Positions 1 to 39,430 of a stretch of 39,430 bases of DNA are shown here, piece by piece (the first letter of the stretch is position 1; each line of letters starts with the position of its first letter). The stretch lies in assembly GCA_949127975.1 (NCBI GenBank), contig CASBRB010000393.1:1-39430 (forward strand), in the 5' to 3' direction. The notes under the pieces were generated by a model that ran no database searches, had not been told where the DNA came from, and saw nothing but the letters and a program-made list of their open reading frames with translations. Made by a program: the position numbers and the translations under genes. Source of the stretch: Oscillatoriales cyanobacterium PMM_0019 (lineage in GTDB: Bacteria; Cyanobacteriota; Cyanobacteriia; Cyanobacteriales; CASBRB01).

Positions 1-34
1 AACAGAGGGAAACCCAAGGTTTTCACACCTTTTT

Positions 35-59
35 GTTGGGTTTCGTTCCTCAACCCAAC
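35..59. repeat. Hairpin repeat downstream of the response-regulator cyclase
   Basis: An 8-bp perfect inverted repeat (GTTGGGTT at 35-42, AACCCAAC at 52-59) with a 9-base loop lies about 55 bases past the stop of the minus-strand cyclase gene. It may act as a terminator or be one copy of a dispersed palindromic repeat. Nothing else is seen in positions 1-114. Confidence 0.4.
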
Positions 60-114
60 CTACAACGCTCAAATCCAGTCACAGTAAGTGCTTTACTCCT
101 GCTATAAGTTCTCA

Positions 115-1626
115 CTATTTCTCCGTAAATGTCCAAACGCCCTGCCAATCCTTCGGTTTACCAGACTCGATTAACTGCTTAACTCGATCGAAGTATAACA
201 AGGCAGTTTTATCATCGGGATTTGTTTCTAACATGCGTTCGAGGTATTCCTTAGCCCCTGGAAAGTCTCCTTCGCGATAATGCTCTATTGCCCGATCGAA
301 ATTAGGTTGAGTTTTAATCTTTAGTACCCTCATTTCCTCTACTTCTGCATCCAGTACCTCATATACAGCGATCGCTTCGGTTCTTCCCTTGACAATTGCC
401 CGATCGAGGAAACGAAGTTGGTATTGACTTGGGTTGCTCAAATTCTCTATTCCTTGCTCGGAAATCAGGAACGAAACCCCATAAAACTTGGTCAAACCCT
501 CCAAGCGAGAAGTCAAGTTCACATTATCAGAAAAAGCATCTCCTTGCATCCGATTTGCTTCTCCAACCATACCCACCATCATGTGACCAACGTGGACGCC
601 GATGCCCACGGCAACAGGCTTTCGACCTTCAAATACACGCTTTTTATTGTACTCTTCAACTTGTTTGAGCTTGGCAATGCCCGCTTGGATTGCGTCATCA
701 CTTCCATCCGGGAAAACAGCCATCATGCCATCGCCCAAGTATTTGACAATAAAGCCATTGTGATTGCGAATTTCTGGACTTACCCGCTTCAGATAAGCAT
801 TAACAAAGTCAAAATTCTCCTTGGGTGTCATGCCCTGAGAAATAGTAGTGAAAGAGCGAAGATCGCTAAACATCACTGCCATCACTTTACTAACGTGATC
901 CCCTAACTCAACTTCAGTAATGCTCTGTTTATGCAGGAATTTGAGATATTCGCGGGGAACAAAACGTCCATAGGCCTGCAAAAGTGCTTCTAGTTGTGTA
1001 TTTGCCACGGTTAATTCTTTTTCACGGGCTTTTACAGATGCAACCATGTTGGTAAAAATTGTTGCCAATTTTCCTAATTCGTCTTCCCTAGCGGCGACTT
1101 CATTTAAGCAATCAGGGTCGAACTTATCTTGTTCCACCGATACAGCCGCAGCCGATACTTTATCCACCTGTAGGATATACTTAGACTGACGCTCGTTTTC
1201 AGCTTTCAGTAGCCCTTCAGCTTCTTTTCGTTTGATTAAGTTATTGTAAGCCTTAGAGTGATACCGAACACGAGCAATTAACTCTACCCGATCGGGCAGT
1301 TTGACTAGATAATCATTCGCTCCCAGTTCAAATGCCTTGGCTTTAATCACCGGGTCTTCTTTACTGGAAAGTACGATTACTGGAGTATCAACGGTTGGTG
1401 AATTTTTAAAGCGCAAAAAGCGCAATAGCGTCAACCCTTCCATTTCAGGCATTACCAAGTCTTGAAGAATCACAGTCGGGTTGCAATCCTTAGCTGCATG
1501 AAAAGCTTTAGTGGGATCGCTACAGAAGTGATATTTAATATCTTTTTCTGGTGCCAACATCCGGCGAATGCTTTCACCGATGATTGCCTGATCGTCGATA
1601 AGTAAAACTGTAATTGTTTCTTCCAT
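115..1626 (-). CDS. Response regulator with class III adenylate/guanylate cyclase domain
   Basis: Predicted phosphorylation-controlled nucleotide cyclase of 503 aa, soluble. Residues 1-125 are a CheY-like receiver with the acidic pair D11/D12, acceptor D56 and K109. Residues 175-215 resemble a HAMP/coiled-coil linker (DELGKLA pattern). A cyanobacterial pre-cyclase motif RFVPREYL lies near 221. The class III cyclase domain is about 245-425, with metal-binding D255 (FSDLRSFT) and D299 (YLGDGMMAVF), K295 near the base pocket, and transition-state N370 and R374 in DNVNLTSRLE. All key catalytic residues are present, so it should be active; the substrate (ATP or GTP) is not certain. A TPR-like helix pair follows at about 443-490. 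It is divergent from a channel gene with a cyclic-nucleotide-binding domain, a likely functional partner. The start is the first ATG, just before the receiver. Confidence 0.9.
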   Translation of the reverse strand: MEETITVLLIDDQAIIGESIRRMLAPEKDIKYHFCSDPTKAFHAAKDCNPTVILQDLVMPEMEGLTLLRFLRFKNSPTVDTPVIVLSSKEDPVIKAKAFELGANDYLVKLPDRVELIARVRYHSKAYNNLIKRKEAEGLLKAENERQSKYILQVDKVSAAAVSVEQDKFDPDCLNEVAAREDELGKLATIFTNMVASVKAREKELTVANTQLEALLQAYGRFVPREYLKFLHKQSITEVELGDHVSKVMAVMFSDLRSFTTISQGMTPKENFDFVNAYLKRVSPEIRNHNGFIVKYLGDGMMAVFPDGSDDAIQAGIAKLKQVEEYNKKRVFEGRKPVAVGIGVHVGHMMVGMVGEANRMQGDAFSDNVNLTSRLEGLTKFYGVSFLISEQGIENLSNPSQYQLRFLDRAIVKGRTEAIAVYEVLDAEVEEMRVLKIKTQPNFDRAIEHYREGDFPGAKEYLERMLETNPDDKTALLYFDRVKQLIESGKPKDWQGVWTFTEK

Positions 1627-2192
1627 AACCAGTTTAGCTTCCTTTTGAGACTAAATGGACACTCTTCCCTTTACCCTATTCCCTAACCTCTACCTCTGTG
1701 CCATATCCAGGGTAGGGACGAAGTTTTCTGGTGAAAACAGCAAAGCCTGCCCCCTACGGCTTTCTCAGCCTCCATGTCGGCGTTGAGGGAGAGCAAATTG
1801 TTCGATCTGCTACTTTCTGAACTCTTGTAGTCACTGATAACACCCTATTGACATAAGCTTCGCTTCCAGCTTTGCCAAAATGATTGTAGCGAAAATACGG
1901 TTGAACAGTGGTAGTGTGAAGTGATAAGATTTTAGCATTAGTCGCGCTACCTTGAGCGACCTATACCCTGGAATCCCACTAAGATGGGGTTTCTGGCAGG
2001 TAAGAGCAACGCCTGCCGTTAGGTCTGTGTAGAAGTGCCTAGCGCTATCGTCAGGCAACAAGTGCAGACGATCGCCTAAAAACCAGGCTAGTTTCAAGGC
2101 TATTATATGATCGGTGCTAGTAAGTAACTACCGCTTAATTGCTAAAAATCGATAGAGAAATTTTGGTGTCTAGGGTTAATCACTAAAAAAAT
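1627..2192. promoter_or_regulatory. 566-bp divergent intergenic region between cyclase and channel
   Basis: No convincing gene is seen. Promoters for both divergent genes should lie here, but no clear -35/-10 pair or CRP-type palindrome (TGTGA-N6-TCACA) was found. It holds small inverted repeats: GTTTTC/GAAAAC at about 1723-1738 and GGCAGG/CCTGCC around 1995-2018. These look like degenerate repeats rather than a defined regulator site. Confidence 0.35.
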
Positions 2193-3656
2193 ATGACGAC
2201 GACTGTGACTGTAGGACCACTGCAAAGATTCTGGACTAACTTATCTGGCTTGTTCACAGCCAAGCTATTTGAGATCGGGGATAAAGAGATTTCTTTTTCT
2301 TTTCTCGTCGAGCTGTTTTTATCGCTGATAATTGCTTATTTTCTTGCTCGCGCTATCAAGCAGCTGATTAAAAATTTCATGTCAAATCGGCTGAAAATGG
2401 AGCGCGGCACTGTCGAGTCGCTATCCTCCATTATCGGCTATGTTATAACAGGATTAGCGCTTTTTATTGTTCTGCAAATTTTTGGGATCGGTCTTAGCTC
2501 TCTAACAATTTTTGCTGGGGCGATCGGGATCGGGTTTGGAATTGGTTTGCAAGACCTAGCCAGCAACTTTATCAGCGGCATCACTATTCTATTGGAACGA
2601 CCGATTAAAGTGGGAGACTATATTAGAATCGCTGATGTAGAGGGCTCGGTTATCAGTATTTCCATCCGTGCTACAGTCCTGGAGTCAAATGATGGGATTT
2701 TTGCAATTGTTCCCAATAAAGCGTTCCTGGAAAATAATATCATAAACTGGAACTATAAAGATAAAAAAGGTTGCCTTCACATTCCAATTGACCTTCCCGA
2801 TGACAGCGATCCTCTCGTAGTTGCCGAGGCACTTATAGCGGCTGCCCGCAGAGACCCCAGAGTTTTAGGGTCACCCGCTCCCAATATTGAGTTTAAGGGC
2901 TTCAAAGAGGGGATGGATTTTGAACTTTTAGTTTGGATTGAGGATATGCAGCTCCGGGACGAAATTTCCAGCGATGTATATTTTATGATTGAGGAAGAAT
3001 TGCGTTCCAGAGGAGTCAAACGCAGCATTCCTCGGAGGAAGTTGTATATTGACAACTTAAGCGAATTGGGAATTCGGGTGCAAATGTTATCAACAGCAAC
3101 GGGTAATGGCCATGTTTTGGCAGCAGGAGAGGTGGCTACCGATTCCCAAGCAGATGCTAAACCTTTGGCACTAGGGGATGTATTGCGGAAAATCAGCTAC
3201 TTTTCCAACTGTAGCGATATAGAATTGCGGCAGATAATTCTTCAGGGATATCGAAAAGTATTAAGACCAGAGGCGGTAATCTGCCGAGAAAACGACCCAG
3301 GAGATTCGTTCTACATTATTCTATCTGGGGAAGTGGAAGTTTTCGTCGAATCCATTAACAAACGGGTAGCAGTGCGAACTGGTGGAGAGTTTATCGGAGA
3401 GATGTCTTTGCTGATGGGGACACCCCGCACCGCGATGCTTCGCACTTTGACAGAAACAGTTTTATTTGTGGTAGATCGGGATAATCTAAAAGGACTCCTG
3501 GCAAAATTCCCAAACTTAGCTGACAAAATTTCTGAAGAATTGTCCAGTCGTCAAGATACACTAGAACGGTTGGGAATAAAAATAACTTCAGCAAGTGAAG
3601 AGGAAACTCCCTTTAACCAAATCCGCAACCGGATTAGATCCTTATTTGGGATTTAA
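2193..3656 (+). CDS. MscS-family channel with C-terminal cyclic-nucleotide-binding domain (bCNG type)
   Basis: Inner-membrane channel of 487 aa, of the kind described as bacterial cyclic-nucleotide-gated channels in the MscS superfamily. Hydrophobic segments lie at about 36-57, 78-98 and 101-135. The last is the Gly/Ala-rich pore helix, running into LLERPIKVGDYI, the start of the MscS beta domain. The MscS C-terminal alpha/beta part runs to about 290. The CNBD is about 328-440, with a good phosphate-binding cassette: E403 (FIGEMSLL) and R412 (GTPRTAM), the residues that contact ribose and cyclic phosphate in the CAP family. Cyclic-nucleotide binding is therefore expected. It is divergent from a cyclase gene and followed after 54 bases by an HD-domain protein on the same strand. 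ATG start at 2193; an alternative start is not needed because the first helix is complete. Confidence 0.9.
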   Translation: MTTTVTVGPLQRFWTNLSGLFTAKLFEIGDKEISFSFLVELFLSLIIAYFLARAIKQLIKNFMSNRLKMERGTVESLSSIIGYVITGLALFIVLQIFGIGLSSLTIFAGAIGIGFGIGLQDLASNFISGITILLERPIKVGDYIRIADVEGSVISISIRATVLESNDGIFAIVPNKAFLENNIINWNYKDKKGCLHIPIDLPDDSDPLVVAEALIAAARRDPRVLGSPAPNIEFKGFKEGMDFELLVWIEDMQLRDEISSDVYFMIEEELRSRGVKRSIPRRKLYIDNLSELGIRVQMLSTATGNGHVLAAGEVATDSQADAKPLALGDVLRKISYFSNCSDIELRQIILQGYRKVLRPEAVICRENDPGDSFYIILSGEVEVFVESINKRVAVRTGGEFIGEMSLLMGTPRTAMLRTLTETVLFVVDRDNLKGLLAKFPNLADKISEELSSRQDTLERLGIKITSASEEETPFNQIRNRIRSLFGI

Positions 3657-3710
3657 AATAAGTTTAGCGATCGAGCTAAACAATTCCAACACGACTCAAG
3701 GTTTATAAAT

Positions 3711-4727
3711 ATGCACTCAACAGAAAATTACCAAGATCTACCTAGCACTTTTGCAGAAGCCATCGGCCTCGTCAACAATTTTGCTCGACAAGAAATGCAT
3801 AAAGAGAGCGAGCAAAAACAGCTTTATTATCATAATATCGAGCATATTAACGGAGTAGAGCGTCGGGCCAATCAAATTTTTCAAGCAATTAAACCCTACT
3901 GGGAGAAGTCTCTGTCAAGCGAATCAGCGCCAGATTATTTGGCAAGGATGGAATTATTGCTCAATCTCTGCGCCATTGCTCACGATATGGTGCAGGAATT
4001 TGTTCCCCAAACCCAACCCCATACGACTCGGAAAAGAGAAGCTGGCGTCAGCGAGACAGCTACAATTGACAAGCTTATGGCTTATATCAAAAACCTCAAC
4101 GAGCGGTTATCCCAGCACAATCCCCATAGTGCTGCTCTTTTTAACGATTCAGACTTACAAATTATTACAGGAGCCATTGAAGCAACAATTTGTCTGTACG
4201 ATCCTGCCGATGCTTCAATCTATCAACCGGATCTTTACAACCCCGATAAAGATGTGTCAATTGTAGCGCGGATTATTGCCCTAGCCGATATCGGTGGTTT
4301 GGGAATGGAAGGAATTGAAGCTTACAACCAAGAAGGAAGTGTTTTGTTTTTGGAGGAAAATCCCGATATTATCCCGATTATTCTAAACTCAGACCTAAAC
4401 TCCTATCCTCAAGACCTGCGGGAAAATATCAGAGAGCGTATGCTGAGAAGAGCTAAATTTCAAATCAATTTTGCTAAGGGAAGGGTGGCAAGATATCCTC
4501 GTGAAGTAGAAGGTTTACCAGCGGATGCTATACCAGTTTTAACCGAGGAAGTTTTTAAATATTTGAATCAAGAAACAATTAAAGAACTTCAATCAACAAC
4601 TCCCACGGCTGATGACACAACCTTAGAGAAATTGATTGAGTTTTTTGACTTCAGGAGTCAGGAGACAGGAGTCAGGAGACAGGAGTCAGGAGACAGCGTA
4701 ACCCCCCTGCCGAAACCAAAAATATAG
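3711..4727 (+). CDS. HD-fold metal-dependent phosphohydrolase, candidate phosphodiesterase
   Basis: Soluble 338-aa protein with an HD-type metal site: H41 and H45 in YHNIEHINGV, H91-D92 in AIAHDMVQE, and D193 in IALADIGG. The YHN-x2-H pattern before HD resembles class I cyclic-nucleotide phosphodiesterases, but it also occurs in other HD hydrolases. The substrate is therefore inferred only from context: it lies 54 bases downstream of a cyclic-nucleotide-binding channel and near a cyclase. The last 25 residues (from about 314) are encoded by a heptamer tandem repeat plus read-through sequence, giving a low-complexity RSQETGVRRQESGDS tail. This was probably added by repeat invasion of the original stop region. 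An AT-rich lead with weak ribosome-binding signal precedes the ATG at 3711. Confidence 0.75.
   Translation: MHSTENYQDLPSTFAEAIGLVNNFARQEMHKESEQKQLYYHNIEHINGVERRANQIFQAIKPYWEKSLSSESAPDYLARMELLLNLCAIAHDMVQEFVPQTQPHTTRKREAGVSETATIDKLMAYIKNLNERLSQHNPHSAALFNDSDLQIITGAIEATICLYDPADASIYQPDLYNPDKDVSIVARIIALADIGGLGMEGIEAYNQEGSVLFLEENPDIIPIILNSDLNSYPQDLRENIRERMLRRAKFQINFAKGRVARYPREVEGLPADAIPVLTEEVFKYLNQETIKELQSTTPTADDTTLEKLIEFFDFRSQETGVRRQESGDSVTPLPKPKI
4652..4696. repeat. Heptamer tandem repeat (CAGGAGT/CAGGAGA), six units, inside the HD gene
   Basis: Six alternating units of CAGGAGT and CAGGAGA with a partial seventh. The array is in the coding region of the HD-domain gene and translates into its C-terminal tail. 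The same heptamer family occurs at 4783-4824, 15635-15753 and 34711-34724. Confidence 0.9.
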
Positions 4728-4782
4728 CAGCATCCTCCGCGCCGCAATGGGATTAAAAAAATTAACTCAAATGGGTAATCAT

Positions 4783-4826
<44 letters not shown>

Positions 4827-4834
4827 TTGCTCCC

Positions 4835-4863
4835 TAGGGGCAACCACAGGGGGATTGCCCCTA
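4835..4863. terminator. Hairpin between convergent genes
   Basis: A 9-bp perfect inverted repeat (TAGGGGCAA at 4835-4843, TTGCCCCTA at 4855-4863) with an 11-base loop lies between convergent genes ending at 4727 and 4906. It may serve as a bidirectional terminator. There is no T-tract, so it could equally be a dispersed palindromic repeat. Confidence 0.4.
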
Positions 4864-4905
4864 CGAACCGCTATATGTAGAGGCAGTGCGTAAGTCCTGT
4901 TAAGT

Positions 4906-5565
4906 TTAGTAAGTAGCACCTCGATATTTTCTTTTGGGTGCTTTTTTAGTAGCTGAAGATGAGTTGTCTGGTGGTTCAGGACTGCCAGTATCTGGCAAGC
5001 TTGGGGATTGAAAATCACCCTGAGCTTGAGTTACTTCAATTCTTGGGGTATTATTCCCTGGCGTAATGCTCAAAGAAGCCAGATTGCCAGATTCAATTTC
5101 TCTCTTTAGTACCATCAACTTGGAAACTAGCAGCTCTTTCTGGAGTGGCGGGTGAGATGGTACTGCTGCCAGTAGACGTTTGACCCCAACAATCACCCCA
5201 ACAGCTAGATTTTCTAGTTGGAAGGCTGGCAATAAATCGTAGGCACCATAATCAATGATTGCCTGACGTTCAGGCTGGTAAACATCTTGAAACCTACTGA
5301 GCAAAATAATTTTTAAGCCTGGATAGTGCTGACGACACCACTGGCAAAAAATTTCAGGATTAAAGGAAGGTAATTGCCGATCGAGCAGCAAAACATCCGG
5401 TAATGGCGTACCCCCTTGCTGAATTCTGATTAAAGTTTGAGTCGGGTCTGTTTCTGGAGAAACCGCCATCACTGAAATTTCTTGGGACTCTAGGACTTGC
5501 TGCCAGATCGCCCTCTGAATTTGTGAGGCTTGGATAATCAAAACGAGTGTACTTGAGTTAGCCAT
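4906..5565 (-). CDS. Degenerate receiver-domain protein next to amt
   Basis: 219-aa protein whose first 125 residues have a CheY-like pattern. The phospho-acceptor region VLLLDRQLPS is kept. The N-terminal acidic pair is replaced (VLIIQASQIQR), and the conserved Lys after beta-5 is missing (AYDLLPAF). Normal aspartyl phosphorylation is thus doubtful, and this may be a pseudo-receiver working by protein contact. The C-terminal part (about 165-219) is Ser/Pro-rich, ends in a basic tail (KKAPKRKYRG) and looks disordered. It follows the ammonium transporter by 33 bases on the same strand, so co-transcription and a role linked to ammonium uptake or nitrogen signalling are plausible but unproven. 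Confidence 0.75.
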   Translation of the reverse strand: MANSSTLVLIIQASQIQRAIWQQVLESQEISVMAVSPETDPTQTLIRIQQGGTPLPDVLLLDRQLPSFNPEIFCQWCRQHYPGLKIILLSRFQDVYQPERQAIIDYGAYDLLPAFQLENLAVGVIVGVKRLLAAVPSHPPLQKELLVSKLMVLKREIESGNLASLSITPGNNTPRIEVTQAQGDFQSPSLPDTGSPEPPDNSSSATKKAPKRKYRGATY

Positions 5566-5598
5566 AGAACAAAGTTAGCCGTAGTTAATGTTTCCTGA

Positions 5599-7071
5599 CT
5601 ATCTAATTGGTACTCCAGCCGGTTCACTATCATCACTATCTTCTTCTTGATCAAGTAGATGGTCGATTGGGTAGACATCCGGCCAAACTGATGCACCATG
5701 TTCATATACATCAATACCTAAAACATCACCTTTAGGATTAACCCGCAGCTTACCGATCGCTTTCAGTAAACTGAACATCATCCAGGAAAAGATGATGGTG
5801 AAAATTACAATTGAGGTGAGACCAATTGCCTGGATGCCAAACAAATCAAAGCCTCCGCCTAGGAACAGTCCTGCCTTTTTATTCAGTGTTAATTCTGGCT
5901 GACCGAAAAGGCCGATCGCTATTATCCCTAGCATGCCACAGCAACCATGTACAGCGAATGCACCCACTGGGTCATCAATTCTAAATCCTTCAATTATATC
6001 CACTGCCACGATCGCTAACACACCCGCCACCGAGCCTATGAGAACCGCAGCCCAAGGCATCACAAAAGCGCAACCACCAGTGATGGCAACTAGCCCTGCC
6101 AGGGAACCATTGAGCCCGCAGAATAAGTGCCATTTGCGGATACGAAAGAATATGTACAACAGAGCCGACAGCGATCCTGCTCCCGCGGCTAGAGTGGTGT
6201 TGACTGTCACCAGACTCATTAATCCAGGGTTGCTCGTCCCCAATGTCGAACCTGGGTTAAAGCCAAACCAGCCGAACCACAGAATCATGGTGCCTATTGT
6301 CGCCAGGCTCAAATTACTCGCTGGCGGTGGCTGATCCCAAATCCGATTTGGACGCGGTCCCAACAAGTAGGCACCCACCAAAGATGTGAAACCGCCAACT
6401 GTGTGTACTACAGAACTGCCAGCGAAGTCGTGGTAGCCCATTTTTGCCAGCCAACCGCCACTGTTCCACGCCCAATGGACAATAATCGGATAGCTAATCG
6501 CACCCATGATGGTACTGTAGATTAGGTCGCCAGCGAAATTCGTCCTTTCAGCCATTGAGCCAGTAGTGATAGCGCTCGCAGTGGCAGCAAAGGCAAACTG
6601 GAAAAAGAACAGCGTCAAGGTGGTAATACCTGCCGTCGAGCCGCCAGCACCCATTGCATAATTGATAGTGCCGTCTTGGAGGATAAAGGCATTACTCAGA
6701 AAGAAGTTATCTGTGCCAATCAGCCCACCAGCACTCGTGCCAAAGGCAATACCAAAGCCCACTGCCCACCAAGCAATAATAGTGACGCCAGCGTCTATGA
6801 AGTTTTCTATTAATATATTCACCACACCCGTCTGTCGCACCAAACCAGCTTCTAACATGGCAAAGCCCGTTTGCATGAAGAATACCAGGAAGCCTGTAAG
6901 CAATACCCAGACAGTGTCGATCGAAACTTGAAGCTTTACTGTTGTCTGCGCCAAGGATTCCAAGGTTGGTTGGTTTGCCGCTTGGACAACCGTCTGACCA
7001 AATACTGCTAGCACCACTGAGCCTATAGCCAGTGCTAGCAATCGCTGCCATAGGCGATTTCGCTTATTCAT
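5599..7071 (-). CDS. amt: Ammonium transporter (Amt/MEP/Rh family)
   Basis: 490-aa inner-membrane ammonium channel/transporter with about 11 hydrophobic helices after an N-terminal signal-like segment (ending near VQAANQ). Family landmarks are the outer-site DFAGSSVVH with the first pore His in VVHTVGG, the second pore His in FAVHGCCGMLG, and the GFAMLEAGLVR stretch in the first helices. A charged cytosolic tail ends in EEDSDDSEPAG; in Amt proteins this region is where PII (GlnK) proteins bind, but no glnK lies here. Instead a degenerate receiver gene follows. AGGGTG just before ATG 7071 gives a reasonable ribosome-binding site. A probable NtcA-type promoter lies about 310-350 bases upstream, consistent with induction under nitrogen limitation. 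Confidence 0.95.
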   Translation of the reverse strand: MNKRNRLWQRLLALAIGSVVLAVFGQTVVQAANQPTLESLAQTTVKLQVSIDTVWVLLTGFLVFFMQTGFAMLEAGLVRQTGVVNILIENFIDAGVTIIAWWAVGFGIAFGTSAGGLIGTDNFFLSNAFILQDGTINYAMGAGGSTAGITTLTLFFFQFAFAATASAITTGSMAERTNFAGDLIYSTIMGAISYPIIVHWAWNSGGWLAKMGYHDFAGSSVVHTVGGFTSLVGAYLLGPRPNRIWDQPPPASNLSLATIGTMILWFGWFGFNPGSTLGTSNPGLMSLVTVNTTLAAGAGSLSALLYIFFRIRKWHLFCGLNGSLAGLVAITGGCAFVMPWAAVLIGSVAGVLAIVAVDIIEGFRIDDPVGAFAVHGCCGMLGIIAIGLFGQPELTLNKKAGLFLGGGFDLFGIQAIGLTSIVIFTIIFSWMMFSLLKAIGKLRVNPKGDVLGIDVYEHGASVWPDVYPIDHLLDQEEDSDDSEPAGVPIR

Positions 7072-7227
7072 TCTACACCCTAATTTAATAAAAACTTAAG
7101 TTTTCCTCTTATCTTGTCTTATCTTGCACCATTTTTAACATTGAGTCGGCAGAGCCGACCGATCTCTTTCCTAGGCTGAGCCTGGAAACGAAGATATTTT
7201 TTTTACCATAAATTAGTATGTATACTG

Positions 7228-7268
7228 CGCACGATCGCAATCCGACTGTTATCGTTAGGGATCGTGCG
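7228..7268. promoter_or_regulatory. Inverted repeat in the predicted amt leader
   Basis: A 9-bp perfect inverted repeat (CGCACGATC at 7228-7236, GATCGTGCG at 7260-7268) with a 23-base loop sits in the long untranslated region between the NtcA-like promoter and amt. Smaller hairpins (GTCGGC/GCCGAC near 7145-7159) lie closer to the gene. They could form leader RNA structure; function unknown. Confidence 0.4.
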
Positions 7269-7380
7269 TATGGCGACCGTGTTGGACATCCACCGATTTC
7301 TTGACCTACACATGCATCCCCATCACCTCTTCCCCAGTAGCCCCTAAAAGCACTATTTATGACCCCTTGGAGTATATATA

Positions 7381-7423
7381 AGTTTAACCATCTTTGTAGC
7401 CGATTTTTTGTATCAATAACTAC
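7381..7423 (-). promoter_or_regulatory. Probable NtcA-activated promoter for amt
   Basis: A perfect NtcA consensus GTA-N8-TAC occurs at 7410-7423. Read on the minus strand, it is followed after 23 bases by TAAACT (7381-7386), matching the TA-N3-T -10 element. The usual NtcA class II spacing is about 22-23. Transcription would start near 7374 and give a leader of about 300 bases before amt. The box is palindromic and could also affect the plus-strand chemotaxis operon starting at 7699. Confidence 0.6.
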
Positions 7424-7698
7424 AGTCTACGGTAATTATAAAATTAAATTTTCGTCAATAATGTATAAAATTATGTAATCAACGCCCCCCAAAAAAAATT
7501 AATCAATTTATAAAAACGATAAATGTATCTTAGAATACAAAAATGCTGTTTATTTTTAAGGTATGATCGAGTAAGTGGGCAAATATTAAGGATTTTTAAA
7601 ATTCTTGTTTGCTAAGTAAGATTTAACTATTTAATTAAGTTAGATAGCAGTTTTTTTTTAATTTGTTGATTTTAACCGCTAGTAAGACTGGTGCATCG
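7424..7698 (+). promoter_or_regulatory. AT-rich upstream region of the chemotaxis operon
   Basis: No gene is seen. The stretch is strongly AT-rich. TATGAT at 7562-7567 is a possible -10 hexamer for the plus-strand operon, but no convincing -35 is visible, so the start site is uncertain. The operon could also use an alternative sigma factor. Confidence 0.3.
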
Positions 7699-8871
7699 AT
7701 GACACATACTTCTGTAGAAGCTCGGGTAATGACTCCCACAACAAGACCAGGTTCTGAAGCTCCATCTGTCAAGACAACAGCCTCTCCAGCTAAAGCCTTG
7801 CAACAGATTGTCGCAAAGAAACTGTCCGGACGACTCACCATCGGAGACCCCAACGACAAATCTGTTTTTTGGCGAGTTTATGTAGGCAATGGGCATTTAC
7901 ATTTCGCTACCAGTGCCGTGGGGCAAAAAGAGCGTTTGGCGTATCTATTGCAACGCTACTATCCTCAGAAGGCACATTTGGAATTAGCAGAAGGGCAATT
8001 AGATTATGAATTTATTTGCAATTGCTGGCAATTAGCTCAACTGTCTTTACCAGAAGTTCGTAAGCTGGTTTTTAAGCTGACGCAAGAAGCGCTGGTACAG
8101 TTAATGGCATTGCCCCAAGGTACCATTCAGTTTGAAAAAACCGTTGGACTAGATCCCTTACTGTTATCCGTTCCTTTCAAGGAAACGATTTTACCAGTAC
8201 GCAGCCTTATCAGTCAGTGGGTGCAACTGCGACCAGAAATCTGTTCTCCGTTTCAGCGACCTTTTGTCACAGATATAGAAAAATTTTCCCTGATGCTTCA
8301 GCTCAAGTCTGAAAGCCCTCAAAAAATTCAATTACTCAGCGACGTTCTGACGCACAATCGTTGTATTTATGAAGTAGCATATCGGTTGAGCATGGATGTG
8401 TTGGAATTAGCAATAATGTTGCAACCATTAGTTAAAGCCAGAGCTGTAACTATTAATCCTTATTGCAGTCCTCAAACCGATACTAGACCTGTGATTGCTT
8501 GTGTTGATGACAGTAAAACAGTGCAACGCAATGTCAGACTAATCCTGGAAACTAGCGGATACCGAGTTTTAGAATTGATGGAGCCTGCACGAGCGTTGTC
8601 TGCTCTAGCTCGGCACAAGCCTGCCCTGGTGCTAATGGATATATCTATGCCAGACATTGACGGCTATGAACTTTGTCGCCTGCTACGACAATCTACTGTC
8701 TTACGGGAAATTCCCATAGTAATGTTAACGGGGCGGGATGGGTTGATCGATCGGATTCGGGCTCGTATGGTAGGGGCAACAGATTATGTAACAAAACCCT
8801 TCGATCCACAGCAATTGCTCAGTATTGTCAAAAAATTCATCTGTGAGAATAAAATGGAGGGGGAGAGTTAA
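7699..8871 (+). CDS. hmpA: PatA-type response regulator (PATAN domain plus receiver)
   Basis: 390-aa regulator at the head of a chemotaxis-like operon. The N-terminal PATAN/DUF4388-type region (about residues 30-180) contains AKKLSGRLTIGD and a following FWRVYVGNGHLHFA stretch. The C-terminal CheY-like receiver is about 270-385, with the DD pair in ACVDDSKTVQ, acceptor Asp in LVLMDISMPD near 314, and the Lys in YVTKPFDP. This architecture is that of PatA, PixG, TaxP1/PilG and HmpA, which steer type IV pilus motility or hormogonium development. The reading frame extends upstream to a TTG at 7663, but the ATG at 7699 is preferred because the extra residues match no domain. The stop overlaps the next ATG by one base (TAATG), implying translational coupling. 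Confidence 0.85.
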   Translation: MTHTSVEARVMTPTTRPGSEAPSVKTTASPAKALQQIVAKKLSGRLTIGDPNDKSVFWRVYVGNGHLHFATSAVGQKERLAYLLQRYYPQKAHLELAEGQLDYEFICNCWQLAQLSLPEVRKLVFKLTQEALVQLMALPQGTIQFEKTVGLDPLLLSVPFKETILPVRSLISQWVQLRPEICSPFQRPFVTDIEKFSLMLQLKSESPQKIQLLSDVLTHNRCIYEVAYRLSMDVLELAIMLQPLVKARAVTINPYCSPQTDTRPVIACVDDSKTVQRNVRLILETSGYRVLELMEPARALSALARHKPALVLMDISMPDIDGYELCRLLRQSTVLREIPIVMLTGRDGLIDRIRARMVGATDYVTKPFDPQQLLSIVKKFICENKMEGES

Positions 8872-9236
8872 TGAAAACTGTTTTGGTAGTAGAAGATTCT
8901 AGATGCGAACAACGTCTGATTGTCGCGTTACTCCAACAACTTGACGTCCAGGTAGCAGTAACAGATTCGGCTGAGGCTGCTTTAAAATGGCTGGAGAATA
9001 ATTCTCGACCCGATCTGATAGTCTTAGATGTGATCATGCCTGGTTTGAGTGGACTGGATTTTTGTCGGCAGATCCGAACCAACCCAGAACTAGAAAAGAT
9101 CCCGGTTATTTTTTGCAGCTCCAAAAGTCAGGATTTTGATCGCTTTTGGGCATTACGTCAGGGGGGAAATGCTTACCTCACCAAACCTTATGCCCCTAGT
9201 GACTTAGTTTCAACTGTTTCTGAACATCTTAATTAG
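8871..9236 (+). CDS. hmpB: CheY-like response regulator
   Basis: Stand-alone receiver of 121 aa with no output domain. It has the acidic pair in VVEDSRCEQ, acceptor Asp in IVLDVIMPG near residue 53 and Lys in YLTKPYAP. In cyanobacterial pix/pil/hmp clusters the second gene is such a CheY (PixH, PilH, HmpB). It is thought to receive phosphate from the hybrid CheA and modulate the pilus motors. The start codon overlaps the stop of the preceding PatA-type gene by one base. Confidence 0.85.
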   Translation: MKTVLVVEDSRCEQRLIVALLQQLDVQVAVTDSAEAALKWLENNSRPDLIVLDVIMPGLSGLDFCRQIRTNPELEKIPVIFCSSKSQDFDRFWALRQGGNAYLTKPYAPSDLVSTVSEHLN

Positions 9237-9242
9237 GAATTG

Positions 9243-9716
9243 ATGCTAACTGACTATTTTTATGTGCAGTTACAAGAATCAATCCAGGTGGCACTGTCTG
9301 TGGAAAGCATAACCGAGGTGATTACTCTAGCCAGGGCAGAAATTTGTCCGATTCCAGGGGTGTCACCTGCATTGTTGGGAGTTGTAAATCAGCGGGGCAG
9401 ATTGTTATGGGTTTTGGAGTTAAGCGACTTATTTTTAGAATATCCCGTGAAACGATCGCGCCCTCAGGATCGCTTAACCCTAGTGGTGATAAGCACGAAC
9501 ATCGCCAAAACTCAATGTCAACTTGGTTGCGTGGTATCGGCTCTCAAGGGAATATTACCTCTCGACTCTGCACAATTTCAACCTGTACCTGCTTCTAGTT
9601 CCGCTTCTATTCGCTCTTATGTATCTGGGATTACTGAAATTGAACAGTCATCTGTGGCTATTATCAAGATCGATGCAGTTTTAGCTGCGCTACAAACTTC
9701 TGCTAGTTCTATTTAG
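9243..9716 (+). CDS. hmpC: CheW-like adaptor protein
   Basis: 157-aa CheW-fold protein that should couple the downstream chemoreceptor to the CheA kinase at the membrane. CheW features are the VESITEVI beginning, ICPIPGVSPALLGVVNQRG in the first subdomain, and the hydrophobic beta pattern ending in YVSGI. A TTG three bases earlier (9240) is in frame, but the ATG at 9243 is preferred, with TAGGA a few bases upstream. It is the third gene of the operon, six bases after the CheY stop. Confidence 0.85.
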   Translation: MLTDYFYVQLQESIQVALSVESITEVITLARAEICPIPGVSPALLGVVNQRGRLLWVLELSDLFLEYPVKRSRPQDRLTLVVISTNIAKTQCQLGCVVSALKGILPLDSAQFQPVPASSSASIRSYVSGITEIEQSSVAIIKIDAVLAALQTSASSI

Positions 9717-9728
9717 GGGTGCATATCA

Positions 9729-12350
9729 ATGACAGGTACACGCAACGGTTATACCAATATGGATGAGCTTAAAGAAAGTGAAGAGCTTCTAGCTGAACTT
9801 CAATATGCAGAATTGGTCAATAAAATCAGTAATGCTAATAGTTTAGAGCGATCGGGTCAAATAGAAGAGGCTAAGAAACTCTATCAAGAAGTATTGGAGG
9901 GAGATCCAGCAGGAAATTTGGGTGCAAGTGCCCAGAAAGCTTTAGAAAGTTTAGGGATTCCTGCTAAACCGTATTTGGAGCCAATCTCTAAAAAGGCTGA
10001 TAATTATCAGCAATCAACCACCCTAAAAAAGCCAAAAAGTAATCGCTCTCCATTAAATTTGTGGCAATGGTTTTTTGACCTACCTATTAGCCGAAAACAA
10101 CTCATTGCGTTGGTGAGTTCGGAAATATTTGCTCTAGTGTTAATCGGTATGGGGGTGAGGTGGACGATAGAAAATAGTTTGCGAAACCAATTACTCAACC
10201 AAGCTAAATCAGAAATAGCTGTTACAAAAATTAATTACAATATCAAAATCAATCAAATGGGGCTTGGCTTCCGGGGACAGTCAGATAATAGTGCTATTGT
10301 TGCTGCTGCTAAAGCTCATCAGTCAGGCGAAATATTAGACCAGGATTTGCGGAATCAGGTAAAAAAGATTCTCCAGAATGAAGTTAAGGCTCGTCAGATT
10401 GAATATGCAACCCTAGTTGGCAAAGATTTGCGGATTATTGTCAACGCCAATAGCGATCGAAGAGGTGAGATTTTCAACCCTAATAATTTGGTTCAAGAAG
10501 TTTTTAAAGATCCGAGACAAATTAAAGCGAGTGAGATTGTCAGCCAAGCTGAAATAAACAAAGAAGCACCGCCTGTATGGCCCGGTTTTACCCCTCAGAA
10601 TGCACTAATTCGTTACACGGTTACACCCGTTTTAGATCCAACTACCAAAACAGTAATAGCCGCCTTAGTTTCCGGAGATATTGTCAATGGCAAGTTGCCC
10701 ATTGCCCAGGAAACATTGAAAGCTCTAGGCGGGGGCTACAGTGCCGTTTATTTACACAAAACCACAGGAGAGTTTACATTAGCGACAGCTTTAGAGCAAG
10801 GGGATACTAAAGCATTAGAGCAAGCACAAGGGAATGTAGGCTTGCCTAATACTTCAATTTTGACGGCAGCAGCTAAGGCTCAGGACTTGCCAGTTACTGC
10901 AAGAATAACCATCGGGACGCAGAATTATACGGTGGCAGTAATTGCCTTGCCCAATATTTTCAAAGATGGGGGAAATGGTTCGGTGCCTATTGCTAGTAGT
11001 GAACCCGTTGCTTTTTTGGTGCGAGGAACTCCAGAAACAATACTCAATCAGTTACTGTACCAAAGTCTGCTGGAGCAATTTGGGGTATTTTTCTTAGCTT
11101 TGGTAGTCGTAGGAATTTGGGCCCTGATTCTCCGGCAGGGAATTGCGATCCCAATCGAGCAGTTGCAGCGAACCACTCAGGCATTCTCTGAAGGCAATCA
11201 GGAAACACGAGCAACGGTTTTTGCCACAGATGAAGTGGGGCAGCTAGCAATGACTTTTAATCAAATGGCAGATAGTATCGCTGTTTCTGGTAGAGTGATG
11301 GAAGAACAAGCTCAACTACGACAAGCAGAAGCAGACTTTCAACGGCAGCAGAAAGAACGTCTACAGCAAGGGGTAATTGACTTGTTGATTGACATTGAAG
11401 GAGCGCAACAAGGCGATTTAACCGTCAGGGCAAAGATTGATGAAGGAGATATGGGTTCAATCGCCGATGCCTTTAATGCCACCATTCGCAATTTGCGAGA
11501 GATTGTTTTACAAGTGAAAACGGCTGCTAATCAGGTACATGAGTCTGCTTTTAGTAATGAAGCTTCGGTGCAAAAACTCTCCCAGGAAGCTACAACCCAA
11601 GCCCAAGTAATTGCCGAAACCCTTAATTCTGTAGAAGATGTGGGACAATCTATTCAGTCAGTATCCGATGCAGCAATAGAAGCAGCAGCGATTGCTCGTC
11701 AGGCGCTAGTAGCTGCCGAAGATGGCGATACCACAATGGATGAGACAGTCAGCAGTATTGGCAATATCCGCGCCAGCGTTGCCGAAACTTCCAAAAAGGT
11801 AAAACGTCTGGTAGAGTCTTCTCAGGAAATTTCCAAAATTGTTAATATTATATCAGGAATTTCCGAAAAAACCAACCTTTTGGCTTTTAATGCTTCCATT
11901 GAAGCCTCTAGAGCTGGCCAAAACGGTCAAGGATTCCGGGTGGTTGCTGATGAAGTACGGAAATTAGCAGAGAAGGTGACGGATTCAGCTAAAGAAATTG
12001 AGCAACTTATCAGCACAATTCAACAAGAAACTGCCGAAGTTTTACAAACAATGGAAGCCAGCACTCAGCACGTAGTAACGGGAACAACGTTAGTTACCAA
12101 AACTAAACATACCTTGCAAGGCTTGGCTGGCATTAGCAAAAAAATAGACCAACTTCTACAATCTATTTCATCCAGTACAGTCGATCAAGCTCAAACTTCC
12201 CAAATGGTTAACCAGAAAATGCAAGAAGTAGCAGCGATCGCTCAGACGTCTTCTGACGAATCACAAGCGGTTTCCTCTTCTTTGCAGCAACTGGTTACTG
12301 TTGCCGACAAACTGCAAAACTCTGTATCTCGCTTCCAGGTAGAAAAATAA
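9729..12350 (+). CDS. hmpD: Methyl-accepting chemotaxis protein (PilJ/HmpD type)
   Basis: 873-aa membrane chemoreceptor. Residues 25-75 form a TPR-like helical pair ([15 protein letters not shown]). TM1 is about 124-146, a large extracytoplasmic sensor region spans about 147-445, and TM2 is about 448-467. A HAMP domain follows, then a second HAMP-like segment near 550-605. The MCP signalling domain has its hairpin tip around 705-740 ([19 protein letters not shown], then [16 protein letters not shown]). No bilin-binding GAF domain is present, so it is not a PixJ/PtxD-type photoreceptor; the stimulus is unknown. AGGGG at 9715-9719 is a good ribosome-binding site for ATG 9729. The stop is directly followed by the cheA start. 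Confidence 0.9.
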
Positions 12351-15095
12351 ATGATGTTGGAACCTGCGAAATTAGCGGCAATCCTACAAGAAGCACGGGC
12401 GTGTTTTTTATACGAAGATGCCCCAGACTATTTAGCCATGTTAGAGCAGGGAATGCAGCGGCTACTCTCAGGTGATGCTGCGATTAATCTTCAGACTGAA
12501 TATGCAGATTTAATGCGAGCCGCCCACACCATCAAAGGTGGTGCAGGTTTGGCTGAACTACATACCCTAGCGCAAGTCTCCCACCAAGTAGAAGATTTAC
12601 TTCAAGCTTTGCTTGATGGGCGCGTACCAGAGCCGAAGCCTGCATATCAGTTATTGTCTTTGGGTGTAGAGGAAATCCGCGATTTAGTTGCCTCTGCTAG
12701 CATGGGTAATAGTGCAGCAGATAAACAGGGTTCACCCCTACCCATCACCACCGCCCTTGAGGCTTTTATTGATGAGTTGCCCAAGGAAAATAACTCTCCC
12801 GATGACTGGGCACGCCCTAACATTTCGATTTTAAAACCAGCGCTAGAATTCGATTTAGAAGAGTGTTTGCAGCGGGTAGAAAAGTTACTTCCTGCTCCTT
12901 ACGAGAAACCACGCCCACAGCCTAACCAATCAGCGATTCTCCACCAGGCGCTTTCCACTCTGGTGGATGAGTGCCTACTACTAGGACAAATGCTGTCTTT
13001 AACTTGGTTGCTTGATGTGCAAGAGCGGATACGTCATGCTCTGACTCAACCAAAACCACCCCTAGTTAAGATTGCCACAAAAGCGATCGCTTACATTAGA
13101 AAACTACGCTTAGAAACTCTTAACCCAGCCGCAGAAAAACCAAGGGGTAGGGGCGAACCCAATACTGCTAGCTTAACCTCTCCAGGAAAGGGGAGTCCGA
13201 CTCCTATGTCTAGTACTCGCCCACAGCCAGGTAATACAGCGTCACCGCCAAACACTTTAAGTCTAAATCTGCGGATTCCGGTTTCTAGATTAGATCGGAT
13301 GAGCAACACCGTTGGTGAAATAATGATTAATCACGAGCGGCTTTCCCTGTATCAGACGCAACTGTATCAGGTGAATTTAATGTTGAAAAAACAAGCTCAA
13401 CTGATGCACCCCATCCGTCAACAAGTACAGGACTTTTACAATCGCATGGCAACTCCGCTTTCAGGAGAAGTACAGGTCGATAATTTCAATAAATCTAGTT
13501 TGACTGAAAAAGAGTTCGATCCTCTGGAATTAGATCGGTACACAGAAATTCACAGCACCTTGCAAGATTTCCAAGAATTGATGGTGCGGGTTGATGAAAG
13601 CAGAACCGACATGGAGTTGATTTCCCGTGAATTCCAAGAAGGGCTGGAAGAACTACGTCAACACGTTGATAGCCTACGTGGAGACTTAACAGAGTCAAGA
13701 TTAGTCCCCTTTAGTTTTTTAGCTGATAGGTTTGTTGCACCGTTAGAAAATCTCAACCAGCGGTATAAAAAATCAATTGTCCTAGATGTTATAGGGAAAG
13801 ACACGCTGATAGATCAGGTGATTCTCGAACAACTACAAACCCCCTTAACTCATCTAATGCGCAATGCTTTCGATCACGGCATTGAACCCCCAGAAGAGCG
13901 CTTGTTACTAAATAAGCCGCCAACAGCTAAAATTACTTTATCGGCAGCAGTTGCAGGTAATCGAGTTACCATCGCAATCTCAGATGATGGTCGTGGTATT
14001 GACTGCCAAAAAATATACCAAAAGGCTGTGCAGATGGAATTGTGCAGTTTAGATAGCGCAGCATTAAGTAGGGAGCAAATTCTAGAATTATTGTTTACAC
14101 CTGGGTTTTCTACAGCTCCTAGCGTAACGGATGTTTCCGGGCGAGGGGTGGGGCTTGATGTGGTGCGATCGCAAGTTGGGCGACTGCAAGGCAAGGTGTT
14201 AGTAACAACGGAATTGGCAAAGGGAACAACCTTTACAATTATTCTTCCTTTAACTCTGAGTATTTTACCTTTGTTACTCTGCCGCTGTCAGCAAGAAATT
14301 CTGGCTATTCCTTCTATTAACGTCCTGGAAATTATTGCCTTATCTGAATATAATATCGTGCCTAAGAAGGAGAATCAGGTCATCACCTGGCGCGATCGCA
14401 CTATCCCTCTATATACTTTAATCGAATTACTCCCCTACTCCCAGGAAGAAACTATACCACCATCTGCTGCATTCACACCCTATATAGGAATTGTTCTAGA
14501 CGTAGAGGGTGAGCAAATTGTGGTTGCTGTCAATTCCTTGGTAGGAGAACGAGAACTGGTTTTCAAACCCTTCGATCCTACAATTCCCGTTCCTGCGTAT
14601 GTTGCAGGCTGTACTGTTCTAGGTACAGGTGAGGTGGTGCCGATTTTAGCACCAAGTCACTTTAATCAGTTGATAGCAAAAACCACACCAGCCTTGCCTA
14701 AGAGCAAGCTAGAGTCTGAGCCTGAGGCTACATCAACTATCTTAATCGTTGATGATTCTATTGCAGTGCGTCGGTTGTTAAACCAGGTACTAAGTCAATC
14801 GGGATATCAAGTCGTAGAATGTCGAGACGGCAAAGAAGCATTAGATGAGTTAAATCAATTTCGTCACAGCTTTGATTTAGTAATTTCTGATATTGAAATG
14901 CCCCGTTTGGATGGTTTTACGTTACTTAGAGAAATTCGTGCCCATCCTCGTTGGTATAGCCTGAATTGTATCATGTTGACATCCAGATCGAACGATCGGC
15001 ACCGTCAAAAAGCCATGAGTTTGGGTGCAACAGCTTATTTAACGAAGCCGTTCCAGCCAACCGATTTACTCAAGGCGATTTCTACCCTGGTATGA
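12351..15095 (+). CDS. hmpE: Hybrid CheA histidine kinase with C-terminal receiver
   Basis: 914-aa kinase. The N-terminal Hpt domain has phospho-acceptor H59 in AAHTIKGGAGL. A long linker follows, with a Pro/Ser-rich stretch about 265-305, then a dimerisation region. The HATPase has its N box LMRNAFDHGIEPPEER near 502-517, the DDGRGID box, and GRGVGLDVV. A CheW-like regulatory domain is about 640-775. The receiver is about 793-914, with LIVDDS, acceptor Asp in VISDIEMPRLDG near 846, and YLTKPFQP. All phosphotransfer residues are kept. Unlike Synechocystis PilL, which is split, this CheA is a single chain, as in hmpE/pixL. The ATG abuts the MCP stop, suggesting coupled translation. It is the last gene of the five-gene operon. 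Confidence 0.9.
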   Translation: MMLEPAKLAAILQEARACFLYEDAPDYLAMLEQGMQRLLSGDAAINLQTEYADLMRAAHTIKGGAGLAELHTLAQVSHQVEDLLQALLDGRVPEPKPAYQLLSLGVEEIRDLVASASMGNSAADKQGSPLPITTALEAFIDELPKENNSPDDWARPNISILKPALEFDLEECLQRVEKLLPAPYEKPRPQPNQSAILHQALSTLVDECLLLGQMLSLTWLLDVQERIRHALTQPKPPLVKIATKAIAYIRKLRLETLNPAAEKPRGRGEPNTASLTSPGKGSPTPMSSTRPQPGNTASPPNTLSLNLRIPVSRLDRMSNTVGEIMINHERLSLYQTQLYQVNLMLKKQAQLMHPIRQQVQDFYNRMATPLSGEVQVDNFNKSSLTEKEFDPLELDRYTEIHSTLQDFQELMVRVDESRTDMELISREFQEGLEELRQHVDSLRGDLTESRLVPFSFLADRFVAPLENLNQRYKKSIVLDVIGKDTLIDQVILEQLQTPLTHLMRNAFDHGIEPPEERLLLNKPPTAKITLSAAVAGNRVTIAISDDGRGIDCQKIYQKAVQMELCSLDSAALSREQILELLFTPGFSTAPSVTDVSGRGVGLDVVRSQVGRLQGKVLVTTELAKGTTFTIILPLTLSILPLLLCRCQQEILAIPSINVLEIIALSEYNIVPKKENQVITWRDRTIPLYTLIELLPYSQEETIPPSAAFTPYIGIVLDVEGEQIVVAVNSLVGERELVFKPFDPTIPVPAYVAGCTVLGTGEVVPILAPSHFNQLIAKTTPALPKSKLESEPEATSTILIVDDSIAVRRLLNQVLSQSGYQVVECRDGKEALDELNQFRHSFDLVISDIEMPRLDGFTLLREIRAHPRWYSLNCIMLTSRSNDRHRQKAMSLGATAYLTKPFQPTDLLKAISTLV

Positions 15096-15098
15096 CTA

Positions 15099-15240
15099 AG
15101 GACTAAAGTCCTTACTACGAACCATAAGAAATTGTTTGTAGTAAGGACTTTAGTCCTTATATTATTGACTCAGGACTAAAGTCCTTACTACGAACCATAA
15201 GAAATTGTTTGTAGTAAGGACTTTAGTCCTTATATTATTG
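15099..15240. repeat. Two identical 69-bp hairpin repeats in tandem
   Basis: Copies at 15099-15167 and 15172-15240 are identical and separated by ACTC. Each folds as a 20-bp stem (left arm AGGACTAAAGTCCTTACTAC) with a 19-base loop and a TATATTATTG tail. The left arm is itself partly palindromic. They begin four bases after the cheA stop and could terminate or protect the chemotaxis transcript, but they look like a REP/MITE-type dispersed element duplicated in place. Confidence 0.9.
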
Positions 15241-15273
15241 TAAGGTGCGTGGCACTGCCCACCCTAATAAGTA

Positions 15274-15495
15274 TTAGTTCATTTTGTGATGCATTCTACG
15301 GTGCTTGCGAGTCTTCATATGACGAGGAGTACGCATAGCTTTAGTATCAGCAGTAGGAGCCTTAACTTCTGGCTGAGAAGTTTGAGTCACCTTAGACTGC
15401 CCGGTAACGGGATTGGCTTTAACTGCAGGAGCGGAAACGGCTATAGGTGCCGCAACGACTAGAGCGAGAAGGAGAGATTGAGCAAACTTATTCAT
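15274..15495 (-). CDS. Small exported basic protein of unknown function
   Basis: 73-aa protein with a clear signal peptide: basic start MNKFAQ, hydrophobic LLLALVVAAPIAV, and cleavage likely after SAPAVKA or nearby. The mature part is about 45 residues, Thr/Pro-rich, ending in a run of His, Arg, Lys and Met (RKHRRMHHKMN). The His/Met content could bind metal or anionic polymers, but no family was recognised. It stands alone, convergent to the chemotaxis operon, with hairpin repeats between. Good coding signs are the full signal peptide and a stop and start in a plausible arrangement. Confidence 0.7.
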   Translation of the reverse strand: MNKFAQSLLLALVVAAPIAVSAPAVKANPVTGQSKVTQTSQPEVKAPTADTKAMRTPRHMKTRKHRRMHHKMN

Positions 15496-15634
15496 AAGTG
15501 CTGACTGACCCTGACTTTTGCTTGTTTAAAGAACCAACAATTCCACTATCACAGAAGGATGTGACAGCCGTTTGACATGGCTATGAAGTTTCCGTGTTAA
15601 AAAGATTAAGTTATGTTTAAGGCGCGATGCCCCA

Positions 15635-15753
15635 CTCCTGACTCCTGACTCCTGTCTCCTGTCTCCCTACTCCTGTCTCCTGACTCCTGTCTCCTGACTC
15701 CCTACTCCTGTCTCCTGACTCCTGTCTCCTGACTCCTGTCTCCTGACTCCTGT
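15635..15753. repeat. Heptamer tandem repeat array, 17 units
   Basis: Seventeen consecutive 7-base units, almost all CTCCTGA or CTCCTGT with two CTCCCTA units, in the gap between the small exported protein and the EAL regulator. It ends eight bases before the stop codon of the EAL gene. It is the reverse complement of the family seen at 4652 and 4783. Confidence 0.95.
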
Positions 15754-15760
15754 TCAATGC

Positions 15761-17473
15761 TTACAGCTTTTTTAGCAACTTTGACAACTCTTCTACTGGT
15801 AAGGGACGGCTAAACCAATACCCTTGGATGATATCACACTGATGTTGACGGAGGAAAGCTTCTTCTGCTTCGGTTTCTACACCCTCGCTAATTACCTCCA
15901 AGTTCAAACTTTTTGCCATTTGAATCAGAGCCTTTGTAATTGCTGCGTTGGTATCATTCTTGTGAAGACCGCGAATAAAGCATTGATCTATCTTCAAGGT
16001 GTCAAATGTAAATTGTTGCAGGTAGCCTAAAGAAGAGTAGCCAGTACCAAAATCATCTATTGATATTTTTACCCCTAGTTCTTTTAATTTTAGAAAAATC
16101 GCGCTTACTGCTTCTGGGTTCTGCACTAGGATGCTTTCTGTTAATTCTAATTCCAAGCAATTCGGTTGAAAATCTGTTTGGTTTAGAACGTCACAGATTT
16201 TTTTTATTAAATTGGGATCGTTCAATTGATAAACCGATAAATTGACTGACACTTTTAACGAAGTGTGCCCAGCAACTTGCCATGCTTTAGCTTGGGCACA
16301 GGCAGTGCGTAGAACCCATTCACCAATGGGGATAATCAAACCTATCTCCTCTGCCAAAGGAATAAATATTCCTGGGGAAACCATCCCGCGTTTTGGATGG
16401 TGCCAACGGATTAAAGCTTCAACACCAACGATTTGTTCAGTGCGGAGATCTAGTTGGGGTTGATAGTACAAATTTAACTGTTCCCGTTCTAATGCATAGC
16501 GCAGATCGTTTTCTAATGCTAACGGTTCGGAAATAACAATATTTATCTCTTTAGTGTAAAATTGATAGTTATTCCCGCCTTTCCTTTTAGCATCGTGAAT
16601 TGCCGCTGACGTTTGTTTGATTAAATTATCGATGTCATCACTATCACTGGGATAGAAGGAGATGCCGATGCTAGCAGTAATAAAGATTTCATATCCGTTC
16701 AGGTTAAAGGGTTTGGCTAGGACATCGAGAATTAGTTGGGCGAAATTAGCAGCATCTTTTTTTTGATTGATACTCCTGAGGATGATGGCAAATTGATCGT
16801 TGTTCAAGCGAACGACAATGTCATTTTCAATGACACAATTTTTTATTCGTTCAGCTACTGAGCAGAGAACTAAGTCACCGAAGGCAAAGCCCATATTGTC
16901 GTTGATGCGGTTGAACCGATCTAAGCCCAGGCAGAGAAACGGAACTACTTGTTGATTGTTATCCGCTGGAGGTAGTGAATGATGAAGTTGCTCTCGCAAC
17001 CACCGCCGATTTGGTAGCTTTGTCAAGCTGTCGTAGCAATCCAAAGAATTTAGGGTTGTTGCCACTTGGTTAATTGCTGTTGTTTGGTAATGCTCTCGCT
17101 GGGCGGCTTGTTTTTCCAGTCGAGTAGCGATCGCATCTAGCAATTCAGCTCTGCTAAATGGCTTAGTTAGATAATCATCAGCGCCTAGTTTCATTGCTTG
17201 ACGCCAATCTTCTTTAGCGGCTTTTGCAGTAAGAAAAATAAAAGGAATTGTTGCCGTCATGGGCTGAGAACGCAACGCTTTCAGCACCCCATAACCATCT
17301 ACTTTGGGCATCATCACATCGCAAACAATCAAATCGGGTACGTGTTCTAAAGCCAACCGCACTCCGATATCACCATTCTCTGCTCCAATCGGGTCAAAAC
17401 CCTCAATATTAAGCAGTTCAATAATGTTTTCCCGAACAGCTCTTTCGTCTTCTATTACTAAAATCGTAATCAT
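15761..17473 (-). CDS. Response regulator with degenerate GGDEF and intact EAL domains
   Basis: 570-aa soluble protein likely to hydrolyse cyclic di-GMP when phosphorylated. The receiver is 1-120 with acidic residues in VIEDERA, acceptor D52 (CDVMMP) and K104. The GGDEF domain is about 145-305, but its signature is NNDQF at 224-228, so diguanylate cyclase activity is very unlikely; it may bind GTP as a regulatory site. The EAL domain is about 318-565 and has EALIRW at 352-357, NLS near 411, ELTES near 443-447, DDFGTGYSS at 473-481, KIDQCFI and EGVETEAE, the full set expected of an active phosphodiesterase. It lies ten bases after a histidine kinase gene and should be its output in the same operon. 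Confidence 0.92.
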   Translation of the reverse strand: MITILVIEDERAVRENIIELLNIEGFDPIGAENGDIGVRLALEHVPDLIVCDVMMPKVDGYGVLKALRSQPMTATIPFIFLTAKAAKEDWRQAMKLGADDYLTKPFSRAELLDAIATRLEKQAAQREHYQTTAINQVATTLNSLDCYDSLTKLPNRRWLREQLHHSLPPADNNQQVVPFLCLGLDRFNRINDNMGFAFGDLVLCSVAERIKNCVIENDIVVRLNNDQFAIILRSINQKKDAANFAQLILDVLAKPFNLNGYEIFITASIGISFYPSDSDDIDNLIKQTSAAIHDAKRKGGNNYQFYTKEINIVISEPLALENDLRYALEREQLNLYYQPQLDLRTEQIVGVEALIRWHHPKRGMVSPGIFIPLAEEIGLIIPIGEWVLRTACAQAKAWQVAGHTSLKVSVNLSVYQLNDPNLIKKICDVLNQTDFQPNCLELELTESILVQNPEAVSAIFLKLKELGVKISIDDFGTGYSSLGYLQQFTFDTLKIDQCFIRGLHKNDTNAAITKALIQMAKSLNLEVISEGVETEAEEAFLRQHQCDIIQGYWFSRPLPVEELSKLLKKL

Positions 17474-17483
17474 GGATCAATAT

Positions 17484-20081
17484 CTAGTTATTTAACGGCA
17501 GGGTGACTGTAAACGTTGTGCCGACACCGACTTGACTCTTGACATCAATATAGCCACGATGTAAGTCCACACATTTTTTTACTATGGCTAATCCCAGTCC
17601 GGTTCCAGAAATATCACCGACATTTTTAGCTCGATGAAACGAGTCAAACAAATGTTGTCGATCTTCTGGGGGGATACCAATGCCAGTATCTTCAATCTGG
17701 AAGATAGCATTACCATCAGCAATCGCCAGTTTAAAATTTACTGTGCTACCTAGGGGTGAATACTTGAGGGCATTCGATAACAAGTTGCTGAGAATTTGCC
17801 TGAGCAGTTTCTCATCCAGGCAGGGAAGAGTCGAGAGGCTGTGGGACGTTGTTAGGAAGGGAAATTTTCCACTCTCCTTGGTTTCCACTTCGCCTTTCTC
17901 CTGGTTGTCCCCTGTCTGGCTAAACTTAATGATGTGCTGATTGCCGTCAATCAATTGCATTTCTTCCACCAGATCACAGCATAATTGTGACAGAGCTAAC
18001 GGTGCTGGCTTAAAATCTAGTTTACCTGCTTCGGCTTTGCCGACGATCAGCACATCGTCCAACAACTGAGTCATGTGGTGGACGCTGCTTTGAATGCGTT
18101 GGAGATATCCGACTTTTTTCGACTCAGTCAACTTGTGGCTATAATGTTGGATTAATTCGGCCGAAGACAAGATGCTAGAGAGGGGAGTGCGGAACTCGTG
18201 GGAAGTCATAGAGACGAAACGGGATCTTAGTTCACTCAGTTCCCTTTCTTTTGCCAAAGCAGCACGAATTTCTTCTTCTGCCCAGTGGCGCGAGCTGATA
18301 TCGTTGAGGGAGCCGGAAGTGCCGATGATAGTATCGTCAGCAAGCACAGCTTGGGCATGGAGTTCCAGCCATCGGACTTCGCCGTGTTTGGTCATAAAGC
18401 GAGCTTCCTGTCGGCAATAACATTGTATATGGGAAGTTGCAGATTTTAAAGCGTAAGCGGAATCCCAAAACCAAAATCCACCAGCCAAAATTGCCTCGCG
18501 ATCGTCTGGATGAACATAATCTAATAAACTCTTACCTATGCTTTCTTCTACCGAAAAGCCGGTAATCTCTCTCCAGGCGGGATTGAGGAATGTCCATAAA
18601 CCTGCTCTGTCTGTCTGAAAAATCACTTCTTTGACGTTGTTCACCACAGAGCGATACTTGTTTTCACTCTCCCGCAGTGCCTCTAAAAACTGGGCTTGGG
18701 CGAGGGCAATGCCTACATGGTCCCCTAGTTGTTGCAAAAGTTCACATTCAAAGCTAGACCACTGTCGCGGACTGGCGCACTGGTGGGCAATTAGCAGCCC
18801 CCAAAGTTCTTTCCCTTGGAGAATCGGGACTACCAGGTTCGCCTTTACCTCAAACTGTTGCAGGAATTCAATGTGGCAAGGTTGGACGTCAGACTGCTCT
18901 ATATCGGCAATGGCGCGAATCCGTCCTTGACGATATAAATTGAGGTAATTTGGGTTAAAGCAAGGATCGGTAATGTTTTGTGTTAAAATACTACTCCAGC
19001 CAGGAGTTACTGCCTCAGTAATCACTGTTCCAGAGCCATCCGGTTCTAGACGATAGATGATAACTCGGTCAGTTTCGAGAAATTCTTGCACCTCGGTGAC
19101 TGTGGTTTCCAGAATTTCCTCAAGTTGCAAGGACTGGCGGATTTTAAGGGCAATTTGGGCAAACAGGCGCGATCGCTCATTTTGACGCCGCAACTCCTCT
19201 GACGCCTGTTTGCGCTCAGTGATGTCTTCAGTAATCCCAGCAACACGTTGCAGTTGCCCTGTTTGGTTACAAATTGGATAGCAGCGAGTCCACACCCAGC
19301 GGTGTGAACCGTCTGGCAGCACAATGCGAAATTCTTCGTCAAAATTTCGCTTTAGTTGGTTCTGTTTCTTAAATGCTGCTACCACCCGCCCCAAATCCTC
19401 TGGATAAATACTTTCTATCCAGCTTTTCGGCTGCTGGTAAACACTCTGGCAGCTACGCCCGAAGATTTTTTCATACGCTGGGCTGATATAAAGTATCCTT
19501 TCGCCATTGTCCGCGCTTAAGAAAAACACATCATTGATGTTTTCCGCTAGTTGGCGGAACTGCTCCTCGCTTTCCCTGAGCGCCTGTTCTGTGCGCTGGC
19601 GATCTTTAATTTCAATTTCTAGTTTCTGGTTGGTTTGCCATACCTGGGCCGCCCGCTCTGCCACTAAAGACTCCAGATTAGCATTTATTTTGGCTAACTC
19701 AGCTTTGGCTAGAGTCAACTGATTCTGAGTTTGGGCTAAAAGTTGCGGACAGTCAATCAGTAGGGAATAGTGATGGCGCAGGGCAATGGCGACAAAAGCC
19801 ACTATTGCCGTGAGCAAGTCAAAGCCTACCTGGAATCCTAAGGCTGTCAAAGAGTTATACTGTTCCCAGGAAAGTGCGGTTGCCAGCACATGGCTTGAAT
19901 GTCCTAAGGCGCTGCTAAAAAAAATTGCTGTCGTCGCCAGTAGCGGCGTTTTTTTGAGGAAATGCTGCTGCTTAAAACTCAAGTCCCGATAGATTAAGAA
20001 GGTAATAGTAAAGTAGCAAATTGCTATCAAGCTATTAACACTTATAAACATCATATTTAACATTAATTTACCAGACCTCAA
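17484..20081 (-). CDS. Membrane histidine kinase with ethylene-receptor-like sensor, PAS and GAF domains
   Basis: 865-aa sensor kinase. Three hydrophobic helices at about 12-32, 45-70 and 78-102 align with the plant ETR1/cyanobacterial ethylene-binding membrane domain, including Y23 (Tyr32 of ETR1) and H61 (His69). The copper-ligand Cys65 is Ser57 here, and Asp25 is Asn16. A coiled coil follows (115-165), then PAS (about 165-290), GAF (310-460), PAS (465-600), HisKA with phospho-acceptor in MTSHEFRTPLSSIL, and HATPase with SNLLSNALKYSP, DTGIGIPP and GTGLGLAIV. The HATPase has an extra segment of about 25 residues compared with the neighbouring kinase. The ATG overlaps the preceding regulator stop by four bases (ATGA), so translation is coupled. 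Partners should be the regulators on either side. Confidence 0.92.
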   Translation of the reverse strand: MRSGKLMLNMMFISVNSLIAICYFTITFLIYRDLSFKQQHFLKKTPLLATTAIFFSSALGHSSHVLATALSWEQYNSLTALGFQVGFDLLTAIVAFVAIALRHHYSLLIDCPQLLAQTQNQLTLAKAELAKINANLESLVAERAAQVWQTNQKLEIEIKDRQRTEQALRESEEQFRQLAENINDVFFLSADNGERILYISPAYEKIFGRSCQSVYQQPKSWIESIYPEDLGRVVAAFKKQNQLKRNFDEEFRIVLPDGSHRWVWTRCYPICNQTGQLQRVAGITEDITERKQASEELRRQNERSRLFAQIALKIRQSLQLEEILETTVTEVQEFLETDRVIIYRLEPDGSGTVITEAVTPGWSSILTQNITDPCFNPNYLNLYRQGRIRAIADIEQSDVQPCHIEFLQQFEVKANLVVPILQGKELWGLLIAHQCASPRQWSSFECELLQQLGDHVGIALAQAQFLEALRESENKYRSVVNNVKEVIFQTDRAGLWTFLNPAWREITGFSVEESIGKSLLDYVHPDDREAILAGGFWFWDSAYALKSATSHIQCYCRQEARFMTKHGEVRWLELHAQAVLADDTIIGTSGSLNDISSRHWAEEEIRAALAKERELSELRSRFVSMTSHEFRTPLSSILSSAELIQHYSHKLTESKKVGYLQRIQSSVHHMTQLLDDVLIVGKAEAGKLDFKPAPLALSQLCCDLVEEMQLIDGNQHIIKFSQTGDNQEKGEVETKESGKFPFLTTSHSLSTLPCLDEKLLRQILSNLLSNALKYSPLGSTVNFKLAIADGNAIFQIEDTGIGIPPEDRQHLFDSFHRAKNVGDISGTGLGLAIVKKCVDLHRGYIDVKSQVGVGTTFTVTLPLNN

Positions 20082-20464
20082 TGAGTATTCTTTGAGTGGG
20101 AAGGCAGTAGTCGGGTGGCGATCGTTTTCAGCAGTTCTTTGCTGGTAAACGGTTTAGTGATATAATCATCCACTCCCATTTTAATACCTTGACGGTAATC
20201 AGCTTCGGCGGCGTTCCCAGTAAGAAAAATCAAGGGAATTGTTGCCGTCACAGACTCCGATCGCAATGCCGCCAGCACCCCATAACCGTCAATTTCGGGC
20301 ATATTTACATCGCAAATAATCAAATCAGGTAGCTGTTCTTTGGCTAACTGCACGCCAACCCAACCGTTTTCTGCCCCAATTACCTCATAATCCACAACCT
20401 CAAGCAATTCCATTATGTTCTCTCGGATTGCTACCGTGTCTTCAATCACTAAAATTTTCTTCAT
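20078..20464 (-). CDS. Single-domain response regulator
   Basis: 128-aa CheY-like protein with no output domain: acidic residues in VIEDTVAIRE, acceptor Asp in IICDVNMPEIDGYG, and Lys in YITKPFTS. It closely resembles the receiver of the EAL regulator two genes downstream (both share the IRENI/VRENI start and DGYGVL-ALRS), suggesting duplication. Its start overlaps the 3' end of the upstream kinase gene by 23 bases, and its stop overlaps the next kinase by four. It may relay phosphate between the two kinases or act as a phosphate sink. Confidence 0.9.
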   Translation of the reverse strand: MKKILVIEDTVAIRENIMELLEVVDYEVIGAENGWVGVQLAKEQLPDLIICDVNMPEIDGYGVLAALRSESVTATIPLIFLTGNAAEADYRQGIKMGVDDYITKPFTSKELLKTIATRLLPSHSKNTH

Positions 20465-23400
20465 GTTTCTTTGTGCTTGTTTGATAATTTAAAGGAAGCG
20501 TAACTTTAACCGTTGTGCCACAGCCAACTTCACTCTGCACCACGATCCTGCCGCCGTGCAATTCAACACATTTTTTAACAATCGCTAGCCCCAGCCCTGT
20601 CCCCGGAATCGTGCCGACGTTGGTTGCTCGATGAAAGGTATCGAACAAATGTTTTTGGTCTGACGGCGGAATGCCGATGCCTCGATCTTGAACTTGGAAT
20701 ATTGCCAAACCATCCTGACAAACCAGTTTTAAATCAATCTTACCACCTTTAGGAGAATACTTGATGGCATTTGAAAGCAAATTGCTGAAAATGTGCTGCA
20801 ACACTTTTTCGTCCATCCTGTTAGGATAACATTTCCCTTGACTGACAAAGGTAATAGTGTACTGAAACCCCGCACTTTCTTGCATATCTGACGCCAAATT
20901 CTGACCAAATTTTATCAAATCAATTGGGGCTGGGTTCAATTCTAGTCTTCCTGCTTCGGCTTTGCCAATTACCAAAACATCATTCAATAGAGCGATCATT
21001 CGTTGAACGCCAGCTTGAATCCGATGCAAATGTGCGAGTTTTTTCTCTTCAGTAAACTTGTGGCTGTAATGTTCGAGTAATTCCGCAGAAGATAAAATGG
21101 TGGACAGTGGAGTGCGGAACTCGTGGGAAGTCATGGTAACAAAGCGGGATTTGAGTTCACTGAGTTCTTTTTCTTTTTCCAAAGCATTACGAATTTCCAG
21201 TTCTACCTGTTTGCGCTCGGTAATGTCACGCGCTATACCGCGATAACCTTGAAACACCCCTTGCGGAGCGAACATGGGTGTGCCGCTGCTTTCTAAAACC
21301 ACCAAACAGCCTTTTTTATGAATTAGGTTTTTTTCAACATTTACGAACGCTTCTTGCTGAGAGATAAAGTTCTCAAAAATAGGAGTAAATCGTTTTGCCT
21401 CATCCAAAGACATGAATAAAAAGATGCTTTTACCGAGCATCTCGCTGGGGTGGTAACCCAGAATATCGACTAATTTCGGATTAACGTAGGTGAAAACACC
21501 ATTTTTATCGAATTCCCACACCCAGTCGTTAGTCTGCTCAACTAAATTACGGAACTTTTCCTCACTTTCTTGAATCGCCTGTTCTGCCAGCTTGCGTTCA
21601 CTGATGTCACGAGCTATACCGCTATAACCTAGTAAGTTTTCATCTGCATCGAAGAAGGGAACGCCACTGGTTTCCAGAAAAACTTCATGACCATCTTTGT
21701 GGAGGTTTATGTTCTCTAAAGAAGAAAAAGGCTGTTTTGAGGCAACAATAAAACTAAAAATGTTAGCAATACGACTATGCTCTTCCAGATGCATAAAGTC
21801 AAAGGGTGTCTTGCCTAGCACTTCTTCCGGTGCGTAACCTAATAAATCGGAAATGTGGGGACTGACGTAAGTATAAACATTGTTTTCATCCACCTCCCAG
21901 ACTAAATCGCTGGTGGTTTCCACTAAATTGCGGAACCGCTCTTTGCTATCCTTTAGAGCCTGTTCTGCCCGCTTGTATTCGATAGCGATTCCTGCTATGT
22001 GACTACATAACGCTATTAGTTTCCGCTCGTTCAAACTCGGTGAGCGTGGTGTGCTATAATACAGTGCGAAGGTGCCTAACACATTGCCGTTGCTGGCAAA
22101 GATGGGAGTAGAATAACAAGCTCGCAGTCCATGAGACAGCGCCAAATCTCTAAAAGCTTCCCACTTGGGATCTGTGGCAATATCTGATACAATGACAGGT
22201 TCCTGAAGATAAGCTGCTGTGCCGCAACAACCAACATTGGGACCAATGGCTATATTATCAGTCGCCTGCTTGTAGCCTGCCGGAAGGTTCGGAGCTGCAC
22301 CGTAACACAAGTCGATCCCGTTGTCGTCTAGCAGGGAGATAGCACACCACTCGGTTTGGGATTGTTTTTCAACGAACCAAGCTAAAACGTCCAGTACATC
22401 AGAAAGCGCAGCACCTGTGGCTATCATTTCTAGTACACAATTTTGCCCAGCTAACAAAGTTTCCGCCGCTTCCCGTTCCGTAACCTCCTTCTGCAATTGC
22501 TCGTTAGCATTCTTTAATTCAGTAGTTCGTTCTTCGACTTTGATTTCCAGTTCCTCCTTCGCTTGTTGCAGAGCTAATTCTGCCTGCTTACGCTTGGTAA
22601 TGTCAGTAGCAATACCCAGAACTTGACGCTTTTTACCGTCGGGTGATATCAGCGGTTTCTTGATAGTCTGAAACCAATGCACCTTACCTGTAAAATCAGT
22701 AACCGTTTCTTCAGTAATTATTTTTTCGATGCCAGTTTTCATCACTTCTCTGTCGGCACGGAGAAACTGTGCTACTTCTTCTTGATTAAAATTAAAGTCT
22801 GCATCCGATTTGCCGAGTAGGTTTTCGACTGTCGTTCCGTAGATGTCTGCTAGCGCCTGATTGACTAAAGTAAATTTTCCCTTCCACTCTTTGGCGAAAA
22901 TCAAATGCGGAGTTGTGTCAATGACTTGACGAAGAAACTCTTTTTGGTTTTTCAGTAATTCCTCGGCTTGCTTGCGCTGGGTGATGTCTCTGACTGCTGC
23001 CACCCTAACTCGGCAACGATTATAGAGCATGTATTTAGCCTGAATCTCAACGGGGAAAATTCTTCCGTCTTTTCTCAAAGCTATTGACTCATAAGGTGAT
23101 TGATATTCTGATAAAATATGTTCTAATACTAAATCGCGCGTTTCTACTGCTAAGAGTTCTAAGACATCCATCCCAATAAGTTCAGATATTGCATATCCAG
23201 TCATCTCAGACAAAGATTGGTTGGCGTCTATAACTTTGCCATTTACATGAATAACAATTCCTTCAAATGTAGCCTCGCATAGTTTACGAAAATGTTCTTC
23301 ACTTTCTCTGAGCATCAAATCTGCCTGTTTAGCAATAGTCACATCACGGATAATTACCAGGAGTTGATTTCCCGGTGAGGGTAACACCCTAGCCTCAAAA

Positions 23401-24335
23401 AATTTTTCTCCTTCTGGCAAAGTTAATGAATACTCTATAGTAACTATCGATTTGGTATGCAAAACCTGCTGAAACCCTTCTTGCAATTGCCGTCCGACTT
23501 CATCTGGCATAACATGTTGGATTTTTTTCTTCAGGTATACGTTTGGAGGAAAGTAAACCTGAGACATTTGCCCTGCGTAGTAACTCAGGATGGTGCCATC
23601 AGAGTCGAGCCGAAAGTATAAATCCGGGAAAGCTTGGAGAATTTCTAATAGATCGCAGCTATTGTCAAGTAATATATCCTCAGTTCGTTGGCTCTGGGCA
23701 AGTTCTGTTTGTGCCTGTTGATAAAGTTCACATTGGTGGATGGCGACGGCACAGTGTTCAGCGATATCCTTTACTAATTTTAACTCATCAGTAGTCCATT
23801 CACGTTCGCGATCGCACTGATGAAGGCTAATCCCACCTAGGTATTTTTCCTGGTACAACAGCGGCACAATCAAAATGCTGCCAACCCCACAGTCTGTAGA
23901 TGAGTTGGGAATTTCTGGTGGTAGGCTGGTGCCAATCCTGGGAATAACCACTGACTCACCTGCTACCAGTGTCTGATGGTAATAGTTATATAAATCGCTG
24001 CTAGCACCAATCAGACTTGCCCCGGCGGCTTCACTGATGCAGCTAGTTTTGATGTACTTTGAATTAGCTCGGAAAATCACACAGTGACTAACGTTAACCG
24101 CTGCGTGCAACTCCTCTACAGTGATTTGCAGCACCTCATCCAGTACCAACGTACTTCGCATCTGCTTTACAATATGGTTAATCAGTGCTGCCTGCTGAGC
24201 TTGTTGTTCAAGTTGCGCGTAGTCGGCAGCCGTAGGTATTTCTACCTTGATGTCTGCTGTGCGATTTTGCATGTGTTTTTCCAGTTGGGCGTCGTGGCGA
24301 TCGCAAAGAGGTGAGTAAGTACCTTCCAGTTCCAC
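20442..24335 (-). CDS. Large soluble multi-PAS/GAF histidine kinase
   Basis: 1297-aa kinase without membrane helices. Order: GAF (about 45-195), PAS (230-325), PAS/PAC (340-450), PAS/PAC (460-580), coiled coil (580-640), GAF (650-790), PAS/PAC (800-925), PAS/PAC (926-1050), HisKA with SHEFRTPLSTIL, and HATPase with SNLLSNAIKYSP, DRGIGIPP and GTGLGLAIV. The second GAF contains Cys residues (GPNVGCCGTAAYL), but no bilin attachment can be claimed. The given start is a GTG at 24335 inside the right end of a TnpB element. An ATG at 24272, before the first GAF, is the more likely original start, or the original 5' end may have been lost to the insertion. It heads the HK-RR-HK-RR operon. Confidence 0.88.
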   Translation of the reverse strand: MELEGTYSPLCDRHDAQLEKHMQNRTADIKVEIPTAADYAQLEQQAQQAALINHIVKQMRSTLVLDEVLQITVEELHAAVNVSHCVIFRANSKYIKTSCISEAAGASLIGASSDLYNYYHQTLVAGESVVIPRIGTSLPPEIPNSSTDCGVGSILIVPLLYQEKYLGGISLHQCDREREWTTDELKLVKDIAEHCAVAIHQCELYQQAQTELAQSQRTEDILLDNSCDLLEILQAFPDLYFRLDSDGTILSYYAGQMSQVYFPPNVYLKKKIQHVMPDEVGRQLQEGFQQVLHTKSIVTIEYSLTLPEGEKFFEARVLPSPGNQLLVIIRDVTIAKQADLMLRESEEHFRKLCEATFEGIVIHVNGKVIDANQSLSEMTGYAISELIGMDVLELLAVETRDLVLEHILSEYQSPYESIALRKDGRIFPVEIQAKYMLYNRCRVRVAAVRDITQRKQAEELLKNQKEFLRQVIDTTPHLIFAKEWKGKFTLVNQALADIYGTTVENLLGKSDADFNFNQEEVAQFLRADREVMKTGIEKIITEETVTDFTGKVHWFQTIKKPLISPDGKKRQVLGIATDITKRKQAELALQQAKEELEIKVEERTTELKNANEQLQKEVTEREAAETLLAGQNCVLEMIATGAALSDVLDVLAWFVEKQSQTEWCAISLLDDNGIDLCYGAAPNLPAGYKQATDNIAIGPNVGCCGTAAYLQEPVIVSDIATDPKWEAFRDLALSHGLRACYSTPIFASNGNVLGTFALYYSTPRSPSLNERKLIALCSHIAGIAIEYKRAEQALKDSKERFRNLVETTSDLVWEVDENNVYTYVSPHISDLLGYAPEEVLGKTPFDFMHLEEHSRIANIFSFIVASKQPFSSLENINLHKDGHEVFLETSGVPFFDADENLLGYSGIARDISERKLAEQAIQESEEKFRNLVEQTNDWVWEFDKNGVFTYVNPKLVDILGYHPSEMLGKSIFLFMSLDEAKRFTPIFENFISQQEAFVNVEKNLIHKKGCLVVLESSGTPMFAPQGVFQGYRGIARDITERKQVELEIRNALEKEKELSELKSRFVTMTSHEFRTPLSTILSSAELLEHYSHKFTEEKKLAHLHRIQAGVQRMIALLNDVLVIGKAEAGRLELNPAPIDLIKFGQNLASDMQESAGFQYTITFVSQGKCYPNRMDEKVLQHIFSNLLSNAIKYSPKGGKIDLKLVCQDGLAIFQVQDRGIGIPPSDQKHLFDTFHRATNVGTIPGTGLGLAIVKKCVELHGGRIVVQSEVGCGTTVKVTLPLNYQTSTKKHEENFSD

Positions 24336-24336
24336 T

Positions 24337-24367
24337 GAACCTCCCCACGGCTAAAGCCGGGGGGTTC
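24337..24367 (-). ncRNA. Right-end hairpin and predicted omega-RNA 3' scaffold
   Basis: Stem-loop at the right end of the tnpB element overlapping the last codons of tnpB. In characterised TnpB systems the guide RNA scaffold comes from this region, and the guide is the host sequence directly beyond the right end. Here that would be the first bases of the kinase gene (positions below about 24333). Transcription of such an RNA is inferred, not shown. Confidence 0.45.
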
Positions 24368-25907
24368 TAAAATCACCAACCAGGTTTCGCATATCCTCAC
24401 CGATTTCGACTTCCTGATAGCTATTAGATTCCGCAGCAATCAACTCTGGCCCTTCGACTACGCTCAGGGCGGAGACGGAGTGACCATCTCTCTTGTTGAT
24501 TAAAATTGATTCAGACTTCCACTCCGCTTGCATGATTTGTTCCAAACACAACCAGCCATCACTAGCTAATTCGAGTGAAAGTTTTGACTCTGAATCAACA
24601 TATCTCGCCAAAAACCCTGAGAATAAATCCCGATGTAATTCAACTCCACATTCACACTTATGAACTCGTTGACTTAGAGATTTTTTCTGTTTGATACCAC
24701 AAATACACATCTGTGATAAAGCCGTGGTTCTTGTCGAGAATTTGTGAACACTAGCACCAGCACTTTCAGCCTTGCGCTCAAGCTCACTCATGAAAAAACC
24801 TGGAGCTTTATATCCTATAGATTTGCCCCAAATTTTCTGCCAAGCTTTGATGGAGACATTTTCCATTTTAAAACTGTCTCCCATCTTTAACACTTTATTG
24901 ATTAACCTTCCTTGGGAGGTTTCTCTTTGCTCTGCTTGTTTACGATGTATCTCTCTCAATTTCGCCGAATCTTTTTTGTAAGTATTGGTGTTGTTCCATA
25001 ACTTTCGACCTTTCTTAATCTTACCTTTCTTTTTTCGTCCAGTTTTATGAAAAAAGTTGGGCTCATAATTCTGAGGATTATTAGCTCTCCTAGAACGCTC
25101 AATTTTCCTCTGTAATTGCTTAATTCCTTTCTGTAATTGCTCAATCTCAGTACAGAATCCCTCTATTAATGCTGAATCATCGCCAACAGCGCCGATAACT
25201 GAGACATTCACATCAATGCCAACAACACCTTTACCTAACTGGTTTTTCGGCTTTTGGTATGGCAATCCCTTACAAACTAACTGAGCAAAAAATCTAGCTT
25301 TCCCATTAATCCAGCGACGCAATATCCGCACGTACTTTATGGGACATGATAAAGCATACTGTATTACTTCATCTCGATTATCTATAATCGCTTTTAAGGT
25401 TAAATTATGTAATTCACTCTTCCAGATTACCTGATTATTTTTCCACCGAATCCCCTGTTTATTACTTTTGCCCTCTAATGATGAAAACTGTCCCTTCTGC
25501 TTAAATCTTACCCGATCCGCCTTGCCAAATAATACTCGTTCTGTTGCCTTAAATGCTCTCGTGGCTACCTTTTGAATTGTATTACTATCTAAATGTTGTT
25601 TAATCCATTTAGAAGATGTAGCAACAATTGTGGCATAAGCTTGTATATCATAGTCACTATATCTATATGCCTTACGTGCTTTAAGAAATGCCTCACTTCG
25701 CTCTTTTTTCTTATCTCTAGAAATTTGTCTAGCTGCTTGATATGCCTCAGACTCCCTGACTAATTGCATCCGTTTCAAGCATTCGGATAAGCAAGCATTA
25801 TACAAATTTTGTCCTGCCTTCAAGCGAGACTCTAGGATAGCTATATCCCTAGATGTCGTTACCAGTGGTAACTCTACGACAAAGTTTTCGGTCTCAGTTC
25901 TTGGCAC
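24351..25907 (-). CDS. tnpB: TnpB RNA-guided nuclease, apparently catalytically intact
   Basis: 518-aa TnpB/IS1341-family protein, longer than the usual roughly 370-430. RuvC residues are D232 (VVGIDVNV), E349 (FKMENVS) and D427 (ELHRDLFSG). The zinc ribbon is C401-x-C403 and C418-x-C420. The last motif is HRDLFSGFLAR rather than the common DRDxNAAxN, so activity needs testing. The C-terminal tail after about 440 contains a translated palindromic repeat (SALSVVEGPE, about 479-488) and ends within the right-end hairpin. The start is GTG at 25907, preceded by a good AAGGTGGTG ribosome-binding site. Genes of this kind probably keep the element in place by cutting excised donor sites. Confidence 0.88.
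   Translation of the reverse strand: MPRTETENFVVELPLVTTSRDIAILESRLKAGQNLYNACLSECLKRMQLVRESEAYQAARQISRDKKKERSEAFLKARKAYRYSDYDIQAYATIVATSSKWIKQHLDSNTIQKVATRAFKATERVLFGKADRVRFKQKGQFSSLEGKSNKQGIRWKNNQVIWKSELHNLTLKAIIDNRDEVIQYALSCPIKYVRILRRWINGKARFFAQLVCKGLPYQKPKNQLGKGVVGIDVNVSVIGAVGDDSALIEGFCTEIEQLQKGIKQLQRKIERSRRANNPQNYEPNFFHKTGRKKKGKIKKGRKLWNNTNTYKKDSAKLREIHRKQAEQRETSQGRLINKVLKMGDSFKMENVSIKAWQKIWGKSIGYKAPGFFMSELERKAESAGASVHKFSTRTTALSQMCICGIKQKKSLSQRVHKCECGVELHRDLFSGFLARYVDSESKLSLELASDGWLCLEQIMQAEWKSESILINKRDGHSVSALSVVEGPELIAAESNSYQEVEIGEDMRNLVGDFRTPRL
24449..24470. repeat. 22-bp palindromic repeat inside the tnpB 3' region
   Basis: Imperfect palindrome with GCCCT and AGGGC arms around TCGACTACGCTC. 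From general knowledge this motif is common in many bacterial genomes as a dispersed palindromic repeat. It is in frame in tnpB and codes part of the tail (residues about 479-488). Confidence 0.6.
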
Positions 25908-26038
25908 TTTAGTATCACCACCTTGTCTAGATAACGCTATACTATCTACTATATAGGTATCACCTACTTGATGACAAGATTAAAGCCTATGTCTAAAGAT
26001 ATAAATTTCAAATATAACCATAATATGGTCTACTCTTG

Positions 26039-26308
26039 CAAGTACCAGTTTAATTATAAGGATGTCGCGGAAGCTCCATTGTTTATGTGAGGGGGTAAAA
26101 CTTTCCGCCCCATAAATAAATTCAGGGGCTACCAGTTTTACCCCCGGACTACGTCCCGCTAACGCCAAGGGCTTCGCTACGCTAACGCTAACACACTCCC
26201 CCATTTTCCAGTGTAACTCTGCTAGGATCGTCATGCGAAGTATCTAATCTATAGAAGGCTCCCCTCTATCCTATATCACCGCCAAGATTTTCCTCAAACT
26301 GGTACTTG
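26039..26308. repeat. 270-bp segment bounded by 13-bp inverted repeats (MITE-like)
   Basis: CAAGTACCAGTTT at 26039-26051 and its exact complement AAACTGGTACTTG at 26296-26308 bound a non-coding segment. No obvious target duplication flanks it. It may be a miniature transposable element or a relic of the neighbouring insertion. Confidence 0.4.
26091..26145. repeat. Nested hairpin
   Basis: An 11-bp outer inverted repeat (GGGGGTAAAAC at 26091-26101, GTTTTACCCCC at 26135-26145) encloses a 5-bp inner one (GCCCC at 26107-26111, GGGGC at 26125-26129). It is the strongest structure in this gap and lies inside the MITE-like segment. Confidence 0.75.
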
Positions 26309-26411
26309 ACAGATTAGGGGATACCGTTTATCATAAAAATTTTATCAAGCCACCATCCTAGAATTCAAGGTCAAAGGCAAAAAAGAGCATTTTATTTGGT
26401 GGGGGAGGATG

Positions 26412-27242
26412 TCACTTGCTGCCTGTAAAAGTTACCCCTTGAATAAAGTAGCGATTAAAAAATGCATAAATTGCCAGTGCAGGCAGCGTAAACACCATAG
26501 ACGCCGCCATAATGTAGTTCCAATAACTGATATATTGCCCTTTAAACGTATTTAGCCCTAGAGGTAGAGTAAACAAATCTTGATCCGACAAAATAATCAG
26601 CGGCATTAAAAAATTGTTCCAAGAACCCATAAAAATAAAAATTGCTTGTGCAGCCAAAGCAGGTTTTGCCAAAGGTAAGACAATTTGCACAAAAGTTTCC
26701 CAGCGACTTAATCCATCCAACTGCGCTGCCTCCTCCAGTTCATTAGGAAAATTGATAAAAAATTGTCGCATCATAAAAATAAACGTTGCATTCACCACCG
26801 TTGGCACTATCAACCCTTGGTAAGAATTCAGCCAACCTAAATATTTTAAAATCAAGTAGCTGGGAATCAGGGTAATTTGTCCTGGAACCATCAACACAGC
26901 CAAAATTATAAAAAACCATAGGCGATTTCCAGGAAAGCGCATCCGTGCCAAAGCGTAACCAGCCATAGAGTTAAATAAAAGATTTAACCCAGTAACCCAA
27001 ACAGCAACGAGGACACTGTTGAACAACCAGCGCCCAAACAAAGGTGACTGAATAAAAATTTTATTGTAGTTATCAAGCGTAAAATGCTCAGGTATAAAAT
27101 TTACCCCACCAGCTATAATTTCTGATAAGGGTTTGAAGGAAGCCGAAAGTGCCCAGGCAAAAGGCACAACCGTAATCATCCCGTACAATACCAGAATGGC
27201 GTACAAAATTACTTTTAACCAACGAGAACGATTCATAGTCAT
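26412..27242 (-). CDS. Carbohydrate ABC transporter permease, MalG-like
   Basis: 276-aa inner-membrane permease of the CUT1 class. Six hydrophobic helices are visible, beginning with ILYAILVLYGMITVVPFAWAL. The EAA loop is at EEAAQLDGLSRWETFVQIVLPLAKPA, the contact site for the ATPase. It pairs with the MalF-like permease 41 bases upstream and the binding lipoprotein beyond. An ATG at 27236 (MNRSRW) is an alternative to the ATG at 27242. The ATPase is not encoded here. Confidence 0.92.
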   Translation of the reverse strand: MTMNRSRWLKVILYAILVLYGMITVVPFAWALSASFKPLSEIIAGGVNFIPEHFTLDNYNKIFIQSPLFGRWLFNSVLVAVWVTGLNLLFNSMAGYALARMRFPGNRLWFFIILAVLMVPGQITLIPSYLILKYLGWLNSYQGLIVPTVVNATFIFMMRQFFINFPNELEEAAQLDGLSRWETFVQIVLPLAKPALAAQAIFIFMGSWNNFLMPLIILSDQDLFTLPLGLNTFKGQYISYWNYIMAASMVFTLPALAIYAFFNRYFIQGVTFTGSK

Positions 27243-27283
27243 TTATCAGATCATTTCCGCTAACATTATAATAAGTTGCGCAT

Positions 27284-28174
27284 TCAATTTTCCTTGAAAA
27301 AAGTGCGTTGCACAAGAGTTGCCAGCATAATCACCCCGGCAAGCATTAACGCTAAAGCGGCGGCATAGCCCATGTCCAAACTCTTAAATGCGTACTGATA
27401 TATCAGCAAAACAACGGTTAGAGTTGAGTTATTTGGGCCACCAGAACCACCAGAAAAGATGTAAGATTGGTCAAATAGCTGGAAAGTGCCGATAACACCC
27501 ATAGCCACAATAAAAAATGTTACAGGTTTAAGTAAGGGAAGTGTAATATAGAAAAACTTTTCCCAACCACTTGCTCCATCAATTGTCGCCGCCTCATACA
27601 GGGAAATCGGAATATCTTGCAGGGCTGCCAGGTAAATTACCATAAAAAAGGGTGCTGTTGACCAAATATTCATCAACATAATTGATTTGAGTGCCACAGC
27701 GGGATCGCCCAACCAGTTATAAGTCGGTAGATGTAAAAAATCCAGGAAATTGTTCAGTAAACCGTTCCGATTGTAAATCCACATAAAAATTAAAGTTAAA
27801 ACCGCTGAAGAAGTTACAGTCGGTAGAAAAAAGATAATCCGAAACCAGTTTTTACCTTTAATTTGGGAATTTAGTACCAGCGCTAGAATCAAAGCCAGTA
27901 CAGTTTGAATAGGTACAACTATTGCCACATACTCAGCGGTGTTTTGCAAGGCAATCCAGACTCGTTCATCCCCAGCTATCCGAATAAAATTATTTAGTCC
28001 ACTCCATTTATAACTCAGATCGCCTAAAACCCGTACTCTGTTAAAAGAAAGAAATATAGCATATACGATCGGGATAATCAAAAAGATTCCCATCACTATA
28101 ATGGTAGGAGCCATAAATAGATAGCTAGCTACAGCTTCCCTAACACCTTTCTTTTTCCAAACTTCTTGCAACAT
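27284..28174 (-). CDS. Carbohydrate ABC transporter permease, MalF-like
   Basis: 296-aa inner-membrane permease of the CUT1 class with six helices. The N-terminal helix is in SYLFMAPTIIVMGIFLIIPI and the EAA loop is YEAATIDGASGWEKFFYITLPLL. Its start has an AAGAGGT ribosome-binding site and lies eight bases after the stop of the binding-protein gene, so the three genes form an operon. The substrate is not evident from sequence; di- or oligosaccharides or glucosylglycerol-like solutes are typical of the class. Confidence 0.92.
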   Translation of the reverse strand: MLQEVWKKKGVREAVASYLFMAPTIIVMGIFLIIPIVYAIFLSFNRVRVLGDLSYKWSGLNNFIRIAGDERVWIALQNTAEYVAIVVPIQTVLALILALVLNSQIKGKNWFRIIFFLPTVTSSAVLTLIFMWIYNRNGLLNNFLDFLHLPTYNWLGDPAVALKSIMLMNIWSTAPFFMVIYLAALQDIPISLYEAATIDGASGWEKFFYITLPLLKPVTFFIVAMGVIGTFQLFDQSYIFSGGSGGPNNSTLTVVLLIYQYAFKSLDMGYAAALALMLAGVIMLATLVQRTFFKEN

Positions 28175-28182
28175 GGTACCTC

Positions 28183-29436
28183 TTAACTAGCAGCTTCAAT
28201 TTCTCGGTTAGCAGTAGCTTCAGCTTTCTTCATGGCTGATTGTAAAGGTTGTTCGCCAATTAATGCACTAATAAACTGATTGTTGAATTGGGTGACAATA
28301 ATTGGTAGATTTTTGCCAGCTTGCCAAATAGTCCCATAAGCTGCACCAGCAACAAATGGAGCATAGAGGCGGTTCTTATTATATCCTAGCTCGGATAATA
28401 CAGATTTACGACTTGGCAAGGCTAGTCCTTCTTTAGCCCAGGTTTTCATCCCCTGTTTCCCTGTCAAATAAGAAATTAGTTTCCAGGCAGCGTCTTTATG
28501 CTTTGTCTGTTTATTCATTACATAAGCAACTGTATAAGCCATTGTTCCTTTCTTCCCGTTAACAGTGGGCACTTCAGCAGTGGCAAAGTCAATATTAGGA
28601 AAAGTGTCCTTTAGGAAAGGAATTGCCCAACTGCCTTCGATTACCATTGCAGCTTTGCCCTGCCCAAACATTTCACTACCTGAACTGGCACCTACATCTG
28701 AAGGCTGGGCAGAAGTTTTGTCTATTCTATACTGCTCTATGACCAGTTGTAAACCTTTTAAAGCTTCTGGTGTATCAAATGCGCAGTTGCCATTCTTATC
28801 TACTAATTTACCTCCATATGCTTTTATCATAAAATACTGGCGGGAAAGGTCTGGGGTAATACCGAAGCCATATTGCTCGATTTTGCCATCATGATTTTTA
28901 TCGATTGTTAGTTTTTTGGAGTATTTCCTCAGTTCCTCCCAGGTTTTCGGTGGCTGGTTTAGCCCTACCTCTTGGAAAGCTTTTTTGTTGTAAAAAAGCG
29001 CCAGGGTAGAAAAATCTTTTGGCAAACCGTAAATTTGATCTTTATACTTGAAAGCATTAAGTAGCGGTGCTTCAAAATCAGCTAGAGAAAAATTTGCTTT
29101 AATGTCAGGACTTAGGGGTGATAAAACATCATACTTCATCAATAATGGAGCTTCAAAGGCATCTAAATAAAATACATCAGGAGCAGCGTCACCAATTAAC
29201 CTGGTTTTGATGACATCCATGTACTGATCGTTGATTACTTCATGTTTTACCTTAATTTTGGGGTTTTCAGCTTCAAATTTCTTAAATACCTGTTCTAGCA
29301 GTTGGTTTTCATTGGTGTTACTTTGCCAACCCGCGATCGTTACCGTTGTCACTCCATCTGGATTACGGGAGCTACAGCCGATAATTGTTCCTGCTACTAA
29401 AAGTAAAACTACGCAGAAGTAGAGTATGGTTTTCAT
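28183..29436 (-). CDS. Sugar-binding lipoprotein of a CUT1 ABC importer
   Basis: 417-aa family 1 extracellular solute-binding protein. The ATG at 29436 gives MKTILYFCVVLLLVAGTIIG followed by lipidated C21 (lipobox IIGC). It is therefore chosen over an in-frame upstream start at 29484, whose extra residues derive from a decayed cyclase fragment read in another frame. GGAGG lies about 17 bases upstream. Typical features are VTIAGWQSN at the mature N-terminus, PDVFYLDAFEAPLL, GLPKDFSTLALFYNKKAF, and GKAAMVIEGSWAIPF. It delivers sugar to the two permeases encoded downstream. Confidence 0.92.
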   Translation of the reverse strand: MKTILYFCVVLLLVAGTIIGCSSRNPDGVTTVTIAGWQSNTNENQLLEQVFKKFEAENPKIKVKHEVINDQYMDVIKTRLIGDAAPDVFYLDAFEAPLLMKYDVLSPLSPDIKANFSLADFEAPLLNAFKYKDQIYGLPKDFSTLALFYNKKAFQEVGLNQPPKTWEELRKYSKKLTIDKNHDGKIEQYGFGITPDLSRQYFMIKAYGGKLVDKNGNCAFDTPEALKGLQLVIEQYRIDKTSAQPSDVGASSGSEMFGQGKAAMVIEGSWAIPFLKDTFPNIDFATAEVPTVNGKKGTMAYTVAYVMNKQTKHKDAAWKLISYLTGKQGMKTWAKEGLALPSRKSVLSELGYNKNRLYAPFVAGAAYGTIWQAGKNLPIIVTQFNNQFISALIGEQPLQSAMKKAEATANREIEAAS

Positions 29437-29440
29437 TTTT

Positions 29441-29569
29441 TTACAGTAGCCAAGCCTCCAATGGTTCCTTGTCTGGTTCTGCAATTGTTAGAAACCAGAT
29501 GCACTTCTCCAGTTTCCCCTAGCCCGTTTTCTTTCCACTTATTATTGTGGTTAACAATGCCGATTTCTT
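29441..29569 (-). pseudogene. Decayed remnant of a second Cache-domain adenylate cyclase gene
   Basis: Two pieces collinear with the intact cyclase gene at 31132-33339. Positions 29494-29569 match 32387-32462 (Cache domain; reads NHNNKWKENGLGETGEV against NHKAKWKENGLGETGEV). Positions 29444-29490 match about 31206-31252, the C-terminal end (reads EPDKEPLEAWLL then stop, against EPGKEALEAWLL). Both are in the same order and strand. The roughly 1.1 kb between is missing and the two pieces are in different frames. It is the trace of a cyclase copy that lay downstream of the channel gene and was removed by internal deletion. Confidence 0.85.
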
Positions 29570-29629
29570 AATTTACTTACATTTAATTTTTTCATAATTT
29601 CTGAAATTTCCGTAGCTATTGAGTTGAAC

Positions 29630-31090
29630 TTAGGTTTTTTCAATTTGATTAGTTCGTTTTGCGATATTAATGGCATTCGTTCGCATTTCAATCACTTTAC
29701 CCAGTTCACTCAATAGGTTGGGCTGGCGTACTAGGAGCGCATTGAGCGCATCTTCACCGATCATCATCACCTCCATGTCTTCTACCGCCATGAATGAGAC
29801 GGGGCTGGGACCTCTATTAAACAGCGACTCTACCCCAAAGACCTCACCCCGCGAGAGCGTCAAAACGTTTAACTCTCCATCAGCATCATCCAGAACTGTC
29901 ATGAGCGCTGAACCAGCAATGACGATATACAAAGCATGAATGCGCTCGCCCTGGGAAACAATTTGCTCTCCTGCACCGAAATGCTGAATGATTGTCTCCT
30001 TTGCTAAATCATCCATTTGACGCTGTTCTTTAGTAATCGGTATGAACGCGGGGATAGAAGAAAAAGATTGCTGCAGTTTTTTCTTAGAATTTTCTACTTT
30101 GTTAGTCGGTAGCTCTCCCTGGTCAGAGTAGTGGTAGAATACAAGACCGTTACGACGAGCAGCATACCAGAGGTGAGACATAAATTCACCTCGAATTGAC
30201 TTAATCGTCTCAAAATCTCTGACATAGAATTCCAATTCATAGGTAATGACTAACCCCTCGAAGGAGAAAGTGGTGCATTTTGGAGGTGGAGTTTTCAAAA
30301 TTTCTCGGATTGAAATGGCTGTATTCATGAGGACTTGCTTGACTAGATTAGGCGGGTTATCACAGGGGAAACTAAACTTAATTATGGTAGAGAAGATATT
30401 ATCAGTCCCAGCGTGATTAAAAACCATTTGCTTTCCTATTACCTGGTATGGCAGGATCAGCATTTTGCGCTCCGCTGTCAGCAGACGCATTGTTAGCCAG
30501 TTCATATTAATCACCTGACCCTCAATTTCCCCGATCGTCAGCCAATCTCCCACGCTAAACGGACGCTCAAACCCCAGCATGATTCCCGTAAAAATGCTGC
30601 TTAGCGGGTCTTTTAAGGCTAAACTAATTGCCAGGAGAACTATGCCTAGGAGTGTCGCTAGTCCTGCTAAGTCCACCTGCCATACACTCGAAAGGACTAG
30701 CATCACTCCAACCAAAATACATAAGAAGCGACAAATATCAATTACTACTTTGGGTATTTGGGACTGCCAAGAGCCTTTCTCTGCATGCTTGAATAGGAAA
30801 ACATCAATTAGGGACAATACAATATTGATCCCTGATATCAAAAACAGCGTTTCCAGAATCTTGAACGGTGCCCCTTCTTGGTCGAGTTTAAAGACATTTC
30901 GAGCAAATACCAGCACGATCAAAGTCGGCAGGACGAAATTCTTTACAACTTGAAAAGTTGAAGCAAAAGCATTTTTACTTCGCTTCAACTGCTGAATCAC
31001 CTCCTCTAACACAACGATCAGCAGTGGGAAACCAAAGCCCAATACGAGCGCCCAAATAAACCAAGGCTCATGCCAGTTTGAGGTATTCAT
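29630..31090 (-). CDS. MscS-family channel with divergent C-terminal cyclic-nucleotide-binding domain
   Basis: 486-aa membrane protein. Hydrophobic segments lie at about 10-30, 49-65, 78-100, 113-136 and 138-170. The last runs into FERPFSVGDWLTIGEIEGQV, the MscS pore helix to beta-domain transition. A CNBD-fold domain is about 350-465. Its phosphate-binding cassette is poor: the region 415-434 reads GEVFGVESLFNRGPSPVSFM, lacking the canonical Glu position and the Arg that holds the cyclic phosphate (Ser instead). Ligand binding may be lost or altered. It follows an adenylate cyclase gene by 41 bases on the same strand, so co-expression is likely. The pair is arranged as a second version of the cyclase and channel pair at the left end. 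Confidence 0.88.
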   Translation of the reverse strand: MNTSNWHEPWFIWALVLGFGFPLLIVVLEEVIQQLKRSKNAFASTFQVVKNFVLPTLIVLVFARNVFKLDQEGAPFKILETLFLISGINIVLSLIDVFLFKHAEKGSWQSQIPKVVIDICRFLCILVGVMLVLSSVWQVDLAGLATLLGIVLLAISLALKDPLSSIFTGIMLGFERPFSVGDWLTIGEIEGQVINMNWLTMRLLTAERKMLILPYQVIGKQMVFNHAGTDNIFSTIIKFSFPCDNPPNLVKQVLMNTAISIREILKTPPPKCTTFSFEGLVITYELEFYVRDFETIKSIRGEFMSHLWYAARRNGLVFYHYSDQGELPTNKVENSKKKLQQSFSSIPAFIPITKEQRQMDDLAKETIIQHFGAGEQIVSQGERIHALYIVIAGSALMTVLDDADGELNVLTLSRGEVFGVESLFNRGPSPVSFMAVEDMEVMMIGEDALNALLVRQPNLLSELGKVIEMRTNAINIAKRTNQIEKT

Positions 31091-31131
31091 TAAACACGTC
31101 CACGTACATAAAGTAGTTATCTATGGCTCAC

Positions 31132-33339
31132 CTAAGCCCTACGTTTGTCTATTTGCTGAGTAGCTTTAGTTGCAATTTCAGCATCAATTGTTTTGCGTTC
31201 GCTACTCAGTAGCCAAGCTTCCAGTGCTTCCTTGCCTGGTTCTGAAATTGGTCGAAACGGTTCAAACTCATAGAGGTCAATAAGACGCTCATGGATATTT
31301 GCAGAAACTAAAATTCCTCCAGGCGGGGCGGCAGACTTTAACCGATGAGCAGTATTAACGGTATCGCCCCAAAGATCGTAGGTAAATCGACTTTTACCAA
31401 CAGCACCTGCTATGACAGGGCCTGCGCTGATTCCAACTCGCAGGTCGATTTTCAAACCTCGATCGTAGCTAAAGCGGCGGACTTGCGCTATCATTTCCAT
31501 CGCACAATCAATTGTTCGTTTGTCGTTGTCTAAGTGAGGTACAGATAAGCCACAGGCTGCCATATAGCCATCGCCCATAGTTTTGATCTTCTCCAGACCG
31601 TATTTATCCATTAGGTCATCAAAATTATCCGCTAACTCATCTAGAAAAAACACCATTTTATCAGGACTCATCATTTGGGAGAGTCGCGTGAAGCGATAGA
31701 TATCGGTAAACATAACCGTGACGCTGGGTATAGAATCGGCAATCACACCCTCTCCTGCCTTAAGGCGTTTAGCAATGTGCATCGGTAAGAGCTTTTCAAT
31801 CAAAGCTTCACTCTCAGCAGCGCTCTGTTCGCCTTCTTGAATTTGGCGGCGTAAGTTGTACACAGTCTTGTTGAACTCTCTCGCCAGATCGTGATATTCA
31901 TCCCGCGTTCCCGACGTCACCATCGCACCCTCCTCACCCGCTTCCACTTTATGCGTTGTCGCCATCAGGCGTTCAATGGGCTTGACAAAAAGACGCGCTA
32001 TCCACATCGCTACTAAGGTAGTCACCACCATGATCAGAGCAGTGGCAATAAGGACGTTTTGTTGAAAGCGGCTGATAGTTGCAAAGGCTTCAGTAACATC
32101 CATTTTGGCAGCGATCGCCCATCGCAAATCGGCGAAATCTATCGGAGCATAGGCACCCAACACTTCAACACCCCGGTAGTCTATCCCACGTAGTTCCAAC
32201 GTCTTGCCCAGTAATGCCCGTTTTATCCCTTCACTTTTAGTGGGCTGAAGAAGAATCGTCGTGTTAAAATCGCGTATTTTCTTGATAATTGCATCAGGAA
32301 TTCCGTTGTGGCTCAACGTTTGAGCGAACTTGTCCGGGTTTTCAATCAAAAACCGCGAGTCCGATCGCAATAATAAATCCTGTCCTACCAGATCGACTTC
32401 TCCTGTTTCCCCTAGCCCGTTTTCTTTCCACTTAGCTTTGTGGTTAATAATTTCGTTTATTCGCTCGGTTGGAAGCTCAAATGCCAACACGCCAACCAAC
32501 TGCGATTTATCAATTATCGGGGAACAGACAAATGCTGCTGGCTTATTATAGGACATAATATAAGGCTGGAAATCAGCGATTTTGAAGTACGCTGTGCTGT
32601 TAGAGCTGCGACAATCTTGAAACACTTTAGCCAGATTACTTTCAGCCGTCGGACCTAGCAACAGGTTAATGCCCTTATCTACATTGTTAGCAAAGGAATA
32701 AACGACATTTCCTTCCGGATCGATTAGGTATAAATCTTGGTATCCAAAACGCTCGGCGACCTTGCTAAATTTAGGTTTGTATTTGACGTTGACTGCGCTA
32801 TACTCACTGCCATCTTTGGGGTTATCCAGCTTAAATTTTTGACCAACTGGATAGGAGTTATTGGCTATGTAGTGATACTGAATGTAGCGAGCGGCTGTAG
32901 TTTTTGGCATAAATGCGTCGATAATTGGATCGGCGTCCATCCTTTTCTTAAGACGGGGAATAAATTCCTTACTGTAGAAATGCTCCAGCTTTGCATCATA
33001 CTCTTTGGGCACGTCTACCGTAGCCAGTTTATCAAATGCTTGCTTGAAATCCTTCATCGCGCTAACCACGATAAAGTCATCGCTAAGTGTTTCAGTCTGG
33101 TCAATCAGAAACTTAAAGTATCGATCGAGCTGCTCAACGCTGGTTCCCCGCAAACTGGTTAACTGGTCGAACACTTTTTCCAACAGTATCCCCTCAGCTA
33201 ATCTAGAGCAAATGTAGCTACTCGCTATCATCGTGCAGAAGCTGACTACCAGCAGTATAGATATCAGCTTAGTCCGAACACTTAGCTGTTCAAGCCGATT
33301 TTTTAATTTAGTACGACCGCCTACATTTCCTTCTTTCAT
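31132..33339 (-). CDS. Membrane adenylate cyclase with Cache sensor and HAMP
   Basis: 735-aa receptor cyclase. TM1 is about 24-45, a large double-Cache extracytoplasmic sensor spans about 50-420 (YLIDPEGNVVYS, GVLAFELP), TM2 is about 428-450, and HAMP about 450-505. The class III catalytic domain is about 530-700, with metal-binding D546 (MFTDIYRFT) and D590 (MGDGYMA), K586 and D655 as the ATP-selecting pair, and N662 and R666 for the transition state. All are present, so ATP is the expected substrate and the product cAMP. It is followed after 41 bases by an MscS channel with a CNBD-like domain. The extracellular stimulus is unknown. Confidence 0.93.
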   Translation of the reverse strand: MKEGNVGGRTKLKNRLEQLSVRTKLISILLVVSFCTMIASSYICSRLAEGILLEKVFDQLTSLRGTSVEQLDRYFKFLIDQTETLSDDFIVVSAMKDFKQAFDKLATVDVPKEYDAKLEHFYSKEFIPRLKKRMDADPIIDAFMPKTTAARYIQYHYIANNSYPVGQKFKLDNPKDGSEYSAVNVKYKPKFSKVAERFGYQDLYLIDPEGNVVYSFANNVDKGINLLLGPTAESNLAKVFQDCRSSNSTAYFKIADFQPYIMSYNKPAAFVCSPIIDKSQLVGVLAFELPTERINEIINHKAKWKENGLGETGEVDLVGQDLLLRSDSRFLIENPDKFAQTLSHNGIPDAIIKKIRDFNTTILLQPTKSEGIKRALLGKTLELRGIDYRGVEVLGAYAPIDFADLRWAIAAKMDVTEAFATISRFQQNVLIATALIMVVTTLVAMWIARLFVKPIERLMATTHKVEAGEEGAMVTSGTRDEYHDLAREFNKTVYNLRRQIQEGEQSAAESEALIEKLLPMHIAKRLKAGEGVIADSIPSVTVMFTDIYRFTRLSQMMSPDKMVFFLDELADNFDDLMDKYGLEKIKTMGDGYMAACGLSVPHLDNDKRTIDCAMEMIAQVRRFSYDRGLKIDLRVGISAGPVIAGAVGKSRFTYDLWGDTVNTAHRLKSAAPPGGILVSANIHERLIDLYEFEPFRPISEPGKEALEAWLLSSERKTIDAEIATKATQQIDKRRA

Positions 33340-33407
33340 GGCTCCTGAAATCTCCGCAGCGCTTGAGGACTTGGACTAATTATACTTTTGTTCAGATTTG
33401 CATAGAA

Positions 33408-34664
33408 TTAACTAGCTTTTTGGTAACTTAACACACCGCTCTTAGTTTCTGGTGGTAAACCAAGTAACTCGCGCACACCCTCGTCATAAATCGCGTCTAC
33501 CTCATTGTTGGCTGCTTCGATTTGGGCTAGATTCATATTAATAGCACCCCTGAGATCTGCACCCCTAAGGTCAGTACCAGCAAGGTTCGCATTTAGCAGG
33601 TTCGCTTTTTCCAGTCTGGCATTCGACAAGTCAGCATTCAGCAAATTAGTATTTTCTAGCAAGACATTCCCTAGATCGGCATTAATTAAGCTAGCATTGT
33701 CCATTCTGGCACCCGTCAGGTTAGCGTTTTCCAGTATGGCACTCCTTAAGTTAGCATTTTCCAGTCTGGCATTACTTAGGTCGGCATTCTCCAGGTTGGC
33801 ATTTGTCAACTTGGCATTTATCAACTTGGCACCCACTAAATTGGTATTCTTTAAGTTCGCACCCCTGAGATCGACACCCTCCAACTTGGCATCCGCAAGG
33901 TTCGCATTCTCCAGGTTGGCATTCTCTAGTTTTGCATCCCTGAGATCGGCGTTCCTCAAATCGACATTTTCCAGAGCCGCACCTCTGAGATTGGTATTTT
34001 CCAGATTGATACCTGCCAAGTCAGCATTACTAAACTCCGCATCACTCAGGTTCAACTTACTCATTAGTTCTGCATCGATCAGGAAACGCGCAATATTGCC
34101 TTTGCGTTCTCTGTCTGGTCCTAGCCGTCGCAGTATTGATAATGTCCTTGCCCGGATCACATTTAATGCGACTTCTTGTACCGTATCGTTTTTGGTGAGA
34201 ATAGACAATTTTTCATCCAGTAATAATTCTGCCAAGCGATCGAAGTAAGACTGTAAAGCTTCTTCGAGTAGATTGGTATTGGCTATTTCTTTGTCTAGTT
34301 CTGCTTGCTCTTCAGCCTGTTTTCCTTGCTGTTGCTGAAACCAATATCCCAAGATAGTCAGTGAAAAAGGCACGATTAATGTATTTACCCAATCTAGGAG
34401 TGTCGTTCCTTCTTCAGGCTCTTGGGTAGTGATGTGCTTGATAACCGTAACTTTTCCATCTATTTCTATTTTTTCTGTTTTTGTTGATATATCTGGCTCT
34501 GAATTCAGTCCAGTCCAGTCCGCCCATACCCACGCTCCGTCTTGAATAGATAAGGGTGTAAAAATTAGAAAAATTGCGGCAAATATAAGAATAGAAACAG
34601 CCCCAATCAACAAATTCTTTCTGGTCAACCACGCAATCTTTCTTATTCTGAGTATCCAATCCAT
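33408..34664 (-). CDS. Membrane-anchored pentapeptide-repeat protein
   Basis: 418-aa protein. Two hydrophobic segments (about 15-40 and 88-110) precede a helical region of about 80 residues. Then come roughly 36 tandem pentapeptide repeats of the A(N/D)LxN type from about 202 to 378, expected to form a right-handed quadrilateral beta-helix in the cytosol. A short C-terminal tail (VDAIYDEGVRELLGL) follows. Such proteins are abundant in cyanobacteria and their roles are mostly unknown. It lies 68 bases upstream of the cyclase gene on the same strand and might be co-transcribed. Long open frames on the opposite strand are by-products of the repeats. Confidence 0.9.
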   Translation of the reverse strand: MDWILRIRKIAWLTRKNLLIGAVSILIFAAIFLIFTPLSIQDGAWVWADWTGLNSEPDISTKTEKIEIDGKVTVIKHITTQEPEEGTTLLDWVNTLIVPFSLTILGYWFQQQQGKQAEEQAELDKEIANTNLLEEALQSYFDRLAELLLDEKLSILTKNDTVQEVALNVIRARTLSILRRLGPDRERKGNIARFLIDAELMSKLNLSDAEFSNADLAGINLENTNLRGAALENVDLRNADLRDAKLENANLENANLADAKLEGVDLRGANLKNTNLVGAKLINAKLTNANLENADLSNARLENANLRSAILENANLTGARMDNASLINADLGNVLLENTNLLNADLSNARLEKANLLNANLAGTDLRGADLRGAINMNLAQIEAANNEVDAIYDEGVRELLGLPPETKSGVLSYQKAS

Positions 34665-34710
34665 ACTGTTTATCCCACCATTATATTGACTCCCTACTCA
34701 GGCCGCCTGA

Positions 34711-34724
34711 CTCCTGACTCCTGT
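34711..34724. repeat. Short copy of the heptamer repeat
   Basis: CTCCTGA followed by CTCCTGT, with a CTCCCTA unit at 34690-34696 nearby. Same family as the arrays at 4652, 4783 and 15635. It sits in the 72-bp gap between two minus-strand genes. Confidence 0.7.
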
Positions 34725-34736
34725 TCATTCATGCAC

Positions 34737-35306
34737 TCACTTTGATACTAGAGTGAAGGAGTTTAAATAACCGCTAATGCTTTTGGATAAGTTTTTTTCT
34801 TTTTCTTTGGTCATCTCTACTCCTACTATATACAATCGTTGGTTTACTAAATACATCCGGACTTTTACAATCTTATTTTCATGTTCGACCGCTACTTCTT
34901 TACCAGGATAACCTTTTAGTGTTACCCGGCGCTGGTTCAGTAAATTCCCCTTAGTCCCTTTGACAAACCCGTCGGCAAACATATCCAGCAGTTGGATAGC
35001 TTGTTCTTTTTGAAGGGTTTTAAACGGAAAGTCATGGTACACAACCAGGTAACCTACAGTTCCTTGATATTGTGTAATTGCGTACCCTCTAACATCATTT
35101 TCTTGTGCATTAGCATTCAGTTTGAGGCTAAAATTATTAGGTTTTCCTGGCATTAAGACACTAAAGCCCCCCTCAACGGATGTGAATTTCCTCCATAGCG
35201 TCTGCTGTGGCTGCACAGCCTCAACAGCCTGAGTCGGCTGGAATACTGGATATCCGCTCAGTACCAGAGTGGCTATTACCGATGGTAACAAAACTCTAAG
35301 TTTCAT
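34737..35306 (-). CDS. Exported protein with PsbP-like fold pattern, unknown function
   Basis: 189-aa protein with a signal peptide (MKLRVLLPSVIATLVLSGYP, mature part from around 28). The rest is one domain: FTSVEGGFSVLMPGKPNNFS, then beta strands and a final amphipathic helix. This F-GGFSV-MPG-P pattern is common in secreted cyanobacterial proteins of unknown role and faintly recalls PsbP-like domains. No catalytic motif is visible. It lies 32 bases after glucokinase on the same strand, so it may be part of that operon. The N-terminal Cys needed for a lipoprotein is absent. Confidence 0.75.
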   Translation of the reverse strand: MKLRVLLPSVIATLVLSGYPVFQPTQAVEAVQPQQTLWRKFTSVEGGFSVLMPGKPNNFSLKLNANAQENDVRGYAITQYQGTVGYLVVYHDFPFKTLQKEQAIQLLDMFADGFVKGTKGNLLNQRRVTLKGYPGKEVAVEHENKIVKVRMYLVNQRLYIVGVEMTKEKEKNLSKSISGYLNSFTLVSK

Positions 35307-35338
35307 CTGTTTTTTGACTTCTACTGCTAGGGGGATTT

Positions 35339-36379
35339 CTACAATTTAGCAGCACCAATGGCGGCTCCAATCAACCCTACGTGCTGATTCAGCACCACAT
35401 GCACTGGCACTTTTGCTAGTAACGAACTTACTCGCCCCTTTTCGCTAAAGGCATGGAGGAAACTCCCCTCCTGAAGCAGTGGCAGATTTTTAGCCGCGAT
35501 CCCACCAGCAATGTAAAGACCGCCGTAAGGTAAGAGTTTGAGTGCTAAGTTACCAGCTTCAACTCCGTAGGCTTCGATGAAGATTGCCATCGCCTGCATT
35601 GATATGCGATCGCGTTTTTCTAGAGCCGCTTGTGCGATTACTACTGCTGGTTCGACTGTCTTCTCACTTTGTCCTACTTCTTGCTCCCACATCTTCACGG
35701 CTTGCGCCACATCTGGGGATTCTTTGGCAAACTGCCGATCTCTGAGAAACTGGTAAATAGATACAATGCCTCGCCCTGATACCACGCGCTCGACGGAGAC
35801 TCGCCCGATATTATGCTTGTCTCGCAAATATTTCAATAGTTGAAATTCCAACTCGGAGCGGGGGGCAAAGTCAGCATGTCCGCCTTCACTAGGAAAGACT
35901 TGATAGCTATCTCCCAGTTGGATTAAAAATCCTTCTCCTAAACCAGTACCCGCCCCTATCACCCCAATGGGAGCGTCTGGATGAGGCTTTCCTGGTTGTA
36001 AGGTGTACAAGTCAGACTCTGATAAACCCAGCACCCCATAACCAACGGCGGCAAAATCGTTGATTAAGGTGATATTGGTTATTCCCAGTTGTTCTTGCAG
36101 ACGTTTAGCATCCAGGGACCATCCGAGATTGGATAATACAGAAGTATTATCAATTACTGGCCCGGCGATCGCCAAACAAGCCTTTTCCGGTACTAAAGTT
36201 TTGCCCAGTTGTTCGGCTGCTGCCCCCAAAAACTGTAGTACGATCGGCCCCAAATCAGGGTAGTCTCGGCTGGGATAAAGTCCTTCATATAGGGTTGATA
36301 ATCGTCCCCCATCTGACGCTTCCACCAGCCTTAGTATGGTTTTGGTGCCGCCAACATCTCCCGCTAGTAGTAATTTCAT
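35339..36379 (-). CDS. glk: Glucokinase
   Basis: 346-aa cytosolic enzyme phosphorylating glucose to glucose 6-phosphate with ATP. It belongs to the Glk (PF02685) family: N-terminal phosphate loop LLAGDVGGTKTILRLVE, catalytic-site region ITLINDFAAVGYG with its Asp, GAGTGLGEGFLI, SEGGHADFAPR with the His/Glu/Asp set, and the C-terminal GGLYIAGGIAAKN. The length is normal. The start ATG lies two bases after the stop of the histidine phosphatase gene, so both are surely in one operon. The nearby sugar importer may feed its substrate, but is a separate unit. Confidence 0.95.
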   Translation of the reverse strand: MKLLLAGDVGGTKTILRLVEASDGGRLSTLYEGLYPSRDYPDLGPIVLQFLGAAAEQLGKTLVPEKACLAIAGPVIDNTSVLSNLGWSLDAKRLQEQLGITNITLINDFAAVGYGVLGLSESDLYTLQPGKPHPDAPIGVIGAGTGLGEGFLIQLGDSYQVFPSEGGHADFAPRSELEFQLLKYLRDKHNIGRVSVERVVSGRGIVSIYQFLRDRQFAKESPDVAQAVKMWEQEVGQSEKTVEPAVVIAQAALEKRDRISMQAMAIFIEAYGVEAGNLALKLLPYGGLYIAGGIAAKNLPLLQEGSFLHAFSEKGRVSSLLAKVPVHVVLNQHVGLIGAAIGAAKL

Positions 36380-36381
36380 GC

Positions 36382-37065
36382 CTATCTATTAAATCGGATT
36401 ACCTTTTCTGTTTGGCTCAAATGGGATATATCCCCGTTCAACTCCATTAACCATTCTTGACTATGACATACCAATTTAATCAAGCAACACAAGGCAGCGT
36501 TAATTTTTGGCTCGGTAGTTACACCTAGCAGTCCCATTGTACCACCTAAGACTGATGCGCCGTGCCCCACCAGTAGGATATCATATTCAAACTCAGCCGC
36601 CAAGCGTTTGGCTGTACGACCAGCTCGTTCTAGTACCACCTGGGCGGTTGTTTCTGGATACTCAGGCACAATGCGAGAACTATAGCTTAAATCAATCCTA
36701 GGAAAGCGTTCAGCTAAAGCTGCGGTCGGCATTTTTTCGGGCATTGCTGGCATCCAAGCAGGATTGAGCCACTCACTCAATCCTGCTTCAATTTTGATGG
36801 GCAAATCCAAGGTTGTGGCTATTTGATTTGCTGTTTCCACCGTTCGCAAAAAAGGCGAAGCAAAAATATGGGCGATATTTTCCCCCACCAGGCGTTGCCC
36901 TAGTTGCTGTGCTTGGACAATACCATCCTTTGACAGCGGTGGATCGTAGGGGCGCTCTGCCGTGTTGAACCATTCCGGGTTAACGAAGTCTAAGCGGTTT
37001 CCATGTCTTGCTATCCAGACGGTTTGAGGCATTTGCTCGATCGGTTTAAAGGTATCAGGGTACAA
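36382..37065 (-). CDS. Histidine phosphatase superfamily protein
   Basis: 227-aa phosphoglycerate-mutase-like phosphatase. The nucleophile is in IARHGNR (RHG motif), the second Arg in ASPFLRTVETA, the Glu in LSEWLNP, and the second catalytic His in LVGHGASVLG. It belongs to branch 1 of the superfamily; the substrate is not predictable (sugar phosphates or protein phosphates are known). It is the first gene of an operon with glucokinase, which suggests a sugar-phosphate role. The ATG at 37065 fits; an in-frame ATG slightly downstream (MPQTVW, 37029) is an alternative. Confidence 0.88.
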   Translation of the reverse strand: MYPDTFKPIEQMPQTVWIARHGNRLDFVNPEWFNTAERPYDPPLSKDGIVQAQQLGQRLVGENIAHIFASPFLRTVETANQIATTLDLPIKIEAGLSEWLNPAWMPAMPEKMPTAALAERFPRIDLSYSSRIVPEYPETTAQVVLERAGRTAKRLAAEFEYDILLVGHGASVLGGTMGLLGVTTEPKINAALCCLIKLVCHSQEWLMELNGDISHLSQTEKVIRFNR

Positions 37066-37422
37066 ATTTTCTGAATTTGTTGTATAAAATGCATTCTTCC
37101 AATGTTATTGTGGGTACTCTCATAGTAGGCAGGATCGGGAACTTCCTGCAGCCAAAACGATAATTGTATCTTAAGGAGCAGTTCTACCTCGGTCGATGTG
37201 TTACAATATTTAACATAATTATGTCTGTAGCCAGAAATTTTATGACAACAGCGAGGGGACTAATGGCAAAGTGTTTGTCACCCTAATGGTAGCCCACAAG
37301 CAAGGATAACGTAGGGCGATCGCCTGCAATCGTCCCAAACATGCCACTGAGCGAACCGATTGATTGGAAAATCGGCTGCTCTGCCAACATCTTCCACGAC
37401 CTTAACACTATTAGCCAGCGCC
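37066..37422. promoter_or_regulatory. Divergent promoter region of phosphatase/glk and sigma factor genes
   Basis: Intergenic stretch of 357 bp without a credible gene. It should contain two divergent promoters, but no strong consensus pair could be fixed. The HIP1-containing palindrome GGCGATCGCC lies at 37315-37324. An in-frame upstream extension of the sigma gene to a TTG at 37360 is unlikely to be translated. Confidence 0.4.
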
Positions 37423-38379
37423 ATGAAAACTGCTCCAACTTCAACTGACACCGTTCGCGCTTACTTGCGAGAAATTGGCCGTGTACCACTGCTGACTCAT
37501 GAGCAAGAAATCCTTTATGGTAAGCAGGTGCAGCGCTTAACCGGCTTACAAGAAGTGAAAAAATCCCTTGAGCAGGAACTAGGGTATCAGCCACCCCTAT
37601 CCCAGTGGGCAAAAGCTTGTGGGCTAGAAGAGCCCCAACTGCAAGAAACTATAGCTGTCGGTGAAGCAGCTAAGCGCAAAATGGTGGAAGCCAACTTGCG
37701 ACTGGTAGTTTCAGTTGCTAAAAAGTATATTAAGCGCAACCTTGACCTGTTGGACTTAATCCAGGAAGGCACCATCGGGATGCAGCGAGGCGTCGAAAAA
37801 TTCGATCCCACCAAAGGTTATAGGTTTTCTACCTACGCCTATTGGTGGATACGACAGGCTATTACCCGCGCCATTGCCGAAAAAGCACGTACAATCCGCC
37901 TACCTATCCATATTACCGAAAAACTTAACAAAATTAAAAAGGCTCAGCGTTACTTGGCTCAAAGGTTAGGACGACCTGCTACTATTTCAGAACTGGCACG
38001 AGAACTGGAATTGACAGATAAACAAGTTCGGGATTATCTGGAACGGGCGCGTCAGCCTTTATCTTTAGATCTGCGCGTTGGCGATAACCAGGATACCGAA
38101 CTGGGAGATTTATTAGAAGACACCGGTCCTTCCCCTGAAGATTTCGTCACCCAATCATCTTTACAGCTAGATTTGGAAAAATTGATGGCCGATTTAACGC
38201 CTCAGCAACGCGAGGTAGTGTCCCTGCGGTTTGGTTTGGCGGATGGCAAACCCATGACTCTTGCTAAAATTGGGCATCTCCTCAACATCAGCCGCGAACG
38301 AGTGCGGCAAATAGAACGGGAATCCCTCGCCAAACTGCGTAAGCGCAAAGCTGACGTGGGCGAATATGTAGCCAGCTAA
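37423..38379 (+). CDS. Group 2 RNA polymerase sigma factor (RpoD-like)
   Basis: 318-aa sigma-70 factor. Region 1.2 is [19 protein letters not shown]; region 2 includes [37 protein letters not shown] and [15 protein letters not shown] for -10 recognition and melting; region 3 is [15 protein letters not shown] onward; region 4 is [18 protein letters not shown] plus the helix-turn-helix [19 protein letters not shown]. The lack of a long region 1.1 and the small size place it in group 2 (SigB/C/D/E-like); which paralogue cannot be told. The frame opens at a TTG (37360), but ATG 37423 matches the usual short N-terminus. Such factors handle carbon, nitrogen, light or stress responses. Confidence 0.93.
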
Positions 38380-38714
38380 TTATCCAACATCCCCCCTGAA
38401 GGAGGATGGTTTATTAGACTAAAAAATTATTCTAATAAACCGCTCCCCTTCAGGTAAGGGGCTAGATTAGAACTCAGGACTGAGGTTTAATGTTTGAGGT
38501 CTGAGGGATAATTTAGATAAGCTCATTTTTCTTTGGTAGTTCATAAATCCGTCGTTGCTCGTTCGGTTCTGCCCACTTGGTTACAAAATTTAATTTGTTA
38601 CATTTATTTTATAGAAACGAGTAGATCCCGTTGAAGTCGATCGCAGGTAGATAAGACAAACCGCTCCTATCTCGCCCTGAATATAGGACAAACCGATATC
38701 TAGGAGATACAAAG
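38380..38714. other. 335-bp intergenic stretch before the DUF760 gene
   Basis: Apart from the hairpin at its left end, no gene or clear motif is seen. Short repeated phrases (GACAAACCG at about 38655 and 38688) are present. A promoter for the DUF760 gene is expected here but could not be fixed. Confidence 0.4.
38395..38454 (+). terminator. Long hairpin terminator after the sigma factor
   Basis: An outer arm CCTGAAGG (38395-38402) pairs with CCTTCAGG (38447-38454). An inner 11-bp arm GGTTTATTAGA (38408-38418) pairs with TCTAATAAACC (38431-38441). It starts 16 bases after the sigma stop. No long T-run follows, so efficiency is uncertain. Confidence 0.65.
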
Positions 38715-39059
38715 GTGAACAATACATCCTCAAACTCGTCAGAGTTTTTTAACGGCGACGCCGAATCCGGTAATTTGCTGTGGCAATACGTCCAATCAAT
38801 GACCCCAGAGACAATTTCTCAATTATCCAAGCCGAATTCTACTGAAGTGTTTCAGGTGATGGAACGCAATATTGTAGGATTGCTGGGCAACTTGCCTTCC
38901 GAGCATTTTGGGATCACAGTTGCTACCAGTCGGGAAAATTTAGGGCGTCTTTTGGCATCAGCCATGATTAGTGGTTACTTCCTGCGTAATGCTGAACAAC
39001 GCATGAATTTTGAAAGATCTTTGCAACGGGCTGAACCCCATCCTTCAGATGCTAGCTAA
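38715..39059 (+). CDS. DUF760 family protein
   Basis: 114-aa soluble protein widespread in cyanobacteria and plastids. It has the family-like stretches LLWQYVQSMTPETISQLSKP, then VMERNIVGLLGNLPSEHF and ATSRENLGRLLASAMISGYFLRNAEQRM. It starts at GTG 38715 with TAGGAG at 38700-38705, a clear ribosome-binding site, so the GTG is favoured. No enzymatic motif is present. DUF760 proteins are of unclear role; a link to chloroplast or thylakoid processes has been suggested for plants. It precedes the MutT gene on the same strand by about 110 bases. Confidence 0.88.
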   Translation: MNNTSSNSSEFFNGDAESGNLLWQYVQSMTPETISQLSKPNSTEVFQVMERNIVGLLGNLPSEHFGITVATSRENLGRLLASAMISGYFLRNAEQRMNFERSLQRAEPHPSDAS

Positions 39060-39173
39060 GTAAATAGACATCACAATAGTTAAAGCAGCAAGTGAGGTTT
39101 TGCCGTTGTGGCAAAGTAAGACCCCGACAGATGAGAAATTACGTCTGGCGGATTCTACTATTTGGAGATGGTG

Positions 39174-39430
39174 ATGGGTGAAGGTTCTTCCCGGTTAGCC
39201 CATAAATTAATCGGCGTCGCCGTCATCTGGAATCAGCATGGAGAAATTTTGATTGACAAGCGGCGTCCTGAAGGTTTAATGGGGGGACTGTGGGAATTTC
39301 CAGGTGGCAAATTAGAGTCTGGTGAAACTGTTGAAGAGTGTATTAAACGAGAAATTCTAGAGGAGTTGGGAATTGAAATTGTAGTGGGCGCGAGATTGAC
39401 TACCATCGACTACACCTATACCCACTACCG
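39174..39430 (+). CDS. mutT: MutT/Nudix hydrolase, 5' part only
   Basis: Open to the window edge; 85 codons seen. It contains LAHKLIGVAVIWNQHGEIL and RRPEGLMGGLWEFPGGK, with a perfect Nudix box: G-x5-E-x7-REI-x-EE-x-GI (GKLESGETVEE followed by CIKREILEELGI). This is typical of 8-oxo-dGTP diphosphatases of the MutT type; in many bacteria the protein is fused to or near MutY. Three in-frame starts (ATG 39168, GTG 39171, ATG 39174) are possible. ATG 39174 is best placed after GGAG at 39164-39167. The protein's right part is cut off by the window. Confidence 0.9.
   Translation, partial: MGEGSSRLAHKLIGVAVIWNQHGEILIDKRRPEGLMGGLWEFPGGKLESGETVEECIKREILEELGIEIVVGARLTTIDYTYTHY

Follow-up and report, generated by a model that had tools for sequence, protein, structure and literature searches.

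A distinct ETR1-like family with a predicted rebuilt site includes the membrane domain of a putative light-sensing cyanobacterial histidine kinase

Introduction

ETR1 is the model for copper-based gas sensing in the membrane. A sequence-only reading of the cyanobacterial DNA analysed here (the window, 39,430 nucleotides in all) proposed that the membrane region of a histidine kinase aligns to ETR1-type receptors with Ser in place of the copper-ligand cysteine, and that it is therefore either a relative that is blind to ethylene or a sensor for another signal. This raises the question of whether the region is a true homologue of the ethylene-binding domain and, if so, what such a domain might sense. 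The joining of an ETR1-type domain and a cyanobacteriochrome on one kinase is already known (UirS, PMC5812497); we regard as the main finding of this work that the domain belongs to an ETR1-like family of its own, one whose ETR1 site has been rebuilt.

Results

The kinase, HK1, has the predicted order ETR-like membrane domain, coil, PAS, GAF of the DXCF cyanobacteriochrome type, PAS, HisKA and HATPase. The PAS, GAF, PAS, HisKA and HATPase_c domains all gave high scores in Pfam.

17484..20081, minus strand: sensor histidine kinase HK1, open reading frame of 865 amino acids from TTG, probably 859 from Met7
19767..20063, minus strand: ETR1_N-like membrane domain, about residues 7-105, with three hydrophobic stretches
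19233..19496, minus strand: PAS_3 domain, residues 196-283
18702..19124, minus strand: GAF domain, DXCF cyanobacteriochrome type, residues 320-460
18297..18659, minus strand: PAS domain, residues 475-595
17490..18227, minus strand: HisKA and HATPase_c, residues 619-864

Met7 rather than the TTG codon is probably the real start, because close relatives begin at the Met7 position; residue numbers of HK1 (Asn16, Tyr23, Ser57, His61 and so on) refer to the 865-residue numbering from TTG. A single-sequence AlphaFold2 model had a pLDDT of 54 and a pTM of 0.30 and gave no usable structure.

When the window protein was compared on its own with the Pfam model ETR1_N (PF25487), it scored 10.8 bits (E 0.63), below the gathering cut-off of 27, and a profile built from canonical receptors of cyanobacteria gave the window sequence a probability of 6.7%. 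On the Pfam score alone the likeness could be due to chance, and relatives of the domain were used instead. Its close kin scored 24.5-24.9 bits with hmmscan (E 2-3e-5), just under the cut-off, and two relatives passed it in a six-frame search with 30.7 and 28.0 bits (the first of these scored 24.5 by hmmscan). The family profile matched the profile of canonical receptors with an E value of 1.1e-6 and a score of 40, whereas a reversed profile scored 7 and unrelated membrane proteins of the window 12-17. Since relatives lie near or over the Pfam cut-off and the family profile matches while the controls fail, the family and the canonical ETR1-type receptors are homologous, though remote. The profile search suggested in the sequence-only reading thus stayed under the cut-off for the window sequence and succeeded for the family.

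The alignment proposed in that reading was borne out. Pfam places window residues 13-100 on profile positions 7-86 in the register given earlier, the family alignment has the same register, and the equivalences Asn16 to Asp25, Tyr23 to Tyr32, Ser57 to Cys65 and His61 to His69 were all recovered when AtETR1 was aligned with 68 family domains. The reference used in this alignment and in the tree described below is taken to be the AtETR1 sequence. Although the scores of the window sequence taken alone would allow that there is no homology, and that three hydrophobic helices have Tyr and His correctly placed by chance, the profile-profile match with its failing controls, the scores of the relatives and a register that is identical across helices 1 and 2 make this extremely unlikely. 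A better match to an unrelated sensor family, which would have spoken against the alignment, was found neither in Pfam nor in a sequence search of the PDB; the latter search also returned no relative of this domain with a solved structure, and the plasmid sequences searched for it gave no match. A contig scan with the window sequence found one Frankia locus only, and this locus turned out to be a genuine relative.

The family was collected by searching residues 1-129 of the window protein against 291 cyanobacterial genomes, which provided relatives, and then a profile of 14 relatives against 390 cyanobacterial genomes, where an E value below 1e-30 was counted as a strong match. Such matches were present in about 20 of the 390 genomes (~5% of the sample), and members also occur in some Actinomycetota (L164-L168; Frankia L118). 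When the 68 family domains were placed in a tree with AtETR1 and seven canonical receptors, the Cys column being excluded, the family split from the canonical receptors at 100/99 support and the actinomycete members, Frankia sp. AgB32 among them, fell on one branch. The window domain belongs to this distinct ETR1-like family, in which the ETR1 site is rebuilt; no description of it was found in the open-access literature searched, subscription papers lying outside that search. The positions concerned are as follows.

20034..20036, minus strand: Asn16 (ETR1 Asp25), Asn in 65 of 68 family domains
20013..20015, minus strand: Tyr23 (ETR1 Tyr32), Tyr in 67 of 68, one being truncated
19920..19922, minus strand: Phe54 (ETR1 Ile62), Phe in 68 of 68
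19911..19913, minus strand: Ser57, codon AGC (ETR1 Cys65), Cys in 60 of 68
19899..19901, minus strand: His61 (ETR1 His69), His in 65 of 68
19890..19892, minus strand: His64 (ETR1 Asn72), family-specific second His three residues past the His69 position, His in 62 of 68
19830..19832, minus strand: Gln84, family-specific polar residue ahead of helix 3, Gln in 62 of 68
19818..19820, minus strand: Asp88 (ETR1 Lys91), Asp in 64 of 68

The window has all six residues of the family signature (N25, Y32, F62, H69, H72 and D91 in ETR1 numbering) and lacks the Cys at position 65, a family trait that is not universal. Pro36 is found in none of the 68 domains, and the position of Cys22 is Cys in 51. Five positions are conserved best, namely F54, Y23, N16, H61 and D88, and Q84 and H64 fall within the top nine; that these are mostly residues of the putative site suggests a working membrane site, not a plain anchor. 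With spacings of i/i+7, i/i+3 and i/i+4, the pairs N16/Y23, H61/H64 and Q84/D88 would each lie on a single helix face. Members that bear the Cys (L007, L019, L104, L008, L009; L164-L167; Frankia L118) show the motif C-x3-H-x2-H. They have the Asn-Tyr / His-x2-His / Asp set in common with the window, the nearest at 44-55% identity, and, unlike the window protein, they keep the Cys and the full-length ones checked are without a cyanobacteriochrome. The family-wide Asn for Asp25, the Asp at Lys91, His64, the local nature of Ser57 and the cyanobacteriochrome in the same protein all go beyond what had been noted earlier. A further ETR1_N variant (L044, L046-L048, L050) has Asn at Asp25, retains Cys and His, carries His in the Lys91 column and has a shortened loop between helices 2 and 3.

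The codon of Ser57, AGC, is one base away from the Cys codon TGC and adjoins another AGC. This, and an assembly of 512 contigs, might point to a sequencing or assembly error that conceals a true TGC codon and the normal family Cys, but a random error at precisely this base is improbable and the Cys has been lost independently elsewhere, including to Ser in the actinomycete L168, so that we consider an error very improbable. The domains without Cys are those of the window (Ser), L108/L109 (Gly, deletion), L010/L013 (Gly), L112/L113 (Ser, Gly) and L168. Parsimony on the tree requires five Cys changes, indicating about five independent losses. A single Cys-lacking clade, the phylogeny of which had been recommended in the sequence-only reading, was rejected, as the losses are scattered over the tree; Ser57 is a local loss in the window sequence and not a family-defining feature.

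In four of these losses (window, L108/L109, L010/L013 and L168) none of the residues N, Y, H, H and D has changed, and the retained residues therefore look as if they are still selected, which is suggestive and not proof. L112/L113, where the fifth loss falls, have given up both His and the Asp as well, and illustrate how a decayed site looks. By arithmetic from the branch lengths of the tree, placing the losses midway on the four branches gives about six changes expected at the five sites at the average rate, and none was seen; counting only branches that surely follow the loss gives about one expected change, none seen, which is not significant. Retention of the other site residues in the window could thus be a lag after the loss of Cys. 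Some members of the window's own clade have kept Cys and lost other residues: in L110/L111 the His64 position is Gln and the Asp88 position Val, and in L130 both His are Tyr. Since these members keep the Cys and have lost His or Asp, constraint has loosened in places within the clade. Such a pattern of relaxed constraint, with different site residues lost, together with the loss of Cys in the window and about four other times, would suit a degenerate sensor, in which the membrane domain would now do no more than anchor the protein and provide a dimer contact, leaving the cyanobacteriochrome, through light, and the PAS domains to drive the kinase; the five residues intact in the window, L108, L109, L010, L013 and L168 argue against it.

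The full list of seven residues for ethylene binding by ETR1 (D25, Y32, I35, P36, I62, C65 and H69), Tyr32 included, is reportedly that of Wang et al. 2006. The window retains three of the seven (Y32, I35 and H69), and four are changed. The requirement for seven residues in ETR1 is documented (PMC6586836, PMC11819568), and binding is abolished when the Cys of either AtETR1 or the bacterial SynEtr1 is mutated, as it is when Asp25 of AtETR1 is mutated (PMC11819568). Because only three residues are kept and the Cys is needed in SynEtr1 too, ethylene binding of the ETR1 type is unlikely for the window domain. It is possible to imagine that copper and ethylene are still bound through His61, His64 and either Ser57 or Cys22 in place of Cys65, given that His61 and Tyr23 are kept and that His64 and Cys22 could add ligands; the mutational results for Cys and Asp25, and the additional changes at Asp25, Pro36 and Ile62, lead us to regard this as improbable. 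For ETR1 it has been proposed that the side chain of Asp25 holds His69 in place and forms a polar bond to Lys91 on helix 3 (PMC11819568), and the pair corresponds to Asn and Asp in the window's family. As Asp25, Pro36 and Ile62 are absent from the Cys-bearing relatives, ETR1-type binding is doubtful for these also. The changes that define the family (Asn25, Phe62, His72, Asp91 and no Pro36) are older than the loss of Cys in the window. The suggestion that the domain is blind to ethylene or senses another signal is consistent with the four changed residues, but the missing Cys does not define the group, as 60 of the 68 domains keep it.

Two other ETR1_N proteins of the window's own genome score over the cut-off. 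L001 has all seven ethylene-binding residues, by which ethylene sensing would be covered elsewhere in the genome, and L002 has Ser for Pro36. A third protein of this genome, L003, is a kinase with the first ETR1_N helix only (profile 2-39, 25.6 bits), followed directly by a PAS-like region, and appears to be a truncated receptor.

The GAF domain of HK1 has Cys374 in a DPCF motif and, 28 residues further on, Cys402 in PCH. It matched RcaE with an E value of 9e-54 (8k9o; the name RcaE is on entry 7ckv, which has an identical sequence), and its alignment to the GAF domain of 4fof/4glq and 3vv4, which we take to be TePixJ, is gapless across both cysteines. DXCF cyanobacteriochromes are defined by a canonical Cys and a second Cys in a DXCF motif within a phytochrome-type GAF domain (PMC11284453). 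With Cys402 and Cys374, HK1 has both, and is for this reason likely to be a violet/blue-green photoreceptor. None of nine full-length close relatives has a DXCF GAF domain, so that the pairing with the ETR-like domain probably arose in the window's lineage, and light input is not a family trait. That none of the other full-length proteins checked carries a DXCF GAF domain would also fit the degenerate sensor described above, as the main input may have shifted to light; on balance we judge degeneration unlikely, although it carries real weight.

HK1 lies third in a row of four minus-strand genes (HK2, receiver, HK1, REC-GGDEF-EAL) that overlap or are 10 nt apart, a presumed operon whose partners are assigned from gene overlap.

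20442..24335, minus strand: HK2, second multi-PAS/GAF histidine kinase, first gene of the presumed operon
20078..20464, minus strand: single-domain response regulator, 4-nt overlap with HK1
15761..17473, minus strand: response regulator REC-GGDEF-EAL, starting 10 nt past HK1

In the last of these proteins the GGDEF motif is degenerate (NNDQF) and the EAL motifs are present, and for this reason it is probably a phosphodiesterase only, with c-di-GMP breakdown as the output. The order HK2-receiver-kinase-EAL was not found around the relatives fetched; in L155 a similar receiver protein adjoins its kinase.

Discussion

We propose that this region serves as membrane sensor in a light-responsive histidine kinase whose construction resembles that of UirS/SynEtr1 of Synechocystis. 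In the family the ETR1 site has been rebuilt (Asn at Asp25, Asp at Lys91, Phe at Ile62, an extra His and no Pro36), after which the window copy has lost the Cys. Such a domain would not bind ethylene in the ETR1 way, but the Asn-Tyr / His-His / Gln-Asp helix faces may form an intramembrane polar site made up of His61, His64 and Asp88, perhaps with Ser57 or Cys22. Judging from the residue types, this site probably holds a metal, and it could sense another small ligand, a metal or a redox state. Light, through the GAF domain, and the membrane signal would jointly set kinase activity, and phosphate would pass to the receiver proteins and alter c-di-GMP breakdown through the EAL domain. We hold the chances to be about even that HK1 is a light-sensing kinase whose membrane module has no ethylene binding and keeps a His/His/Asp site for another ligand. 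The broader proposal that the ethylene-receptor fold has given rise to a second kind of intramembrane sensor in cyanobacteria and Actinomycetota, with an Asn-Tyr / (Cys)-His-His / Gln-Asp site, a metal for a non-ethylene ligand and a Cys that is dispensable in several lineages including the window, is tentative, and we would sooner expect it to fail than to hold.

The closest parallel is the Synechocystis protein UirS / SynEtr1 / PixA (Slr1212), which likewise joins a three-helix ETR1-type domain and a dual-Cys cyanobacteriochrome GAF domain on one histidine kinase, answers to both UV-A and ethylene and, as the window kinase seems to do, works with response regulators (PMC5812497). SynEtr1 binds ethylene and requires its Cys. 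In the window domain, by contrast, Ser stands at the Cys position, Asn replaces Asp25, Asp replaces Lys91 and there is a second His; the regulator next to the kinase is REC-GGDEF-EAL, where UirS has the UirR/LsiR pair. With AtETR1 and canonical bacterial receptors (PF25487; for example AzoEtr1) the window domain shares helix order, register, Tyr32, Ile35 and His69, but it differs by D25N, P36T, I62F, C65S, N72H, K91D and S98A and lies under the Pfam cut-off. TePixJ and other DXCF cyanobacteriochromes (4glq, 3vv4) have the counterparts of Cys374 and Cys402 in register; TePixJ has a chemoreceptor output and the window protein, whose DXCF type is known from its sequence, a kinase output.

A family with Asn and Asp for Asp25 and Lys91, an added His and a Cys that can be lost offers natural versions of ETR1 mutations, and its rebuilt site suggests that the fold may serve beyond ethylene. 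It also advises caution, in that not every ETR1-like bacterial kinase should be annotated as an ethylene receptor.

Several other genes of the window may be mentioned. A TnpB-like gene (24351-25907, minus strand; guided_TnpB, 87 bits against an NCBIfam cut-off of 100) ends 15 nt ahead of the first gene of the presumed operon on the same strand. Convergent with the kinase operon is a pix/tax-like set at 7663-15095 on the plus strand, comprising DUF4388-REC, REC, CheW, HAMP-MCP and CheA-REC; such chemosensory sets are usually tied to pilus motility. The window also encodes a pair of class III cyclases and two MscS channels bearing cyclic-nucleotide-binding domains, which together perhaps form a cAMP/cGMP-gated osmotic circuit.

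29630-31090, minus strand, and 2193-3656, plus strand: MscS channels
31132-33339, minus strand, and 115-1626, minus strand: class III cyclases
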